64,000 nucleotides of DNA from Robertkochia marina (GTDB lineage Bacteria; Bacteroidota; Bacteroidia; Flavobacteriales; Flavobacteriaceae), in NCBI RefSeq assembly GCF_004799345.1, contig NZ_SSMC01000002.1, forward strand, positions 186,001-250,000, given 5' to 3'. Of this stretch, positions 1 through 64,000 are shown piece by piece. The number at the start of each line of letters is the position of its first letter. The stretch's first letter is position 1. A program made the translations under genes and the position numbers. Under the pieces are notes generated by a model. The model was not told the DNA's origin. It did no database searches and saw only the letters and a program-made list of their open reading frames with translations.

Positions 1-500
1 AGTTGTTCGGTTAAAGAGGTATGTCGCATCACGCTTTTCTCGTTGGTTTCTTCTACCTTTTTTTCAAAAAGCCTGATCTTTTCCTGCAGCGGATCTAACA
101 GATTCTTTAGATTTTCCTGGTTCTGCGAGGTGAATTTTTTCGATTTTTCATCCAGGATCTTATTGGCGAGCACCTGGAACTCCTTATTTAATTTTTCCTG
201 AAGGTTATTCAATTCTTCCTTTTGCTCGTCGTGCCTTCTTGCCAAATTATTCATGTCGGCTTCACTTCGACTGAGCTGTACGGCCAGGGCTTCTTTTTCC
301 TGCCTAACCCTCTCTGTGATCTCCAGATGGGAACGAAGATCGGCTTTCACGCTTTCCAGCTGTCGTTGGTACTCATCGGCTTTGGCATCTGAAGCACTGA
401 GTACGCTTTGCGTTTTTAATCGCTGCATATAATTACCCAGAAATACGCCAATGGCAAGAAATAAAATGCTGATAAGAATAAAAAGCAGGGTTTCGTTCAT
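1..500 (-). CDS. rmuC: DNA recombination protein RmuC, 3' end cut by the window
   Basis: The first 166 codons of an open frame read leftward from an ATG at 500 and run off the window edge. The protein starts with a single N-terminal membrane segment (about residues 5-22, MNETLLFILISILFLAIGVF), followed by a long charged, heptad-like coiled coil to about residue 165. A membrane anchor plus coiled coil is the N-terminal layout of the RmuC family, whose C-terminal part is nuclease-like and limits recombination between inverted repeats. That catalytic half lies outside the window, so the assignment rests on the anchor, the coiled coil and the recognisable family sequence. The gene is divergent from the esterase gene at 667. 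Confidence 0.75.
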   Translation of the reverse strand, partial: MNETLLFILISILFLAIGVFLGNYMQRLKTQSVLSASDAKADEYQRQLESVKADLRSHLEITERVRQEKEALAVQLSRSEADMNNLARRHDEQKEELNNLQEKLNKEFQVLANKILDEKSKKFTSQNQENLKNLLDPLQEKIRLFEKKVEETNEKSVMRHTSLTEQ

Positions 501-666
501 AACGGTAAAATTTGAAGCTTTAGATAAAAAGATAAATTGCCGGAGAGGCAACCTTGTTGCAGGGGTAAATATACTATATATTGTTTACATGATAGATTTA
601 AGGTTCGCAGCCTGAGGGTGTGAATTCTTCTTTTTGTATCTTGAAAACTTAACCAAATCACCTCAA

Positions 667-1572
667 ATGAAGATCACCCTGTTTTCTCTTTTTCTGTTCG
701 TGCAATTCAGCCTATTCTCTCAAAGTATCTATACCGATCAAAAGTATGATCAGATCAACAGGCTTACGATGACCTATGCTGACACCCTAAAGACGGATAT
801 TTATTATGTACCTCATCGTAAGGAAAAACAAAAGGCACCTGTTATCCTGCTGGTTCATGGGGGAGGCTTTTATACGGGCAAGCGGGATGGCGACCTGGAA
901 ACCCGATTTGCTATGGAAATGGCAGGCAGGGGTTATGTGGTAGCTTCTATGGAATACCACCTTACACGAAAGGGTAAGAAAGAAGGATTTGGCTGTGATT
1001 GTCCTGCTCCCGATAAGATAGAAACCTTTAAAGAAGCTGTAACCAATATCGGGCAGGCTATGGAATACCTTACCAAATTTTCAAGAGAGTTTAATTTTGA
1101 TCCGGATAAAATGGTGCTTGCAGGTAGTTCTGCAGGAGCAGAGGCGGTGTTACATGCAGCCTATGCAAAAGATCATCCATCTTTTAATGGAATTTTGGAT
1201 AAAACCCAAAAAATAGCAGCAGTGATCTCTTTTTCGGGAGCCTTACTGGATGAGGTGTCATTAAATAACCCGGAAATACCTGCTTTTTTGGTACATGGAA
1301 CCGATGACCAATTAGTGCCTTATGGTACTGCTCCCCATCATTTCTGTGCTGAAGACAGACCCGGTTATATTCGCCTGAAGGGATCAGGCCCTATAGCTGA
1401 TGCACTTTCAGCCTCAGGAGAATCGATGGCTTTATACACGGTTGAAGGAGGTGGTCATGAATGGGCCAATAAGGGGTACGACTTGACCCCGGAGATCAGT
1501 GCGTTTTTGTATAAATTATTTCAACGTGGCGTGGCGGGTCAGTTAAGAGAGGTTATAGAGGCCAAGCCTTAG
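667..1572 (+). CDS. secreted alpha/beta-hydrolase (esterase/lipase-like)
   Basis: The protein has 301 residues. I chose the ATG at 667 because it begins a good signal peptide (MKITLFSLFLFVQFSLFSQS); an in-frame TTG 33 bp upstream would bury it. The alpha/beta-hydrolase hallmarks are present: the oxyanion-hole motif HGGGF, a nucleophile elbow GSSAG with Ser155, an acid candidate in the HGTDDQLVP loop, and the catalytic-histidine region GGGHEW near the C-terminus. This order matches BD-FAE/esterase-lipase family enzymes that act on ester substrates in the periplasm or outside the cell. The substrate cannot be read from sequence. The gene is convergent with the B12 ABC-transporter operon, with only 2 bp between the stop codons, so no separate terminator fits between them. 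Confidence 0.8.
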   Translation: MKITLFSLFLFVQFSLFSQSIYTDQKYDQINRLTMTYADTLKTDIYYVPHRKEKQKAPVILLVHGGGFYTGKRDGDLETRFAMEMAGRGYVVASMEYHLTRKGKKEGFGCDCPAPDKIETFKEAVTNIGQAMEYLTKFSREFNFDPDKMVLAGSSAGAEAVLHAAYAKDHPSFNGILDKTQKIAAVISFSGALLDEVSLNNPEIPAFLVHGTDDQLVPYGTAPHHFCAEDRPGYIRLKGSGPIADALSASGESMALYTVEGGGHEWANKGYDLTPEISAFLYKLFQRGVAGQLREVIEAKP

Positions 1573-1574
1573 AG

Positions 1575-2363
1575 TTATTTCTTTATTCTGAAACTGCCTG
1601 AACGGCTGTCAAATTTGATCAGGTCTGACGGGAAGAGGGATTGGAAACTGCCTTGTTCGATGAGGGAGCAGGGATCTCCAAAACCGGCCTCACGAGGTTG
1701 TAACACTAATATCTTGTCGCATAGCTGAATGGCCAGGTCGATCTCATGCGAAGAAAAAAGGATGGTCTTTTTGGTATCGTGCGCAATTGTTCTTAACAGC
1801 TTAAAAATATATGCTTTGTGGTAGATGTCAAGGTGGCTTGTGGGTTCGTCCAAAAGAATCAAAGGAGTGTCCTGGGCCAGGGCTCTGCCTATCATTACCC
1901 TCTGTAACTGACCGTCACTCATAGCCCCGCAAGCCTTATTATGAAGCTCCTTAAGATCTAATTTTTCGAGTACACTCCGAACAACGCTTTTATCTGTTTC
2001 TGACAGCGAGCCTAACCAATTGGTATAGGGTTGACGCCCCAGTGCGATCAGTTCAGCGGCGGTCAGGTTTCCCGCAGGTATCTTTTCTGTTAATACGATA
2101 CTGAGATTGGTAGCCAGGTCTTTGGCTGAATATGACTTTAACGAACGGTTGTTCAGGGTGATATCTCCACCCAGGGGTGGGTGAACCCCGGCCAAAGTTC
2201 TCAGCAATGTCGATTTACCTACTCCGTTGGGGCCTACAACAGCCGCAAGTTCTCCCGGAAAAAGATCGAAGTTTACTGAACCGGATACCTGTATATTCTC
2301 CCCGGAGGTATGATACCCCATCAGAAGATCTTTTACAGAAAGTACCGGGTAACCCTCAGTCAT
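1575..2363 (-). CDS. btuD: ABC transporter ATPase for cobalamin (or siderophore/haem) uptake
   Basis: This is the cytoplasmic ATPase, 262 residues from the ATG at 2363; an in-frame TTG at 2390 would add nine residues. It has Walker A GPNGVGKST, a LSIVLTEK-type Q-loop region, an ABC signature variant MSDGQLQRVMIGRALAQ, Walker B LILLDEPTSHLD and the switch histidine in FSSHEID. The signature starts MSDGQ rather than LSGGQ, a substitution tolerated in the FecE/BtuD subfamily. The gene is last in the order substrate-binding protein, permease, ATPase. Family membership alone cannot separate B12, haem and siderophore importers. The cobalamin riboswitch on the divergent receptor gene makes B12 the best guess. 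Confidence 0.82.
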   Translation of the reverse strand: MTEGYPVLSVKDLLMGYHTSGENIQVSGSVNFDLFPGELAAVVGPNGVGKSTLLRTLAGVHPPLGGDITLNNRSLKSYSAKDLATNLSIVLTEKIPAGNLTAAELIALGRQPYTNWLGSLSETDKSVVRSVLEKLDLKELHNKACGAMSDGQLQRVMIGRALAQDTPLILLDEPTSHLDIYHKAYIFKLLRTIAHDTKKTILFSSHEIDLAIQLCDKILVLQPREAGFGDPCSLIEQGSFQSLFPSDLIKFDSRSGSFRIKK

Positions 2364-2395
2364 GGCTGTGTCTTGTTTGGTGTTTTGCAAATATA

Positions 2396-3427
2396 TTAAA
2401 ATAGCATGCTTTTCTTACGTACCAAGAGCCAAATGACAACCGGGGCACCTACCAGGGAGGTGATCGCATTTACGGGTAAAGAGAACTCATATCCCGGAAG
2501 TTGAGAGAGTGTATCGCATATTAACATGAGAATGGCTCCAAACAAGAGCACTGCCGGTAACAAAACGCGATGATCAGGGGTGCGGAATATTTGCCGGGTT
2601 AAATGGGGTACGGCCAGGCCAATAAAGGCAATGGGGCCGGCAAAGGCAGTAACGCTTCCGGCTAATATGCTGGTGATAAGTATCAGTACAAATCGCACCC
2701 GCTGTACATTCATACCAAGACTTTTGGCGTAATTTTCACCCAACAGCAAGGAATTAAGGGGTTTCATAAAAGCGATACTCAGAATAATTCCGAGAATGCT
2801 TAGCACGGCAAAGATCCTGATCTGCGACCAGCTGAGGTCTCCGAGACTTCCGAAAGACCAGAAAATATACTGCTGTAAACTTTCCATTCTGGCGAAATAC
2901 GACATCACACTTACCGCAGCGGTAGTGATACTGCCAAACATAAGCCCGATGATCAATAACGCCATGGTATCCCGAACCCTGCTTGCTACCACCAAAATGC
3001 AGAGTAATACGATAAAACTGCCCAGGCTGGCAGCAATAGCCAGGCTAATTCCCGAGGTGAGCACAGAAACTGTGGCAAAGGCACTTCCTCCTAAAAGCAG
3101 TAAGGCAACTCCGAGGCTGGCTCCTGAGCTGATACCCAAAACGAAGGGACCCGCCAGGGGATTCCTGAAAAAGGTTTGCATGATCAGTCCGCTTAGAGAA
3201 AGGGCTGCCCCGGTTAAAATAGCAGTGATGGCTTTGGGCATGCGATAACTGCTAATGATGTATTGTTGTGTTTCGGTAGCCTGGTCAGAACCCAGCAGGG
3301 CAGATAACACAGTGTCAAAGGGAATATGGACGGAACCCAGACTAATGTTCATCAAAAGCGCTATGATGAACAGGAAACCTAAAAGTATAAATTGCCGTGT
3401 ATATCGTTGCTTGCTATTCAAGGTCAA
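2396..3427 (-). CDS. btuC: FecCD/BtuC-family ABC transporter permease
   Basis: The 343-residue polytopic protein shows about ten hydrophobic segments. It carries FecCD hallmarks: the early IIxSYRMPKAITAILTGAAL stretch, GISSGASLGVA, and GPIAFIGLAVPHLTR, which is the cytoplasmic loop that contacts the ATPase. The reading frame begins with TTG at 3427, and another TTG lies two codons later. No ATG occurs before the first membrane segment, so a TTG start is likely. The start overlaps the end of the substrate-binding protein gene by 14 bp, which suggests translational coupling. The permease would take substrate from the binding protein and pass it to the cytoplasm with BtuD. Confidence 0.85.
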   Translation of the reverse strand: MTLNSKQRYTRQFILLGFLFIIALLMNISLGSVHIPFDTVLSALLGSDQATETQQYIISSYRMPKAITAILTGAALSLSGLIMQTFFRNPLAGPFVLGISSGASLGVALLLLGGSAFATVSVLTSGISLAIAASLGSFIVLLCILVVASRVRDTMALLIIGLMFGSITTAAVSVMSYFARMESLQQYIFWSFGSLGDLSWSQIRIFAVLSILGIILSIAFMKPLNSLLLGENYAKSLGMNVQRVRFVLILITSILAGSVTAFAGPIAFIGLAVPHLTRQIFRTPDHRVLLPAVLLFGAILMLICDTLSQLPGYEFSLPVNAITSLVGAPVVIWLLVRKKSMLF

Positions 3428-4574
3428 GGGGTTTGTAAAAAACGGGGTTGTGATCAGGCAGTAATTCGGGATGTAAGATATGGATCATATCTTTTAATAC
3501 CAGGTCAGGCCTGTTGGGGCCTAATTCATAAAATAAAACACCGCCCTGGGGTCCGGTGGTTTTACTGATGGTGTAGACCTTCTTTTCCCGGAAAGGTTTG
3601 AATTGATTGTAATGTTCATTAGATGCTGTGAGCTGGGGGTAGGAGGTAAAAGCTGCAGTTCCCATCCATATATCAGCATTGGCAGCCTTTGAAAGTACAG
3701 ACTCGAAGCTTAAGCTAAGGCTTCCAGTGCCTTCTGATTCTTTCCAAAGGTAATCGGCATTGGCATCTTCTATAAACTTTGCTCCCCAGCTGTCACCGGC
3801 GGGAAGGTACCAGACATCTCTGTACATGGCTCCACTCAATACCTTTGGGCGTTTTTGGGCCTTGGCAGCCAAAGCTTTGGCTTGATTATATTGTGCGGCA
3901 ATTTCCTGAAATATACTATCAGCAATTTGTTCCTTTTGAAACATCACCCCGAAAAATCGTATCCACTCTGCCTTGCCAAGGGGATGCTGTTCAACCCAAT
4001 CGCCATTGTAGAGTATCGGGATTCCCTTTCTCTTAAGCACATCATAACTTTCATTTTCGCCTGCAATACTAAACCCCACGATCACCTCAGGATCCAGGTC
4101 AAGTACAAGCTCTGTGTTGAGCGATTCGTTGACCCCCAGGTCTTGTATGCTGCCATCTGTCACCAGTTTTACAGCCTTCTTTGAGGAGATATAACGCGTA
4201 TCCGGAAAGCCCCGAAGGCTTTTTAATGCTCCCAGCGCTTCGAGGGCAGGAATATGGGTGGTTGAGGTAGCGATTATCGAAGTAACCGGGGTTAGCACAA
4301 TGGCATCATAGGCATCCCGGTTTAGGGAGGCAGAGGCTGCGGCTTCTCTGTCCAGAAAAGCATACTTATAGGGCTTTTGTGCCTCCGGCCAAGGCTGGGT
4401 AACGATCACTTCGGTAAGATCTTTAGAAACCCTGTTTACCTGAAACCCGGTGGCATACCCGTCGGAATTGGTGGAAGACACGGGTGCAGTATTGTCATTA
4501 CAACCGGATAGTACCAAAAGGCTGCTGAAGATTAACAGGCAAAAGAAGGAAATTCCCGAAGGATACGATTTCAT
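3414..4574 (-). CDS. btuF: cobalamin-type ABC transporter substrate-binding lipoprotein
   Basis: The 386-residue protein is assigned from the ATG at 4574, which opens a lipoprotein signal ending in a lipobox-like LSGCNDN. The mature part reads as a class III periplasmic binding fold (TroA/BtuF type), with two lobes joined by a helix. Typical segments are the repeated VLTPVTSIIATSTTHIPALE stretch, DLDPEVIVGF, and a late LVLKDMIHILHPEL, the standard C-terminal signature of iron-complex/B12 binding proteins. It is the first gene of the leftward operon btuF-btuC-btuD. Its own promoter appears to be the -7 box at 4596-4603, so its messenger would not contain the riboswitch, which lies on the other strand. 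Confidence 0.8.
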   Translation of the reverse strand: MKSYPSGISFFCLLIFSSLLVLSGCNDNTAPVSSTNSDGYATGFQVNRVSKDLTEVIVTQPWPEAQKPYKYAFLDREAAASASLNRDAYDAIVLTPVTSIIATSTTHIPALEALGALKSLRGFPDTRYISSKKAVKLVTDGSIQDLGVNESLNTELVLDLDPEVIVGFSIAGENESYDVLKRKGIPILYNGDWVEQHPLGKAEWIRFFGVMFQKEQIADSIFQEIAAQYNQAKALAAKAQKRPKVLSGAMYRDVWYLPAGDSWGAKFIEDANADYLWKESEGTGSLSLSFESVLSKAANADIWMGTAAFTSYPQLTASNEHYNQFKPFREKKVYTISKTTGPQGGVLFYELGPNRPDLVLKDMIHILHPELLPDHNPVFYKPLDLE

Positions 4575-4595
4575 AGATAACGGATCAGTGTCCAG

Positions 4596-4603
4596 CAAAA
4601 TTA
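4596..4603 (-). promoter_or_regulatory. candidate -7 box for btuFCD
   Basis: Read leftward, this is TAATTTTG, an exact match to the Bacteroidota -7 consensus TAnnTTTG, about 22 bp ahead of the btuF ATG. I do not see a convincing TTTG -33 element about 19 bp further upstream, so the promoter may be weak or activator-dependent. Confidence 0.45.
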
Positions 4604-4622
4604 AGATTATTTATTTTTTGAG

Positions 4623-4652
4623 TTGGCAGGGTGAACAGTTTGTTTATTTTTG
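4623..4652 (+). promoter_or_regulatory. candidate promoter of the riboswitch-btuB transcript
   Basis: TTG at 4623-4625, a 19-bp spacer, then TATTTTTG at 4645-4652, which fits the Bacteroidota TTTG/TAnnTTTG promoter. A transcript would begin close to 4657-4659, almost exactly where the cobalamin riboswitch P1 stem starts. Confidence 0.6.
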
Positions 4653-4655
4653 CTT

Positions 4656-4853
4656 CAGATTTTGGTTTCAACGCTGTTTTCGCAGCCGAGAATTAAAAGG
4701 GAATCCGGTAGAGTCTGCCAGGACGAGTCCGGAGCTGTTCCCGCAACTGTATGCTAAACCCATCATAGGGTTCCGAAATTACTGCATTGCCACTGTTCAC
4801 GAAACGGGAAGGCCAATTTCGGAAAAGCGAGCCAGGAGACCTGCCTTGATCTG
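4656..4853 (+). promoter_or_regulatory. cobalamin (adenosylcobalamin-class) riboswitch
   Basis: The conserved core elements of a B12 riboswitch are present in order: a GGGAATCCGGT block near 4700, CCGCAACTGTAT near 4741, the B12 box GCCACTG at 4789-4795, a CGGGAAGG block near 4805, and AGCCAGGAGACCTGCC at 4830-4845. The outer P1 stem can form between CAGAT (4656-4660) and ATCTG (4849-4853). It lies in the leader of the TonB-dependent receptor gene at 4930, so cobalamin binding should lower receptor synthesis. This element is the main reason for naming the whole locus a B12 uptake system. Confidence 0.95.
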
Positions 4854-4865
4854 TAATTAAATGTC

Positions 4866-4912
4866 AAACTTTCGGGATAAAAGTTTGCGTATGGGTAAAC
4901 TCATACTTTTTT
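4866..4912 (+). promoter_or_regulatory. putative riboswitch expression platform
   Basis: Two hairpins follow the aptamer. The first pairs AAACTTT (4866-4872) with AAAGTTT (4880-4886). The second pairs GTATG (4889-4893) with CATAC (4902-4906) and is followed by six T, which resembles a weak intrinsic terminator. AGTTT at 4882-4886 can instead pair with AAACT at 4897-4901, which would break both hairpins, so mutually exclusive folds are possible. Whether control acts on transcription or translation cannot be told from sequence. Confidence 0.4.
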
Positions 4913-4929
4913 CCCTTTAAACCAATTTA

Positions 4930-6816
4930 ATGAAAAAGCAAATCAAGCTATTGAGCCTGAGTCTTTTTGCAGTTACAGCTGTATGGAGCCAGGAGAACGA
5001 AAACCAAAACCGAAACAAGAAAGAGGTGGTTGACCTCGAAGAGGTAGTGGTAAGCGACAGCCGTTTCGAACTGAAACGTGAAAATTCAGGAAAAACAGTG
5101 ATCAGTATCACCAAAGAAGACCTGGAAAAACAACAGGGAAATTCACTGGCCACCATCATTAACAATTACAGTGGTATCGAGATCAACGGGAGCCGCAGTA
5201 ATGCAGGGCAAAATCTCAGTTATTTTATCAGGGGAGGTAACAACAGGCAGGTGTTGATCATGGTTGACGGCATTCAAATGAACGACCCTTCCCAGATCGC
5301 CGGAGATTACGATCTTCGTTTGATCGATGTCTCACAGGTAGAATCTGTTGAGATCATCAAGGGCGCAGCCAGTACTTTATACGGGAATGCTGCTGCAACC
5401 GCGGTCATCAGAATTTCAACGAAACAGGGGGCAAAAGAAAAGATCGGTGCTACCCTTGCCTCTACAGCAGGTACCAATCAATCTTCAACCGACCAAAATT
5501 ATGGAGTTCGTGATTTTACCAATTCTGTTTTTGTAAATGGAACCCTGAGTGCCCTTGATTATGCGGTTTCATTCGGGCATACCTATACTGACGGACTCTC
5601 GGCCGTAGAGGGTAATGAGCGTGATCCTTTCAGAAGGTTCAATACAGGGGTGCGATTGGGATATAACATCTCAGATGCCTTCAAGGTGAAGGCCGGGGTT
5701 TCTTATGACGACCTGAGATCAGAATTTGATAATTCATTTCCGCTGGAAGATGCTGAATATGTTTCGGAAAGTGAACAGAAAAGGATCACCCTATCTCCTG
5801 AATATACGTATCAAAATGGAGGCGTGTATTTAAATGCTGCCTGGTACAGTATAGACCGGGCGGTTGAGAGTGCCTTTCCGGCAGTATATGAGGCCGAAAA
5901 CTTCGTGATGGATATATATAATAAATATGTATTCAATGACAAGTTTTATACCATCGTTGGGTTGAATCATATTAGCAGCAAGGCTGATGTGGGTGCCGGT
6001 GGCTTGGAGAGTTTCAGTATTAATGATCCTTATGCCAATATGGTCTATATATCGGAATACGGATTTCAGCTTAATACAGGAGTACGATGGAATAATCACA
6101 GCAATTATGGTTCTAATCTTACTTATAGCATGAATCCCAGTTACGTGATCAAGTTCAAGGATGACTACCTTAAATTCATGGGATCTTACAGCAGCTCTTT
6201 TATTGCGCCAACCATTTCTCAGCTTTACGGACCCTTTGGTGCCAATCCTGAACTGGAGCCGGAAGAGAATGTAACTGTTGAAGGCGGGGCTGAGTACCGT
6301 ACCCAAAATCTTAGGGTAAGTGGCTTGTACTTTAATCGTCTTGAAGAAAATTTCATTGATTATCGTACTGTTAATTTTGAGACCTTTGAAGGGGAGTACT
6401 ATAACGTAACGGAAACATTCAGGGTAGAAGGGGTAGAGTTGGAGTTCAATGCCACCTTGAGTGAATCTTTGAGCCTTAATGGTAATTATACCTTTACCCA
6501 GAACAGAGACCGTGCTGCTCTAAGGATCCCAAAACATAAGGTGAATACGGCGATCAACTATGCTTTGGGAGGGTCAACAAATTTGGATTTGGCCTACCAG
6601 TATACCGGAAGCCGAGCCGATATTAATTTTTCCACCTTTGAAAATGAAACGCTGGATGCTTTCAATATCTTCAACCTGGGGTTGTCTCATGAGTTTTCAA
6701 AGACTTTCAGAGGTAGCCTTCGTTTTAATAACCTGTTGAACGAGTCGTATACCGAGATCATCGGCTACCCGACCCGAGGCAGGAATATAGCGGCATCTGT
6801 CAGGATCACCTTGTAA
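4930..6816 (+). CDS. btuB: TonB-dependent outer-membrane cobalamin receptor (BtuB-like)
   Basis: The 628-residue outer-membrane receptor begins with a signal peptide (MKKQIKLLSLSLFAVTAVWSQ). A TonB-box-like stretch, VVDLEEVVVSDSRF, is followed by a plug domain (about residues 45-155) containing YFIRGGNNRQVLIMVDGIQMND and VESVEIIKGAASTLYGNAA. The remainder is a 22-strand-type barrel ending in the aromatic-rich ASVRITL. The length is close to the roughly 600 residues usual for BtuB, and shorter than SusC- or Oar-type receptors. The gene sits directly behind a cobalamin riboswitch and divergent from btuFCD, which together give a complete B12 import route from outer membrane to cytoplasm. Energy would come from TonB-ExbBD encoded elsewhere. 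Confidence 0.9.
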   Translation: MKKQIKLLSLSLFAVTAVWSQENENQNRNKKEVVDLEEVVVSDSRFELKRENSGKTVISITKEDLEKQQGNSLATIINNYSGIEINGSRSNAGQNLSYFIRGGNNRQVLIMVDGIQMNDPSQIAGDYDLRLIDVSQVESVEIIKGAASTLYGNAAATAVIRISTKQGAKEKIGATLASTAGTNQSSTDQNYGVRDFTNSVFVNGTLSALDYAVSFGHTYTDGLSAVEGNERDPFRRFNTGVRLGYNISDAFKVKAGVSYDDLRSEFDNSFPLEDAEYVSESEQKRITLSPEYTYQNGGVYLNAAWYSIDRAVESAFPAVYEAENFVMDIYNKYVFNDKFYTIVGLNHISSKADVGAGGLESFSINDPYANMVYISEYGFQLNTGVRWNNHSNYGSNLTYSMNPSYVIKFKDDYLKFMGSYSSSFIAPTISQLYGPFGANPELEPEENVTVEGGAEYRTQNLRVSGLYFNRLEENFIDYRTVNFETFEGEYYNVTETFRVEGVELEFNATLSESLSLNGNYTFTQNRDRAALRIPKHKVNTAINYALGGSTNLDLAYQYTGSRADINFSTFENETLDAFNIFNLGLSHEFSKTFRGSLRFNNLLNESYTEIIGYPTRGRNIAASVRITL

Positions 6817-6836
6817 TACCTTTTGAAGCAAATAAA

Positions 6837-6863
6837 AATAGGGCCGCACTTTGCGGCCCTATT
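6837..6863. terminator. bidirectional intrinsic terminator
   Basis: AATAGGGCCGCA and TGCGGCCCTATT form a 12-bp stem around a 3-nt loop, with A-rich sequence on the left and T-rich sequence on the right. It lies between the stop of btuB and the stop of the convergent S41 gene and can serve both. Confidence 0.85.
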
Positions 6864-6867
6864 TATT

Positions 6868-8283
6868 TTATAGTGGATCTTCCAGGTACATGTCATTCTT
6901 GAGCAACTCATGCCAATCGCTACCCAGCAGCTCTTTTCCTGCCAGAGTTGGCAAGGGCAGGAATTTAGGAGCAAGACTCGGGTCGATCTGTGATAAGGCC
7001 CTTGCCAAAAGCGGCTCGCTCACCTCTCCCAGAACGCCCAGGTTTCTCAGGTCTTCCCTCAATGGCACTTCAGGTACGAATCCGTCAATATAATCAGAGA
7101 ACCCGATGGAATTTTCATTTCTCGCAATGATGGGCTGCATGGCCCAGGTATGATTCGGATTCAAAGCTTCATCATCGAAGCGAAAGGAAGGAGAGTCATA
7201 AAGGGTTACCGAGGCTTCATTCTTTCCTGTGGTCACATCTCCAACCTGGATAACATCAATGTATGGGTCAAGTCCGTTAATGATCAGCTCGCTGGCCGAT
7301 GCCGTTCTCGCAGTGGTAATAACGTACACGCGGGTGAGCTCCAGGCTGTTGATGCCCTCTCCAGACAAGGTACTTCTGAACTTATAATCGGTATTAAAGC
7401 GCTGTTGTTTTTGATTGTATTTTAAACTTACAAAAAGGTCGTTATTGAATTGCCCGGTGATCATACTGGCCAGGTTGACCGATGAGTTTACAGAGCCTCC
7501 GGGATTATACCGCATATCGAGCACTAATTCGTCAATGCCCGCAGCCTTTAACTCTCCAAAGGCCTGGTTAAGCTTCTGGTCAAAAGTGGCTGTAAAGCGA
7601 TTGTACATCAGGTAGCCTGCCTTGACCCCATTGCTTAGGTCAAAGGTCTTTACCAGAAATACGGGGTTCAGGGTTGCCGGCGATTTCGCCAGGTCAACAC
7701 TCTGACCGTTCGGAACGATCATATCCTGGGTGTCGAATGCTGCCATATCAAGAGTGTATTGTCCCGATGACTCCCCAAACAGTAATTCGAAATAGTTAGC
7801 ACGATTCAATCTTTGACCGTTTACCCCGGTAAAAAGGTCACCTCTTTTAATTCCCTTCAGGTCGGCATCCGATCCTTCGTATACATACCTCACATAACCA
7901 TCTACCCGGTCACTGTCGGTATAACCGATCAGCCCAAATTCCATTCCATTGGAGTCAAAATTCCCGGCCCGGGCATTTTGCAGTTCTACATAGTCATCAG
8001 TAATATAGCTAAACCTGTCTTCGGGAGATAGCAAGGCATCGAATAGATCTGAGGGGTCGGAGTATTGAGACAGGAAGGTCTGGTAATCTTCCTGTGAGCC
8101 AAAACGATCATCCCGAAGATCGGCAACGTCTGCCTGCCAGAAATAATAAGTGTTGAGCCCCTTCCAGATAAAATCCTGGATCTCGGTTTCAGCATCCGGA
8201 ACAAAAATATTATCATCCTGATCGGTACAGGCGGAAATAAAAACCAGCAGAAGGATCAAATAAAAGGGGAGTGCTTTTTTCAT
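6868..8283 (-). CDS. S41-family peptidase lipoprotein, paralogue 1
   Basis: The 471-residue protein is assigned from the ATG at 8283, which starts a lipoprotein signal (MKKALPFYLILLLVFISAC); an upstream in-frame start would add an implausible ten residues. After a helical N-terminal part (TYYFWQADVADL) comes a PDZ-like region (GYVRYVYEGSDADLKGIKRGD) and then the C-terminal-processing-peptidase core: LVLDMRYNPGGSV, the TASASEL loop with the catalytic serine near residue 331, and the lysine in TTGKNEASV. S41 enzymes cleave substrates near their C-termini, and a lipid-anchored one would act in the periplasm or at the cell surface. It is the most diverged of three tandem paralogues. A terminator separates it from the next one, so it probably has its own transcript. 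Confidence 0.85.
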   Translation of the reverse strand: MKKALPFYLILLLVFISACTDQDDNIFVPDAETEIQDFIWKGLNTYYFWQADVADLRDDRFGSQEDYQTFLSQYSDPSDLFDALLSPEDRFSYITDDYVELQNARAGNFDSNGMEFGLIGYTDSDRVDGYVRYVYEGSDADLKGIKRGDLFTGVNGQRLNRANYFELLFGESSGQYTLDMAAFDTQDMIVPNGQSVDLAKSPATLNPVFLVKTFDLSNGVKAGYLMYNRFTATFDQKLNQAFGELKAAGIDELVLDMRYNPGGSVNSSVNLASMITGQFNNDLFVSLKYNQKQQRFNTDYKFRSTLSGEGINSLELTRVYVITTARTASASELIINGLDPYIDVIQVGDVTTGKNEASVTLYDSPSFRFDDEALNPNHTWAMQPIIARNENSIGFSDYIDGFVPEVPLREDLRNLGVLGEVSEPLLARALSQIDPSLAPKFLPLPTLAGKELLGSDWHELLKNDMYLEDPL

Positions 8284-8308
8284 AAGGGGATGTTTACCTA
8301 ATAAATAT

Positions 8309-8337
8309 AACAAACGCTCCGTTAAGGAGCGTTTGTT
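8309..8337 (-). terminator. intrinsic terminator downstream of S41 paralogue 2
   Basis: AACAAACGCTCC and GGAGCGTTTGTT form a perfect 12-bp stem around GTTAA. Read leftward it follows the stop of the 8343-9860 gene directly and is trailed by a T/A-rich stretch, separating the two S41 genes. Confidence 0.75.
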
Positions 8338-8342
8338 GGTTT

Positions 8343-9860
8343 TTAGTTTTTCAATTTTAAGCTTTCGACATCGAGGTACATATTATCCCTGGTTGGGTAT
8401 TGCATGGAAGAACTGGAAATAATATCGATCTCCATGCCTTCCACAGGAATTGCTCTCGCAGAAATCCCGGTGATCTCCTGTATGGCTCTGGCCAACAGGG
8501 GTTCACTTGGGTCTCCGAGAATACCAAGGTTGTCTACAACTTCAGGCTGCGGGATTTCAGGATCAAAACCTGCCGTATAATCTGAAAAGCCCACAGAGTT
8601 TTCGTTTCTTCCTGTCAGTGGCTGTATCGCCCAGGAAACCCTTGGATTGATATCATTTCGGGTGCTTTCAGAATAAATATAACTGTTGTCCGGATTGTCA
8701 ACCAGGGTAATAGAAAATTCATTTTTACCTCTTGTTGTGCCTCCGATCTGAATAACGTCGATGTAAGGGTCCAGTCCGTTTATGATCAGTTCACTTGCAG
8801 AAGCAGAGCTTCGGGTAGTTAGAACATATACTCTTGAAAGATTCAAGGTATTTAATGGCACACTTCCGGCTTCTGTACTTACCATATCAGCAAAGTAATC
8901 TTCCAAAAAGGAGGCAGATAATTGACTTTGTATTTTGCTGTTCCAGCGTTGCTTTAAAAACAGTTCATTCGTATTGGTTCCATAGATCATACTGGAAAGG
9001 TACCTGGCAGAGTTTACGGATCCACCTGAATTATATCTCAGATCAAGAACCAGGTCGGTTACCCCCTGAGATTTAAACTCTCCGAATACGTCATTCAATT
9101 CAGTATCATAATTTCTGGTAAATCCGTTGTACATGAGGTACCCGATCTTGGAGCTTCCTTGCTCTATAACGGTATGAATAAAAATAGGATTTTCATTCAG
9201 TCCGGCTTCTTCGGTTAACGCTACCTCTTTTCCATTTAACGCCACATCAGTACTGCGCACTTCAACAGCCTGAACGCCTGAGGCATTCAGATCGGCCATC
9301 CCTAAAGTATAGTTGGCATTAGAACCGAATAATAATTCCTGGTAGTTATCCAGGTTGAGTTGCACTCCATCTACATGGGTGAAGATCTCACCTCTCGCAA
9401 TATCGGCCCCAGCCGCATTGGAATTCGGGATGATATACCTAACATAACCGTAAACATCATTATTGTCTGCAAATCGGGCAAGTCCGTATTCCAATCCATT
9501 ACTGGTAAAAACACCTTGCTGTGCATCTACCAGGGTGCTGTATTCAGGATTGTAAAAGGTAAAACGGTCTTCAGAGAAGCGAAGCGAATTTTCAATGAGG
9601 TCTTCAGGGTCGGCATAGCTGTTAAGGTAGGTGTAAAAATCACTCCGGATGTCATTAACACTATCGTCGAGTTGGGTAACATCGGCCTGCCAGAAATACC
9701 ACAGATTCATGGCGTTCCAGGTAAAAAGATTAGCCTCACTATCCAGGGTTACGGTATCTTTGTCAAGCGGGTTTTCAGTGCTTACCCCATCATCGTTACT
9801 GCATCCGGTCATAACAAGAGCGAACATGAGAACCCCGAAATTTTTTAAGTATTTTTTCAT
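8343..9860 (-). CDS. S41-family peptidase lipoprotein, paralogue 2
   Basis: The 505-residue lipoprotein has a signal MKKYLKNFGVLMFALVMTGC and then the spacer SNDDG. The layout is the same as its neighbours: an N-terminal helical segment (LFTWNAMNLWYFWQADV), a PDZ-like domain with YVRYIIPNSNAAGADIARGE, and a catalytic domain with DLVLDLRYNSGGSV, SSASASELIINGLDPY carrying the catalytic serine, and TTRGKNEFSI carrying the lysine. It is clearly closer to the copy at 10970 than to the one at 6868, since long stretches such as the LIINGLDPY and ENSVGFSDY blocks are shared. Upstream, a leftward -7 box TATATTTG lies at 9920-9927. Substrates are unknown. The family suggests periplasmic or surface proteolysis. 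Confidence 0.85.
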   Translation of the reverse strand: MKKYLKNFGVLMFALVMTGCSNDDGVSTENPLDKDTVTLDSEANLFTWNAMNLWYFWQADVTQLDDSVNDIRSDFYTYLNSYADPEDLIENSLRFSEDRFTFYNPEYSTLVDAQQGVFTSNGLEYGLARFADNNDVYGYVRYIIPNSNAAGADIARGEIFTHVDGVQLNLDNYQELLFGSNANYTLGMADLNASGVQAVEVRSTDVALNGKEVALTEEAGLNENPIFIHTVIEQGSSKIGYLMYNGFTRNYDTELNDVFGEFKSQGVTDLVLDLRYNSGGSVNSARYLSSMIYGTNTNELFLKQRWNSKIQSQLSASFLEDYFADMVSTEAGSVPLNTLNLSRVYVLTTRSSASASELIINGLDPYIDVIQIGGTTRGKNEFSITLVDNPDNSYIYSESTRNDINPRVSWAIQPLTGRNENSVGFSDYTAGFDPEIPQPEVVDNLGILGDPSEPLLARAIQEITGISARAIPVEGMEIDIISSSSMQYPTRDNMYLDVESLKLKN

Positions 9861-10361
9861 AGTCTTTTTTTGGTATTTCTTGATTTAGTGCATAATTCGC
9901 AATAATACTTACATTTCACCAAATATAAAATTTATTGGATAATAAACGGAGGCGTCAGGCCTGCTTTGCTTTTGCAGGTCAGGAAAGTAGGTGGTTCAGC
10001 AGTGCATTATTGATGATTTAATAAGTTTGGAAGTGCTACAAACAGGAGTTCAAATGAATTATTTGAATCAGACTAATAAATAAAACGAATACCTGCGAAT
10101 AAATGCATGAGCCTTAATCACAGCACAACCAAAAACACCGCGCATATTCTTGTTATTTCGTGGTCCCGGGTTTCAACTGTTGTTATACTGGTCATTTCCA
10201 GTGTTCTAGACCTTCTGCTCTACAAGGGAATTGACTGAAATATATCGACCAGCTGCTTAAATTCACGCTAAACATAAAGTTTATGCAGTTTGGCTATAAA
10301 ATTCTGATATTCAGTTTTATGGCTCGTATTTTCGAGCTAACAACCTAAAAACGAATGATTT
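9861..10361. other. 500-bp intergenic region
   Basis: A leftward -7 box TATATTTG is at 9920-9927, with no clear -33. An AT-rich inverted repeat, TTCAAAT-GAATT-ATTTGAA, is at 10049-10067. A 43-codon rightward frame at 10107-10238 would encode one hydrophobic segment (VVILVISSVLDLLLY), but nothing else supports it as a gene. No RNA gene or mobile element is seen. Confidence 0.5.
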
Positions 10362-10886
10362 ATGAAGATGATCACTACCCTTGCAATCCTATTCACGCTG
10401 ATTGGATGCAGTAGCAATGACGACACGTTTAACGAACCGGAAATTATCTCAGGCCCGATTTGTGACACCATTTGGACAAGTCCCGATTGGAGTGTTAGAC
10501 AACACTACCTTTACATCGATATCACCTTGGTTCCAGATAGTATTGATATCCGAGAAAAATTTCTAACGGAAGAATACAAGTACCACTCGACAAGACAGTT
10601 ACTTCAAGTGGCCTATGGGGTGGAATGTGACGAGTTAACGCACGATAAATGGGAATATATGTTAAGCACTATTCCTAAAGGTTTATCAGGTTGCTTCAGA
10701 GTGGAAATAGGGACTTTAAATGATAAACTTTATTACGTTGATGCTCAACGTTTTTTAGCCATGTTCACCCCGTTTTCTTTATATCCGATCGCTGAAGAAC
10801 TACCGCTATACCTTTTGCCGTGGTTTACCGAATATTTTGGCTGTGAGAGTGAAGACCATAACCACAATAAAACCCCCGTACTATGA
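10362..10886 (+). CDS. hypothetical lipoprotein
   Basis: The 174-residue protein opens with a short lipoprotein signal and lipobox (MKMITTLAILFTLIGCSSND), so the mature protein should be anchored by Cys16 in the inner or outer membrane. Three cysteines follow in the mature part (CDTIW, YGVECDE, SGCFRVE), plus one near the end (FGCESED), and could form disulfides in the periplasm. No motif of a known family is recognisable. It is transcribed against the surrounding S41 genes and overlaps the following 26-codon lipoprotein gene by ATGA, so the two are probably translated together. The function is unknown. Confidence 0.6.
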   Translation: MKMITTLAILFTLIGCSSNDDTFNEPEIISGPICDTIWTSPDWSVRQHYLYIDITLVPDSIDIREKFLTEEYKYHSTRQLLQVAYGVECDELTHDKWEYMLSTIPKGLSGCFRVEIGTLNDKLYYVDAQRFLAMFTPFSLYPIAEELPLYLLPWFTEYFGCESEDHNHNKTPVL

Positions 10887-10963
10887 AAAAGCTGCTCTTT
10901 ATTCTGGCGCTGATCCTTTTAGGATGTAGCAAAGAAAAGGAAGACACTATGGAAGGAAGGTAG
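10883..10963 (+). CDS. very short lipoprotein-like peptide (26 residues)
   Basis: An ATG overlaps the stop of the preceding gene as ATGA. It opens a frame for a lysine-initiated hydrophobic signal with a lipobox, LLFILALILLGC, then only a short charged tail (SKEKEDTMEGR) before TAG. This is a complete lipoprotein export signal with almost no mature domain. It may be a genuine lipopeptide like small colicin-lysis-type lipoproteins, or the left-over start of a longer gene whose body was lost to a deletion next to 10964. The stop codon is only 7 bp from the convergent S41 stop. Confidence 0.45.
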   Translation: MKKLLFILALILLGCSKEKEDTMEGR

Positions 10964-10969
10964 CGAAAC

Positions 10970-12490
10970 CTAATTTAACCTTAGTTTTTCCCCATCTATA
11001 TACATACGGTCTTTTAAAGGGTGCCCCATTTTAGAATTCGAGATGACCTCCATGTAGATCTGTTGTCCCTTTTCTAAGGCTGCTTTGGCAGAAACACCGG
11101 TGATCTCCTGCAGGGCCCTGGCCAGTAAGGGTTCGTCTAATTCTCCCAAAACTCCTAGATTGGTCACATCTTCAAACTGCTCTATTTCCGGTTCCAATCC
11201 CGTAGCATAATCAGAAAAACCGGCCGAATTCTCGCTGATGCCCGTAGTGGGTTGTAAGCCCCAGGAAACATCAGGGTTAATACCGTTCTCAGTATCGGGA
11301 CTATATAAATAGGAGTTATCTGGATTATCCACCAGAACGATGGAAAACTCATTCTTTCCGGTGGTGGTAGCTCCTATCTGAATGACATCCATATACGGAT
11401 CAAGGCCGTTAATGATAAGTTCGCTGGCAGAAGCGGTACTCAGGGTGGTTAACACAAAAACACGGTTGAGCTCCAGGCTGTTCAAAGGAAAATCGCCATC
11501 TGCGGTGGAAACGGTTTCCGCAAAATAATCCTCAAAAAACGAATCAGAGTATAGAGAATTTACTTTGTCGTTCCATCGCTGCCTGATAAAAAGTTGTTCC
11601 GTATTGGTGCCGTAGATCATGCTGGCCAGGTAACGGGCCGTATTCACAGAACCACCCGGGTTATACCTCAGGTCAAGGATTAGTTCGGTAACACCCTGTG
11701 CCCTGAAGTCGGCAAACACATTATTCAATTCATCATCAAAGGCCCTGGTAAAACTGTTGTACATAAGGTAACCAATGGTAATTCCGCCCGACTCTATGAC
11801 CCGGGTTATAAAGATCGGGTCTTCCCTCAGGCCGTCGTCTTTAGTCAAGGTGACCTCCTTCCCGTTCAGGGCTACGTTTTCGCGAAGAATATCAGGTGCC
11901 GCTCCCCCCGGCCCGGTAATATCGGCCATGCCGAGAATGTAGGTGTTGTCGTTTTCAAAAAGTAGGCTTTCGAAATTATTAATGTTCATCTGAACCCCGT
12001 TTACATGGGTAAAGAGTTCTCCCCTGGAGATATCATTTTGAGCTGCACTTGAATTGGGGATGATGTAACGTACATACCCAAAAACATCATTACTGTTGGC
12101 AAACCTTGCCAGGCCAAATTCTAAACCGTGGTTGGTGGAAATTCCCTGCTGCCCGTCGGTAAGGTCTCTGTAATCTTCATTATATGCAGAGAATCGGTCT
12201 CCTGAGAATCTCAGGGAATTCTCAAAAAGATCGGCCGGATCGGCGAACCTGTTAAGATAGGTATGAAACTCGTCACGGTTATCGTCAAAGTTGTCGTTGA
12301 GCTCGGCAACATCTCCTTGCCAATAATACCAAAGATTTAAGGCGTTCCAGGTAAAAAGGTTGGCTTCACTTTCCAGTTCCACCCCGTTATCTGTTGGCGG
12401 CTCTTTCGTATTCACCCCATCATCACTACTGCAACCGGAAATCAAAATGATCAATCCTAAAAGCGTAAAATTTCTCAGCCAATGTTCCAT
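10970..12490 (-). CDS. S41-family peptidase lipoprotein, paralogue 3
   Basis: The 506-residue lipoprotein has signal MEHWLRNFTLLGLIILISGC. The order of parts is as in the 8343 copy: an N-terminal LFTWNALNLWYYWQGDVAEL segment, a PDZ-like domain (YVRYIIPNSSAAQNDISRGEL), then the S41 core with LILDLRYNPGGSV, the catalytic-serine loop STASASELIINGLDPY and the lysine in TTGKNEFSI. Catalytic residues are intact, so it should be active. It diverges from the sigma-factor gene at 12648. A leftward TACCTTTA at 12529-12536 is a possible -7 element. Its nearest relative in the window is the copy at 8343; the two are separated by two unrelated small lipoprotein genes and an intergenic region. Confidence 0.85.
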   Translation of the reverse strand: MEHWLRNFTLLGLIILISGCSSDDGVNTKEPPTDNGVELESEANLFTWNALNLWYYWQGDVAELNDNFDDNRDEFHTYLNRFADPADLFENSLRFSGDRFSAYNEDYRDLTDGQQGISTNHGLEFGLARFANSNDVFGYVRYIIPNSSAAQNDISRGELFTHVNGVQMNINNFESLLFENDNTYILGMADITGPGGAAPDILRENVALNGKEVTLTKDDGLREDPIFITRVIESGGITIGYLMYNSFTRAFDDELNNVFADFRAQGVTELILDLRYNPGGSVNTARYLASMIYGTNTEQLFIRQRWNDKVNSLYSDSFFEDYFAETVSTADGDFPLNSLELNRVFVLTTLSTASASELIINGLDPYMDVIQIGATTTGKNEFSIVLVDNPDNSYLYSPDTENGINPDVSWGLQPTTGISENSAGFSDYATGLEPEIEQFEDVTNLGVLGELDEPLLARALQEITGVSAKAALEKGQQIYMEVISNSKMGHPLKDRMYIDGEKLRLN

Positions 12491-12647
12491 AATATCCTAA
12501 CTAAAGGTTACATTCCTCTCCAATTGTTTAAAGGTAGTACAATAGCAAGCATTATAAAAAAATAAAATTTCTTGTAACAAAACTAAAAGTACCTCGTCTC
12601 CCTTGTATAAAGCCGATGTAAAAGAGGTTTTCAACCAACCATCAAAA

Positions 12648-13157
12648 ATGAAACAAAGTGAATTTTTAAATACTGTAATGCCATTTAAGGATAAGTTGTT
12701 CCGACTGGCAAAACGATTACTTGTTTCAACGGAAGAGGCGGAAGATGCCACCCAGGAGATCATCCTGAAGTTGTGGACGAATAACGAAAAAATAGCGTCT
12801 TATAAAAGTGTTGAAGCATTTGCGATGACCATGACCAAGAACTATTGTCTGGACAGGCTGAAGTCAAAGCAAGCCAACAACCTGAAACTGGTGCACAGTA
12901 ATTATACAGACGAGAATACCTCCCTGCAGAGGCAGGTGGAAGTGAATGACAGTTTAAACTGGATGACTAAAATACTGAATACCCTGCCTGAACAACAACG
13001 CATGGTACTGCAGTTAAGAGATATAGAACAATACGAATACGATGAGATCGCTGAGATGCTTGACATGAAGCCCACCGCAATAAGGGTGGCACTATCAAGA
13101 GCACGTAAGGCAGTCAGAGAAGAATTAATAAAAAAACACAACTATGGAATCGGTTAA
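12648..13157 (+). CDS. ECF-type RNA polymerase sigma factor
   Basis: The 169-residue protein is assigned from the ATG at 12648; an in-frame TTG 45 bp upstream would add a tail not typical of the family. Region 2 is visible as LFRLAKRLLVSTEEAEDATQEIILKLW, the -10-binding and core-binding part. Region 4 is LNTLPEQQRMVLQLRDIEQYEYDEIAEML followed by the recognition helix KPTAIRVALSRARKAVRE. Region 3 is absent, as expected for ECF sigma factors. The gene overlaps the next one by 14 bp. The operon also carries a membrane-anchored protein and two DUF4252 genes, which are probably its own regulon members or sensors. Confidence 0.9.
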   Translation: MKQSEFLNTVMPFKDKLFRLAKRLLVSTEEAEDATQEIILKLWTNNEKIASYKSVEAFAMTMTKNYCLDRLKSKQANNLKLVHSNYTDENTSLQRQVEVNDSLNWMTKILNTLPEQQRMVLQLRDIEQYEYDEIAEMLDMKPTAIRVALSRARKAVREELIKKHNYGIG

Positions 13158-13602
13158 GAACATTGAAAAATTACTGGAAAGGTACCTGGAAGCAGAGACC
13201 ACCATTGCCGAAGAAACCAGATTGCAGGAGTATTTTGCTCAAGAGCAGATCCCGGCGCACCTGGAAGAATACCGGCCAATGTTCCAGTATTTCCAAATTG
13301 CCAAACAAGAACGATATACCAAAGAAGTCCCATTAAAACCTGGAAGAAATAGATCTTATTTGCGATGGGTATCTGTAGCTGCGGTAGCGGTATTATTGGT
13401 TGGCGTTTATTTTAATCAGCAACCTCAGATCACTTCCGGCAACCAGTTTGCTGCTCTTGAAGAAGAGTATACCCAGGAAGAGATCCAGGAAGCGCAAATG
13501 GCCCTGGCCATGTTTTCAAAGAATTTCAGTAAGGGTACCCAAGGAATGACCTACCTGAAAGAATTTGAAAGAACAACCAATAAATTTTTAGTTAACGAGT
13601 AA
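13144..13602 (+). CDS. putative membrane anti-sigma factor
   Basis: The 152-residue protein has a soluble N-terminal half that starts with KNIEKLLERYLEAETTIAEETRLQEYF, the kind of short helical region common in Bacteroidota anti-sigma proteins. One membrane segment follows (YLRWVSVAAVAVLLVGVYF, about residues 75-95), with a short extracytoplasmic tail. Overlap with the sigma gene, size and topology all fit an anti-sigma factor that holds the sigma at the membrane. No zinc-binding HxxxCxxC motif is present, so it is not a ZAS-type anti-sigma. The role is inferred from context. Confidence 0.6.
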   Translation: MESVKNIEKLLERYLEAETTIAEETRLQEYFAQEQIPAHLEEYRPMFQYFQIAKQERYTKEVPLKPGRNRSYLRWVSVAAVAVLLVGVYFNQQPQITSGNQFAALEEEYTQEEIQEAQMALAMFSKNFSKGTQGMTYLKEFERTTNKFLVNE

Positions 13603-13617
13603 AAATTAAGAACGATC

Positions 13618-14178
13618 ATGAAAAAGTTAATTTTAGTTTTAGCCCTGGCAATCGCACCACTTACAGGTTTTGGGCAGACTGTTTTCGAAAAGTATGAGAA
13701 CAGTAATGATGTGTCGTATGTGACCATGCAACCCAAAATGTTCCAACTCCTGGCAAAGATGAGCGTGAATGCCGAAGACCCCGATGCCAAAGAATTCTTT
13801 GAGCTTGTAAACAGTATCACCAGTTTTAGGGTGCTTACTACCGATAAGGAAAATATCTCTAACGATATCAGCAGTTGGGTAAACAGCCATCTTAAATCGT
13901 CATCTATGGAAGAGTTGATGAGAGTAAAAGACGGAGAAACCAATGTGAAGTTTTATGTTAAAGAAGGAAAAGATTCTGACCACGTAGAAGAATTGCTGAT
14001 GTATGTAAGCGGTGTAGACAAGGCCGATATTGAAGTGAACGGGAAAAAGCTGGAAACAGTATTACTCTCACTTACAGGAGACATTGACCTGACCCAAATT
14101 TCTAAGCTTACCAATAAGATGGACCTTCCCGGAGGAGACCAGCTTGGTAAGGCAGAACAGAAGAAAAACAATAAATAA
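13618..14178 (+). CDS. secreted DUF4252 protein
   Basis: The 186-residue protein has a cleavable signal (MKKLILVLALAIAPLTGFGQ) and a mature domain of the DUF4252 type: repeated alpha/beta segments with SYVTMQPKMFQLL near the start, FRVLTTDKENISND in the middle and VELLMYVSG-like strands with LTGDIDLTQISKLTN at the end. It lies 15 bp behind the putative anti-sigma gene and 52 bp before a second DUF4252 gene. The family function is unknown. Pairs of DUF4252 genes behind an ECF sigma recur in flavobacteria, which points to an envelope-linked stress or signalling role. The tail (GKAEQKKNNK) is basic. Confidence 0.7.
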   Translation: MKKLILVLALAIAPLTGFGQTVFEKYENSNDVSYVTMQPKMFQLLAKMSVNAEDPDAKEFFELVNSITSFRVLTTDKENISNDISSWVNSHLKSSSMEELMRVKDGETNVKFYVKEGKDSDHVEELLMYVSGVDKADIEVNGKKLETVLLSLTGDIDLTQISKLTNKMDLPGGDQLGKAEQKKNNK

Positions 14179-14186
14179 ACCTTCTT

Positions 14187-14216
14187 GATCCGACACCACT
14201 TGGTGCCGGATCTTTT
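14187..14216 (+). terminator. intercistronic hairpin, probable attenuator
   Basis: A 12-bp stem with one A-C mismatch (GATCCGACACCA with TGGTGCCGGATC) and a 2-nt turn is followed by TTTT. It lies between the two DUF4252 genes and could lower expression of the second one. Confidence 0.6.
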
Positions 14217-14230
14217 AAGTAAAAAACACT

Positions 14231-14776
14231 ATGAAAACCATCAGAAATATCATGGGATTGTTGGCTGCCGGAGCGCTATTGATCGCCTGCAACAGCACCC
14301 CGTCATTGCAACAATACTATGTAGATAATGCAGGAGACCCTAACTTTATCAGTGTGGATATTCCTGCCAGTATTCTCAATGTATCAGAAATAGACCTTAC
14401 CCCGGAACAAAAATCAGCCTACCACTCACTGCGCAAGTTCAATGTGCTGGCCTTTAAACTTACGGAGGAGAATAAAAATGAATTTGAAGGAGAAAAAGAG
14501 GCGGTAAATGCCATCCTGAAGAATGATGCATATGAAGAACTGATGCGCATCAATACAGGCAGCGCTAAAGGTGTTGTTAAGATCCTGGGAGATGAAGACA
14601 GTATAGACGAAGTGATCCTTTTTGGTAATGACGATAGCCAGGGATTTGCTCTAATCAGGGTGTTAGGAGATGATATGCGTCCTGAGAATGTAATGCAGCT
14701 GGTAGAGGTGATCCAAAAGGGAAACCTTGATGATAGTGCCCTTGGCCCCCTCAAAGGTTTTTTAGACCAGAAATAA
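14231..14776 (+). CDS. DUF4252 lipoprotein
   Basis: The 181-residue lipoprotein has signal MKTIRNIMGLLAAGALLIAC and lipobox LIAC. The mature domain parallels the preceding gene: FISVDIPASILNVS, then YHSLRKFNVLAFKLTEEN, a VVKILGDEDSIDEVILFGND strand-turn-strand, and a closing LVEVIQKGNLDDSALGPLKGF. The two are therefore diverged paralogues, one soluble and one lipid-anchored. It ends the sigma-anti-sigma-DUF4252-DUF4252 operon and is followed by a strong terminator at 14806. Confidence 0.7.
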   Translation: MKTIRNIMGLLAAGALLIACNSTPSLQQYYVDNAGDPNFISVDIPASILNVSEIDLTPEQKSAYHSLRKFNVLAFKLTEENKNEFEGEKEAVNAILKNDAYEELMRINTGSAKGVVKILGDEDSIDEVILFGNDDSQGFALIRVLGDDMRPENVMQLVEVIQKGNLDDSALGPLKGFLDQK

Positions 14777-14805
14777 TACAACCACATTCATCGATCAATA
14801 AAAAA

Positions 14806-14832
14806 GGCTCTGATTTTTCAGAGCCTTTTTTT
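14806..14832. terminator. bidirectional intrinsic terminator
   Basis: GGCTCTGA and TCAGAGCC pair around TTTT, with a run of A on the left and seven T on the right. It sits between the DUF4252 operon and the convergent purB gene. Confidence 0.9.
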
Positions 14833-14839
14833 ATGGTAC

Positions 14840-16183
14840 TTAAATACCTGTATAGTTAGAAGGAGTGATCTGTTTTAACTCCTTTTTGATCTCATCACTG
14901 ACCTCAAGAGTATCTATAAATGCAGCAATACTGTTGCGATCTATTTTTGAATTCGTCCTTGTGAGACCTTTCAGGGCTTCATAAGGGTTAGGGTAGGCTT
15001 CTCTTCTCAAAATGGTTTGAATAGCCTCGGCAACTACTGCCCAGTTGTTCTCCAAATCCTGTTCGAATTTATCCTTGTTCAACAGTAGTTTATTCAATCC
15101 TTTCAGGGTAGCTTTTAACCCGATAATAGTATGCCCAAAAGGAACCCCAACGTTTCTTAATACGGTACTGTCTGTCAGGTCACGCTGCATACGTGAAACA
15201 GGAAGTTTTGAAGACAGGTGCTCAAAGATCGCATTGGCAATACCCAGGTTACCTTCAGAATTTTCAAAATCGATCGGATTCACCTTATGTGGCATGGCCG
15301 AAGAACCTACCTCTCCTTTTTTGATCTTCTGCTTGAAATAGTCCATAGAGATATAGGTCCATATATCACGATCAAGATCAATAAGAATGGTGTTGATCCT
15401 CTTCATGGCATCAAACAATGCGGCCATATGGTCGTAGTGTTCGATCTGGGTGGTCGGGAAAGAGTGGGTGAGTCCTAGTCGGGTCTCAACAAAGTGAGAA
15501 CCGAAATTCTTCCAGTCAATATCGGGATAGGCAACTTTATGTGCATTGTAGTTTCCTGTGGCTCCTCCGAATTTGGCAGCATGAGGTACTACCTCTAACA
15601 CCTTTAACTGTTCTTCGATCCTTTTAATGAAAACTTCGATCTCTTTGCCAAGGCGGGTAGGAGAAGCAGGTTGCCCATGTGTTCTTGCCAGCATGGCCAC
15701 CCCTTTCCACTCTGCTGAAAGTTCTTTAAGTCTTTGGATCACCTCTATTAGCGAGGGCAAATACACGGCGTTAACAGCCTCTTTGATTGATAGGGGGATA
15801 GAGGTGTTGTTAATGTCCTGAGAAGTGAGTCCGAAATGAATGAATTCTTTGGATTTCTGAAGTCCCAGGGCGTCAAACTTTTCCTTGATAAAGTATTCTA
15901 CAGCCTTAACATCATGGTTGGTAACTGATTCGATCTTTTTAACCGCTTCAGCATCCTCGCTGTTAAAGTTTTGATAGATGGCGCGAAGGGCTGGAAATTT
16001 TGAAGTGTCAAAATTTTCCAGTTGCGGCAACGGGGTTTCGCAAAGAGCAATGAAATATTCGATCTCTACCAATACCCGGTAGCGTATCAGAGCTTCCTCT
16101 GAAAAATATTCTGCCAGGGCTTCTACTTTATTTCGATACCTGCCATCAATTGGTGAAATGGCGTTTAAAGGTGATAATTGCAT
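14840..16183 (-). CDS. purB: adenylosuccinate lyase
   Basis: The 447-residue enzyme cleaves adenylosuccinate to AMP and SAICAR to AICAR, both releasing fumarate, in purine synthesis. The fumarase/aspartase superfamily signature GSSAMPHKVNPIDFENSEGN is intact with its catalytic serine loop. Other conserved blocks are TSQDINNTS, ARTHGQPASPTRLGKE and the basic segment VSRMQRDLTDS. The start at 16183 gives MQLSPLNAISPIDGRYRNK, the usual N-terminus of the PurB group. A leftward -7 box TAAATTTG at 16206-16213 lies 22 bp upstream, so the gene probably has its own promoter rather than being cotranscribed with the 16289 gene. Confidence 0.97.
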   Translation of the reverse strand: MQLSPLNAISPIDGRYRNKVEALAEYFSEEALIRYRVLVEIEYFIALCETPLPQLENFDTSKFPALRAIYQNFNSEDAEAVKKIESVTNHDVKAVEYFIKEKFDALGLQKSKEFIHFGLTSQDINNTSIPLSIKEAVNAVYLPSLIEVIQRLKELSAEWKGVAMLARTHGQPASPTRLGKEIEVFIKRIEEQLKVLEVVPHAAKFGGATGNYNAHKVAYPDIDWKNFGSHFVETRLGLTHSFPTTQIEHYDHMAALFDAMKRINTILIDLDRDIWTYISMDYFKQKIKKGEVGSSAMPHKVNPIDFENSEGNLGIANAIFEHLSSKLPVSRMQRDLTDSTVLRNVGVPFGHTIIGLKATLKGLNKLLLNKDKFEQDLENNWAVVAEAIQTILRREAYPNPYEALKGLTRTNSKIDRNSIAAFIDTLEVSDEIKKELKQITPSNYTGI

Positions 16184-16205
16184 GCTGTTATTGAGTTTGA
16201 AGCAA

Positions 16206-16213
16206 CAAATTTA
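16206..16213 (-). promoter_or_regulatory. candidate -7 box for purB
   Basis: Leftward TAAATTTG matches TAnnTTTG. A T-rich stretch (TTTTTT, 16227-16232) lies where a -33 element would be, but it is not a clean TTTG. Confidence 0.45.
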
Positions 16214-16288
16214 ACCCTGTTTGATGAAAAAACTAAGAAGGAACTCATTTTTAATTTCAGGGATTCATATCAAGCCCGGGTTTAAAGC

Positions 16289-16846
16289 CTATTGTTTTAG
16301 CTTTTGCATCAAATGCCGGGCACGGGCCTTGAAAGCCGGTTGGGCATTCTCATAGTTTTTTTGAATATAAGCCAAGAGTTCTTCATGTACCCAGGCTTCC
16401 TTTTTCCCCAGGTGAAATAAGGCTTCCATACTGAACACCTTGACAGCCACCGGCAGCTCATTGAGCATCCAATTAAATGTGATAGCAGTTAATTTTTTAA
16501 TCTCTTCCCGGTTGAGAGTGGGAAACCCGGGGGTCTCATTAGAAATAGTCTCCTCGCTCCAATGCGCAATGATCTTAGCCAGGGGGCGTCGGGCTGATCC
16601 GTCTTTAATATGCTTTATTAAGTTGAAAAACAACCTGCGATGCGAATCCAGCAGCTGAGGTTCAGAAAGAATAACGATCTCCAGGACCCAACAGGCTTTT
16701 TTTGAGATAGTTGGGTCATTACTCATGGCACAATGCAGTAGTGACGGGTAGTACTTCGGATTTTGCAATACGAAGTCTGCGGCTGCCTCCCTGTCATTTC
16801 TGAGGGCGGAAGTTTTTTCCAGGAGTTTGATCAAATCAGTGTGCAC
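16289..16846 (-). CDS. hypothetical HEAT/ARM-like helical protein
   Basis: The frame of 185 residues begins with a GTG at 16846 (MHTDLIKLLEKTSALRNDRE); there is no usable ATG nearby. It reads as paired amphipathic helices throughout, with segments such as SKKACWVLEIVILSEPQLL, LFFNLIKHIKDGSARRPLAKI and LPVAVKVFSMEALFHLGKK, a pattern typical of HEAT or ARM repeats. It has no signal peptide, membrane segment or catalytic motif. It lies upstream of purB in the same direction with 105 bp between them. The function is unknown; such proteins are often adaptors. Confidence 0.6.
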   Translation of the reverse strand: MHTDLIKLLEKTSALRNDREAAADFVLQNPKYYPSLLHCAMSNDPTISKKACWVLEIVILSEPQLLDSHRRLFFNLIKHIKDGSARRPLAKIIAHWSEETISNETPGFPTLNREEIKKLTAITFNWMLNELPVAVKVFSMEALFHLGKKEAWVHEELLAYIQKNYENAQPAFKARARHLMQKLKQ

Positions 16847-16891
16847 ACCTGCATTTTTTTATATATTTGGAATCAATCTAAATAATACCTG

Positions 16892-17365
16892 ATGAAGATA
16901 GTTAAAATTTCCCTTGTAATCTTATTGATCGTTTTTCTAGGGATGCAATTTGTACGCCCTGAGAAAAATTTGAATGCTGAGGTGCCGGCAACCGACCTGA
17001 TCGCTGTAGAGGCCCCTGACCAAGAGGTGGCCGTAGTACTCAAAAGTGCCTGTTATGATTGTCACTCCAATAACACCAAGTACCCGTGGTACGCAGAAGT
17101 AGCGCCTGTTTCTTTTTGGATAGCCGATCATGTTGAAGAGGGCAAGGAGCACTTGGATTTTTCTCAATGGGATGCTTACTCACCTAAAAAGAAGGCACAT
17201 AAAATGGAAGAGCTTATTGAAGAAGTAAAAGAACATGAGATGCCTTTAGAGTCGTATACCTTAATGCATGGCGAGGCCAAACTGACTGCGGAGCAGATCG
17301 AAGCTCTTACTTCCTGGGCTGCCATGTTGCAGACTAAATACGAGCTAGGTGCTCAAGTGCAATAG
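16892..17365 (+). CDS. haem-binding domain protein (cytochrome-like)
   Basis: The 157-residue protein has an N-terminal membrane anchor or signal (MKIVKISLVILLIVFLGMQF) and a single c-type haem motif CYDCH in the stretch LKSACYDCHSNNTKYPWYAEVAPVSFWIADH. This pattern, with NNTxYPWY after the CxxCH and a later HKMEELIEE/MPLxSYTLMH, is typical of the Bacteroidota haem-binding domain family (PF14376). The methionine in MPLESY could be an axial ligand. It probably faces the periplasm and handles electrons or small molecules; its partner is unknown. Its 3' end overlaps the convergent sirtuin gene by 32 bp. Confidence 0.75.
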   Translation: MKIVKISLVILLIVFLGMQFVRPEKNLNAEVPATDLIAVEAPDQEVAVVLKSACYDCHSNNTKYPWYAEVAPVSFWIADHVEEGKEHLDFSQWDAYSPKKKAHKMEELIEEVKEHEMPLESYTLMHGEAKLTAEQIEALTSWAAMLQTKYELGAQVQ

Positions 17366-18020
17366 GAACTCCTGTTGTTGCATTTTCACTAATAATATGA
17401 AGACCTGACCTTAGGCCCGGCCCAAGGTTGGGTCTTGGATCAACAAAGAAAACCGGGCAACCCTGCGGTGCATACTGCATAAGACTTGCTGCCGGGTATA
17501 CCGTCATGCTGGTGCCTACAATAAGTAAATGGTCGGCCAGCATCACTTCCTCAATGGCCGGTTCCATCATAGGAACAGCCTCGCCAAACCAAACAATATG
17601 AGGTCGCAGCTGTCGCTGCTTTTCGCAAAGGTCACCCATAAAAAGATCCTTTTCCCAGGGATATATCAAATGATCATATTCACTGGAGCGAACCTTTAAC
17701 AACTCCCCATGAAGGTGAATCACTTGTTTGCTCCCCGCTCGCTCATGCAGGTCGTCTATGTTCTGGGTGATAATGGTAACATCAAAGTGTTCTTGTGCGG
17801 CAGCAATAGCCTTATGTGCTGTATTAGGGGTGGTTTCCAGGAGTTGTCTTCTTCGCTGGTTATAAAAGTCCAGAACAAGTTCAGGATCATTTTGCCAACC
17901 CCGGGGCGAAGCTACCTCCATTACATCATGTCCCTCCCAGAGTCCACCGGCATCTCTAAAGGTTTTAAGTCCGCTCTCTGCACTGATCCCGGCGCCGGTA
18001 AGCACTACAAGTTTTTTCAT
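17334..18020 (-). CDS. cobB: Sir2-family NAD-dependent protein deacylase
   Basis: The 228-residue protein starts at ATG 18020 (MKKLVVLTGAGISAESGLKTFRD). The NAD-binding GAGISAESG, TQNIDDLHERAG, catalytic HGE in IHLHGELLKV, and VGTSMTVYPAASL are all present. The DFYNQRRRQ stretch keeps the Y-xx-R pair of class III sirtuins, which favours succinyl, malonyl or glutaryl groups over acetyl. The region between HGELLKV and LRPHIVWFGE has only one cysteine, so the usual four-cysteine zinc site is missing. I believe this is common in flavobacterial members, not damage. The name cobB is used by family only. Confidence 0.88.
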   Translation of the reverse strand: MKKLVVLTGAGISAESGLKTFRDAGGLWEGHDVMEVASPRGWQNDPELVLDFYNQRRRQLLETTPNTAHKAIAAAQEHFDVTIITQNIDDLHERAGSKQVIHLHGELLKVRSSEYDHLIYPWEKDLFMGDLCEKQRQLRPHIVWFGEAVPMMEPAIEEVMLADHLLIVGTSMTVYPAASLMQYAPQGCPVFFVDPRPNLGPGLRSGLHIISENATTGVPIALEHLARI

Positions 18021-18119
18021 CGTGAATGTCATTTTATGGATACAGGCAATACCAGCCCGTACATAGTGGGGTGCTCAATTTATTTAAAAATATTTAGTTT
18101 AGCATGTAAAGCATTCAAT

Positions 18120-18785
18120 ATGTCAATGGAATTACTGAAATATCTGGAAGCATTTATAACTCCTGAACGCAAACAGCGGTTTGAGGAAATATTACAGTAC
18201 CGCACCCGCCATATAACAGTAGCCATTCAAGATGTTTTTCAGGTGCATAATACCAGTGCGGTGATCAGGAGTTGTGATATTTTCGGGGTCCAGGATGCAC
18301 ATATTATTGAAGAGCGTTTTGGTAAACGACTCGATAAGAATATCGCCATGGGGGCACAGAAATGGGTGAGCGTACATCGCTATCAATCCACCCGATCCTG
18401 TATTGTTAAATTAAAAGATCAAGGGTATCGTATTGTTGCTACCACCCCTCACCAGGCTACCTGTAACCTTTTTGATCTGGATATTGAACAACCAACCGTA
18501 TTCTTTTTCGGAACAGAGAAAGAAGGGCTCAGTGAGGAAGTATTGGAAGCGGCAGATGAACGACTCTGCATCCCTATGTTCGGTTTTACCGAAAGCCTCA
18601 ATATTTCAGTATCTGCGGCTATCATTCTCCAGCATATTACTACCCGTTTAAGAGCTTCGGATATGGATTGGAAACTCAAGGAAGAAGAATTGATGGAGCT
18701 TCGTTTGGATTGGACTAAAAAGTCGGTAAGAAGTATTGACGATGTGCTTTCACGTTTCGAAAAGCAGGTAGTGGATAAACAGTAA
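18120..18785 (+). CDS. trmH: TrmH-family (SpoU) tRNA/rRNA 2'-O-methyltransferase
   Basis: About 221 residues from the ATG at 18120 (MSMELLKYLEAF); the ATG two codons later is also possible. The SPOUT-class motifs appear in order: VHNTSAVIRSCDIFGVQDAHI (motif 1, with N and R for RNA binding), FFFGTEKEGLSEEVLEAADERLCIPMFGFTESLNISVSAAIIL (motifs 2 and 3, SAM binding in the trefoil knot). The sequence resembles TrmH, which methylates the 2'-OH of G18 in tRNA, but the exact RNA target cannot be fixed. The gene is divergent from the sirtuin gene with about 100 bp between starts. Confidence 0.85.
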   Translation: MSMELLKYLEAFITPERKQRFEEILQYRTRHITVAIQDVFQVHNTSAVIRSCDIFGVQDAHIIEERFGKRLDKNIAMGAQKWVSVHRYQSTRSCIVKLKDQGYRIVATTPHQATCNLFDLDIEQPTVFFFGTEKEGLSEEVLEAADERLCIPMFGFTESLNISVSAAIILQHITTRLRASDMDWKLKEEELMELRLDWTKKSVRSIDDVLSRFEKQVVDKQ

Positions 18786-18840
18786 AGTCGTAGGATATTT
18801 TTACTAAATTTACTGGTAACCAACCATTAACATTCACTTC

Positions 18841-19371
18841 ATGGAGATCTTGCTCTATCTCGTTGCGGGCCTTGCTTTAGTTGTTCTAATCCTAAATTTT
18901 GCGGCCCCTAAAAGTTACCATGTAAGCCGTAGTATCGATATCAGAAAACCCTCTGCAGAGGTGTTTAATTATGTGAAATACCTGAAAAACCAGGATGAAT
19001 GGTCGCCTTGGGCAGCAAAAGATCCTGATATGGAAAAGGAGTTTACAGGCACTGATGGCGAAGTAGGAGCCATAAGCAGCTGGAAGGGTAATAAGGAAGT
19101 AGGAGAGGGTGAACAGGAGATCATGAAGGTGGTTGAGGGTAAGCAGCTTGAAACCCATTTAAGGTTCTTTAAACCCTTCAGATCAGAATCTGACGCCTAT
19201 ATTAGAGTGGTTGAAGTTAATGAACATCGCAGCAGGGTAACCTGGGGGTTTTCGGGTGAGAATAAGTTCCCGGTGAATATCATGATGCTGTTTATGAATA
19301 TGGATAAGGCCATAGGGAAGGACTTTGACCATGGTTTGCAAAATTTAAAGAATCATTTAGAAACAAAATAA
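18841..19371 (+). CDS. SRPBCC (START/Bet v1-like) family protein
   Basis: The 176-residue protein begins with a membrane segment (LLYLVAGLALVVLILNFAAP) followed by an SRPBCC polyketide-cyclase-like domain: SYHVSRSIDIRKPSAEVFNYVKYLKNQDEWSPWAAKDPDM, then the strands GEVGAISSWKGNKEVGEGEQEI and the closing helix MDKAIGKDFDHGLQNLKNHLE. This fold binds hydrophobic ligands. The gene is followed one base later by a VOC-family gene, so the two are likely cotranscribed. The ligand and role are unknown. Confidence 0.8.
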   Translation: MEILLYLVAGLALVVLILNFAAPKSYHVSRSIDIRKPSAEVFNYVKYLKNQDEWSPWAAKDPDMEKEFTGTDGEVGAISSWKGNKEVGEGEQEIMKVVEGKQLETHLRFFKPFRSESDAYIRVVEVNEHRSRVTWGFSGENKFPVNIMMLFMNMDKAIGKDFDHGLQNLKNHLETK

Positions 19372-19372
19372 T

Positions 19373-19735
19373 ATGGTGACATGGTTTGAAATACCCACGG
19401 CTGATATTGAGCGTGCCAAGGCATTTTATGAAGAGGTATTGCAGATTACCATAGGGCTGCATGATATAAACGGCTTAAAGATGGCCTGGTTTCCGGAGGC
19501 TTCAGAAAAGGGAGTAGCCTCGGGCAGCCTGATTCAGCAGGAATCTTACATACCGAGTAAAGAAGGGGTGCTGGTCTATCTTTCCTGTAGCGATATTAAT
19601 GCTGTTCTGGACAGGGTGGAAAAAGCAGGCGGATCTGTTTACCAGCCCAGAACCATGATCTCTGAAGAATATGGCTTTATGGGTGTGTTTATAGACTCAG
19701 AAGGTAATAGAATAGCCTTGCATTCCAACCACTAA
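19373..19735 (+). CDS. VOC-family (glyoxalase/dioxygenase-fold) protein
   Basis: The 120-residue protein has the two beta-alpha-beta-beta-beta modules of the vicinal oxygen chelate fold: MVTWFEIPTADIERAKAFYEEVLQ at the start and LVYLSCSDINAVLDRVEKAGGSVYQPRTMISEEYGFMGVFIDSEGNRIALHS at the end. It starts right after the SRPBCC gene's stop and its own stop overlaps the convergent amylase gene by 4 bp. VOC proteins of this compact type include lactoylglutathione lyases and resistance proteins; the metal-binding residues are too variable here to assign a reaction. Confidence 0.82.
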   Translation: MVTWFEIPTADIERAKAFYEEVLQITIGLHDINGLKMAWFPEASEKGVASGSLIQQESYIPSKEGVLVYLSCSDINAVLDRVEKAGGSVYQPRTMISEEYGFMGVFIDSEGNRIALHSNH

Positions 19736-21396
19736 GGTTGGTATAATAATACGATTTTAAACGGACTGTCAATCGTTACCCTTCCATTTTGGATCTTGGC
19801 GGTTTTTCCGGAATAGTGGTCTTTGAGAAGGCTGCCTTCCTCAAAACTGTTGCCTATAAGCAGGGTTTTGCTTCCGGGTTTCATATCGAGTCCTACAACC
19901 ACTCTTTCTTTAAAATTTCCTGCCTTCAGAGTTCTTGAAAAAATATAAGGTGCCTTAGAGATCATTAGGTGTTTCCCGGCACCTACAGCAGGATGGTCTC
20001 TTCTGAATGTTCCCAGCTTCTGCCAGTGAGCGTGCAACTGTTGTATGTTCTTATTGTTCTTCAGATCTTCCCAGTTCATAAATGACCTAAGATTGGCATC
20101 TCCCTGAGCGCCTTTTATTTCAAGCGGGCGGGCCGATTCATCTCCGTAATACACCTGAGAGGCCCCGGGAGCGAGTAATAACTTTGTCGCTGCTTCCAAG
20201 GATCTTTCTCTTTTTTTATCGAAAGGAGCCCCGTCATCATGAGAAGTAAGGTAATTCAGAACACTCTTGTTTTTTAACCTTCCGTTCAATATGGAATCAT
20301 ACTTAGAGAAGATCTCTTCGTACGAATTCTGAGCGTCACTTTTGAATTCAAAGTTGATCAGACTCTTAAAACCGTTATCAAAAAAGTCAACCTTTTTATC
20401 GCCATAGTCAAACCACCTTCCGGAAGAAATATTGTAATTGTACACTTCTCCCACCATATAGAACTCATTATCGTCAAGTACTTCGTCAGGATGCTCTGTT
20501 TTCCATTCCTTAAAGGCAGTAACAGCAAGTTCGCAAAGTTCACTCCATACATAGGCTTCTGTGTGCTTTACGGTGTCTACACGAAAACCATCAACCCCGT
20601 ATTTTTTCACGAAATCAACCAGCCATTTCATAATGTAAAACCTCGGAGCCTTTGGGTGACCAGTTTTTTCAAAGAATGCGTTAAGTTCTGCAACTTCCTG
20701 TTCGTAGCGGCCTTCTTGCTGCCATTTGTCTTTTAAAGCCTCAGGAAGTTCAACCGATTCGTTACTGTCGGTTCTGATGTCAGGCAGGTTTTCTACCAGG
20801 GTACAACTGGTGGTGCCCTCGTAGTTGCTGAAGTTACATGCTGGATCGGTTCGCACCCATTCATCTCCCCATACCGGATCTTTTTCGGTTACCGGGCCGG
20901 TGTGATTGATAACCACATCAAGCAGTACGCGAATGCCTTTACTGTGTGCCAGGGCAATAAGTTTTTCCAGGTCTTCTTCGGTTCCGAAATTAGGGTCAAG
21001 TGTTGTCCAGTCTTTGGCCCAATACCCGTGATAGGCATACGTAGGGCCGGTACCTTCATCTGTAATTCCGTGAATCTGCTCTACCACAGGGGTAAACCAG
21101 ATGGCGTTGATGCCGAGGTCTTCAAAATATCCTTCCTCCAGCTTCTGAATGATCCCTTTCAGATCACCCCCTTCAAACCCCCTGAGAGGTCCTGCCTTTT
21201 CATTCCTCTCAAAATTGACATCATTGGCAGGGTCACCATTGTTAAAACGGTCGGTAAGCATGAAATAGATGTTTGCACTCTCCCACAAGAAAGGGGTGGC
21301 TGCAGACTTTTTTTCAAGGGATTGCTTTTTAATTTCTGATTTACAACTCAAAGTAATAATACTGATCAGGATTAGAAGGACACTTTTATATTTCAT
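19732..21396 (-). CDS. secreted GH13 alpha-amylase-type lipoprotein
   Basis: The 554-residue protein is assigned from the ATG at 21396, which opens a lipoprotein signal (MKYKSVLLILISIITLSC). The GH13 conserved regions are in order: LLDVVINHTG (region I), DGFRVDTVKH with the nucleophile aspartate (region II), YMVGEVYN with the acid-base glutamate (region III) and LTSHDDGAPF with the third aspartate (region IV). The early NIYFMLTDRFNNGD motif is typical of secreted alpha-amylases with a calcium site. It would hydrolyse alpha-1,4-glucans at the cell surface. No SusC/SusD pair is adjacent, so it is not in a classical starch utilisation locus. Confidence 0.92.
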   Translation of the reverse strand: MKYKSVLLILISIITLSCKSEIKKQSLEKKSAATPFLWESANIYFMLTDRFNNGDPANDVNFERNEKAGPLRGFEGGDLKGIIQKLEEGYFEDLGINAIWFTPVVEQIHGITDEGTGPTYAYHGYWAKDWTTLDPNFGTEEDLEKLIALAHSKGIRVLLDVVINHTGPVTEKDPVWGDEWVRTDPACNFSNYEGTTSCTLVENLPDIRTDSNESVELPEALKDKWQQEGRYEQEVAELNAFFEKTGHPKAPRFYIMKWLVDFVKKYGVDGFRVDTVKHTEAYVWSELCELAVTAFKEWKTEHPDEVLDDNEFYMVGEVYNYNISSGRWFDYGDKKVDFFDNGFKSLINFEFKSDAQNSYEEIFSKYDSILNGRLKNKSVLNYLTSHDDGAPFDKKRERSLEAATKLLLAPGASQVYYGDESARPLEIKGAQGDANLRSFMNWEDLKNNKNIQQLHAHWQKLGTFRRDHPAVGAGKHLMISKAPYIFSRTLKAGNFKERVVVGLDMKPGSKTLLIGNSFEEGSLLKDHYSGKTAKIQNGRVTIDSPFKIVLLYQP

Positions 21397-21437
21397 GAGA
21401 GGTTGATTTGGTATCCGGATTATGGGTGTAAAGGGTG

Positions 21438-22199
21438 TTAGTTGTTTCTGTTCAATACTTTGTATTCTTCGTAGCATTGGCTGATGGCATCGAGAATTTG
21501 AAGGTCATTGGCAGTTTGGATAAAACTGTCTGAATAACTGCAATTTCTCAGGATCTCATCGATCTCATTTTTCTCCACCTGTAAAAGCGCCGCCAGGGTC
21601 TGTCGATCAAATTTCGAGGAAAGCAGATTACGTATTTCGTCATCTTCTTTCATTTTTCGCAACTTTTTCATTTGCTTTGGTTTGCTGCCAAAGAGGTTGT
21701 ACAGCAGATCGGCCGGATTGAATATAGAGCCCATGGCACGTGCAAAGGCTCCGGGGTTTCTGTCGCCTGCTTCATAACCCAGGTCGAGCCCCGAAATACT
21801 GTAACGCCTGGAGGTGTTCACCGGGATATTCTTGGAGTCGATCTCCAGGTATCCGGTTAGTTGAAAAGGTCTTATGGTTACTTGCTCCAGGGCATACGCC
21901 AATTCGGTAAGCTGCACCTCGGTATTCTGGAACTTCAACATATCGTTGGTTACCCTGATCTGGATGGTTTTAAAGCCTATAAAAGAAAAATACAAGGTGT
22001 CATTGGGCTGGGCAGATATTTCAAAATTTCCGCCTTCGTTGGTAATGGTACCTACCACCTGGTTCAGGTTAACCACATGCACGTTGTTGAGTGGCACCCC
22101 ATTCTCTGCGTTGACCACTTTTCCTCTTAAAGTTTCCGGGTCCTGTGCATGAGCTGATGCGAAAAAAAATAGTGTTGCTATTAAAAGAAATCTTTTCAT
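21438..22199 (-). CDS. secreted protein with N-terminal carboxypeptidase-D regulatory-like domain
   Basis: The 253-residue protein is assigned from ATG 22199 with signal peptide MKRFLLIATLFFFASAHAQ. Residues of about 20-105 form a CarboxypepD_reg-like beta-sandwich: LRGKVVNAENGVPLNNVHVVNLNQVVGTITNEGGNFEI, then DTLYFSFIGFKTIQIRV. The remainder (to LNRNN) is charged and helical, with no known domain. Such proteins, with the plug-type sandwich but no TonB barrel, are common in flavobacteria and of unknown role. It lies 41 bp upstream of the amylase gene in the same direction, so cotranscription is possible. Confidence 0.75.
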   Translation of the reverse strand: MKRFLLIATLFFFASAHAQDPETLRGKVVNAENGVPLNNVHVVNLNQVVGTITNEGGNFEISAQPNDTLYFSFIGFKTIQIRVTNDMLKFQNTEVQLTELAYALEQVTIRPFQLTGYLEIDSKNIPVNTSRRYSISGLDLGYEAGDRNPGAFARAMGSIFNPADLLYNLFGSKPKQMKKLRKMKEDDEIRNLLSSKFDRQTLAALLQVEKNEIDEILRNCSYSDSFIQTANDLQILDAISQCYEEYKVLNRNN

Positions 22200-22289
22200 T
22201 AAAAGCTTGTTTACCTCTGCGGCTGTATTGCAAGACATTAAAATGCTGTACGCAATTTTGGCTGCCTGCTGTGATTACGAAAATATAAA

Positions 22290-22354
22290 AAGAAAGCCAT
22301 ACCCAATGGAAATGCCATATGACAATTTGTACTTTCCATTGTGCAGGCTTTCTT
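22290..22354 (-). terminator. long two-part hairpin, probable terminator of the helicase gene
   Basis: Outer arms AAGAAAGCC (22290-22298) and GGCTTTCTT (22346-22354) enclose inner arms CAATGGAAA (22304-22312) and TTTCCATTG (22333-22341), with small internal loops. Read leftward, a T-rich stretch follows, consistent with termination after the DEAD-box gene. The 235-bp gap between the genes holds nothing else I can name. Confidence 0.6.
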
Positions 22355-22433
22355 AAGTGCCTAAAAGTAATAAACTCCCTTATATTGAAAAGGGCTTTAA
22401 GAGCATTTTAAGTAAAACTGTGAGAATTGAAGC

Positions 22434-24167
22434 TTACCAGTGTTTCTTCTGGCTGTGCTTTTTGCCTTTCTTCTTACCGTTTTTGCTCTTGTCCCACTTT
22501 TTGTTTTCCTGGCTTCTTCTTTTACCGGAAAAATTACCCTTGTTCTTGCGATCACGACTGCTTCCGCTACCTCCGGGACTGCTGGAAACTTCTACATTGA
22601 TGAACCTGCCATCCATTTTGAATTCAGAGAATAATTGCAGGATCTCCTCTGTATGCGTGGTGTCGGTATTGAAAAATGAGAAGCTGTCTTTTACGTCAAC
22701 CTTGTAAAGGTCGTCCCGATCAAGACCGGTTTGGGCCCTCAGGAAATCTTTCAGGGTCTTCCAGTCGTATCCGTCTTTTGCCCCTACATTGATAAAATAT
22801 CTGGTACTGCCGGTATCATCGCTATACGCTCTTTGATGCGCCGCAGGCTGGTTTAGATCCTGGCTTTTCTGGTAGTAGTTTGCGAAACGACTAAACTCTA
22901 CAGAAACCATTTTTTTGATTAGTTCTTCCCGATCCAGGCCTTCCAGTACGTCCATTACAGCCGGTAAATATCCTTCAACCTCATCGTGAACGTCAGTGTT
23001 TTTGATCTTACTGGCCAGGTGATAGAGCTGAATTTCGCATATCTCTTCAGCATTCGGGATCTTTTTCTCATCAAACTCCTGTTTGATAATGCGCTCAAGG
23101 GCTTTGATCTTCTTGAGTTCGCTTTTGGTGATGATCACCATGGAGATCCCTGATTTACCGGCTCTTCCCGTACGTCCACTTCGGTGGGTATAGGTTTCGG
23201 TTTCATCGGGAAGCTGATAGTTGATCACGTGGGTCACATCGTCTACATCGATCCCTCGGGCGGCAACATCGGTAGCCACCAACATTTGGATCTGATTGGT
23301 ACGAAAGGCCTTCATGACCATGTCTCTTTGATTCTGACTCAGGTCGCCGTGAAGCGCCCCTGCATTATAACCATCCTCAATAAGTTTTTCAGCGATCTTT
23401 TGAGTGTCTCTCTTGGTGCGACAAAAGACCACAGAAAATATATCCGGATTTGCATCGGCCAATCTTTTCAGGGCCGGATAACGGTCGCGGGCCGACACCA
23501 GGTAATATTCATGCTGAACATTGGTTGAGCCTGAATTCTTGGTACCTACGGTGATCTCTACGGGAGAGGTCATGAATTTTTTAGCGATGCGGGATACTTC
23601 TTTCGGCATGGTGGCTGAAAACAACCAGGTAGCCTTCTCTTTTGGAGTGTGAGAAAGAATATCAGTGATGTCTTCATAGAAGCCCATATTGAGCATCTCA
23701 TCGGCTTCATCGAGCACACAGTATTCGATATTGGTAATATCTACCATGCCTCGACTGATCATATCCTTCATTCTCCCGGGGGTTGCCACGATGATCTGTG
23801 CGCCTCTTTTAATTTCTGAGGCCTGCCCGGTAATACTTGCTCCCCCATAAATGGCGGCGACATTAAGTTTCTTTATGTACTTGGAATAAAGTTTTAGTTC
23901 CTGGGTAATTTGCAGACAGAGCTCTCTGGTAGGAGAGAGGATGAGTCCCTGTGTTGTCTTACTTTGAACATTGATCTTTTGGATCATAGGAAATCCGAAA
24001 GCTGCTGTTTTTCCTGTACCTGTTTGTGCCAAGGCAACCATGTCGGTGTCTTGATCTAATAGGACCGGAATCGCCTTTTCCTGTACTTCCGACGGGGTTT
24101 CAAACCCCATATCGCCAATGGCGTTGAGCAGCGCTTCATTAAGTCCTAATTGTTCGAATGTATTCAT
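22434..24167 (-). CDS. deaD: DEAD-box ATP-dependent RNA helicase with DbpA-type C-terminal RNA-binding domain
   Basis: The 577-residue protein is assigned from ATG 24167 (MNTFEQLGLNEALLNAIGDMGF, which holds the Q motif). Helicase motifs are all present: AQTGTGKTAAF (Walker A), PTRELCLQI, GTPGR-type ATPGRM, VLDEADEMLNMGF, LFSATMP, VATDVAARGIDV and HRSGRTGRAG. Residues of about 440-530 form a DbpA-like RNA-binding domain (RYFINVGAKDGYDWKTLKDFLRAQTGL). The last 45 residues are a basic, disordered Ser/Lys/Gly tail, typical of cold-shock/ribosome-assembly helicases. It probably unwinds structured RNA in ribosome biogenesis or mRNA decay. Confidence 0.93.
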   Translation of the reverse strand: MNTFEQLGLNEALLNAIGDMGFETPSEVQEKAIPVLLDQDTDMVALAQTGTGKTAAFGFPMIQKINVQSKTTQGLILSPTRELCLQITQELKLYSKYIKKLNVAAIYGGASITGQASEIKRGAQIIVATPGRMKDMISRGMVDITNIEYCVLDEADEMLNMGFYEDITDILSHTPKEKATWLFSATMPKEVSRIAKKFMTSPVEITVGTKNSGSTNVQHEYYLVSARDRYPALKRLADANPDIFSVVFCRTKRDTQKIAEKLIEDGYNAGALHGDLSQNQRDMVMKAFRTNQIQMLVATDVAARGIDVDDVTHVINYQLPDETETYTHRSGRTGRAGKSGISMVIITKSELKKIKALERIIKQEFDEKKIPNAEEICEIQLYHLASKIKNTDVHDEVEGYLPAVMDVLEGLDREELIKKMVSVEFSRFANYYQKSQDLNQPAAHQRAYSDDTGSTRYFINVGAKDGYDWKTLKDFLRAQTGLDRDDLYKVDVKDSFSFFNTDTTHTEEILQLFSEFKMDGRFINVEVSSSPGGSGSSRDRKNKGNFSGKRRSQENKKWDKSKNGKKKGKKHSQKKHW

Positions 24168-24313
24168 ACGGTTATTTAAAATTGGCCGCAAAGGTAGTTT
24201 TTAATAACGGATAATTGCCTGTAAATCAGTTTTTTTTATCCGTGTGCCAATGCGGTGTTGTGATTTCGCTAAGATGTTCAGGCTGAAGCCGCTGTTGATC
24301 ACCTAGGAGTGTT

Positions 24314-24886
24314 TCAGGATCTGAAATAATCAATGAGCTGTTTCATGGCCTTCGCCCTATGGCTTATTTTATTCTTTTCCGACAGGGGTAATTCGGCAAA
24401 TGTCTTTTCAAAACCTTCAGGTTTAAAGACGGGGTCATACCCAAACCCTTTGTCGCCTTTAGGTGCGGTGGTGATCTCACCTTTGGCGATTCCCTGAAAC
24501 AGTATTTTTTCGTTTTCCAGGTTAAGGGCAATCACGGTTTTAAACCTGGCAGTTCTGTCGTCTTTGTCTTCCAGGTCCTTTAAGAGCTTCTTCACGTTGC
24601 TTTGGTCATTCTTCTCAGGCCCCGCATAACGGGCGCTGTATACCCCGGGAGCCCCTTTAAGAGCTTTAACCTCCAGGCCTGTGTCATCGGCAAAACAATT
24701 GTACCCATATTGATCTCTGATGTAATTGGCCTTGCCAATGGCGTTTTCCTCTATGGTATCGGCCTCTTCAGGGATCTCTTCATGGCAGCCTATATCGTCC
24801 AGGCTTAAGATCTCAATATGTTTGGGTAATAAAGCCTTTACTTCTTTTAGTTTATTCTTATTGTGGGTAGCAAATACAAGTTTCAT
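24314..24886 (-). CDS. rdgB: RdgB/HAM1 non-canonical purine NTP pyrophosphatase
   Basis: The 190-residue protein starts at ATG 24886 (MKLVFATHNKNKLKEVKALL), the characteristic N-terminal T/SxNxxK motif. Other family blocks are ADDTGLEVKALKGAPGVYSARYAG (metal and base pocket), GDKGFGYDPVFKPEGFEKTFAEL, and the final KNKISHRAKAMKQL. The enzyme removes ITP, dITP and XTP from the nucleotide pool. It lies 22 bp downstream of rlmH and probably shares its transcript. Confidence 0.95.
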   Translation of the reverse strand: MKLVFATHNKNKLKEVKALLPKHIEILSLDDIGCHEEIPEEADTIEENAIGKANYIRDQYGYNCFADDTGLEVKALKGAPGVYSARYAGPEKNDQSNVKKLLKDLEDKDDRTARFKTVIALNLENEKILFQGIAKGEITTAPKGDKGFGYDPVFKPEGFEKTFAELPLSEKNKISHRAKAMKQLIDYFRS

Positions 24887-24908
24887 GAAGGATGATGTTT
24901 TTACGTTG

Positions 24909-25382
24909 TTAACGGTGGTGATAGGGTTCATTTTTTAAAATAGTAAAGCCCCGATATAATTGTTCTATAAAGAATATGCGGATCATTTGATGCGAAAAGG
25001 TCATCTTACTCAGGCTGATCTTACCCTGGGCTTTGCGGTATACTTCTTCTGAAAAGCCATAGGGACCGCCAATAACGAATACCAATTGCTTTAGTCCGGA
25101 GTTCATTTCTTTTTGAAGATAGTCGGAAAATCCTACAGAAGTAAACATTTTGCCATTTTCATCAAGTAAAACCAGTTTGTCGCCCGGTTGTAATTCTTTT
25201 AAAATAAGAGTCCCCTCTTTATCTTTTTGCTGGGCTTCGGTAAGTTTCCGGGTGTTTTTAAGGTCGGGAATATTCAGTTCGACAAAATTCACATAGCGTT
25301 CCAGTCGTTGGGTGTAGAGGTCTTGCAATGCTTTGATCTCTTGTCGGTCTGTTTTACCTATGGTGATCAATTTGATTTTCAT
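24909..25382 (-). CDS. rlmH: 23S rRNA pseudouridine-1915 N3-methyltransferase
   Basis: The 157-residue SPOUT methylase of standard length begins MKIKLITIGKTDRQEIKALQDLYTQRL. The SAM-binding knot is seen in KLVLLDENGKMFTSVGFSDYLQK and FVIGGPYGFSEEVY, and the invariant C-terminus is SHQMIRIFFIEQLYRGFTILKNEPYHH. It methylates a pseudouridine in helix 69 of 23S rRNA. The promoter is probably in the 114-bp gap shared with the divergent nadC gene. Confidence 0.97.
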   Translation of the reverse strand: MKIKLITIGKTDRQEIKALQDLYTQRLERYVNFVELNIPDLKNTRKLTEAQQKDKEGTLILKELQPGDKLVLLDENGKMFTSVGFSDYLQKEMNSGLKQLVFVIGGPYGFSEEVYRKAQGKISLSKMTFSHQMIRIFFIEQLYRGFTILKNEPYHHR

Positions 25383-25496
25383 CTTACAAAGGTATTAACT
25401 AAAAAGTGAGAAGTTTACACACCATGGTGAGAAAGATGTGGGAAGAGATGGGAGTTGTCGGTGCAAATTTTAATAAATTAGCGTAAAACTTCCCGT

Positions 25497-26354
25497 ATGA
25501 TATCAAAAGAACAGTTTGATAAAGAAATACAACTTATTATAGCTAATGCCCTGAGAGAGGATGTTGGCGATGGCGACCATAGCTCTCTGGCCTGTATTCC
25601 TGCTGAAGCAACAGGTGCTGCCAAGCTCCTGGTAAAAGACAAGGGGATCATTGCAGGTGTTGAGTTTGCCAAAGAGGTATTCCGGGCGGTAGATCCTGAT
25701 CTGCATATCAAGGAATTAATAGGAGATGGAGAACCCGTAAAATACGGAGATGTTGTTTTTTATGTGGAGGGGAGGTCTCAGTCTATTTTGAAGGCAGAGC
25801 GCCTGGTGCTGAACGCCATGCAGCGCATGAGTGCCGTGGCTACAAAGACCCGAAAATATGTAAATATACTGCAGGGAACAGATACCAAGGTGCTGGATAC
25901 CAGGAAAACCACCCCCGGAATTCGTGCCCTGGAAAAATGGGCCGTTAAAATTGGGGGCGGAGAGAACCACCGGTTTGCCCTTTATGATATGATCATGTTG
26001 AAAGACAATCACATCGATTTTGCCGGAGGCATCACCCGGGCCATCGAAAAAACCAGGAATTATCTTGAAGAGCATCAAAAGCATCTTAAAATAATCGTGG
26101 AGGCGAGAGACCTGGAAGAGGTTAAGGAAATTATCAGGTCAGAGGGTGTTTACAGGGTCTTGCTTGATAATTTCAGTTATGAAGACACCAGGGCTGCGGT
26201 GGCTCTGATAGGAGGTAAATGCCAGACCGAATCTTCGGGAGGTATTAATGAAAATACCCTTAAAAAATATGCAGAATGTGGTGTAGATTATATCTCATCG
26301 GGTGCACTAACGCATTCGGTTCATAATTTGGACCTGAGTTTAAAAGCAATATAA
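25497..26354 (+). CDS. nadC: nicotinate-nucleotide pyrophosphorylase (carboxylating)
   Basis: The 285-residue quinolinate phosphoribosyltransferase makes nicotinate mononucleotide from quinolinate and PRPP in de novo NAD synthesis. The signature residues are visible: LVLNAMQRMSAVAT, DTRKTTPGIRALEKWAVKIGGGENHRFALYDMIMLKDNH, the acidic VEARDLEEV and the closing TESSGGINENTLKKYAECGVDYISSGALTHS. It is followed after one base by a BrkB-family gene. Confidence 0.97.
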   Translation: MISKEQFDKEIQLIIANALREDVGDGDHSSLACIPAEATGAAKLLVKDKGIIAGVEFAKEVFRAVDPDLHIKELIGDGEPVKYGDVVFYVEGRSQSILKAERLVLNAMQRMSAVATKTRKYVNILQGTDTKVLDTRKTTPGIRALEKWAVKIGGGENHRFALYDMIMLKDNHIDFAGGITRAIEKTRNYLEEHQKHLKIIVEARDLEEVKEIIRSEGVYRVLLDNFSYEDTRAAVALIGGKCQTESSGGINENTLKKYAECGVDYISSGALTHSVHNLDLSLKAI

Positions 26355-26355
26355 G

Positions 26356-27270
26356 ATGGCAGGCACCCTGGAAGAGAAAATATTGAATCTGCCGGTGGTG
26401 AGCTCGGTGGTAAGTTTTATGCGGAGCATGAAGCTTCCCGGCTTTGAAGGGCTGGCTCTGTATGATCTGATGGAGTTATATGTGAGAGGTATAGTTCAGG
26501 GAGCCCTGACCTACCGGGCCAGTGCTATTTCGTTCAGTTTTTTTATGGCCTTGTTTCCATTTTTACTGTTTATTCTCAACCTCCTGCCCTATGTTCCTAT
26601 TCCTGATTTTCAAGTGGAATTTCTGGATCTTATCGAAAGTCTGTTGCCTCCAAAAACGGTTGCTTATTTTGATAATATTATAAAAGACATTATTCATAAT
26701 CAACGGGGAGGCTTGCTTTCATCGACCTTTTTTTTATCGGTGTTTCTGATGGGGAATGGGGTGAGTGCCATTTTTGATGGCTTTGAATCGTCTTACCATA
26801 CTCAAATTAACAGAAAACTGATACGACAGTATATGGTTTCTGTGGGGGTGGCATTGCTGTTATCGTTTATTTTGCTGTTTGCAGTGATCGGGTTTGTTTA
26901 TCTTCAATACCTGCGTATTGTTGAACCCCTGGAGGGTGGAAGCGGAGTGATCGGTATACAGGTGGCCAAGGCCTTGTTTTTTATATTTATATCCTATATT
27001 CTTACGGCCACCCTATATTATTATGGTACCACAGAAGGGAAAGAGTCGCCTTTTTTCTCGGCAGGTGCGCTGATGACAACTATATTATCGGTGATTACTA
27101 CTTTTCTTTTTGGAATTTACATAGAGTACTTTGCCATGTATAATGAGTTATATGGATCTATAGGTGCCTTACTCATATTAATGCTATATATTTGGCTAAA
27201 TGCTAACCTGCTTCTTCTGGGATATGAGTTGAATGCAGTACTTAGAACCCTAAAAAGTAAAATTGATTAA
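26356..27270 (+). CDS. YihY/BrkB-family integral membrane protein
   Basis: The 304-residue protein has about six membrane segments and the YihY/virulence-factor-BrkB pattern: GALTYRASAISFSFFMALFPFLLFIL near residue 55, then FLMGNGVSAIFDGFESSYH, and a C-terminal ELYGSIGALLILMLYIWLNANLLLLGYELNAVL. The family was once called ribonuclease BN in error and its function is still unclear. The gene is in an apparent operon with nadC (1-bp gap) and the DUF2147 gene (6-bp gap). Confidence 0.88.
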   Translation: MAGTLEEKILNLPVVSSVVSFMRSMKLPGFEGLALYDLMELYVRGIVQGALTYRASAISFSFFMALFPFLLFILNLLPYVPIPDFQVEFLDLIESLLPPKTVAYFDNIIKDIIHNQRGGLLSSTFFLSVFLMGNGVSAIFDGFESSYHTQINRKLIRQYMVSVGVALLLSFILLFAVIGFVYLQYLRIVEPLEGGSGVIGIQVAKALFFIFISYILTATLYYYGTTEGKESPFFSAGALMTTILSVITTFLFGIYIEYFAMYNELYGSIGALLILMLYIWLNANLLLLGYELNAVLRTLKSKID

Positions 27271-27276
27271 AACGTT

Positions 27277-27717
27277 ATGAAAAAAAGAGTATTCAGCAGT
27301 TTGTTGTGTTTAGGATTGTTTATCGGAGGATTGGCCTCTGCTAACGCACAAAGTGTTTTTGGAAAATGGAAAACCATAGATGACGAAACCGGAGATCCGA
27401 AGTCTATCGTTGAGATCTATGAAGAAGGAGGCCAGGTATATGGCAAGATCGTTGAGATCCTGAATAAAGACAGACAGGATGCAAAATGTACTGAATGTGA
27501 TGGTGAGAATAAAGACAAACCTATTCTTGGTATGGTGATCATTGAAGGGCTGGAGAAGGAAGATGATGCCTATGAGGGTGGAACAATTCTCGACCCTAAT
27601 AAAGGAAAAGAATACAAATGTAAGATCTGGGTTGACGAAGATAACAACAATAAGCTCAATGTTAGAGGTTATATAGCTTTCTTGTTTCGCACCCAGGAAT
27701 GGTTTAGGGTGAAGTAA
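27277..27717 (+). CDS. secreted DUF2147 protein
   Basis: The 146-residue protein has a signal peptide (MKKRVFSSLLCLGLFIGGLASANAQ) and a DUF2147 domain: GKWKTIDDETGDPKSIVEIYEEGGQVYGKIVEIL at the start, CTECDGENKDKPILGMVIIEGL in the middle and a closing beta strand set with FRTQEWFRVK. The two cysteines in KCTEC may form a disulfide. The fold is a small secreted beta-barrel of unknown function. It is the third gene of the nadC operon. Confidence 0.85.
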   Translation: MKKRVFSSLLCLGLFIGGLASANAQSVFGKWKTIDDETGDPKSIVEIYEEGGQVYGKIVEILNKDRQDAKCTECDGENKDKPILGMVIIEGLEKEDDAYEGGTILDPNKGKEYKCKIWVDEDNNNKLNVRGYIAFLFRTQEWFRVK

Positions 27718-27757
27718 TTCCTGAGCTGAATAAGAAAAATACCTGAATCACCTTTTC

Positions 27758-30220
27758 ATGATGTCGTGGTTTACCGATGTAATTCTACCCATCCCCTTAG
27801 CTAATACGTTCACTTATGAGATCACTGAGGAGCAGGCTTCTTTGCTGAAGCCAGGCTTTCGGGTGGCTGTTCCCTTTGGGAAAAACAAGGTCTATACCGG
27901 TTTGGTGTACAAGGTACACCAAATACAGCCTGAACGCTATGAAGCTAAGCCGGTGGATCAGATCCTCGACGATACACCCCTGGTGACCGGACAACAGTTG
28001 CGGCACTGGGAGTGGATCTCAGAATACTATATGTGTACCCTGGGAGAGGTCTTCAGGGCTGCAATTCCGCCTGCCTTATTACTTGAGAGTGAAACTCTGG
28101 TGGTTCGCAGGGATGATTACTCCGGAAACGAATCTGCATTAAAGGATGATGAGTGGCTGGTTTACGAGGCCTTGCAGCATCAGTCTGTTCTTAAGGTTCA
28201 GGAGGTATCGTCTATTATAGACCGTAAGCATGTGCTTCCGGTATTGAAGCGCCTGATAGATAAGGGGGTTATTCATGTTCAGGAAGAGGTTTACGAGCAG
28301 TATAAGCCTAAACTCGTCAGGTACATCCGGTTGAAAAAAGAGTATGAGGCAGATGAGGTACTTGCTGGCTTGCTGGATGAACTGGGAAGGGCTCCAAAAC
28401 AAAAAGAGGCCTTACTTCACCTGTTTCAGTTATCTGCCGGGGGAGCGCTTGTTACGGTTAAGAAATTAAAGGAGGCTTCGGGGATCAACTCCTCGGTGAT
28501 CAAGACCTTAATAGATAAAGAGATCCTGGAAGACTACCATCTGAAGCAGGACCGTATTCAGCACGAAGGTCAGGAAGAGAAAGATTCGAAGCAATTAAAT
28601 CCATATCAGGAAAAAGCCCTTGTATCCATCAGGGAGCAGTTTGAGGAGAAGGATGTGGTGCTGTTGCATGGAGTTACGGCTTCGGGAAAAACAGAAGTGT
28701 ATGTAAAGCTTATTGAGGAGGCGCTTGAGCGGGGAGAGCAGGTGTTATACCTCTTGCCTGAGATCGCATTAACCACCCAGCTTATTTCCCGCCTGAAAGA
28801 TTACTTCGGAGAGAAGGTGGGGGTGTATCATTCCCGTTACAGTGTTAATGAGAGGGTTGAGATCTGGGGTCATATTCTGGATGCAGGAGAAAAAGCCAGG
28901 GTCGTTTTAGGGGCAAGGTCGGCCATGTTGCTTCCTTTTTCGAACCTGGGTCTTGTCATTGTAGATGAGGAACATGAGGTGTCGTTCAAACAGTTTGATC
29001 CGGCACCGAGATATCATGCCAGGGATGCTGCCATTGTATTGGGTATGCAGCATGGCGCTAAAGTCTTGCTGGGTTCTGCCACCCCATCTCTGGAGACCTA
29101 TTATAATGCCGGTACGGGCAAATACGGGCTGGCGGAAATTACAAGACGACATGGTGATGTACTTATGCCTGATATCGAATTGGTAGATATTAAGGACAAG
29201 TATCGAAAAAAACGCATGCAAGGTCATTTTTCAGACCGGCTCCTGGAAGAAATGCAGGAGTGTCTGGAAGAAAAAGGGCAGATCATACTGTTTCAGAACC
29301 GAAGAGGATTTGCACCGATTTTGGAATGTAATACCTGTGGTCACGCTCCTCAGTGTCCTAATTGTGACGTTAGTCTCACCTATCATAAGTATAAAAATCA
29401 ACTGCGTTGCCACTATTGCGGCTATCATATGGCCATGCAGCTCAGCTGTCTTGCCTGTGGTAGTTCGGAAACAGATACCAAAGGCTTCGGAACAGAGCAG
29501 GTCGAGGTAGAATTAAAAGAACTATTTCCTGATCATCAAATCGGCAGGATGGATTCTGATACCACCCGGGGCAAACACGGTCATGAAAAGATCATCACCA
29601 AATTCGAGCAGCGGGAATTTGATATTCTCATCGGAACCCAGATGGTGACCAAAGGGCTTGATTTTGCAAATGTTAAATTGGTGGGGGTATTGCAGGCAGA
29701 CAGCTTGTTGAATTATCCTGATTTCAGGGCGCATGAAAGAACTTATCAATTATTGCAGCAGGTAGCCGGCCGTGCAGGAAGAAGTAAAGAAAGGGGGAAG
29801 GTGATCATTCAAACCTACGACCCCCTGCATCAGATCCTGCAACAAACCTCTATGAACCAATATCACGATATGGTCGGGGATCAGTTGAATGAGAGGCGTC
29901 TGTTTCATTATCCTCCCTTCTACAGGTTGATAAAGATCGTTTTCAGGGGAAGGGATTACAACCGTGTAAATGAAGGTAGCGAGTGGTATGCTAAAGGCCT
30001 TCGAAACAGTTTTAAAGGAACGGGAGTAGAGGTATTGGGGCCTGAATTTCCTCCGGTATCAAGGATCCGCAACCAGTATCATAAGCATATTATTGTGAAA
30101 ATACCGCAGAAGGCAGGCTTGAAACAGGTAAAAGCAAGGCTAAAAAAAATTGGCAACAGCTACGAAGCTATTGCCAATTTCCGTAATGTAAGGATAATTT
30201 TTAACGTAGATAATTATTAA
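27758..30220 (+). CDS. priA: primosomal protein N' (replication-restart helicase)
   Basis: The 820-residue protein begins MMSWFTDVILPIPLANTFTYEI; the second Met is an equally good start. The N-terminal DNA-binding domain (about 1-105, 3'BD) precedes a winged helix and then the helicase core with GVTASGKTEVY (Walker A, about residue 305), VIVDEEHE (DEEH box), GSATPSLETYYN, the zinc motifs CNTCGHAPQCPNC and CHYCG/CLACGS, GTQMVTKGLDFANV and QVAGRAGRS. It reloads the replisome at stalled forks. It is convergent with the LytTR regulator gene with 19 bp between stops. Confidence 0.96.
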   Translation: MMSWFTDVILPIPLANTFTYEITEEQASLLKPGFRVAVPFGKNKVYTGLVYKVHQIQPERYEAKPVDQILDDTPLVTGQQLRHWEWISEYYMCTLGEVFRAAIPPALLLESETLVVRRDDYSGNESALKDDEWLVYEALQHQSVLKVQEVSSIIDRKHVLPVLKRLIDKGVIHVQEEVYEQYKPKLVRYIRLKKEYEADEVLAGLLDELGRAPKQKEALLHLFQLSAGGALVTVKKLKEASGINSSVIKTLIDKEILEDYHLKQDRIQHEGQEEKDSKQLNPYQEKALVSIREQFEEKDVVLLHGVTASGKTEVYVKLIEEALERGEQVLYLLPEIALTTQLISRLKDYFGEKVGVYHSRYSVNERVEIWGHILDAGEKARVVLGARSAMLLPFSNLGLVIVDEEHEVSFKQFDPAPRYHARDAAIVLGMQHGAKVLLGSATPSLETYYNAGTGKYGLAEITRRHGDVLMPDIELVDIKDKYRKKRMQGHFSDRLLEEMQECLEEKGQIILFQNRRGFAPILECNTCGHAPQCPNCDVSLTYHKYKNQLRCHYCGYHMAMQLSCLACGSSETDTKGFGTEQVEVELKELFPDHQIGRMDSDTTRGKHGHEKIITKFEQREFDILIGTQMVTKGLDFANVKLVGVLQADSLLNYPDFRAHERTYQLLQQVAGRAGRSKERGKVIIQTYDPLHQILQQTSMNQYHDMVGDQLNERRLFHYPPFYRLIKIVFRGRDYNRVNEGSEWYAKGLRNSFKGTGVEVLGPEFPPVSRIRNQYHKHIIVKIPQKAGLKQVKARLKKIGNSYEAIANFRNVRIIFNVDNY

Positions 30221-30239
30221 TCAATACGCATTTCAATTT

Positions 30240-30929
30240 TTAGTTACTTAAGGCGTCCGCAAGCTCTTGTTTTTTGTTGCGACTCAAGGGGATCTTCTTT
30301 CCGTTAACTTCCACGCTCTTAGAGTTGAATTTTTCAACCTTATCAAGATTCACAATATAAGATTTGTGAATCCTTAAAAAACGTTCTGCCGGAAGTTCCT
30401 TCTCGAAAGACTTCATGGTGGACAGGATCACGATATTGGCCTCATCGGTAACTAACTTAATGTAGTCACCCAGGGCTTCTACCCAATTGATCTCATTTAA
30501 AAACACCTTACGCTTTTTAAGATTGCTCTTCACAAAGATATGTTCGTCGTCTTCTTTGGAGGCTACTTTGAGTTTGTGCTTTTCCTGGGCACGTTTCACT
30601 GCAGCATCAAACCTGTCTTGAGTGATAGGTTTGTGAAGATAATCGGTCACATCGTAGTCAAAAGCTTTTAAAGCGTAATCTTTACTACCGGTAATTAAAA
30701 CTACCTGTGGTGGGTCACTTAAAGACTCCAGGAGATCGAACCCGGTTACAACGGGCATCTCAATATCCAGGAATATCAATTCTACCTTCTGATTTTTCAG
30801 GCCATTTTTTGCTTCAATGGCGTTGCTGTACTCAGCAACTAGGTTTAGCATAGGGTGGTTTCTAATCAACCGTGCCACAGACATTCTTTGGATACTTGAG
30901 TCATCGACAATAATACAATTCATTCTCAT
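30240..30929 (-). CDS. LytTR-type response regulator
   Basis: About 229 residues from ATG 30929 (MRMNCIIVDDSSIQRMSVA); the ATG two codons later is equally possible. The receiver domain has the acidic pair in IIVDDS, the phospho-acceptor aspartate in ELIFLDIEMP, and TGSKDYALKAFDYDVTDYLHKPI. The C-terminal LytTR DNA-binding domain shows IFVKSNLKKRKVFLNEINWVEALGDYIKL and RFLRIHKSYIVNLDKV. No histidine kinase gene is nearby, so its partner must be elsewhere. It is divergent from the rpsF operon. Confidence 0.9.
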   Translation of the reverse strand: MRMNCIIVDDSSIQRMSVARLIRNHPMLNLVAEYSNAIEAKNGLKNQKVELIFLDIEMPVVTGFDLLESLSDPPQVVLITGSKDYALKAFDYDVTDYLHKPITQDRFDAAVKRAQEKHKLKVASKEDDEHIFVKSNLKKRKVFLNEINWVEALGDYIKLVTDEANIVILSTMKSFEKELPAERFLRIHKSYIVNLDKVEKFNSKSVEVNGKKIPLSRNKKQELADALSN

Positions 30930-31073
30930 GTTTCTCAGGTAAGTGGTTGGGTTTATGAACACTACAATGTTAATGAAAAATAAAAAGCACTGCAAAAAAA
31001 ATGTGGGGAAAAGATGAAATTAAGCGGAATACCGATGTATAACCCTCCAGGATAAATTAGAAGGGGGAAAGTG

Positions 31074-31104
31074 TTTGTAATTAAAATAATAAGTGGTAAT
31101 TTTG
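31074..31104 (+). promoter_or_regulatory. promoter of the rpsF-rpsR-rplI operon
   Basis: TTTG at 31074-31077, a 19-bp spacer, and TAATTTTG at 31097-31104 match the Bacteroidota consensus fully. The predicted start leaves a leader of about 25 nt, too short for a ribosomal-protein binding leader. Confidence 0.8.
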
Positions 31105-31136
31105 CAGCCTTAAAATAAATTTTAATACGTAAAACA

Positions 31137-31475
31137 ATGAATCATTACGAAACTGTTTTCATTCTAAATCCCGTTTTATCTGAGACTCAGGTAAAGGAAA
31201 CAGTTAAGAAGTTTGAAGATTTCTTAATCTCTAAGGGGGCAGAATTTGTAGCTAAAGAAGATTGGGGGCTAAAGAAACTGGCTTACCCTATCCAAAACAA
31301 AAAAAGTGGTTTTTACCATCTTTTTGAATTCACTGTAGCCGGAGAGGCTATCGAGCCGTTCGAGCTTGAATTCAGACGTGACGAGCGCATCATGCGTTAC
31401 CTGACCGTAAAACTGGACAAGCACGCTATTGAGTGGGCAGAGAAAAGAAGAAAAAAACTAAAAGAAAAAGCTTAA
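31137..31475 (+). CDS. rpsF: 30S ribosomal protein S6
   Basis: The 112-residue protein begins [25 protein letters not shown] and has the S6 core [21 protein letters not shown] and [22 protein letters not shown]6 binds S18 in the platform of the small subunit. It is the first gene of a three-gene operon, with 4 bp before rpsR. Confidence 0.98.
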
Positions 31476-31479
31476 CATT

Positions 31480-31776
31480 ATGTCATCTATAGAGCAACAA
31501 GCTAAAGGAAAAAAAGACGGAGAGATCAGATATCTGACTCCGCTTAATATAGAAACCAGCAAGCAGAAGAAATATTGCCGTTTCAAAAAGGCAGGGATCA
31601 AATATATCGACTATAAAGATCCTGATTACCTGATGAAGTTCGTAAACGAACAAGGTAAGATTCTTCCAAGAAGACTTACAGGTACTTCTTTGAAGTATCA
31701 GAGAAAGGTGTCTACCGCTATCAAAAGAGCTCGTCACCTTGCCTTAATGCCTTATGTAGGAGATTTATTAAAGTAA
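31480..31776 (+). CDS. rpsR: 30S ribosomal protein S18
   Basis: The 98-residue protein has the S18 core [25 protein letters not shown] and [30 protein letters not shown]. The usual ssb gene between S6 and S18 is missing, as is normal in this phylum. Confidence 0.98.
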
Positions 31777-31789
31777 AAAACAGCAGACC

Positions 31790-32245
31790 ATGGAGCTAAT
31801 ATTAAAGAAAGACGTAGAGAACTTAGGGTTCAAAGACGATGTGGTAACTGTTAAGAACGGTTACGGACGAAACTATCTTATTCCACAAGGTTTTGCTGAA
31901 TTGGCTACGCCATCTGCAAAAAAAGTACTTGCAGAAAACCTGAAGCAAAGAGCCTTTAAAGAGAAGAAGGTAATTGAAGATGCTCAGAAGCTTGCAGGGC
32001 AGCTTAAAGAGCTTGACGTTAAGATCACTGCCAAGGCAGGATCAGGAAATAAACTGTTCGGTTCTGTAAGTAATGCAGACCTTTCTGAAGCTATCCAGAA
32101 AGAAGGAAATATAGATATCGATAAGAAGTTTATCAGCATTTTCGGAGGTAATGTTAAGGTTGCCGGGAAGTATGACGCTGTTATTCGTCTTCACCGAGAA
32201 GTTAAGGTTGATTTCCCTTTTGAAGTAATTGCTGAAGGAAATTAA
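31790..32245 (+). CDS. rplI: 50S ribosomal protein L9
   Basis: The 151-residue protein has the N-domain signature ELILKKDVENLGFKDDVVTVKNGYGRNYLIPQGFA, then a long connecting helix with KVLAENLKQRAFKEKK, and the C-domain KAGSGNKLFGSVSNADLSEAI. It closes the operon and is followed by a terminator at 32273. Confidence 0.98.
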   Translation: MELILKKDVENLGFKDDVVTVKNGYGRNYLIPQGFAELATPSAKKVLAENLKQRAFKEKKVIEDAQKLAGQLKELDVKITAKAGSGNKLFGSVSNADLSEAIQKEGNIDIDKKFISIFGGNVKVAGKYDAVIRLHREVKVDFPFEVIAEGN

Positions 32246-32272
32246 TTAATAAATTTATCTTAAAAAAAAATC

Positions 32273-32299
32273 AGGTCACTCTTTGGAGTGGCCTTTTTT
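32273..32299 (+). terminator. intrinsic terminator of the ribosomal operon
   Basis: AGGTCACTC pairs with GAGTGGCCT (one T-G wobble) around the loop TTTG, followed by TTTTT. The loop also appears to be the -33 box of the next promoter. Confidence 0.85.
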
Positions 32300-32311
32300 A
32301 TTGTAATTTTG
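32282..32311 (+). promoter_or_regulatory. promoter of the Oar-like TonB receptor gene
   Basis: TTTG at 32282-32285, an 18-bp spacer, and TAATTTTG at 32304-32311 fit the consensus. The -33 box is the loop of the upstream terminator. The predicted leader is about 32 nt. Confidence 0.7.
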
Positions 32312-32349
32312 CCCGCAACAATTCATTAGTTAACTAATTCAAATTCAAA

Positions 32350-35300
32350 ATGAAGAGATTATTACTTCTGGCGCTATTACTGGTTTTTAGTGCCACTGGT
32401 TTCTCACAGGTAACGACCTCTAATATTAAGGGTCTTGTTACCGATCCACAGAACGAACCCCTTCCTGGTGCCAGTGTAGTCGCTGTACACACCCCAACAG
32501 GAACTAACTATGGTGGTGCCACCAATTTTGATGGACGATTTAACCTCCTCAATCTCCGTGTAGGTGGGCCCTATACCATTACTGTAAGTTACATTGGTTT
32601 TATTTCTCAGGAAATCACCGATGTTTATCTGGATTTGGGTAAGTCTGCTTCCTTTGATGTAGTGCTTACGGAAGACAGTCAAAAGCTTGATGAGGTGGTA
32701 ATTGTCGCTGACCGTTCAGGACAATTCGGATCAGACCGTACAGGGGCTGAAACCAGTGTGGGTAGAAGAGAGCTTACCAGACTTCCCACCATTTCGAGGT
32801 CTGCACAAGACTTTACCAGGCTGGAACCTACCGCCAGCGGTAACTCTTTTGGAGGACGTAATGACCAGTATAACAACTTCTCTTTGGATGGAGCTGTATT
32901 TAATAACCCATTCGGACTGGATGCGGCTACTCCCGGAGGTCAGACCGATGCTCAGCCGATCTCACTGGATGCGATCGAGCAGATCCAGGTATCTGTAGCG
33001 CCTTACGATGTTACCCTTTCCGGTTTTACCGGGGCCTCTGTAAATGCCGTAACAAAAAGTGGTACCAATGAATTTTATGGAACCGTTTACGGATTCTTCA
33101 GAAATGAAGACCTAACCGGAGGCAAAATTAAAGGAGAAAGTGTGGTGAAACCTCAATTGGAACAGAATCAGTACGGATTGAGCCTTGGAGGACCTATTGT
33201 AAAAAATAAACTTTTCTTCTTCGCCAACTTCGAGCGTGATGAAAGAACCGATATCGGTACTGCCGGTTTTGTACCTTTCACAGGCAGCGGAGCTATTAAC
33301 GAATCTCGTGTAACCGAATCTGATCTGATCGCTGTTCAGGATGCTTTGGGAACCATCGTGATCGGACAGGACGAGAACGGAAATGATATTTTTTATAACC
33401 CGGGTCGTTATGAAGGATTTACCTTTGGAGCCGAGTCTACTAAAGGTATCTTCAAATTAGACTGGAACATTAATGATAACAACCGACTTGCTGTTATCTA
33501 TAACTTCCTGAATGCTTCTAAAGAGAAGCCTGCTCACCCTTCTGCACTTGGATTCCGTGGGCCGAATACCAATACCCTGCAGTTTGAAAATGCAGGATAC
33601 CAGATCAACAACAACATTCAATCTATCCAGATCGAATTAAACTCCACTCTTTCTGATCAAGCAGTGAATAAACTGCAGGTTGGATATACGCATTTTGACG
33701 ATTTCCGAAACCCACTGTCTACCCCTGCTCCGAGTATCTCTATACAGGAAGGTGGTAGTAATTATATCATTGCCGGTCATGAACCTTTCTCGATCAATAA
33801 CCGACTTGATCAGAAGGTATTCCAGATCACTGATAACCTGAACTTCTTTATTGGCGATCATACGATCACTACCGGATTTGCTTTCGAAAAGTTCGAATTT
33901 GACAATTCGTTCAACCTGGGTACTTACGGAGCTGCGGGGGTATTCTTCCCAACAGCGGGTTCTGTAGCCGATTTCCTTGCCCAGGTAGCTGACGGAAGTA
34001 TGCAAACTCAGTTTGACAACGCTATCAGCACGGCTGCGAGCTCTGAGGCTGCCGGAACCGGAAATCCCGGAGGATGGGCACTAGCAGAGACCAACGTGGG
34101 GCAGCTGGCCTTTTACCTGCAGGATGAGTGGAACGTAACAGACGATTTCAAAGTAACCGCAGGGGTTCGCTTTGACAAGCCGCTTTACTTTGATACCAAA
34201 GATAAGATCCAGGAAAATATCGACCGTAAAGGAGGTCCCGGTACCGGAACCTATCAGCCTGATGTCGTTTATTTTGATCCGGAAACCGGAGAAGCAACCA
34301 ACTTGAACTCTCTGGAATTGCCAAGCAGCGATATCCTGATTTCACCACGACTTGGTTTTAACTGGGATGTTAAAGGAGATAACTCCTTTAAAGTTCGCGG
34401 AGGTTCGGGTGTGTTTACCGGTAGATTCCCATTCGTGTGGTTAGGAAACCAGGTTCAGGGAGTCGATTTCTTCTTCTACCAGGTAGTAGATCCTGACTTT
34501 AAGTGGCCACAGGTTTGGAGAAACAGCCTTGGCGCAGACTACCGATTTGATAACGGATTGATCCTGACCACCGACCTGTCTTATACCAAAGACCTGAATG
34601 CAGCTCACGTACAGAACTGGGGACTTAACACACCAAGCGGAACACTGCAAGGTGTAGATAACAGACCGGTGTACCTGGACAGTGATAAGGCTCAACTTTT
34701 TGGAGGACCAACGAGTGCCTATGTATTTACGAACTCTGATAAAGGTCGTATCTGGAACGCCACCTTTAAGGCTCAGAAGAATTTCAACAACGGACTTTAC
34801 ACAAGTCTTGCTTATTCTTACCTGAATGCTAAAGACGTAAACTCAATTGAGGCTGAGATCACCGGAGATGCATTTGTTGGAAACCCGGTATCAGGTAATG
34901 CCAATAACGATATTTTAGGATTCTCTAAATATGGAGATACCCACCGTTTCATTGGGGTTTTCTCCAAGCAGTTCAAATACGGAGGTGACCGTTGGGGAAC
35001 TACCATCTCCTTATTCGGAGAATATGCCCAGGGAGGTCGTTTTAACTATACCTACGGGGGAGACATTAACAATGATGGTTCTAACTTTAATGACCTGTTG
35101 TATATCCCTACTCAGGGTGAGCTCGGGCAGATGAACTTCAGCAGCGATGCAGATCGTCAGGCCTTTGAAGCTTATATCCAACAGGATGATTACCTGAGCG
35201 AGAACCGAGGACAGTATGCAGAGCGTTATGCTGCGATTGCGCCATGGAGAAGCCGTTGGGATATTAAGATCCTTCAGGATTACAACTTCAAAGTGGGTGG

Positions 35301-35538
35301 AGATAAAACCAATACGATTCAGTTAAGTATGGATATCCTGAACTTCGGAAACCTGCTCAATTCTGACTGGGGTGTTGTTCAGATACCGAACAATGTTCAA
35401 CCTGTATCAGTTAATTTCAACGATCAGAATGAACCGGTATATTCTTTTAACCCATCGCTTACAAATACATTTAGTCCGCTTTCTGACGTTATTTCAAGAT
35501 GGCAGGCACAGATTGGTTTGAGATACATCTTTAACTAA
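32350..35538 (+). CDS. Oar-like TonB-dependent outer-membrane receptor with CarboxypepD-regulatory N-domain
   Basis: The 1062-residue protein has a signal peptide ([20 protein letters not shown]). Residues of about 22-110 are a CarboxypepD_reg-like sandwich ([37 protein letters not shown]). The plug follows with [39 protein letters not shown] and [34 protein letters not shown], typical of Oar/TonB-dependent peptide or protein receptors. The barrel runs to the C-terminus ([15 protein letters not shown]). There is no SusD-like gene beside it, which argues against a polysaccharide utilisation locus. The strong promoter and good codon use suggest high expression. The ligand is unknown. Confidence 0.88.
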   Translation: [1062 protein letters not shown]

Positions 35539-35559
35539 TCAGATATGATTTCATTGAGG

Positions 35560-35584
35560 AAGGCTATGCATTATGCATGGCCTT
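35560..35584 (+). terminator. intrinsic terminator of the Oar-like receptor gene
   Basis: AAGGCTATGC and GCATGGCCTT form a 10-bp stem with one T-G pair around ATTAT, followed by a T-rich tail. The tail also contains TATTTTTG at 35588-35595, a possible -7 box for the next gene. Confidence 0.7.
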
Positions 35585-35602
35585 TCTTATTTTTGCACAC
35601 CT

Positions 35603-36073
35603 ATGAAATACAGAAGGCTAACAAAAGAACAGTTTGAAGAGTTGCACAAGGAATTCATTAATTTTCTGGCAACACAATCTATTACTGCTGAAGAGTGGAA
35701 GGATATCAAAGAGAATAAACCTGAGGTGGCTGAGGAAGAACTCGACCTGTTCAGTGACCTGATCTGGGAAGGGGTACTTGATAAGGTGAGGTTTATAGAA
35801 AATATCGGGCCTACCCAAATGCATTTGTTCGCTGCTGAAGAAAAGGAGATGAAACTGATCGCTATTCGGGTAAACAGCCCTTCAGTAGATCTCACTACCG
35901 CGGAAGGTTTTGCCTGGTTTAAGCAAAACTTCATGGGAGATCAGGTTGAGGTCATGACCGCTGCTAAGAAATACGGGGACGAACCCAACCGTGATAAGTT
36001 TGAACTGATCGAAAAAGGCGGGGTGATTACCAAAGGCGAATTGTATACATGGTTTGAAGAAATATTACCCTAA
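35603..36073 (+). CDS. conserved hypothetical protein (DUF6495-like)
   Basis: The 156-residue soluble protein is assigned from ATG 35603 (MKYRRLTKEQFEELHKEF). It is rich in acidic residues with helices such as EFINFLATQSITAEEWKDIKENKPEVAEEELDLFSDLIWEGVLDKV, and a strand region TQMHLFAAEEKEMKLIAIRVNSPSVDLTTAEG. I recognise the N-terminal pattern as that of a conserved flavobacterial family usually found upstream of hisS, but no function is known. It has no signal peptide or membrane segment. hisS starts 44 bp downstream. Confidence 0.65.
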   Translation: MKYRRLTKEQFEELHKEFINFLATQSITAEEWKDIKENKPEVAEEELDLFSDLIWEGVLDKVRFIENIGPTQMHLFAAEEKEMKLIAIRVNSPSVDLTTAEGFAWFKQNFMGDQVEVMTAAKKYGDEPNRDKFELIEKGGVITKGELYTWFEEILP

Positions 36074-36117
36074 ACAGATTGTAAAGCGCATCATTAATCT
36101 AAATCAACCGAGATAAC

Positions 36118-37485
36118 ATGGCAAAAAAACCGGGCATTCCTAAAGGTACCAGAGATTTTACCCCTCAGGAGGTGAATAAAAGAAATTACATCATGGAGAC
36201 CATTAAGCAGCAGTTTCAGCTTTATGGATTTCAACCAATTGAGACTCCGAGTTTCGAAAACTCTGAAACCCTGATGGGGAAATATGGTGATGAGGGAGAC
36301 CGGTTGATCTTTAAGATCCTCAATTCAGGTGATTACTTACGAAAGGCCTCAGAAGAGCATTTGCGATCAAAAGACAGCAATGCACTGGTTTCTCAAATCT
36401 CTGAAAAAGCGCTGAGATATGATCTTACCGTTCCTTTTGCCCGTTACGTGGTCATGCATCAAAATGAGATCGATCTGCCCTTTAAGCGCTACCAGATCCA
36501 ACCTGTTTGGCGTGCCGACAGACCCCAGAAAGGTCGATTCAGAGAGTTCTACCAATGTGATGCCGATGTAGTGGGTTCAGATTCTCTTTGGCAGGAGGTA
36601 GAGTTTGTTCAGCTGTATGACGCTGTTTTCAATGATCTCCAATTAAATGGGGTAACCATTAAGATCAATAACCGAAAAGTGCTGGCAGGACTTGCCGAGA
36701 TCATCGGGGCAGCCGATAAGCTCATAGACTTTACCGTGGCATTAGACAAGTTGGATAAGATAGGTGAAGAAGGGGTAAAGAATGAAATGCTGCAAAACGG
36801 CATTTCTGAAGCCGCCATAGAAAAGATACAGCCATTGTTCTCTTTTGAAGGGTCTAACCAGGAGCGTCTGGAGCGGTTAGCCGTTATGCTGAAGGACTCT
36901 GAAACCGGATTACAGGGTGTAGAAGAATTAAAGTTTATCGTTGAAAAGGTTGAAAAGCTGGGTACCAAAGCGGCAAGAATTGCCATCGATGTTACCCTGG
37001 CCAGGGGACTGAACTATTACACCGGTGCTATCTTTGAGGTGGCAGCTCCTAAAGGAGTAGCCATGGGTTCGATAGGCGGAGGGGGTCGTTATGACGACCT
37101 TACCGGCATCTTTGGACTCAAAGGTGTAAGTGGAGTAGGTATTTCTTTTGGTTTAGACCGCATTTACCTGGTACTGGAAGAGCTGGGATTGTTTCCGGAG
37201 TCTGTTGTAGAACAGACAAAGGTTTTGATCTTGAATTTTGGAGAATCAGAAGCCTTTTACGGTATGCAGCTCCTTCAAGATTTAAGGTCTGCAGGTGTAA
37301 AGGCCGAATTATATCCTGATGCAGCCAAAATGAAAAAGCAGATGAATTATGCCAATAAGCGTGATGTACCGTTTGTGGTATTGGCCGGAACCCAGGAAAT
37401 GAATGATGGCACCTACACGCTTAAAAATATGCGAAACGGTGAGCAGGAAACCCTTTCCTTAGAGGGCATCTTAGAAAAGATGTAA
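36118..37485 (+). CDS. hisS: histidyl-tRNA synthetase
   Basis: The 455-residue class II synthetase starts [22 protein letters not shown]. Motif 2 is [30 protein letters not shown], the histidine-specific loops are [12 protein letters not shown] and [15 protein letters not shown], and motif 3 is [17 protein letters not shown] with [17 protein letters not shown]. The C-terminal anticodon-binding domain covers about residues 360-455. Confidence 0.97.
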
Positions 37486-37507
37486 ATTCTTAAAACTCTT
37501 ATATATC

Positions 37508-37535
37508 AACCTCCCTTTTGGGAGGTTTTTTTTTA
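37508..37535 (+). terminator. intrinsic terminator of hisS
   Basis: AACCTCCC and GGGAGGTT pair around TTTT, followed by a run of T to 37535. The rest of the gap to 37777 holds a repeated TTATCGATA motif, listed separately. Confidence 0.9.
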
Positions 37536-37664
37536 CAGCTGAATCGTAATGTGTACAATACCTGTATGATTTGTCAGAAAAACTACTTACGCATTTAACT
37601 AATTGAATTACAGTACTTTGAGGAATATCTTCAGCTTTGGTTATTAAACGATAATACACTGAAT

Positions 37665-37696
37665 TTATCGATAAGAAAGGCAGATGATTATCGATA
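37665..37696. repeat. two TTATCGATA copies upstream of the giant protein gene
   Basis: TTATCGATA occurs at 37665-37673 and again at 37688-37696, 23 bp apart start to start, about two helix turns. The core TATCGATA is self-complementary. It lies 80-110 bp ahead of the 37778 start, where an operator could be. Confidence 0.4.
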
Positions 37697-37777
37697 TTGA
37701 GGACCTTTAGGCATGTAACTCCCTCTACCTATTGCCCATGATCGTGCCATGATATCATTCAAATTTGTATTGTTATT

Positions 37778-40700
37778 ATGGCTAAACTATTACCTCGATT
37801 TTCGTGGAGAAAATCATTTTCCAGTTACTCCTTACACGCAATTCTTTTCAGCGTATTTTTATTAATTTCCACAACGGCATTAAGGTCTCAATCGGTCAGT
37901 TTTGGTCAGACCGGGTTACAGGGTGAAAATGTAACCAATCCTACTTCCCTCCAATTCGGTCCGAATGGTAAACTATATGTGGCCCAGCAAGATGGAACTA
38001 TTTGGGAAATGGTTATTGAAAGAGACGAGGCGGCACCTGGTTCGGGAAGCTATACAGTGACTAATCAAAATGCTATAACCATCATCAAGAATGAAACACC
38101 TAATCATAATGATGATGGAACCATAAATTCTGATAATGTAAGACAGATCACGGGAATTATGGTTACCGGTACTGCCGAAAATCCTATCCTTTACGTTACT
38201 TCCTCAGATTACAGAATTGGAGGAGGGCCTGATCTTGGGGATGATCGCAACCTCGATACGAATTCAGGAGTTCTTTCCAGGCTTACATGGGATGGTAGTA
38301 ATTGGGATAAGGTAGACCTGGTTCGTGGTTTACCCAGGTGTGAAGAAAATCATTCTACCAATGGGATAAGTGAATTCGAGAGAAATGGCCGAAACTACCT
38401 ATTGATTCAGCAAGGGGGTAATACAAATATGGGAGCACCATCTAATAATTTTGCAGGTGCTCCGGAAACCTTTCTGTCAGGGGCCCTTCTTATCATTGAT
38501 CTGACGCAATTAGAGGAAATGGAAACAGCTGCAGGAGGCCCTTACCTGGACCCTAGAACAGGAAATACTCCATTTGTGTACGACTTACCAACCTTAAACG
38601 ACCCGGAGCGGATGGATATTACAAATTCCCATCCTTCCTTTCCTTATTCTGCAACGCACCCTTTATACAATGCTACGATCGATCTTGGAGATCCTTTTGG
38701 AGGTAATAATGGCCTTAACCAGGCATTTACAGAGGTTGGTGGTCCTGTGCAAATATTCTCACCCGGGTATCGCAATGCCTATGATGTGGTAATTACACAG
38801 GGAGGGTTAATCTACACCAGTGATAATGGACCCAATGCCACCTGGGGTGGTCCGCCGGTCATCTACGATAATTCGAACACGGTTAAAGGTGATAACAGTA
38901 ACACCACCTATGAGCCCGCTCTGGGCGACTATGTGACCAATCAGTTTAATCTGACCTCCGGAATTACCCATGGAGATCAATTACATTATATCGGTACGAT
39001 TAACGATCCTAATGGTACATATTACGGTGGCCATCCCGCTCCTGTCAGAGCTTTTCCGTCCAGGGCAGGGATCATAAAGTATGTCTACCAGGGTGGTAAT
39101 TGGATAAATGATGGGGCATATAGCCTTTCCGACTTGCTTGACGGGACTTCCGGTTACTTTAAGTCTTCTTTTTCATTGGCTGATTTTCCTGATGATCCAA
39201 GACAAGGTGATTATACTACAAATGAGATATCTAACCCTGATCTGAATATTCTTGATATTGTAGGATCTTCAACCAACGGAATATGTGAATTCACAGCTTC
39301 TAATTTTAACGGAGCAATGCAGGGCGATCTGCTCACTGCTTCCTGGAGTGGAAAGATCAATCGTTATAAGCTTGGGGCAGGGGGCACCACCCTGGTTTCG
39401 AAGAATAATTCTTTTCTAAGTGGTTTTGGGAGTCAGCCTCTCGATCTGATAGCTCAGGGCGATAATGCTATATTTCCGGGAACGATATGGGCGGTAACCT
39501 TCGGGGCTAACAACATAACGATTTTTGAACCTGCTGATTTCGTAAGCTGTTTGCTGCCGGGTGATCCTGATTATGATGCAAGTCTTGATTACGATAATGA
39601 TGGGTATACCAATGAAGACGAGGTGCTAAATGGAACAGATCTGTGCTCAGGTGGAAGTCGGCCTAATGATTTTGACGAAGATGGAGTTTCCGATCTGTTA
39701 GATGATGATGATGACAATGATGGTATTCCTGACATTCAGGATGCCTTTGCCATAGATGCAGCAAACGGTTTGACAACAAACCTTCCTGTGCAATTTCCAT
39801 TCTGGAATAATGATCCCGGAACAGGATTTTTTGGTCTTGGGTTCACAGGTTTGATGCTTGACCCTGATTTCTCTACAGATTACCTTAATCAATATGTAGA
39901 AGAAAACCTTTCTTTTGGCGGAGCTGCCGGAAAGGCTACCGTTGACGTAGTGAGCCCGGGGAGTGCCCTTACCAGTCAGAATGATCAGGATTACGGCTTT
40001 CAGTTTGGTGTTAATGTCGATGAGAATTCAAATCCTTTTACCATTCAGGTGGGTATAGATACTCCTTTTAATGGTACATTACCTGAATCCGGTCAGGAAT
40101 ACGGGGTCTTTATAGGGAATGGTGACCAGGATAATTATCTGAAGTTGGTAATATCTGAAGGTCAAAATGCGAACGATGGTCTTGCCGGATTTAATCTGCT
40201 TTTAGAAGACAACGGAACCATTATTAACACTCAAAAGTTTGACGTGGCGGGTATCCTGGAGGCATCAGATATGATTCTTTACCTCGGGGTAAATCCATCA
40301 CTGGGGGAAGTACAGGCCTACTATTCGATAGACGGAGGTTTATCAATTGAAAGCCTCGGAACAGCGGTTACCTTACCCGGAACATTCCTGAATACTGCCG
40401 ATGCCAAAGGACTGGCCGTTGGATTGATCAGTACCTCAGGACAAGCACCATCCTTTACTGCAACCTGGGATTTTATTAATATAACGGAAGATCAACCTGG
40501 AGTCCTTCAGGCTAATACTACTTCATTAGATTTTGGAACGTTGCAAATTAATAGTGCACAGAATAATCTATCTCTGGACCTGACAAATTTGGGTGGAGCT
40601 ACTGCTCCAAAGATAGCTGTAACCGAACTTAATTTCAGCGGTACTGATGCCTTATTGTTCGATACTAATGCGAGTTTACCCTTGGAAATTGGCCCAGGTG

Positions 40701-43700
40701 AAACCAAGATAATTCCGGTTAATATTTTGCCGGATAGCGAGCCAAGAACGGTGTCTGCTTCTCTTGAGGTGGTCCATTCCGGAACAAACAGTCCCTTAGA
40801 TTTTCCTTTGACAGCAGAGTTTGTAGAGGTTCTCAATACAACTGTGATCAGGGTTAATACAGGTGGAGGGCAGGAAAATTATGAGAGCAAGGTCTTTGAG
40901 GCGGACCAATTTTTTACAGGAGGTAAGGTCTACACAAATAACCAGGCGGATGTACCGACCTTATTTAAATCTGAGCGAAGTGCGTCACCTCCACAATTTG
41001 CATATAATTTTCCCGTTCCTGACGGAGATTATCAGGTCAATCTCTATTTTGCCGAGATCTATTGGGGAGCTACCGGAGGTGGCACCGGCGGAATCGGCAG
41101 CCGTATTTTTGATGTGACCATAGAAGATAACCTGGTACTTGATGATCTGGATATTTTTGCAGAGGTAGGAGCTGAATCGGTACTGGTTAAACCATTTAAT
41201 GTGGTGGTTGCAGATGGTCAGCTTAATATTGCTTTTAACGCCGCTTCCGCAGTAGGAGGAAATGATCAGCCAAAGATTTCAGCCATAGAGATTCTAAGCA
41301 CTCAGAATAAAATTCCGAATCCCCAAATCAGTTCATCTGTGACTTCAGGGCCAGCCCCTTTGTTTGTTGATTTTAATGGTTCGGGTTCTTCAGATGATGA
41401 TGGTATTATAGCTTACAGCTGGGATTTTGGAGATGGATCTGTATCCGAACAAATAAATCCGTCTAATATTTTTACTACACCTGGCCTGTATACTGTTAGC
41501 CTAACGGTAACCGATACCCGGGGAGCAGTGAATACCACCTCAGTGGAGATTGAGGTTACCGATGGCAATAATAATGATTTTTCATTACGTGTTAACGCCG
41601 GGGGCAGCAGTGTTAATTATGCCGGAAAAACCTATTTGAATGACCAATATTTCACGAATGGAACCTCTTTTCAAAATACCAATGCTACTGTTCCCGATTT
41701 GTTTATAACAGAACGTACATCACCTCTTGACTTTCAATATAATTTTCCCGTAGCTAACGGTGATTATTTGGTTAGTCTTTACTTTGCTGAGATATATTGG
41801 GGAGCCCCGGGTGGAAAAGAAGGTGGTGTTGGCAGCAGGGTCTTTGATGTAGAAATGGAAGGCGCTACTATACTGGACGATTTTGATATCTATGCAGAGG
41901 CCGGGGCAGAGGTGCCTATTAATAGGTCATTTGTGGCTACGGTCAATGATGGAATCCTGGACCTGGTTTTCACTTCCGATCCTTCTAAAGGCGGAGTAGA
42001 TCAGCCGAAGGTATCTGCAATAGAAATCATAGGAGTCGATGGCGGGAATTTCCCGGTATTGACCTTGCTTGATATTCCTGACAGGACCAGTGTAGTTGAT
42101 GAGGTTATCGATTTCGGGGTGTCGGCATCAGGGGGAGATCCTTCCGAGAATATTACCTATGCCATTTCAGGTCAGCCCAACGGGGTTGATATTGAGCCAA
42201 CCAACGGACAGATCTTTGGAGTGATCGAATCATCAGCATTACAAGGTGGCCCCCAGGGCAATGGGGTGCACAACGTTACTGTAACGGTAAGTCAACCAAG
42301 TTCGAATACCGTAGAAAAGCAATTTGAATGGATCGTTACCCCTGCCAATAGTTCCTGGACCCTAAAACCCCAGGTAGAGAATTATACAGCCAGGCACGAG
42401 TGCGGCTTTGTGCAGGCGGGGACCAAGTTTTATTTGTTGGGAGGAAGAGAGTCTGCAACAACGATGGAGGTCTATGATTATCAAACTAATATTTGGTCCG
42501 CCCTGCAGACCGTCGCTCCTAAAGATTTTAATCATATCCAACCAGTACTTTATGATGGTCTGATATGGATCGTTGGAGGGTTCCAAACCAATAATTATCC
42601 TAACGAGGTATCTCTGGATCACGTCTGGATATTTAATCCGGCTACTGAAAGCTGGTACCAGGGCCCGGCAATTCCTGAAGGTAGAAAGCGCGGTAGTGCC
42701 GGAACAGTAGTGTACAATAATAAGATCTACCTAATTGGGGGGAACACCCAAGGTCATGATGGTGGATATGTTCCGTATTTTGATGTTTTCGATCCGGCTA
42801 CAGGTAAATGGACCTCTTTACCCGACGCTCCAAGGGCCCGGGATCACTTTCAGGCTGTTGTGATTAACGGGAAGCTGTACGCAGCTGCAGGGAGGTTAAC
42901 CGGTGGAGAAGGAGGTGTGTTCGGTCCCGCTATCCCTGAAGTAGACGTGTATGATTTTGGTTCCGGAACATGGACCACTCTGTCTCAGGAAAAAAATATT
43001 CCCACCCCAAGGGCTTCTGCAGCTTCAGTGGCATATAACGGAAAAGTATATGTAATGGGAGGTGAGGCTGAATCGTCTGCCATTACGCAAGCCTTTAAGA
43101 TTACAGAGATCTATGATCCTATCATCGGATCATGGTCAACGGGCCCCGAAATGAATTTTGGCCGCCATGGAACCCAAGCAATTGTTTCAGGGCAGGGAAT
43201 TCATATTACCGGTGGTTCTCCGAAAAGAGGCGGCGGCAATCAAAAAAACATGGAGTACCTCAATATAGATGCTCCCCAGGGAAATCCCAGCAATGCGAGT
43301 GAATTGCAGGTTACCGAGATCGTGAGCTTTAACCCCGGAGAGACAAAGATTGTTGCATTCAATATTACCGGTGGAAATGTGGGGGTCTGGCTTAATAGTA
43401 TTCAAACCATAGGTGCCAATGCCGGTGAATTTAATGTGGTTAGCTCAGATGTGAGTAATCGGTTGCTTTCTTCAGGTAACACCTACACAATTACGGTAAA
43501 GCATACAGGTAGCCTGGATGAGGTGGTAGTTCCTTTGGAGATTTCCTTTAATGATGGAGAGTCTGCAATAATTAACCTGGTCATAGGCAATCCGCCTATT
43601 GGAGATGCGGTCACCTCCTTTTCCCTGGTTAATGCAGATACAAATAATGACCTGTTTACCATTAATGATGGTGACCTCATTGATGTTAATCAAATAGTCG

Positions 43701-46087
43701 GGGTGGGTCTTAATATTCGAGCAAATACGAATCCTTCTCAAGTAGGAAGCGTAGTGTTCAGTTTACAAGGTCCTATATCAGTTAATAAGAAGGAATCGGT
43801 GGCACCCTATGCCATATTTGGTGATGTCAGTGGAAATTATAATCCTGGAGCTCTGCCGGAAGGAAATTATGTGCTTAGTGCCACTCCTTATTCTGAGTCT
43901 AAAGGTAACGGAACCCCAGGCGCTACCTTACTTATTAACTTTAGTATTGGGCAACCCTCTGATGATATTCCCCCTACAGCTTTGGCTACTGCTGATATTG
44001 TTGCCGGGGGCGTACCCTTATCTGTAACTTTTACGGGAAGTGGGTCATCTCCCGGTGCCAATGCCATTGCTGCCTATGAATGGGATTTTGGTGATGGAAA
44101 TAGTTCTTCCGAAATCGATCCTACCCATATATTTGAACAGTCCGGTGTGTTTACGGTTACCCTTCTTGTTACTGATACCGAGGGATTGAGTGATACAGCA
44201 ACTCTCGAAATTACAGTTAATGACCCTGTAAACAATGGCCCTATCGCTATTGCGACTTCCGATATTACATCGGGAGAAGTTCCTCTGACCGTCAATTTTG
44301 ACGGAAGCGGATCTACACAGGGAGATAATCCAATTGTGAGCTACGCATGGGATTTTGGAGATGGAAATACCTCCGGCATCGCCGAACCGGTTCATGAATA
44401 TACTGCCCCGGGAGTTTATACGGCTGTATTGACAGTTGTAGATGAGTTGGGACTTGAAAGCACGGATGAGATTGAGATCACGGTGAATGACATTGTTCCC
44501 GAAGGTGATGCGGTGATAAGTTTTACGCTTATAAATGCCGATACCGATGCTGATCTGCTCATTCTTTCTGAGGGTATTATCGTCGATGCTACTGCGGTAA
44601 ATGGAACAGGTTTAAATATTCGGGCTAATACCAATCCGCTACAGGTGGGTAGTGTTGTCTTGCAGTTGACCGGACCGGTAGGAAACCTGAGAACAGAATC
44701 CGTAGCTCCGTATGCACTGTTTGGTGACTCGGGAGGGAATTATTTCGGTCAAGCCTTACCGGAGGGTAATTATACCATTACGGCGACTCCTTTCAGCGCC
44801 TCAGGCGGAGGAGGAACTCCGGGAACACCTTTAACGATCAACTTCTCTATAGGAGATCCTGTTATCGTAGTCGGACCCACGGCAATAGCTACCTCCAACC
44901 TGCAATCGGGTGAAGCCCCACTGGAGATTCTATTTAACGGTAGCGGATCCCTGGAAGGAGATAACCCAATTATTAATTACGCCTGGGATTTCGGCGATGG
45001 TGGATCTTCTGAGCAACCTGACCCAACCTATAACTACAATACTCCCGGAAACTATACGGCTACCTTAACCGTAACGGATGACCAGGGCTTACAGGATAGC
45101 GATCAGCTGATTATTAGCGTATCAGGCCCTGTTATTACAGGTCCGACTGCCATTGCTGTTTCAGATGTAACATCCGGGGAAGCCCCTTTTGAAATTAATT
45201 TTAATGGTAGTGGTTCGGTGCAGGGAGACAACCCGATAACAACCTATTCATGGGATTTCGGAGATGGTGGGACTTCAGACCTGGCAGATCCAACATATAC
45301 CTATCTGACACCCGGTTCTTTCCTTGCCGTATTAACGGTTACCGATGATCAGGGACTTCAGGCTACCGACGAAATTAATATTACCGTTACCCCTCCGGCT
45401 CCGGAAGCAGATCAGGTGGTTAGTTTTACGCTGATCAATGCAGCAACTGACAATGATCTGTTTGATATCACAGAAGGTATAATCATTGATTTAAATTCCA
45501 TAGGAACCCCTTCTCTAAATATAAGGGCTAATACGAGTCCTGCGGTGGTGGGTAGTGTTATAATGCAATTATCTGGACCTGTGAGTAATTCGAGGACCGA
45601 ATCTGTGGCACCTTATGCCTTGTTCGGAGATTCTTCCGGGAATTATTTCAATGGGTCATTGACCCCGGGTGATTATAGCCTTACAGCAACCCCCTATACT
45701 GCCGGGGGGGGAGGAGGCACTGCAGGAACCCCTCTTGTGATCAATTTTAGCGTGGTCAATACACAGACCAAGTCAGGTACGATCGCTCCTGATTCTTCCC
45801 TGGGTGAAGAAACAGTATTGTCTGAAGAGGTATTGCTATATCCAAACCCGACTAATTATACCCTGAATATATCCGGGTTATCTTCCACCGATATCAGCCA
45901 GGAAGCCCGATTTTATATGCATGATATTAAAGGAGCGCTATTAAAAACCTTTACACCGAATGGGGTGGAAAGCGCAGATGGGTATGCATTGCCTGTTGAT
46001 GATCTGCAGCAAGGGGTCTATCTGCTTAGTCTTGAGAGTAATGGAAGGGTTCTGCTCAGGAAACGTTTTGTCGTTATGAAACAATAA
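37778..46087 (+). CDS. giant modular T9SS-secreted surface protein
   Basis: The 2769-residue protein has a long signal peptide (residues 1-38). A sugar-dehydrogenase-like beta-propeller (about 40-595, LQFGPNGKLYVAQQDGTIWE, CEENHSTNGI) is followed by acidic thrombospondin-3-type calcium repeats (about 604-655, DFDEDGVSDLLDDDDDNDG). Two malectin-like carbohydrate-binding domains (about 1024-1175 and 1268-1420) flank a PKD domain (1180-1265). A Kelch region spans about 1526-1828. Then three copies of a module ending ESVAPYA-[IL]-FGD alternate with two PKD pairs (WDFGDG motifs). It ends with a T9SS type A sorting domain (LYPNPTNYTLNISG to RFVVMKQ). This suggests a cell-surface glycan-binding protein with a possible enzymatic head; no propeller activity is proven. 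Confidence 0.85.
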   Translation: MAKLLPRFSWRKSFSSYSLHAILFSVFLLISTTALRSQSVSFGQTGLQGENVTNPTSLQFGPNGKLYVAQQDGTIWEMVIERDEAAPGSGSYTVTNQNAITIIKNETPNHNDDGTINSDNVRQITGIMVTGTAENPILYVTSSDYRIGGGPDLGDDRNLDTNSGVLSRLTWDGSNWDKVDLVRGLPRCEENHSTNGISEFERNGRNYLLIQQGGNTNMGAPSNNFAGAPETFLSGALLIIDLTQLEEMETAAGGPYLDPRTGNTPFVYDLPTLNDPERMDITNSHPSFPYSATHPLYNATIDLGDPFGGNNGLNQAFTEVGGPVQIFSPGYRNAYDVVITQGGLIYTSDNGPNATWGGPPVIYDNSNTVKGDNSNTTYEPALGDYVTNQFNLTSGITHGDQLHYIGTINDPNGTYYGGHPAPVRAFPSRAGIIKYVYQGGNWINDGAYSLSDLLDGTSGYFKSSFSLADFPDDPRQGDYTTNEISNPDLNILDIVGSSTNGICEFTASNFNGAMQGDLLTASWSGKINRYKLGAGGTTLVSKNNSFLSGFGSQPLDLIAQGDNAIFPGTIWAVTFGANNITIFEPADFVSCLLPGDPDYDASLDYDNDGYTNEDEVLNGTDLCSGGSRPNDFDEDGVSDLLDDDDDNDGIPDIQDAFAIDAANGLTTNLPVQFPFWNNDPGTGFFGLGFTGLMLDPDFSTDYLNQYVEENLSFGGAAGKATVDVVSPGSALTSQNDQDYGFQFGVNVDENSNPFTIQVGIDTPFNGTLPESGQEYGVFIGNGDQDNYLKLVISEGQNANDGLAGFNLLLEDNGTIINTQKFDVAGILEASDMILYLGVNPSLGEVQAYYSIDGGLSIESLGTAVTLPGTFLNTADAKGLAVGLISTSGQAPSFTATWDFINITEDQPGVLQANTTSLDFGTLQINSAQNNLSLDLTNLGGATAPKIAVTELNFSGTDALLFDTNASLPLEIGPGETKIIPVNILPDSEPRTVSASLEVVHSGTNSPLDFPLTAEFVEVLNTTVIRVNTGGGQENYESKVFEADQFFTGGKVYTNNQADVPTLFKSERSASPPQFAYNFPVPDGDYQVNLYFAEIYWGATGGGTGGIGSRIFDVTIEDNLVLDDLDIFAEVGAESVLVKPFNVVVADGQLNIAFNAASAVGGNDQPKISAIEILSTQNKIPNPQISSSVTSGPAPLFVDFNGSGSSDDDGIIAYSWDFGDGSVSEQINPSNIFTTPGLYTVSLTVTDTRGAVNTTSVEIEVTDGNNNDFSLRVNAGGSSVNYAGKTYLNDQYFTNGTSFQNTNATVPDLFITERTSPLDFQYNFPVANGDYLVSLYFAEIYWGAPGGKEGGVGSRVFDVEMEGATILDDFDIYAEAGAEVPINRSFVATVNDGILDLVFTSDPSKGGVDQPKVSAIEIIGVDGGNFPVLTLLDIPDRTSVVDEVIDFGVSASGGDPSENITYAISGQPNGVDIEPTNGQIFGVIESSALQGGPQGNGVHNVTVTVSQPSSNTVEKQFEWIVTPANSSWTLKPQVENYTARHECGFVQAGTKFYLLGGRESATTMEVYDYQTNIWSALQTVAPKDFNHIQPVLYDGLIWIVGGFQTNNYPNEVSLDHVWIFNPATESWYQGPAIPEGRKRGSAGTVVYNNKIYLIGGNTQGHDGGYVPYFDVFDPATGKWTSLPDAPRARDHFQAVVINGKLYAAAGRLTGGEGGVFGPAIPEVDVYDFGSGTWTTLSQEKNIPTPRASAASVAYNGKVYVMGGEAESSAITQAFKITEIYDPIIGSWSTGPEMNFGRHGTQAIVSGQGIHITGGSPKRGGGNQKNMEYLNIDAPQGNPSNASELQVTEIVSFNPGETKIVAFNITGGNVGVWLNSIQTIGANAGEFNVVSSDVSNRLLSSGNTYTITVKHTGSLDEVVVPLEISFNDGESAIINLVIGNPPIGDAVTSFSLVNADTNNDLFTINDGDLIDVNQIVGVGLNIRANTNPSQVGSVVFSLQGPISVNKKESVAPYAIFGDVSGNYNPGALPEGNYVLSATPYSESKGNGTPGATLLINFSIGQPSDDIPPTALATADIVAGGVPLSVTFTGSGSSPGANAIAAYEWDFGDGNSSSEIDPTHIFEQSGVFTVTLLVTDTEGLSDTATLEITVNDPVNNGPIAIATSDITSGEVPLTVNFDGSGSTQGDNPIVSYAWDFGDGNTSGIAEPVHEYTAPGVYTAVLTVVDELGLESTDEIEITVNDIVPEGDAVISFTLINADTDADLLILSEGIIVDATAVNGTGLNIRANTNPLQVGSVVLQLTGPVGNLRTESVAPYALFGDSGGNYFGQALPEGNYTITATPFSASGGGGTPGTPLTINFSIGDPVIVVGPTAIATSNLQSGEAPLEILFNGSGSLEGDNPIINYAWDFGDGGSSEQPDPTYNYNTPGNYTATLTVTDDQGLQDSDQLIISVSGPVITGPTAIAVSDVTSGEAPFEINFNGSGSVQGDNPITTYSWDFGDGGTSDLADPTYTYLTPGSFLAVLTVTDDQGLQATDEINITVTPPAPEADQVVSFTLINAATDNDLFDITEGIIIDLNSIGTPSLNIRANTSPAVVGSVIMQLSGPVSNSRTESVAPYALFGDSSGNYFNGSLTPGDYSLTATPYTAGGGGGTAGTPLVINFSVVNTQTKSGTIAPDSSLGEETVLSEEVLLYPNPTNYTLNISGLSSTDISQEARFYMHDIKGALLKTFTPNGVESADGYALPVDDLQQGVYLLSLESNGRVLLRKRFVVMKQ

Positions 46088-46184
46088 AAAATTCATCATA
46101 TAATGATGGCCGGGAAAGGTAGAGGTGAGATTTTTCAGAAAGTACTTACCTTTACCTTTCTTTAATCCATTAACCCCGATTCAC

Positions 46185-46817
46185 ATGCTTATTGAGCTGC
46201 AGGAAAATTACGGCCATATTTTTGAAGAAGAATTGCTCAGGGAGATCAACCAGGTTGGTACTTATAAGGAAATACCGGCCGGCACGAAACTTATTGAAAT
46301 TGGCGATTATGTTAGATCAATGCCCCTGTTGATATCAGGAGCTATTAAGATCATGAGAGATGATACAGAAGGTGATGAACTTCTTCTGTACTTTCTTGAA
46401 AGGGGCGACACCTGCGCCATGACCATGGCCTGTTGTATGGGGCAAAAGAAAAGTGAGATCAGGGCGGTGGCCGAAAAAGACACCCGTCTGATCATGATTC
46501 CTGTTCAAAAAATGGAAGAATGGATGACGAAGTACCAGACCTGGAGAAGTTTTGTGCTTGAGAGTTATCAATTACGGCTTAACGAGATGCTGGAAACCAT
46601 AGATACCATTGCCTTTCTTAAAATGGATGAACGCTTACTAAAGTACCTGAGAGATAAGGCAAAGATCAACCAGGATGATTGCCTTGAAACCACCCACCAG
46701 CAAATTGCCTACGATCTTCATACCTCAAGGGTAGTGATCTCCAGGCTGTTAAAGGCCCTGGAAAAGGAAGGAAAGATCCAGCTGCACAGAAACCATATCA
46801 AGGTAATAGACCTTTAG
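46185..46817 (+). CDS. Crp/Fnr-family transcriptional regulator
   Basis: The 210-residue protein is assigned from ATG 46185 (MLIELQENYGHIFEEELL); an in-frame GTG 60 bp upstream is less likely. A cyclic-nucleotide-binding-type beta-roll (about residues 20-115: GTKLIEIGDYVRSMPLLISGAIKIMRDDTEGDELLLYFLERGDTCAMT) leads to the long dimer helix and a winged helix with THQQIAYDLHTSRVVISRLLKALEKEGKI. The recognition helix has Arg182, Ser186 and Arg187 but Val183 where Crp and Fnr have the DNA-contacting glutamate. The CAMTMACCMG stretch holds three cysteines that could sense persulfide. It opens the sulfur cluster and is the natural candidate to bind the palindromes at 46824-53597. Confidence 0.88.
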   Translation: MLIELQENYGHIFEEELLREINQVGTYKEIPAGTKLIEIGDYVRSMPLLISGAIKIMRDDTEGDELLLYFLERGDTCAMTMACCMGQKKSEIRAVAEKDTRLIMIPVQKMEEWMTKYQTWRSFVLESYQLRLNEMLETIDTIAFLKMDERLLKYLRDKAKINQDDCLETTHQQIAYDLHTSRVVISRLLKALEKEGKIQLHRNHIKVIDL

Positions 46818-46823
46818 TGCATT

Positions 46824-46837
46824 GTAACTATTGTTAC
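46824..46837. promoter_or_regulatory. regulon operator 1 (GTAAC-N4-GTTAC), upstream of tauE
   Basis: GTAAC-TATT-GTTAC ends 22 bp before the -7 box TATATTTG at 46860-46867. There is no TTTG -33 element at the expected place, and the palindrome centre is close to -41.5 from the predicted start. Confidence 0.75.
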
Positions 46838-46887
46838 TGTAGCCGCAAAGTACCCCCGCTATATTTGCCCCTGTAATTAATTCAATT

Positions 46888-47691
46888 ATGGATATACTAT
46901 ACGTTATTCTTGGGTACGTAGGCGCATTGGCAATAGGAATTGTATTAGGATTGATCGGAGGCGGCGGTTCTATATTGACTGTCCCCGTCTTGGTTTACCT
47001 GTTGGCCATAGAGCCTGTAATAGCAACAGCATACTCTCTTTTTATTGTCGGAACCACCTCCCTGGTGGGTGCCATTAAAAATATTAAGAAGAAACTGGTG
47101 GACTTCAGAACAGCCCTGGTTTTTGCTGCTCCGGCATTTATTGCGGTCTATGCCACCCGAAAATACCTGGTACCTGCCATTCCTGAAGAGATCTTTACGA
47201 TAGGAGGATTTACCCTAACCAAGGATGTGGGGATCATGATCTTTTTCGCCATTATTATGTTGCTGGCTGCTATTTCCATGATCCGCGGTCGTAAAGAAAA
47301 CGGTGAAACTGAAGAACAGGAGGTTACCTATAATTACCCGTTGATCGTTTTAGAAGGTGCCGTAGTGGGAGTACTTACCGGTATCGTTGGTGCAGGAGGA
47401 GGATTCCTGATCATTCCTGCCCTGGTGCTGTTGGCCAAACTACCTATGAAAAAAGCAGTGGCCACCTCCCTGTTGATCATCGCTATAAAATCGCTTATAG
47501 GCTTTATCGGAGATGTTGAGAACCTGGAGATCGAATGGCAATTTCTTCTCAGTTTTACGGCTATCTCTGTAGTAGGAATATTCATTGGTATCTGGCTTAA
47601 TAAATTTATTGAAGGCAGTAAGCTCAAAAAATCATTTGGTTGGTTTGTGTTGATCATGGGAGTATATATAATTCTTAAAGAATTGCTGTAG
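46888..47691 (+). CDS. TauE/SafE-family sulfite (anion) exporter
   Basis: The 267-residue membrane protein has about eight hydrophobic segments and the duplicated TauE/SafE motif: GLIGGGGSILTVPVLVYLLAI near the start, and GIVGAGGGFLIIPALVLLAKLPMKKAVATSLLIIAIKSLIGF in the second half. The family exports sulfite or organosulfonates and takes up some anions. Here it follows operator 1 and stands in a persulfide-oxidation cluster, so removal of toxic sulfite made by the dioxygenases is the likely job. Confidence 0.85.
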   Translation: MDILYVILGYVGALAIGIVLGLIGGGGSILTVPVLVYLLAIEPVIATAYSLFIVGTTSLVGAIKNIKKKLVDFRTALVFAAPAFIAVYATRKYLVPAIPEEIFTIGGFTLTKDVGIMIFFAIIMLLAAISMIRGRKENGETEEQEVTYNYPLIVLEGAVVGVLTGIVGAGGGFLIIPALVLLAKLPMKKAVATSLLIIAIKSLIGFIGDVENLEIEWQFLLSFTAISVVGIFIGIWLNKFIEGSKLKKSFGWFVLIMGVYIILKELL

Positions 47692-47719
47692 TACTTCGGA
47701 TCACATTTTAATAAAAGGG

Positions 47720-47747
47720 AAGGCTGATATTTATCAGCCTTTTTTTA
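47720..47747 (+). terminator. intrinsic terminator of tauE
   Basis: AAGGCTGATA and TATCAGCCTT pair with a 2-nt turn (effectively a 4-6 nt loop) and are followed by TTTTTT. Confidence 0.85.
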
Positions 47748-47766
47748 TGCGCTACTTTTTTTCTTT

Positions 47767-47780
47767 GTAACAATTGTCAC
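47767..47780. promoter_or_regulatory. regulon operator 2, upstream of the first persulfide dioxygenase
   Basis: GTAAC-AATT-GTCAC (one mismatch) ends 22 bp before TAGTTTTA at 47803-47810, a TAnnTTT(A) -7 box. The gene starts 27 bp further on. Confidence 0.7.
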
Positions 47781-47837
47781 TGTAAACATTATGAGTGTGT
47801 TATAGTTTTACTTCAATAATTTAAAACCAAAGGGATA

Positions 47838-49250
47838 ATGAAAATTGAACAAATTTATACAGGATGTCTGGCCCATGCCGCATATTATATTACCAGTGAA
47901 GGAGAGGCTGCGATATTCGATCCACTCAGGGAGGTGCAACCTTACCTTGACAGGGCAGAAAAGGACGGAGCAAAGATCAAATATGTATTTGAAACCCACT
48001 TCCATGCCGACTTTGTAAGCGGTCACCTGGATCTAAGGAAAAAAACCGGTGCCGATATTGTTTTCGGCCCCACAGCCAAACCCGGCTATGAAGCCATTGT
48101 TGCCGAGGACGGACAAGTATTCGAAGTAGGAAAATACAAGGTAAAGGTTTTACACACTCCCGGACACACCATGGAGAGTACTACCTATCTGTTGATCGAT
48201 GAGAATGGCAAAGAACACGGTATTATTACAGGAGATACCCTCTTTATTGGAGATGTTGGAAGACCGGACCTGGCTCAGCATGTCATCGAAGACCTGACTG
48301 AAGAAAAACTGGCAGGTCATCTCTACGACTCACTTCGCAATAAGATCATGCCTTTATCAGATGACCTGATCGTGTATCCTAATCATGGTGCAGGTTCTGC
48401 CTGTGGGAAGATGATGAGCAAGGAAACTACCGATACCCTTGGACATCAGAAGGAGGTGAACTATGCCTTGAGAGCTGATATGACGAAAGAAGAATTTATC
48501 AAAGAATTACTGACCGGGCTTACCACCCCTCCGGGATATTTCCCGAAGAATGTGCTGATGAATATCCAGGGATATGAAAGCTTTGATGAGGTAAAAGACA
48601 GGGCTGAGCACCCCATGAATGCTGAAGAATTTGAAATGGCTGCTAATGCCACACAGGCGCTGATGCTGGATACCAGAGATGCAGAAGATTTTGCAGCAGG
48701 GTTTATTCCTAATAGTATTAATATCGGATTAGGAGGTGACTTTGCTCCCTGGGTAGGAGAAATGATTCCCGATATCAAACAGGAGATCTTACTGATCACC
48801 GAGCCCGGAAAAGAAGAAGAAGCTATTACCAGGCTGGCCCGGGTTGGCTACGACGGGGTTATAGGGTTCTTGAAAGGCGGCTTTAAAACATGGAGGGATG
48901 CCGGAAAGGAGATCGATACCGTGAAGAGACTCGATGTTAAAGATCTGGAGGAGCTATATAGTAAAGAGCTGATGGTTTTTGATGTAAGGAAGAAAAGTGA
49001 ATATGACTCTGAACACCTTATCGGGGCAGAAAATGTACCCTTGAATCAGATCAACAACCACCTGGCAGAATTTCCAAAGGATACCCCTTTCTACCTCCAT
49101 TGTGCAGGAGGTTACAGAAGTATGATCGCCGCCTCCATGCTTAAACAAAGAGGTTGGGAACATGTTGCCGATGTACGTGGCGGTTTTGATGCCATTAAAG
49201 AATCTGAGTTGCCCAAATCAGATTATATCTGTCCGACTACACTTTTGTAG
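47838..49250 (+). CDS. persulfide dioxygenase-rhodanese fusion 1 (MBL-fold)
   Basis: The 470-residue protein has an MBL-fold domain (about residues 1-245) with the ETHE1-type iron motif THFHADFVSGH (His54, His56, Asp58, His63), the HTPGHTMESTTYLL motif and GDTLFIGDVGRPDL. Two rhodanese-like domains follow. The first (about 255-355) has no active-site cysteine and is probably structural. The second has YLHCAGGYRSMIAAS with Cys422. Persulfide dioxygenases convert glutathione (or other low-molecular-mass thiol) persulfide to sulfite, and the rhodanese part can pass sulfane sulfur to or from thiosulfate. It has its own promoter with operator 2, and a terminator at 49277. Confidence 0.88.
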   Translation: MKIEQIYTGCLAHAAYYITSEGEAAIFDPLREVQPYLDRAEKDGAKIKYVFETHFHADFVSGHLDLRKKTGADIVFGPTAKPGYEAIVAEDGQVFEVGKYKVKVLHTPGHTMESTTYLLIDENGKEHGIITGDTLFIGDVGRPDLAQHVIEDLTEEKLAGHLYDSLRNKIMPLSDDLIVYPNHGAGSACGKMMSKETTDTLGHQKEVNYALRADMTKEEFIKELLTGLTTPPGYFPKNVLMNIQGYESFDEVKDRAEHPMNAEEFEMAANATQALMLDTRDAEDFAAGFIPNSINIGLGGDFAPWVGEMIPDIKQEILLITEPGKEEEAITRLARVGYDGVIGFLKGGFKTWRDAGKEIDTVKRLDVKDLEELYSKELMVFDVRKKSEYDSEHLIGAENVPLNQINNHLAEFPKDTPFYLHCAGGYRSMIAASMLKQRGWEHVADVRGGFDAIKESELPKSDYICPTTLL

Positions 49251-49276
49251 TATCACATAATTTTCATAGCAGTTTT

Positions 49277-49304
49277 AGGCCTCGGATTTCGGGGCCTTTT
49301 TTTG
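49277..49304 (+). terminator. intrinsic terminator after persulfide dioxygenase 1
   Basis: AGGCCTCG and CGGGGCCT (one T-G wobble) pair around GATTT, followed by a run of T. Confidence 0.85.
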
Positions 49305-49381
49305 TTTGTAGGGATGTAGGGAGTTTGTTCGCGGAACGAGCTTGCTTGTCTGCAGAAGGGATTGAGTGCCTTCGTCTTCAC

Positions 49382-49540
49382 GAGCCCGCATTTGCGGGGC
49401 TTGTCAACCTGCCTGGCATGCCATGGTAGACAGGTTTCCCGATTTTACCTCAATGCCTTCCGATACTGTACACAGTTTTGAATCGAAAATTACCCCCTCC
49501 TTTTAAAGGAGGGGTGCTCCCAGAGGGAGTGGGGTGGTTT
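49382..49540. repeat. palindromic intergenic repeat of flavobacterial type
   Basis: Three hairpins stand in a row: GCCCGC with GCGGGGC at 49384-49400, AACCTG with CAGGTT at 49406-49436 enclosing the palindrome GGCATGCC, and ACCCCCTCCTTTT with AAAGGAGGGGT at 49491-49514 followed by a GTGCTCCCAGAGGGAGTGGG element. I recall similar CCCCTCC/GGAGGGG blocks as dispersed noncoding repeats in flavobacterial genomes. It fills most of the 380-bp gap between the two dioxygenase genes; no gene is seen in it. Confidence 0.55.
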
Positions 49541-49563
49541 GCCTCTTCCACCAGATCCCCTCT

Positions 49564-49577
49564 GTAACCTTTGTTAC
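49564..49577. promoter_or_regulatory. regulon operator 3, upstream of the second persulfide dioxygenase
   Basis: GTAAC-CTTT-GTTAC ends 22 bp before TAATTTTA at 49600-49607, a TAnnTTT(A) -7 box. Confidence 0.75.
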
Positions 49578-49631
49578 TGGCAGAGCCTTACTCCCTTAGT
49601 AATTTTACACCTGTTAAAAAATCGAAACACT

Positions 49632-51041
49632 ATGAGAATAGAACAAATATACACCGGATGTCTCGCTCAGGGAGCGTATTACATTGAGAGTAACGGAGAG
49701 GTTGCCATTATTGACCCCCTAAGAGAGGTACAGCCTTATTTAGATAAGGCCGAGAATGATCAAGCAAAGATCAAATACATTTTTGAGACTCACTTTCATG
49801 CCGATTTTGTAAGTGGTCACCTTACCCTGGCAAAACAAACCGGAGCACCCGTAATTTATGGTCCTCTGGCGAACCCATCTTTTGATGCGCTTATCGCAGA
49901 AGACGGTCAGGAGTTTCCCCTGGGCGATGTAACCATCAAGGTATTGCATACGCCGGGGCATACCATGGAGAGTACCACTTACCTCTTAAGAGATGAGAAT
50001 GGGAAAGATCATGCCATCTTTACCGGAGATACCCTGTTCCTGGGCGATGTGGGACGTCCGGACCTTGCGCAAAAGGCTGCTGATATGACGCAGGAGCAAT
50101 TGGCCGGAACCCTATATGACAGTCTAAGGAACAAGATCATGCCGTTAGCAGATGATGTAACGGTATACCCTGCTCACGGTGCCGGTTCTGCCTGTGGTAA
50201 AAATATGATGAAGGAGACGGTAGATACCCTGGGGAATCAAAAGGCAATGAATTATGCTCTGCGTGCCGATATGACCCGGGAAGAGTTTATTGATGAGGTA
50301 ACCGAAGGACTATTGCCTCCACCAAAATATTTCCCTTTGAATGTAAAAATGAACAAAGAAGGGTATGAAGATATTGATGAGGTACTGGCACGTGGAATGC
50401 AGGCCTTAGATGCTGATGCGTTTGAAACTATGGCTAACGAAACCGGAGCGGTGGTTCTCGATGTAAGACACCAGGATGATTTTGCGAAAGGTCATATTCC
50501 AAGATCGATATTCATCGGGTTGGATGGAGATTTCGCTCCATGGGTGGGAGCCCTTATTGCCGATGTACAACAGAAGATCTTGTTGGTTGTTGATGAAGAC
50601 AGGGTAGAAGAGGCTGTGACCCGCCTATCTCGCGTCGGATTTGATAAGACATTGGGATACCTGAAAGGAGGATTTCACACCTGGAAATCTTCAGGTAAAG
50701 AATTCGATACAGTAGACTCTGTAACGGCAGCTTACTTTAAAGAGGGGATGGAGAATGATCCGAAACCGGTTGTTGATGTAAGAAAAGAAAGTGAATTCCT
50801 TTCTGAAAGGGTGGTAGATGCTAAAAATGCTCCATTGGATTTCCTGAATGATCATATGAGTTCTTTTTCAGCAGAAGATGAATTCTATGTGCATTGTGCA
50901 GGTGGATACAGAAGTATGATCGCTGCTTCTATTTTGAAGAGCAGGGGAATACACAACCTGATCAATGTAGAAGGAGGCTTTAAGCAGATCAAGGAAGAAG
51001 GTGTTCCTGTAACAGAATATGTATGCCCTTCTACCTTATAA
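49632..51041 (+). CDS. persulfide dioxygenase-rhodanese fusion 2 (MBL-fold)
   Basis: The 469-residue protein is assigned from ATG 49632 (MRIEQIYTGCLAQGAYYIES); an in-frame upstream start would cross the operator and -7 box. It is a full-length paralogue of the preceding gene: the metal motif THFHADFVSGH with His54, the middle rhodanese without catalytic cysteine (LLVVDEDRVEE), and the terminal rhodanese with YVHCAGGYRSMIAASILKS and Cys422. The key residues lie at the same positions as in copy 1. Two differences stand out: GPLANPSFDALIAEDGQEFPLGD against GPTAKPGYEAIVAEDG, and a longer linker before the last rhodanese. Confidence 0.88.
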   Translation: MRIEQIYTGCLAQGAYYIESNGEVAIIDPLREVQPYLDKAENDQAKIKYIFETHFHADFVSGHLTLAKQTGAPVIYGPLANPSFDALIAEDGQEFPLGDVTIKVLHTPGHTMESTTYLLRDENGKDHAIFTGDTLFLGDVGRPDLAQKAADMTQEQLAGTLYDSLRNKIMPLADDVTVYPAHGAGSACGKNMMKETVDTLGNQKAMNYALRADMTREEFIDEVTEGLLPPPKYFPLNVKMNKEGYEDIDEVLARGMQALDADAFETMANETGAVVLDVRHQDDFAKGHIPRSIFIGLDGDFAPWVGALIADVQQKILLVVDEDRVEEAVTRLSRVGFDKTLGYLKGGFHTWKSSGKEFDTVDSVTAAYFKEGMENDPKPVVDVRKESEFLSERVVDAKNAPLDFLNDHMSSFSAEDEFYVHCAGGYRSMIAASILKSRGIHNLINVEGGFKQIKEEGVPVTEYVCPSTL

Positions 51042-51060
51042 TTCAACATCGGAGGGCTCT

Positions 51061-51074
51061 GTAACCTATGTTAC
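51061..51074. promoter_or_regulatory. regulon operator 4, upstream of the rhodanese-HMA operon
   Basis: GTAAC-CTAT-GTTAC begins 19 bp after the stop of the second dioxygenase gene and ends 22 bp before TATATTTA at 51097-51104. No terminator is seen between the gene and this operator. Confidence 0.75.
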
Positions 51075-51137
51075 TTTCGCTGGTTGAATTTGAACGTATA
51101 TTTATACATAGATAAGTTGAGGGCCGAAAATGGTTTG

Positions 51138-51209
51138 ATGATGCAAGTAGGCTTTCGTTACGTAATGTTTGATTATTATTGGTTGGATTGGGAAGTGGTC
51201 AGCGTTTAG
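51138..51209 (+). CDS. possible 23-residue leader peptide ahead of the rhodanese gene
   Basis: ATG at 51138 opens 23 codons ending at TAG 51207-51209. The peptide is aromatic-rich: MMQVGFRYVMFDYYWLDWE and then VVSV, with seven F/Y/W in 23 residues. The ORF starts about 28 nt after the predicted transcription start of the operator-4 promoter, and its stop lies in the loop of the terminator hairpin at 51191-51228. This is the usual placing of an attenuation leader or of a tiny regulated protein. Nothing in the sequence shows it is translated. Confidence 0.4.
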   Translation: MMQVGFRYVMFDYYWLDWEVVSV

Positions 51210-51228
51210 CGGCTGCTTCCTTTTTTTT
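51191..51228 (+). terminator. intrinsic terminator/attenuator in the rhodanese leader
   Basis: GGAAGTGGTC and GGCTGCTTCC form a 10-bp stem with three G-T pairs around a 10-nt loop, followed by eight T (51221-51228). It lies 13 bp before the rhodanese start codon, inside the transcript of the operator-4 promoter. Confidence 0.75.
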
Positions 51229-51241
51229 AAATGGTAAGGAA

Positions 51242-51586
51242 ATGATATTACAAGCAATTCGGGAAATGCTGTTTCCCGCTAAAATGGATAATGTTAAGGT
51301 GCTGAGTCCCGAAGTTTTTAAAAGCAGAATTGCTTCAGGCGTGCCCGTTCTTTTGGATGTGAGAACACAGAGAGAGTTTAAACAGGGGCATATAGAAGGC
51401 GCTCGTAACCTGGATATATTTCACACCGGGAAGTTTCAATCACAATGTGAATTGCTCAACAGGGATCAACCGGTATACCTCTATTGTCGGTCCGGAAACC
51501 GAAGCCGGAAGGCCTCAAGAATTTTAATCAGGATGGGCTTTCGTGAGATCTATGACCTAAAAGGAGGAATTTTAAATTGGTACTAA
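51242..51586 (+). CDS. single-domain rhodanese
   Basis: The 114-residue protein is assigned from ATG 51242 (MILQAIREMLFPAK); an in-frame TTG upstream lies inside the leader hairpin and is unlikely. The domain shows LLDVRTQREFKQGHIEGARNL and the active-site loop YLYCRSGNRSRKAS with Cys82. It would transfer sulfane sulfur between thiosulfate, persulfides or proteins in the cytoplasm. It follows operator 4 and is linked by 11 bp to the HMA-like gene. Confidence 0.85.
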   Translation: MILQAIREMLFPAKMDNVKVLSPEVFKSRIASGVPVLLDVRTQREFKQGHIEGARNLDIFHTGKFQSQCELLNRDQPVYLYCRSGNRSRKASRILIRMGFREIYDLKGGILNWY

Positions 51587-51597
51587 AACTGTAGGTG

Positions 51598-51867
51598 ATG
51601 AAAACCAGAATAGTAATACAAAATCTTAAATGCGGCGGATGTGCAAAAACCATTCTTAACCGCTTGCAGGAGGAACAGGATATTCATAATGCCCGGGTAT
51701 TGATCGATGAGAACACCGTTCAGATCGACCATGAAAATGCAGCAACGCCCGCACATATAAAAAATGTACTGAGGCAACTTGGCTACCCTTCTGTTGAAGA
51801 AGAAAACGGACTCATGGCAAAGGCGAGATCGGTAGTTAGTTGTGCAAGCGGACGATTGAAGGATTGA
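51598..51867 (+). CDS. heavy-metal-associated (HMA) domain protein with CGGC motif
   Basis: The 89-residue protein is assigned from ATG 51598 (MKTRIVIQNLKCGGCAKTILNRL). It has the beta-alpha-beta-beta-alpha-beta pattern of an HMA domain with CxxC in KCGGCAK, normally a copper-binding site. The C-terminal extension (VVSCASGRLKD) adds a third cysteine. It is the only HMA protein in the window and stands in a sulfur operon, so its CxxC may carry sulfane sulfur or copper; neither can be proven here. No copper ATPase gene is near. Confidence 0.8.
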   Translation: MKTRIVIQNLKCGGCAKTILNRLQEEQDIHNARVLIDENTVQIDHENAATPAHIKNVLRQLGYPSVEEENGLMAKARSVVSCASGRLKD

Positions 51868-51892
51868 TCTCTGAATACAGCTGTTTGCATTA

Positions 51893-51906
51893 CTAACATA
51901 TGTCAT
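51893..51906. promoter_or_regulatory. regulon operator 6 (degenerate), upstream of sqr
   Basis: CTAAC-ATAT-GTCAT keeps TAAC-N4-GTCA of the palindrome and ends 22 bp before TAATTTTA at 51929-51936. The identical spacing is the main reason to accept this weaker match. Confidence 0.55.
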
Positions 51907-51957
51907 TATTTGCTGTCTTTATATTGGTTAATTTTATATAATCTAAATATCTAAAAC

Positions 51958-53214
51958 ATGAAGTATCAAGTCATTATAGTAGGTGGGGGTACTGCAGGTC
52001 TTATGACTGCAGCCCAGTTGAGAAAAGCAAATAATGATCTTAAGATCGCCTTGATCGAGCCGTCTGAAACTCATTATTACCAGCCTGCATGGACACTGGT
52101 AGGAGCGGGTACATACGATTACGACAAGACCGCCAGGCCAACGAAAGATTTTATACCGAAAGGAGTAACCTGGCTAAAAGAAAAGGCAACCGGTTTTGAT
52201 GCGGCCAATAATATTGTGAAGACAGAGAAATCAGGCGACCTGGAGTATGACTACCTGGTAGTGGCTCCCGGGTTGGTAATGGATTATGACCGTATTGAAG
52301 GGCTCAGGGAGGCCATTGATAAGGGAGTGGTGTGCAGTAACTACACCGATCCTAAGCATACCTGGGAGGTGCTCAAAAATTTTAAAGGGGGTAACGCCAT
52401 TTTTACCCAGCCCACGGGGGCTATTAAATGTGGTGGAGCTCCGCAGAAGATCGCCTACCTGGCGGCCGATTATATGAGGAAGCACGGGTTACAGTCTAAA
52501 ACGAATCTGGCCTTCATTACCCCGGGAACTGTGATCTTCGGAGTAAAAGAGATTCGTGAAACCCTCGAGAAAATTATCGACCGGTACGGGATGATCTTTA
52601 CGCCTTACATGGCCCCTAAAAAAATAGATGGTAAGAATCAGAAGGTGTATTTTGAATTCATTGGGCCTGACGACAAAAAACCAACATTTGATGGTTCTGA
52701 TAAACTCGGTGCCAAAGAATTAGACAACGGCCTGATAGAGGTTCATTTTGACATGCTTCATCTGGCACCTCCACAAGCGGCACCTGAATTTGTAAGAAGT
52801 TCAGACCTCGTTAACGATGGAGGGTGGCTTGACGTAGACCAATACTCTTTGCAGCATAAGACCTATGACAATGTATTTGGTCTGGGTGATGTAGCAGGGC
52901 TGCCTACCGCAAAAACCGGAGCTGCCATCAGGAAGCAGGTTCCTGTGGTGGTAGATAATCTGTTGAAATTAATGGAAGCTAAAAAGGCAGATAATCATTC
53001 CTATAACGGGTACAGCTCATGTCCGCTGGTTACTGCCTATGGTAAAATGGTACTGGCTGAGTTTGATTACGACGGGAACTTTACCCCGGATCCTCAACTT
53101 AAAAAGATGCTTATTTCAGATTCTTCCAAAGAACACTGGAGACTTTGGATGCTGAAGAAATATATGTTGCCTTATCTCTATTGGAATAAAATGCTCAAAG
53201 GGGAAAAGGTTTAA
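51958..53214 (+). CDS. sqr: sulfide:quinone oxidoreductase (type II, SQRDL-like)
   Basis: The 418-residue flavoprotein starts with the dinucleotide motif VIIVGGGTAGLMTAAQL. It has two conserved redox cysteines for this class: Cys158 in IKCGGAPQKIAYLA and Cys355 in SCPLVTAYGKMV. The NADH-dehydrogenase-like C-terminal part includes NVFGLGDVAGLPTAKTGAAIRKQVPVV. The pattern resembles mitochondrial SQRDL more than bacterial type I SQR, which suggests a low-molecular-mass thiol as sulfane-sulfur acceptor and a menaquinone as electron acceptor. It is the entry point of the pathway encoded here. It has its own promoter with operator 6. Confidence 0.9.
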   Translation: MKYQVIIVGGGTAGLMTAAQLRKANNDLKIALIEPSETHYYQPAWTLVGAGTYDYDKTARPTKDFIPKGVTWLKEKATGFDAANNIVKTEKSGDLEYDYLVVAPGLVMDYDRIEGLREAIDKGVVCSNYTDPKHTWEVLKNFKGGNAIFTQPTGAIKCGGAPQKIAYLAADYMRKHGLQSKTNLAFITPGTVIFGVKEIRETLEKIIDRYGMIFTPYMAPKKIDGKNQKVYFEFIGPDDKKPTFDGSDKLGAKELDNGLIEVHFDMLHLAPPQAAPEFVRSSDLVNDGGWLDVDQYSLQHKTYDNVFGLGDVAGLPTAKTGAAIRKQVPVVVDNLLKLMEAKKADNHSYNGYSSCPLVTAYGKMVLAEFDYDGNFTPDPQLKKMLISDSSKEHWRLWMLKKYMLPYLYWNKMLKGEKV

Positions 53215-53233
53215 TGAGTGTTATGCTTACAAG

Positions 53234-53259
53234 GCGGCCCGGGAGGGCCGCTTTTTTTT
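53234..53259 (+). terminator. intrinsic terminator of sqr
   Basis: GCGGCCC and GGGCCGC pair perfectly around GGGA and are followed by eight T. Confidence 0.92.
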
Positions 53260-53516
53260 AATATTCAACCCCCAAATTACAAATCCCAAAACTCACAGCG
53301 CACTGCCCTTTATTCTCAACCCCCTTCGCTCTTCTGAAAAAACTCGTTACCCCCCTTTACCATGAGCTTGAATCTCAAAACCATTAGTAAATTATTCAGA
53401 AGACCGCTACGGTTTGTTTTACAAATCTGCTCCTGATGGATTTTAACAATCTTCATTATCCTCCACCGGAAATCTAATTTCAGTGACCTGGCCAGGAGGT
53501 CTAATTTTCATATTCT
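53260..53516. other. intergenic region between sqr and the YeeE genes
   Basis: No gene is seen. A 9-bp inverted repeat, TCTTCTGAA at 53330-53338 and TTCAGAAGA at 53395-53403, is separated by 56 bp. The first 80 bp are C-rich. The tandem repeat array follows directly. Confidence 0.5.
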
Positions 53517-53572
53517 CGCATAAACGCATAAACGCATAAACGCATAAACGCATAACCGCATAACCGCATAAC
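53517..53572 (+). repeat. seven tandem 8-bp repeats next to operator 5
   Basis: Seven adjacent units: four CGCATAAA (53517-53548) and three CGCATAAC (53549-53572). The array ends 11 bp before operator 5. Identical units of this size are prone to slipped-strand changes in copy number. The change from A to C after the fourth unit shows that the array grew by local duplication. Confidence 0.9.
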
Positions 53573-53583
53573 CTAGAGAGTTC

Positions 53584-53597
53584 GTAACCTTTGTTAC
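53584..53597. promoter_or_regulatory. regulon operator 5, upstream of the YeeE pair
   Basis: GTAAC-CTTT-GTTAC ends 22 bp before TTACTTTG at 53620-53627, a -7 box with one mismatch to TAnnTTTG. Confidence 0.7.
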
Positions 53598-53647
53598 AGA
53601 CAGGGGCCTGTTTTTACTATTACTTTGCAGAAAAATAAGATTGAAAT

Positions 53648-54205
53648 ATGGAGTTAATCTTTGAACCCTGGCCATGGTATGTTTCCGGGCCGATGATCGC
53701 CGTGATCATGTTGTTATTGCTGATGTCTGGTAAGAATTTTGGGATGTCTTCTAATCTGAGGACCTTTTGCACCATAGCAGGTGCCGGAAAAGCCAGTGAT
53801 TTTTTTAAGTTCGACTGGAAAGCCCAGCGATGGAATCTTTTGGTGGTTGCAGGTGCTGTGATCGGTGGTTTTATAGCCATGAATTACCTCACCGCAGATC
53901 CGGCCGTAAAGATCAATGAAGATGTAGTGGTTCAGCTCAGGGAGTTGGGCTTTTCTACTGCGGGCCAGGCTTATTTACCCGAAAAGCTATTTTCGGCTGA
54001 TGTTTTTACCCAGCCTGCTACCCTCGGACTTTTGCTGTTGGGCGGATTCCTGGTTGGTTTTGGTGCCCGTTATGCCGGAGGGTGCACCTCAGGCCACGCC
54101 ATTTCAGGAATGAGTAATCTGCAATTACCATCGCTCATTGCAGTGATCGGCTTTTTTGCAGGAGGTTTGATCATGATCAACTTCTTATTCCCCCTTATCT
54201 TTTAA
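53648..54205 (+). CDS. YeeE/YedE-family membrane protein, N-terminal half (split transporter)
   Basis: The 185-residue membrane protein has about four to five hydrophobic segments and the YeeE/YedE motif GFGARYAGGCTSGHAISGMSNLQLPS with the conserved cysteine. In other bacteria a single longer protein (TsuA/YeeE) takes up thiosulfate through a chain of such cysteines. Here the function is divided over this gene and the next one. It follows operator 5. Confidence 0.85.
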   Translation: MELIFEPWPWYVSGPMIAVIMLLLLMSGKNFGMSSNLRTFCTIAGAGKASDFFKFDWKAQRWNLLVVAGAVIGGFIAMNYLTADPAVKINEDVVVQLRELGFSTAGQAYLPEKLFSADVFTQPATLGLLLLGGFLVGFGARYAGGCTSGHAISGMSNLQLPSLIAVIGFFAGGLIMINFLFPLIF

Positions 54206-54222
54206 TTTTTGAAGAAGACCGT

Positions 54223-54639
54223 ATGAAAAGAGGTATATTTTATTTGATGGTAGGCGTGATCTTTGGTATCACGATGTTTAAATCTGAAGCTGCATCCTGG
54301 TTTCGTATTTATGAGATGTTCCAGTTTAAATCATTTCATATGTATGGTATCATCGGGTCGGCCCTTGCCTTAGGAGTTGTTTTTGTGCAATTGATAAAAA
54401 AAGGAAAGATCAGGAACTTTGACGGTGAACAAATTATTATTCCACCAAAAGCAATGAGTGTTCCCCGATACCTGCTTGGTGGCTTGTTTTTCGGATTTGG
54501 ATGGGCCCTGGCAGGTGCCTGCCCCGGTCCTATGTTCACACTTACCGGAGCTGGTTACTGGCCAATTCTGGTGGTAATAGCAGGAGCTGTTGGAGGGACG
54601 TTTGTTTATGGGCTATTGAAAGACAAACTTCCCCATTAA
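54223..54639 (+). CDS. YeeE/YedE-family membrane protein, C-terminal half (split transporter)
   Basis: The 138-residue membrane protein with about four hydrophobic segments carries the partner motif GGLFFGFGWALAGACPGPMFTLTGAGYW with its conserved cysteine (the DUF6691-type half). It begins 17 bp after the first half and the two surely share a transcript. Together they provide both cysteine motifs of a full YeeE-type transporter. The cargo is probably thiosulfate or another sulfur compound, by family. Confidence 0.85.
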   Translation: MKRGIFYLMVGVIFGITMFKSEAASWFRIYEMFQFKSFHMYGIIGSALALGVVFVQLIKKGKIRNFDGEQIIIPPKAMSVPRYLLGGLFFGFGWALAGACPGPMFTLTGAGYWPILVVIAGAVGGTFVYGLLKDKLPH

Positions 54640-54666
54640 TCTTTAGCAACTGTGACATATAAAAAA

Positions 54667-54694
54667 GGGGCGCTTCATAGGGCGCCCCTTTTTT
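54667..54694. terminator. bidirectional intrinsic terminator
   Basis: GGGGCGC and GCGCCCC pair around an 8-nt loop, flanked by six A on the left and six T on the right. It serves the YeeE genes and the convergent gene at 54716. Confidence 0.88.
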
Positions 54695-54715
54695 GAACGA
54701 GTTTAGAATAAATGT

Positions 54716-55162
54716 TTATTGGAGACGTTTGTAATTTTCTTGTAATAAAGGATTGCCATCTGCGTCAAGTTGAATTTGACTATAGGTGTCTTCATCCAGA
54801 ATAAGCTTAAAACTAAATACCCTGAAGGTATCTATGACCCGCATCATGGAGGCCGAACCGTATTCCAGCGTTTCCGTCAGAGAACTGTCTGTAATGACAT
54901 AACTCCCATAGGCAAACCATTCTACCGAATCTTTTGGTACAAACCTTGACCACATTACTTTGCCATCATAGAACATTTTAATCTGACGGTATCCCTCAGA
55001 GGCTTCTATGGTATCAACAACTTTTTCACCATCATAGGTGTATTGATCAACCTGCTCCCAAGTACCCTCCAGTGATAGTTGAATATCTTCATTGTTACCG
55101 GGTTTTGCAGCAAAAAGTACCATAACAACAACGAGTACAATGGCATAGGATAAAAGTTTCAT
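54716..55162 (-). CDS. hypothetical secreted lipocalin-like protein
   Basis: The 148-residue protein has a signal peptide (MKLLSYAIVLVVVMVLFAA) and a small beta-rich domain: SLEGTWEQVDQYTYDGEKVVD, YRQIKMFYDGKVMWSRFVPKDS, FAYGSYVITDSSLTETLEYGS and FSFKLILDEDTYSQIQ. The GTWE start and the strand spacing resemble lipocalin-like domains of Bacteroidota. No function is known. It is divergent from trxB. Confidence 0.65.
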   Translation of the reverse strand: MKLLSYAIVLVVVMVLFAAKPGNNEDIQLSLEGTWEQVDQYTYDGEKVVDTIEASEGYRQIKMFYDGKVMWSRFVPKDSVEWFAYGSYVITDSSLTETLEYGSASMMRVIDTFRVFSFKLILDEDTYSQIQLDADGNPLLQENYKRLQ

Positions 55163-55332
55163 ATCTTAAAAATTTTAATGGTCGTGAATTATTCTCACTC
55201 TCTAAGATACAAAAAATGAGTTAATATATATATGTAAATCAAGATGTTAGATCTTGTTTGTATCGCAAGGGTCACCATTTTGAGCCTCCCGATTTTTTGT
55301 TTTTTTTAGGAGGCCAATTGTGGCAAATAAAT

Positions 55333-55340
55333 TAATTTTG
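55333..55340 (+). promoter_or_regulatory. candidate -7 box for trxB
   Basis: TAATTTTG matches TAnnTTTG, 24 bp before the trxB ATG. There is no convincing -33 element at the right distance. Confidence 0.45.
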
Positions 55341-55364
55341 AACAAATCTTATTATAGCGTATTT

Positions 55365-56333
55365 ATGTCTGATAAAATTGAAAGAATCAAGTGTCTGATC
55401 ATCGGATCAGGACCTGCAGGATATACCGCTGCCATTTATGCAGCCAGAGCCGATCTTAAACCCGTAATGTATACAGGAATGGAACCCGGAGGTCAGCTGA
55501 CAACTACTACTGAGGTAGACAATTTTCCGGGATATCCTGAAGGTATCGATGGTCCAACTATGATGGTACAGTTGCAACAGCAGGCAGAACGTTTTGGTAC
55601 CCAGGTTCGTATTGGAATGGTTACCAAAGTTGAGCTTAGTGAAGAGCATGGAGGTATTCACAAGGTAGAAGTTGATAATACTACACAAATAGAGGCGGAA
55701 ACGGTCATTATTGCAACCGGGGCAACCGCAAAATATCTTGGTCTTCCCAGTGAACAAAAATTGCGTGGAGGTGGAGTTTCTGCTTGTGCCGTTTGTGACG
55801 GATTCTTTTACAAAGGGCAGGATGTTGCCATCGTAGGAGGTGGAGATACAGCTGCTGAAGAGGCAACCTACCTGGCTAATATTTGTAAGAAGGTTACCAT
55901 GTTGGTGAGAAAGGGCGAGATGAGAGCTTCAAAAGCAATGCAGCACCGGGTTAAAAACACGCCCAATTTGGAAGTAAAGTATTTTACAGAGGTGGATGAG
56001 GTAATCGGAGACCAGGTGGTTGAAGGACTTAGAATGGTTAACAACCAGACCGGTGAGAAGGAAGAGATAGCTATTACCGGACTGTTTATCGCTATTGGTC
56101 ACAAACCTAATACCGATATTTTCAAAGGACAACTTGATATGGATGATACCGGGTATATCATTACCCACGGTAAGTCAACCAAGACGAACAGACCCGGAGT
56201 ATTTGCCAGTGGAGATGTTCAGGACAAAGAGTATCGTCAGGCTATTACTGCTGCAGGTACCGGTTGTATGGCCGCACTGGATGCAGAACGCTATTTGGCT
56301 GCTGTAGAGAGTAAAGAAGAGGTGGAAGCCTAA
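55365..56333 (+). CDS. trxB: thioredoxin-disulfide reductase
   Basis: The 322-residue flavoenzyme is assigned from ATG 55365 (MSDKIERIKCLIIGSGPAGY); a GTG 45 bp upstream is in frame but lies before the -7 box. It has the FAD motif GSGPAGYTAAIYAARA, the redox pair CAVC (Cys141, Cys144) in SACAVCDGFFY, the NADPH motif VGGGDTAAEEATYLA and the C-terminal FASGDVQDKEYRQAITAAGTGC. It reduces thioredoxin with NADPH. The location next to the sulfur cluster fits thiol homeostasis but may be chance. Confidence 0.97.
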   Translation: MSDKIERIKCLIIGSGPAGYTAAIYAARADLKPVMYTGMEPGGQLTTTTEVDNFPGYPEGIDGPTMMVQLQQQAERFGTQVRIGMVTKVELSEEHGGIHKVEVDNTTQIEAETVIIATGATAKYLGLPSEQKLRGGGVSACAVCDGFFYKGQDVAIVGGGDTAAEEATYLANICKKVTMLVRKGEMRASKAMQHRVKNTPNLEVKYFTEVDEVIGDQVVEGLRMVNNQTGEKEEIAITGLFIAIGHKPNTDIFKGQLDMDDTGYIITHGKSTKTNRPGVFASGDVQDKEYRQAITAAGTGCMAALDAERYLAAVESKEEVEA

Positions 56334-56357
56334 ATTATAAAGCACTTATTTATCTTT

Positions 56358-56396
56358 AAAGCGTCCCGGGATTAGAATCCCGGGACGCTTTTTTTC
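56358..56396 (+). terminator. intrinsic terminator of trxB
   Basis: AAAGCGTCCCGGGAT and ATCCCGGGACGCTTT form a perfect 15-bp stem around TAGA, followed by a T run to 56395. Confidence 0.93.
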
Positions 56397-56505
56397 ATCT
56401 ATGATTTCCCTCATATTTCCTGCTTTTTTTTAGTGGTATTTTCGGTAATAATTTAGAATAGAAAACAATGAATTTCTCTTTTGAAAACATAAAATACCAC
56501 GAGAT

Positions 56506-57714
56506 ATGAAAAATTTTAGTCTCTACTTTTTAGCAATGCTTTCTTTTGCTATTGTCTATGCTCAGGAACCTGAAGCATATGAGAATGCCAGGCAGGATGA
56601 GGTGGCTAATTTTCACACGGATGCTGATCCGGCTGTCGGACAAATCCTTGCAGCCACCACTAACGGAAAATTCTTTTACACGCGAGGTTGCCAGAGAGAA
56701 ACCCCGGGCAAGGTTTTGTACCGGGCATCAGAAAGCAGTGAAGAACGCGTACTTTTCGATCCGCTGTTGTACAAATATGACGCTTTCTATCACGTCGATG
56801 CCCTCTACCCAAACCTCGATGGTACCCGACTCGCTATTGGTTTGTCTGCTGATCATCTGCCATATATGGAGGTGTTGATCGTTGACCTGGACGGGAATCA
56901 ATTGGATAAGGAGATATCAGGAGTTTCAAAATATGGAGTATCATGGCTTCCTGATGGAGAACACTTCTTATACCATCGATTATCAGGTAACCTGCAAAAC
57001 GGTGAAGAATTGTATCTTAATACCAAAACATGGCTGCATAGAGTAGGCGAGGACCCGAAAAAGGATCGTGACTATTTTTCAGCGAAAACAGCCGGCGAAA
57101 TTGACATCGCCGAGGCAGAACTTCCTGTTGCCGAATATAGCGAAACCCTGAAAGCTGTTGTGGGTAAGGTTGTACTGCCCGGAAATAAGTTAAAGCTCTT
57201 TGTGAAAAGGGGCGATCCATTGCAGGAAACGCCATGGGAAAAACTGGCCAAAGAAGAAGCCGAAGTCACCGATGTATTTATTACCAACCGCTTTATTTAT
57301 TATAAGTCAGCCAAGGAGGCACCTAATTTTAAGATCATGGCTTCCAATTTAAGATGGCCTGATTTCTGTAATGCAGATGTGGTTGTGCCGGAGTATAAAG
57401 ACCAAAGGATCATAGATTTTACCGTAAATGCCAATGGCTTGTATTTCGTGACTAAAGACGATCGAAATCAACTCAGATTGTGGTTTAAGGAAAGAAAGTC
57501 AGACACGTACAATCCTACAGCCGGCCATCATTTCAAAATTATTGAGCTGCCTGTAGCCGCTAAAACGATCCAACTCCAGGAAAACCCCGGTGGGGCAGAT
57601 AAACTCTGGATCAATATTATTGACGATCAGGAGAAACATCACCGGTTTAATTATACGAAAAGCGGAAAATTCATTAAAGAAACCGTAAATACCAACCCCC
57701 AAACAGCCTTGTAA
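56506..57714 (+). CDS. hypothetical secreted beta-propeller-like protein
   Basis: The 402-residue protein has a signal peptide (MKNFSLYFLAMLSFAIVYAQ). The mature part is beta-rich with spaced segments such as ILAATTNGKFFYTRG, HVDALYPNLDGTRLAIGLSA, YGVSWLPDGEHFLYHR and FTVNANGLYFVTKDD, which resemble PD40/WD-like blades. No catalytic motif is visible. The function is unknown. It is followed by a terminator at 57737 and stands alone. Confidence 0.55.
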   Translation: MKNFSLYFLAMLSFAIVYAQEPEAYENARQDEVANFHTDADPAVGQILAATTNGKFFYTRGCQRETPGKVLYRASESSEERVLFDPLLYKYDAFYHVDALYPNLDGTRLAIGLSADHLPYMEVLIVDLDGNQLDKEISGVSKYGVSWLPDGEHFLYHRLSGNLQNGEELYLNTKTWLHRVGEDPKKDRDYFSAKTAGEIDIAEAELPVAEYSETLKAVVGKVVLPGNKLKLFVKRGDPLQETPWEKLAKEEAEVTDVFITNRFIYYKSAKEAPNFKIMASNLRWPDFCNADVVVPEYKDQRIIDFTVNANGLYFVTKDDRNQLRLWFKERKSDTYNPTAGHHFKIIELPVAAKTIQLQENPGGADKLWINIIDDQEKHHRFNYTKSGKFIKETVNTNPQTAL

Positions 57715-57736
57715 TGTAACGGTTTATGAATTTCTG

Positions 57737-57763
57737 AAAGCCCGCGACATTCGCGGGCTTTTT
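57737..57763 (+). terminator. intrinsic terminator of the 56506 gene
   Basis: AAAGCCCGCGA and TCGCGGGCTTT pair around CAT and are followed by TTTT. Confidence 0.9.
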
Positions 57764-57824
57764 TATTAGAAAAGGATGCAAGTGGGCATAAGACTATGTC
57801 TTTAGAACGTGAGTAGTTAATAAA

Positions 57825-57854
57825 AAAGCCCGAAACATCAATGTTTCGGGCTTT
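57825..57854 (-). terminator. intrinsic terminator of the second ECF operon
   Basis: AAAGCCCGAAACAT and ATGTTTCGGGCTTT form a perfect 14-bp stem with a 2-nt turn. Read leftward it lies 31 bp after the stop of the head-GIN gene and is followed by six T in that direction. Confidence 0.9.
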
Positions 57855-57884
57855 CCTATGATTGGCTGGTTGTTGGAAATCGCG

Positions 57885-58619
57885 CTACTCAGATTTTTTT
57901 CTGACATCTCCTGAGCCCATGCTGCTGCTTTTTTCCTTGGTAGGATTTCCTTTGTAAACCACATCTCCTGAACCAACGATATTTGCCGATAGTTCTCCGT
58001 TGCAGGTTACCATGATGTCTCCCGACCCGGCAATGTTTGCAGTTACATCAGAAGCTTCCAGTTCAAAGGCTTCAATATCTCCTGAACCCGCCACATTACA
58101 ATCAAGGGTATTGGTTTTTCCGGCCAGGGTAATATCGCCAGAACCGGCCAGGTTGGCCTCAACATCATCGGCTTCGGTTTTGATCTTCATATCGCCCGAT
58201 CCGGCAAGATTGAAATCAATGGAGGAACCTTTTATAACGGTTTCAGAAACCAGGTCTCCTGAACCGGCCAGAGAAACCTCCTCCAGTTCTTCCACAGGCA
58301 CGGTGATCACGATGGATTTCCCGTTGCTGGGACGAAGATCGTATCCGTCTTCGGTGCCGATCTTCAGTTTCCCTTTTTTAGCTTCGATCTCAATATGAGG
58401 AATAAGGTTAGATTCGGCCTCAATGGTGATCTGTCCTTCAGACCCATCTATCAGAACCACATCAAAACTTCCGGCAACAGCTACCTTGTCATAGGGCTCT
58501 GTGCTGATTTTCTTAGTGGTCATCTCGCCGTTACCTTTAACCTTTTCTCCGCCCCACCATTGGGCCTGGATTAAATTGATACTGAAGATTGCCATGGCGG
58601 CTAAAATGAAATTTTTCAT
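57885..58619 (-). CDS. secreted head-GIN (DUF2807) protein with GSGD repeats
   Basis: The 244-residue protein has a signal peptide (MKNFILAAMAIFSINLIQAQ). It has an N-terminal strand set (EPYDKVAVAGSFDVVLIDGSEGQITIEAESN) followed by seven xGSGD motifs about 20 residues apart (AGSGDL, AGSGDM, AGSGDI three times, VGSGDV, MGSGDV), each opening a new coil of a likely right-handed beta-solenoid. The domain type is known as head-GIN or DUF2807 and is thought to be an adhesin. It closes the second ECF operon. The final segment (KKSE) is charged. Confidence 0.85.
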   Translation of the reverse strand: MKNFILAAMAIFSINLIQAQWWGGEKVKGNGEMTTKKISTEPYDKVAVAGSFDVVLIDGSEGQITIEAESNLIPHIEIEAKKGKLKIGTEDGYDLRPSNGKSIVITVPVEELEEVSLAGSGDLVSETVIKGSSIDFNLAGSGDMKIKTEADDVEANLAGSGDITLAGKTNTLDCNVAGSGDIEAFELEASDVTANIAGSGDIMVTCNGELSANIVGSGDVVYKGNPTKEKSSSMGSGDVRKKSE

Positions 58620-58652
58620 AACGTGTTGTATTAATGATTGATGGTTTGGTTT

Positions 58653-59735
58653 TTATTGTTTTTTGATCATTTGAACCGATCCGTAATCGGAACTTATTTT
58701 TAAGCTGTTCTTGCCGCTGCTGCCGCGGGTTCCTTCATAGTAATTTTCTGAGGACTTTTCTCTTTGAATACGGTAATTGAAATCCTTATCATCACCTTTA
58801 AGTCCGGCATAGCTCAGGTCGATCTCGAAATCAAAGTCGTAGGCCGAGTTAAAGCCCAGTTTGATGTTGGTATAGTCTGACTTGATCAGAACATCACCGT
58901 CAAAGATCTCTCCAACCTCGATGGAACCGTAATCGGAGTTTAGGTTCAATCCTGCGCTGATGCTGCCCAGTTTGGTTGTAAGGTAATCTCCGTTACCTTC
59001 AATCACACCGGCATTGTCGACCTTCATACTTCCGTAATCACAGCTGTAAGATAGTTTCTTTACGGTTCCTAAACTGCTTTGGGTATAATCGGCGCTTATT
59101 TTCAGATCGTTGGCATCCTCTAATCGATAAGACGAATAATCGGCACTAATGTTACCGCTTTTTATAAAATTGATCTCAGAATTATTGGTATAATCAAAAT
59201 TGAGTTCATTTCCATCTGCATTGAGGTCGCCTATCATCAGTTTCCCGTAATCGCAACTGATCTTTGCCTTGCCGTCTAATCGGTCAAGATTAATACTGCC
59301 GTAGTCGTTACTGAGGTCAACGCTGTTGGTAACCGGAAGTTTTATGGTATAGTTGATCTCCATACTCACATTACTGTTATTACCCCAACTCCAGTTCCAT
59401 CCGCTTTTCTCAAAAACTGTTTTAGCCGAGACCACCGAGGAGGACCCCTCAAAATCTACCGTGATCTGATCCAGTTTTTTCTGAGCTTTTTCTTCATTAT
59501 TACTGTTGGTCTTAATGGTAACCTCGATCACGGTTTTATTTTGGTTCCAGGTGGTTATATAAATGTTTCCGTAGCTGTTGTCAACCTTGAGCATGGCATT
59601 GGCATTTACCTGGAATTCTTTCTTAATGGTCTTTTCTTTGGTATGTTTACCCATAAGGTCAATATCGTGGGCTCCAAAGGCGATCTGCGGGACAATGAGT
59701 CCGATAAAGGCTATTTTAAATAATAGAGTTCTCAT
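58653..59735 (-). CDS. secreted DUF4097-like beta-solenoid protein with DY repeats
   Basis: The 360-residue protein starts at ATG 59735; the neighbouring GTG is also in frame. It has a signal peptide (MRTLLFKIAFIGLIVPQIAFG) and a domain with at least ten xDY motifs at intervals of about 20 residues (NDYGSINL, CDYGKLMIG, ADYSSYRL, ADYTQSSLG, CDYGSMKV, SDYGSIEV, SDYTNIKLG and SDYGSVQM among them), again a solenoid pattern. The fold class is that of DUF4097. Its 5' end overlaps the anti-sigma-like gene by 20 bp, so it is in the same operon. It may sense or shield the cell envelope; the role is unknown. Confidence 0.8.
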   Translation of the reverse strand: MRTLLFKIAFIGLIVPQIAFGAHDIDLMGKHTKEKTIKKEFQVNANAMLKVDNSYGNIYITTWNQNKTVIEVTIKTNSNNEEKAQKKLDQITVDFEGSSSVVSAKTVFEKSGWNWSWGNNSNVSMEINYTIKLPVTNSVDLSNDYGSINLDRLDGKAKISCDYGKLMIGDLNADGNELNFDYTNNSEINFIKSGNISADYSSYRLEDANDLKISADYTQSSLGTVKKLSYSCDYGSMKVDNAGVIEGNGDYLTTKLGSISAGLNLNSDYGSIEVGEIFDGDVLIKSDYTNIKLGFNSAYDFDFEIDLSYAGLKGDDKDFNYRIQREKSSENYYEGTRGSSGKNSLKISSDYGSVQMIKKQ

Positions 59736-60264
59736 CACTGTTGTTTTTTAATTGTTTGATGTTTTCGATTTGTTGTAATACGTCTTGTAACAGGTTTATT
59801 CGGGTTTGAAAATTGGTGATCATGGCGTGTAAAATGAGCTTTTGATCTCCCGGCTGTTGGAGTTTTTTCTCCAGGGCCTGGTAATCGGCTTCCAGCTTGC
59901 TCATTTGAAGCATGGTGTCTTCTACTAACTTTTTGGTAACCGGACTGTCTTCTGCCTCTAGCTTTTCCATTTCAGTTTGCAAGACAGAAGCAAAGTAAAA
60001 TTCTGTTTTCTTGAATTCAGGATCAACCTGGTTGGCCGGGTTTCCTGCATTAAAAACACTGATACCTACACTAATAACCAGTGCAAAAGATGCGGCGATG
60101 GCCAATACAGGCCAGATGCTGCGTTTCGGAGCCGCTTTTTCAACAGGCTGTTGTTGCTGAAGGCGTTTCAGAAAGCGTTCTTCATGCCCTGGTTGAGGGT
60201 GTTCAAGATCAAACTGCCCCTGCAGGTTGTCAAATAACTTATCTATGGAGTCTTGCTTATTCAT
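59716..60264 (-). CDS. putative membrane anti-sigma factor
   Basis: The 182-residue protein has a cytoplasmic N-terminal part (MNKQDSIDKLFDNLQGQFDLEHPQPGHEERFLKRLQQQ), one membrane segment (IWPVLAIAASFALVISVGISVF, about residues 45-66) and a coiled-coil extracytoplasmic tail (QLKNNSDENSII at the end). Layout and the 8-bp overlap with the ECF sigma gene make an anti-sigma role likely, as with the 13144 gene, though the two share little visible sequence. No zinc motif is present. Confidence 0.65.
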   Translation of the reverse strand: MNKQDSIDKLFDNLQGQFDLEHPQPGHEERFLKRLQQQQPVEKAAPKRSIWPVLAIAASFALVISVGISVFNAGNPANQVDPEFKKTEFYFASVLQTEMEKLEAEDSPVTKKLVEDTMLQMSKLEADYQALEKKLQQPGDQKLILHAMITNFQTRINLLQDVLQQIENIKQLKNNSDENSII

Positions 60265-60817
60265 AAGCCATCTCTATTAAATGTTTTCTCAATCGTTCTT
60301 TAGCCCTGGAGATCGTGGTTCTGCAATTGGCATAGCTGATATCCATGATCTCACAGATCTCTTCATAGTCGTAGCCTTCGATAAGGTGAAGGGTTAAAGC
60401 CACTCTGTAGTTGTCTTTTAATAATTTCATGGTTTGCAATACTTTTTGAGCCTTCATATTTGTAAACTCATGATCAGTAACAACCTCTTCATGGTCTTCA
60501 ACCCTGTAGGATACCTTATCAAAAGAGATCTCATCCTCTTTTTGTTTTTTTCGATAGTGCTGAATACTGTTGTTGATCACAATTCGTTTTAACCAGGCGC
60601 CAAAGGTGACCTCTCCTTTAAAATTGTCAATCTTGGTGAAGGCACTCAGAAATGATTCCTGCATGACATCTTCTGCTTCGTAGGGATCTTTAACGATGCG
60701 TACCGAGATGTTGTACATGGCCTGGTAATAGGTTCTGTATACCTGCATCTGGGCTTGTTGATCTCCCTTTCTGCACCTATCGATTAACAATTGGTTATTT
60801 ACACTACTTTGGCTCAA
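60257..60817 (-). CDS. ECF-type RNA polymerase sigma factor
   Basis: The 186-residue protein reads from a TTG at 60817 (SQSSVNNQLLIDRCRKGDQQAQMQVYRTYYQAMYN); no ATG lies before region 2 and the upstream in-frame stop is at 60860-60862, so TTG initiation is the best start. Region 2 has DPYEAEDVMQESFLSAFTKI and region 4 has YRVALTLHLIEGYDYEEICEIMDISYANCRTTISRAKERLRKHL. It is the first gene of an operon with an anti-sigma and two repeat-rich surface proteins. It is divergent from lon. Confidence 0.88.
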   Translation of the reverse strand: MSQSSVNNQLLIDRCRKGDQQAQMQVYRTYYQAMYNISVRIVKDPYEAEDVMQESFLSAFTKIDNFKGEVTFGAWLKRIVINNSIQHYRKKQKEDEISFDKVSYRVEDHEEVVTDHEFTNMKAQKVLQTMKLLKDNYRVALTLHLIEGYDYEEICEIMDISYANCRTTISRAKERLRKHLIEMAYE

Positions 60818-61113
60818 AAAGTATGATTTTACTATAAAGATGACCGCGTTCGGCTTTTGTTACACTTTTTATAAAAATATTTGATTTAGCCGATTTTATG
60901 GGAATGATGCGTAATTTTGCATGCCTTTTTTAGCAGAGTAACCCTGATTTGTTCAGGCATAATTCAAATTGGCATGGCAATTGAAATTATGAAATGTCTT
61001 GACCCTGCATCTTCTATGTAATATCATTGGATTCAGGGGAATTGTATCAAGGCACTGTGGAAAAGAAGAAAAATAAACCACTGTCCATGTGACAGAATGA
61101 CCGCAAAAAGATT
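60818..61113. other. intergenic region between the ECF operon and lon
   Basis: A rightward -7-like box TAATTTTG lies at 60912-60919 without a clear -33 element. A perfect inverted repeat, CTGTC-CATGT-GACAG, lies at 61081-61095, 18 bp before the lon ATG, and could be an operator or an RNA hairpin. No gene or RNA is seen in the remaining sequence. Confidence 0.45.
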
Positions 61114-63561
61114 ATGAGCAATAATAAATTTTTAAACGTTGACAGTTTGTCACTGCAGAATTTTGATGAGGATGCGGAACTGATCCCCCTGATGACGCCT
61201 GAGGATGAAGAGGAGATCAATAACGAAATACTGCCCGAATCGCTGCCTATCCTTCCGTTGAGAAATACAGTGTTATTTCCCGGAGTGGTTATACCCATTA
61301 CAGCCGGAAGGGATAAGTCGATCAAGCTGATCAAAGACGCCAACAACGGAGCAAAGGTAATAGGGGTGGTATCGCAAAAGGATGAAAGCGTTGAAGATCC
61401 TGAGGTAAAAGACCTGAACAGGGTAGGAACTGTAGCCAGGATTCTGCGTGTGCTGAAAATGCCTGATGGGAATACAACGGTGATCATTCAGGGTAAAAAG
61501 CGATTCTCTATCAAGGAGGTCATCTCTGACGATCCTTATTTTACGGCAACTATTGAAGGTCTTCCTGAAGAAAAACCCAAAGATCAGACCGAGTTTGATA
61601 CCATAATTGATTCGATAAAAGAATTGGCCCTTCAGATCATCAAGGAGAGTCCTAATATTCCAACGGAGGCCTCTTTTGCCATCAAGAATATTGAAAGTTC
61701 TTCTTTCCTGATCAACTTCATATCGTCAAATATGAACCTTGAGGTGAAGGAAAAACAAGCATTGCTGGAAAACAGTAATCTTCGTGAGCGCGCTCTGGAT
61801 ACCCTTAAATATATGAATGTAGAGTTTCAAAGGCTCGCCCTTAAGAACGACATTCAGAGTAAGGTAAGGTCTGATATGGATCAGCAGCAACGCGAGTATT
61901 TCCTGCACCAGCAAATGAAGACCATTCAGGAAGAACTGGGTGGAGTTTCCTCTGAGGCAGAGATCGAAGAAATGCGAAAGCTTTCCAAGGAAAAAAAATG
62001 GTCCGAAAAAGTAGGGGAGCACTTTGAAAAAGAATTGATGAAGCTGCAGCGTATGAATCCGCAGGTGGCCGAATATTCAATTCAAAGAAATTACCTGGAG
62101 TTGTTTTTGGAACTTCCATGGGAGGAATTTTCAAAAGACCGGTTTGACCTTAAGAGAGCTCAAACCATTCTCGACAGAGATCATTATGGTCTGGAAGATG
62201 TAAAGCGAAGAATTATAGAATACCTGGCTGTACTGAAACTGCGTAACGATATGAAGTCGCCCATTCTATGTCTTTATGGACCTCCCGGGGTAGGTAAGAC
62301 CTCCCTGGGTAAATCGGTGGCAGAGGCGCTGGGCCGTGAATATGTGAGAATGTCGCTGGGAGGCCTGCGGGATGAAGCCGAGATACGAGGTCACCGTAAA
62401 ACCTATATCGGGGCCATGCCCGGAAGAATTATTCAAAGTATTAAAAAGGCAGGAACCTCTAATCCGGTGTTCATACTTGATGAGATCGATAAGCTCTCGG
62501 TAAGCCATAGTGGTGACCCTTCTTCAGCCATGCTGGAGGTGCTTGACCCCGAACAGAACAGTGAATTTTATGATAATTTCCTGGAAATGGGGTACGACCT
62601 TTCTAAGGTCATGTTCATTGCAACGGCAAATAACCTGTCAACCATACAGCCCGCCTTGCGCGATCGAATGGAGATCATTAATGTAACAGGGTATACCATA
62701 GAAGAAAAGGTAGAGATCGCCAAACGCCATCTCCTGCCTAAACAATTAAAAGAGCATGGATTAACCAAAAATGATCTGAAGATCGGCAAACGAGAGCTCG
62801 AAAAGATCGTGGAAGGATATACCCGTGAGTCAGGGGTGAGAAGTCTTGAAAAGCAGATCGCAAAAATGGTGCGTTTTGCCGCCAAGTCGATCGCCATGGA
62901 AGAAGAATACAATGTAAAGGTCACGGCAGAAGACGTGGAAAAAGTATTGGGACCTGCCCGTCTGGAGCGTGATAAATATGAAAATAATGAGGTTGCCGGA
63001 GTGGTAACCGGACTGGCATGGACCAGCGTAGGGGGAGATATTCTATTTATAGAATCGATCCTTTCTAAAGGAAAAGGAAACCTGACCATTACCGGGAACC
63101 TGGGACAGGTGATGAAGGAGTCTGCGACCATTGCGATGGAGTATATCAAATCAAATGCTGATATTTGGAATATTGATCCGACGGTATTTGACAAATACAA
63201 TGTTCATATTCACGTACCGGAAGGGGCTACCCCAAAAGACGGTCCCAGTGCAGGGATCACGATGCTGACCTCCCTGGTCTCTTTATTCACCCAGAAAAAA
63301 GTAAAGAAAAGCCTGGCCATGACAGGAGAGATCACTCTTCGTGGTAAGGTGCTGCCTGTAGGAGGGATCAAAGAGAAGATCCTGGCTGCGAAACGCGCCC
63401 GTATCAAGGAGATCATTCTTTGTGAAGATAACAGAAAGGATGTGGGGGAGATCAAGGAGGAGTACCTGAAAGGGTTGACCTTCCATTATGTGAAGGAGAT
63501 GAGCGAGGTGATCGATATTGCCATTACAAATCAAAAAGTAAAGAACGCCAAAACATTATAA
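61114..63561 (+). CDS. lon: ATP-dependent protease Lon
   Basis: The 815-residue protein has the N-terminal substrate-binding domain (about residues 45-245, [19 protein letters not shown]), the AAA+ module with Walker [14 protein letters not shown] (about residue 390) and Walker [11 protein letters not shown], and the serine-lysine protease domain with [11 protein letters not shown] (Ser712) and [13 protein letters not shown] (Lys755). It degrades damaged and regulatory proteins in the cytoplasm. The following cmk gene begins 3 bp after the stop. Confidence 0.97.
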
Positions 63562-63564
63562 TAG

Positions 63565-64000
63565 ATGTCCAAGATCACCATAGCTATTGATGGCTATTCT
63601 TCTACGGGTAAAAGTACTGTGGCACGTCAATTGGCCAAAGCCCTTGATTATATCTATGTAGATTCCGGCGCTATGTATCGGGCCATAACCCTTTTTGCGC
63701 TTCAGAATGATCTTATAGGTAAGGAACAGGAGGGGGTAGACAAGGCGGGACTGATCAGTTTGCTTCCGGGAATTCGACTGGAGTTCAGAAAGAACCACGA
63801 AACAGGAAAGGCAGATATTTGGCTTAACGGTGAAAATGTTGAGCAGGACATTCGTAAAATGGAGGTGTCGTCTTTCGTGAGTATGGTGTCGGCCCTGCCC
63901 GAGGTTCGCAAAAAACTGGTAGAACAGCAGCGGCTTTTGGGCAAAGACAAAGGCGTGGTTATGGATGGTCGTGATATCGGTACCGTTGTGTTTCCTGATG
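63565..64000 (+). CDS. cmk: cytidylate kinase, 3' end cut by the window
   Basis: The first 145 codons of a frame opened by ATG 63565 run to the window edge. The protein starts SKITIAIDGYSSTGKSTVARQLAKALDYIYVDSGAMYRAI, with the P-loop GYSSTGKST and the CMP-binding DSGAMYRA. RDIGTVVF, also conserved in the family, is reached just before the edge. It phosphorylates CMP and dCMP. It lies 3 bp behind lon and may be cotranscribed. Confidence 0.95.
   Translation, partial: MSKITIAIDGYSSTGKSTVARQLAKALDYIYVDSGAMYRAITLFALQNDLIGKEQEGVDKAGLISLLPGIRLEFRKNHETGKADIWLNGENVEQDIRKMEVSSFVSMVSALPEVRKKLVEQQRLLGKDKGVVMDGRDIGTVVFPD

Follow-up and report, generated by a model that had tools for sequence, protein, structure and literature searches.

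A putative Crp/Fnr-family activator of sulfide and persulfide genes in Robertkochia marina and related flavobacteria, with an operator at fixed distance from the promoter

We analyzed a 64,000-nt stretch of Robertkochia marina DNA, here called the window, in which a gene for a Crp/Fnr-family protein adjoins a block of sulfur genes. Six promoters of the block carry the palindrome GTAAC-N4-GTTAC, in one case degenerate, at a single distance from the -7 box, and computational analysis of related genomes established the operator, its fixed spacing and its tie to the regulator. We consider it highly probable that the Crp/Fnr product encoded at 46185 binds GTAAC-N4-GTTAC and activates the sulfur genes from a class II-like position, with reactive sulfur as the likely signal. 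The sulfur regulon proposed in the first-pass annotation is supported.

The gene for the proposed activator (46185..46817, 210 aa, PF00027 and PF13545) lies on the + strand, as do all genes and -7 boxes described below; operators are given without strand. The exact operator GTAACTATTGTTAC (46824..46837) and the box TATATTTG (46860..46867) precede tauE, a TauE/SafE family transporter gene (46888..47691, PF01925). Two persulfide dioxygenase-like genes with PF00753 and PF00581 follow, the first (47838..49250, metallo-beta-lactamase fold plus rhodanese) behind the operator GTAACAATTGTCAC (47767..47780, one mismatch) and the box TAGTTTTA (47803..47810), the second (49632..51041) behind the exact operator GTAACCTTTGTTAC (49564..49577) and the box TAATTTTA (49600..49607). 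The exact operator GTAACCTATGTTAC (51061..51074) and the box TATATTTA (51097..51104) stand before a rhodanese gene (51242..51586, PF00581; the ORF list makes an alternative upstream TTG start at 51179 possible), which is followed by a heavy-metal-associated (HMA) domain gene (51598..51867, PF00403). The sulfide:quinone reductase-like flavoprotein gene sqr (51958..53214, PF07992), whose product scored 222.7 bits against the SQR type III model, below its 525-bit cut-off, lies behind the degenerate operator CTAACATATGTCAT (51893..51906, three mismatches) and the box TAATTTTA again (51929..51936). The exact operator GTAACCTTTGTTAC recurs at 53584..53597, with the box TTACTTTG at 53620..53627 (one mismatch, the second position being T instead of A), before two YeeE/TsuA-type sulfur transport genes (53648..54205, PF04143; 54223..54639, PF04143 and DUF6691).

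Re-reading the sequence confirmed six palindromes, each upstream of its sulfur unit, with at most one mismatch at five sites (exact at 46824, 49564, 51061 and 53584, one mismatch at 47767), a degenerate site before sqr at 51893, and 22 bp between palindrome end and -7 box at all six. The four exact copies are the only ones in the window, and the one-mismatch palindromes at 4282, 40358 and 58983 reach a box score of at most 4/6 on either strand, in agreement with the earlier statement that the window holds no further site. Composition alone predicts ~0.0003 exact palindrome-plus-box matches per 64 kb. The same six promoters are kept in two Robertkochia genomes, where the sqr operator is again degenerate (three and four mismatches). 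The promoters had also been said to lack a TTTG -33 box; TTTG is indeed absent, but TG lies directly 3' of the palindrome at 3 of the 6 sites. Among 159 exact sites from 81 loci (the 80 top-ranked among 591 confirmed relatives, plus the window), the two columns 3' of the palindrome are T in 66% and G in 60%, suggesting that a weak -33 remnant adjoins the operator. In class II CRP-dependent promoters, the operator occupies the upstream promoter element, and its spacing is fixed. The predicted promoters described here share this placement and spacing, as well as the protein fold of their regulator, which supports the class II position suggested at first pass; they differ in having Met/Lys for Glu72/Arg82 in the regulator, another operator and the Bacteroidota -7 box.

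The 81 loci were picked around the regulator. When 13,312 inverted-repeat types were scanned without bias in these loci (the best 80 of 591 relatives plus the window), GTAAC-N4-GTTAC ranked first. The palindrome was present in 140 of 210 upstream regions, against a shuffle mean of 0.05; these regions represent six gene types, with CRP, HMA, YeeE2 and matches below 150 bits (rhodanese excepted) omitted. TAnnTTT was found 22 bp downstream of 124 of the 159 exact sites and at any other spacing from 5 to 44 never at three or more, while most columns flanking the operator were unconserved. In 153 of 285 cases, a strong site lay upstream of a gene from one of the sulfur families of the block itself (23 of the 285 had no downstream ORF that we could find, and family names came from one representative per cluster), a sulfur bias that partly reflects the selection of loci around the regulator. 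Autoregulation was weakened as a candidate, as only 10 of the 81 loci had a boxed site in the 300 bp before the ortholog. The window has no boxed site within 300 bp upstream of the regulator gene.

We scanned 149 genomes of the family, 126 of which encode a regulator homolog (E ≤ 1e-30). Operator plus box occurred in 100 of the 126 genomes with a homolog and in 1 of the 23 without (Fisher p 4.5e-12), although sites and genomes share descent and such p-values overstate their independence. Altogether there were 309 sites, versus 9 for the reversed pattern. When genomes were binned by the exponent of their best E-value, 13 of the 40 in the 1e-80 to 1e-60 bin had no exact site.

The regulator scored 44 bits against PF00027 and 36 bits against PF13545, both above cut-off, which places it in the Crp/Fnr superfamily, and the matches listed by Foldseek for its model (mean pLDDT 79.6) were CRP/FNR-family structures. 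Scores were far lower than the cut-offs for the CRP NCBIfam equivalog (53.3 bits, cut-off 266) and the FNR subfamily (18.9 bits, cut-off 228). In CRP, Glu72 and Arg82 contact cAMP; profile alignment places Met and Lys (a conservative change) at these positions, so that the cAMP contacts of CRP are not retained. In 80 of 81 orthologs, the recognition helix has the sequence SRVV, in which Arg180 of CRP is retained and Val stands in place of Glu181; C77, C83 and C84 are present in all 81 (the best 80 of 591 relatives plus the window). This conserved cysteine triplet is an attractive, if weakly supported, candidate for the sensor. Among 40 regulators of the wider subfamily, 14 of the 23 with C83 and 9 of the 17 without had a sulfur gene (at least 60 bits) in their ~20-kb stretch, so C83 does not predict sulfur context, and the C83/C84 pair was weakened as a required sensor. 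C77 was present in 40 of 40, including those without a nearby sulfur gene, and thus does not discriminate sulfur context either. Wider relatives with C77 and without C83/C84 also adjoin TauE-dioxygenase-YeeE clusters. An inverted-repeat scan of twelve loci of relatives lacking the triplet found no repeated palindrome; box-anchored GTAAC/GTGAC-like sites at 22 bp preceded TauE or dioxygenase genes in four of the twelve (L319, L321, L331 and L336).

In the wider circle of relatives, operators tend to be of the GTAAC type where the residue at CRP position 181 is Val and of the GTGAY type where it is Glu, though not without exceptions. Val lineages had 11 GTAAC-type sites and 1 GTGAY-type site, and Glu lineages 0 and 12, respectively (p 9.6e-6, one tie omitted). 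By locus, GTAAC-type sites were present in 4 of the 5 with Val and 1 of the 15 with Glu (p 0.005), while GTGAY, in 9 of 15 Glu and 1 of 5 Val loci, did not reach significance (p 0.30); in a scan of the Glu loci GTGAY led narrowly (9 and 7 sites; poly-T 6). The exceptions are the ortholog L105, which has Glu and retains GTAAC sites, seven Val loci with one GTGAC operator each, and G305 (Glu), whose genome has two GTAAC sites at other places. Shared descent makes these p-values, too, overstate independence. The covariation fits the correspondence between residues 180/181 of CRP-family proteins and the bases of their operators described in an earlier study (PMC1274295). On this evidence the adjacent Crp/Fnr protein is the probable binder; together with the co-occurrence, the covariation supports the partner named by the first-pass annotation.

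The regulon does not appear to be self-contained, as had been claimed, since boxed sites lie outside the cluster in the R. marina genome: before genes for thioredoxin, a DsrE-like protein, a TsdA/SoxA-type cytochrome, a third dioxygenase and DUF983. Operator plus box occurred with no more than one mismatch at 11 places in this genome; sulfur or thiol genes follow at 8 of them if thioredoxin and the DsrE-like protein are counted. The exact combination occurred 4 times, and the reversed control pattern 0 times. The genome contains 12 exact palindromes in all, and the six that have no -7 box (best score 3/6, either strand) were counted as chance; 5 of these 6 sit in a stop-to-stop frame of at least 100 aa, as do two boxed sites, L001 and L006, because the frame of the downstream gene runs on upstream. 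The sites upstream of citrate synthase (L022) and DUF202 (L020) are unproven candidates, the latter made somewhat more credible by a GTGAY site in G321 that lies before a protein judged DUF202-like by eye. From fifteen two-mismatch sites we drew on two (third dioxygenase, porin-like).

The half-site, set apart at first pass from those of Crp and Fnr, has a precedent: Rodionov et al. (2005) give GTAACnnnnGTTAC as the operator of HcpR2, with Pro at position 181 in most HcpR2 (PMC1274295). HcpR2 is thus like the regulator described here in superfamily, operator and loss of recognition-helix Glu181, and the sites could belong to an HcpR2-type nitrosative-stress regulator instead of the adjacent gene. 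In two Bacteroidia, G380 and G372, the exact palindrome stands before hcp with a -7 box at 22 and 23 bp, respectively, and no homolog of the 46185 regulator was detected in either genome, the empty profile search of the two being a result of little weight; from G380 it follows that the motif alone does not name its binder. A match in G372, C2:307, is distinct from its hcp site. Several observations nevertheless speak against HcpR2: Val at 181 here, targets that are sulfur genes, no match to hcp at E ≤ 1e-60 in the R. marina genome for such a regulator to control, sites that track the 46185 regulator over the 149 family genomes, and an operator that changes with the recognition residue of 46185-type regulators. 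Our tree of wider relatives contains no HcpR2 sequence. Given the absence of an hcp match at that threshold in R. marina and the hcp-site comparison, HcpR2 was rejected as the likely binder despite the common operator, and we regard it as very improbable. It is scarcely conceivable that the palindromes arose by chance or as a shared repeat that travelled along with the gene block and has no regulatory role; the two dioxygenases are paralogs, and part of the block could have duplicated along with upstream DNA, but the box distance is fixed before unrelated, scattered genes with mostly unconserved flanks. Chance origin was rejected by the unbiased scan, the 22-bp spacing, the reversed-pattern controls and the composition estimate.

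Persulfide-responsive SqrR/BigR, CstR and FisR (ArsR, CsoR and sigma-54 activator families, respectively) control sqr and persulfide dioxygenase genes and are like the proposed Crp/Fnr activator in function class, unlike it in family. As SqrR, CstR and BigR, the best-known persulfide sensors, are repressors, the regulator could repress these promoters until sulfur species release it. We think this unlikely, for an operator that abuts the -33 position at a single spacing, with no good -33 element, is expected of an activator-dependent promoter, and repressor sites are usually more variable in place. There is a small but real chance that the signal is oxygen, redox state or NO, with sulfur genes only part of the response, as sites precede peroxiredoxin, cytochrome bd and cytochrome c-type genes in some relatives; cytochrome bd, being sulfide-tolerant, also fits a sulfide response, and the 153 of 285 strong sites before the block's sulfur families, in loci picked around the regulator, favor sulfur. 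Another Bacteroidota Crp/Fnr protein, PgRsp of Porphyromonas gingivalis, is linked to redox response, and the accessible part of its report, by whose description alone we compared it, describes no sulfur regulon (PMC6955866).

In the activator reading that we prefer, the 46185 product would bind GTAAC-N4-GTTAC directly, as a dimer. From a class II-like position it would activate transcription, with the operator replacing a good -33 element 22 bp upstream of the -7 box. Its targets would serve sulfide and persulfide oxidation and the handling or moving of sulfane sulfur, sulfite and thiosulfate, and its signal would probably be a reactive sulfur species such as sulfide, persulfide or polysulfide. 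More tentatively, and with more doubt than confidence, we suggest that it may belong to an undescribed, phylum-deep subfamily of Bacteroidota Crp/Fnr activators in which a cysteine of what was once the cyclic-nucleotide pocket (C77, joined by C83/C84 in flavobacteria) senses reactive sulfur, and in which one recognition-helix residue switched the operator between GTGAY and GTAAC while targets and 22-bp geometry were kept.

We found no earlier description of a flavobacterial sulfide/persulfide regulator of this kind in the result listings of full-text literature searches. The excess over control matches in the 149 genomes makes operator plus box specific enough to flag candidate sulfur-response genes, among them genes of unknown role (DUF983, DUF202, YgaP-like and DsrE-like). 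The covariation of residue and operator offers an example from nature of how the DNA specificity of a Crp/Fnr protein may shift while the kind of target and the promoter geometry stay the same. Together these data suggest what appears to be a common on-switch, as yet predicted, for sulfide and persulfide genes in many flavobacteria, and outline a circuit, open to experimental test, by which a large and mostly marine bacterial group may control its handling of sulfide and persulfide.

Rereading the window sequence confirmed the six sites, boxes and spacings of the first-pass annotation. The GTAAC-N4-GTTAC palindrome is exact at 46824, 49564, 51061 and 53584, has one mismatch at 47767 and three at 51893, and five of the six -7 boxes, 22 bp past the palindrome end, fit TAnnTTT[G/A], that of the YeeE pair having one mismatch. 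Three further one-mismatch palindromes elsewhere in the window lacked a good box. Composition predicts ~0.0003 exact operator-plus-box combinations per window and 0.02 per genome; the R. marina genome (GCF_004799345.1) has 4, versus 0 for a reversed control pattern. A tandem 8-base unit, CGCATAAA (~6.9 copies, 53517-53571), ends just before the YeeE operator.

The block contains the Crp/Fnr regulator gene (46185..46817, + strand, 210 aa) with genes for TauE, a rhodanese, an HMA protein, an SQR-like flavoprotein, two metallo-beta-lactamase/rhodanese proteins of the persulfide dioxygenase kind and two YeeE-type proteins; the names of the putative dioxygenases and SQR come from their domains and from family scores below threshold. 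PKD-like stretches recur in a 2769-aa open frame (37778-46087) immediately upstream of the regulator, and its C-terminus resembles a type IX secretion signal (both by eye). After the block comes a thioredoxin reductase-like gene (55320-56333, by eye), before which no site was noticed, in contrast to a thioredoxin gene elsewhere whose site is exact.

We assembled 81 loci, namely the window and 80 loci with close relatives of the regulator (best 80 of 591 confirmed), the nearest being 86% identical and from two Robertkochia genomes. The order regulator-TauE-dioxygenase-rhodanese recurred in this set, with TauE present in 55/81 loci, rhodanese in 47/81, YeeE in 23/81 and SQR in 11/81. When all 1024 half-sites were scanned without bias at spacers of 0 to 12, GTAAC-N4-GTTAC ranked first, in 140 of 210 upstream regions (runner-up type, 25; shuffle mean, 0.05), while 324 control windows contained one occurrence. 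TAnnTTT stood 22 bp away at 124 of 159 exact sites; across spacings 5 to 44, every other value had fewer than three cases. Between operator and box, a TG directly past the palindrome stood out most clearly (T 66%, G 60%), consistent with a weak vestige of a -33 element. In 80 of these 81 loci (best 80 of 591 plus the window), the exception being locus L125, we found a site that combines a good box with no more than one mismatch. Locus L144 lies on a contig labelled Candidatus Rokubacteria, probably through contamination, and has a flavobacterial-type regulator at 68% identity.

We binned 149 family genomes by the exponent of their best E-value to the regulator and counted exact operator-plus-box sites. 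These occurred in 72/76 genomes with a match of ~1e-80 or better (248 sites versus 4 for the control), in 27/40 between 1e-80 and 1e-60 (59 versus 5), in 1/10 between 1e-60 and 1e-30, and in 1/23 without a match. The sites thus follow the regulator, and the proposal that the Crp/Fnr gene at 46185 is their partner is very probably right. A stricter pattern, surveyed in 296 genomes of the phylum, was found in 16/30 genomes of the family, 10/43 of the remaining order and class genomes and 0/223 others, with zero control matches among the genomes listed. Of the ten order and class genomes, six have a regulator homolog with an E-value no higher than 1.8e-57, G155 and G245 have a weaker one, and G372 and G380 have none; the pattern was absent from G183, G321 and G332 despite equally good homologs.

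The recognition helix reads SRVV in 80/81 orthologs (best 80 of 591 plus the window), and therefore retains Arg180 of CRP and replaces Glu181 by Val. Homologs in other families of the class have either Val or Glu at this position, and we scanned 20 of their loci (5 Val, 15 Glu) without bias, anchored on the box at 22 bp. GTAAC ranked first in the Val loci (11 sites; next type, 3); in the Glu loci GTGAT led with 9 sites and GTGAC came second with 7, against 6 for poly-T. By site, with one tie left out, Val loci had 11 GTAAC-type and 1 GTGAY-type sites and Glu loci 0 and 12 (p 9.6e-6). By locus, GTAAC-type sites occurred in 4/5 Val versus 1/15 Glu loci (p 0.005), and GTGAY-type sites in 9/15 Glu versus 1/5 Val loci (p 0.30). 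GTGAY offsets peaked at 22 (13) and 23 (7); the remaining offsets between 12 and 33 had 0 to 4 each. Downstream lay SQR, YeeE, dioxygenase and regulator genes as well as SulP-like and peroxiredoxin-like genes (both by eye), and some sites had no clear target. At the sequence level, then, recognition residue and operator covary, with exceptions: locus L105 has Glu yet GTAAC sites, genome G305 has Glu yet two GTAAC sites elsewhere, seven Val loci have one GTGAC site with a box apiece, and 6/15 Glu loci have neither type. Five of the six GTGAC sites from the 210-region scan precede a dioxygenase. Five loci (L079, L089, L133, L136 and L148) also contain a second Crp/Fnr paralog (33-39% identity) with Glu at the recognition position and C77 without C83/C84, and no site lay within 300 bp upstream of it.

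The half-site itself, which the first-pass annotation set apart from those of Crp and Fnr, is not novel and was already known: HcpR was introduced in a 2004 paper (PMC545781), and Rodionov et al. 2005 (PMC1274295) give GTAACnnnnGTTAC as the HcpR2 motif and tie it to loss of Glu181. The hcp genes of G380 and G372 (loci L268 and L271) each have an exact GTAAC palindrome, followed by a -7 box after 22 bp in G380 and after 23 bp in G372. In G380 this hcp site is also the stricter-pattern site; HcpR2-kind hcp promoters can therefore have nearly the same geometry. The stricter-pattern match of G372 is not its hcp site and is located elsewhere in that genome. A literature search covering few subscription journals found no published description of the half-site's use for sulfur genes.

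Three cysteines, C77, C83 and C84, lie in the stretch aligned to the cAMP pocket of CRP and are common to all 81 orthologs (best 80 of 591 plus the window), which suggests that the regulator may be a thiol sensor. The idea is weakened by wider relatives, because some with C77 and without C83/C84 also adjoin TauE-dioxygenase-YeeE clusters; C83 did not predict sulfur context (14/23 relatives with it versus 9/17 without). The AlphaFold model has a Crp/Fnr fold, but confidence is low over residues 71-90 (block means of 66 and 50), the stretch with all three cysteines, so their modelled geometry is uncertain. The nearest solved structure, 3dv8, a Crp/Fnr protein of Eubacterium rectale, has counterparts of the C77 and C83 cysteines.

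The regulon had been thought self-contained, which its sites elsewhere in the genome refute. Operator plus box with at most one mismatch was listed at 11 places, five within the cluster (before tauE, both dioxygenases, rhodanese and YeeE). Outside it, three sites lie before further sulfur or thiol genes: that of thioredoxin, without a mismatch (contig:position C1:513264), that of a DsrE-like protein named by eye and without a Pfam match, whose palindrome is exact (C3:420452), and that of a TsdA/SoxA-type cytochrome (C3:254346). The other three lie before DUF983, DUF202 and citrate synthase genes. Fifteen places with two mismatches were also listed; a third dioxygenase lies behind one of them (a mismatch each in palindrome and box) and a porin-like protein (by eye) behind another. 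The DUF983 gene with an operator is in locus L021 of R. marina, and in L111 a related gene stands directly before the regulator; the DUF202 gene with an operator is in L020 (1531-1875), also of R. marina, and in the distant genome G321 (locus L298) a DUF202 gene (by eye) is also behind its own lineage's operator type.

Across the 81 loci (best 80 of 591 plus the window), 153 of 285 strong sites precede sulfur genes of families present in the block itself, 13 precede a Crp gene and 96 other genes, and 23 had no ORF found; this sulfur bias is partly selection, since the loci were picked around the regulator. Other targets in the same set were DUF983 (15 loci), a haem-type protein with a Tll0287 domain and peroxiredoxin (10 each), outer membrane efflux protein (8), cytochrome bd subunit I (7 sites, 6 loci), YgaP-type membrane protein and fatty acid hydroxylase family protein (7 each), sulfite-oxidase-type protein (3) and, more rarely, SulP permease (2) and NrfD-type protein (1). 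Judged from these genome comparisons, the sulfur genes form a genuine and conserved Crp/Fnr regulon, whose regulator would most likely be an activator of class II type.
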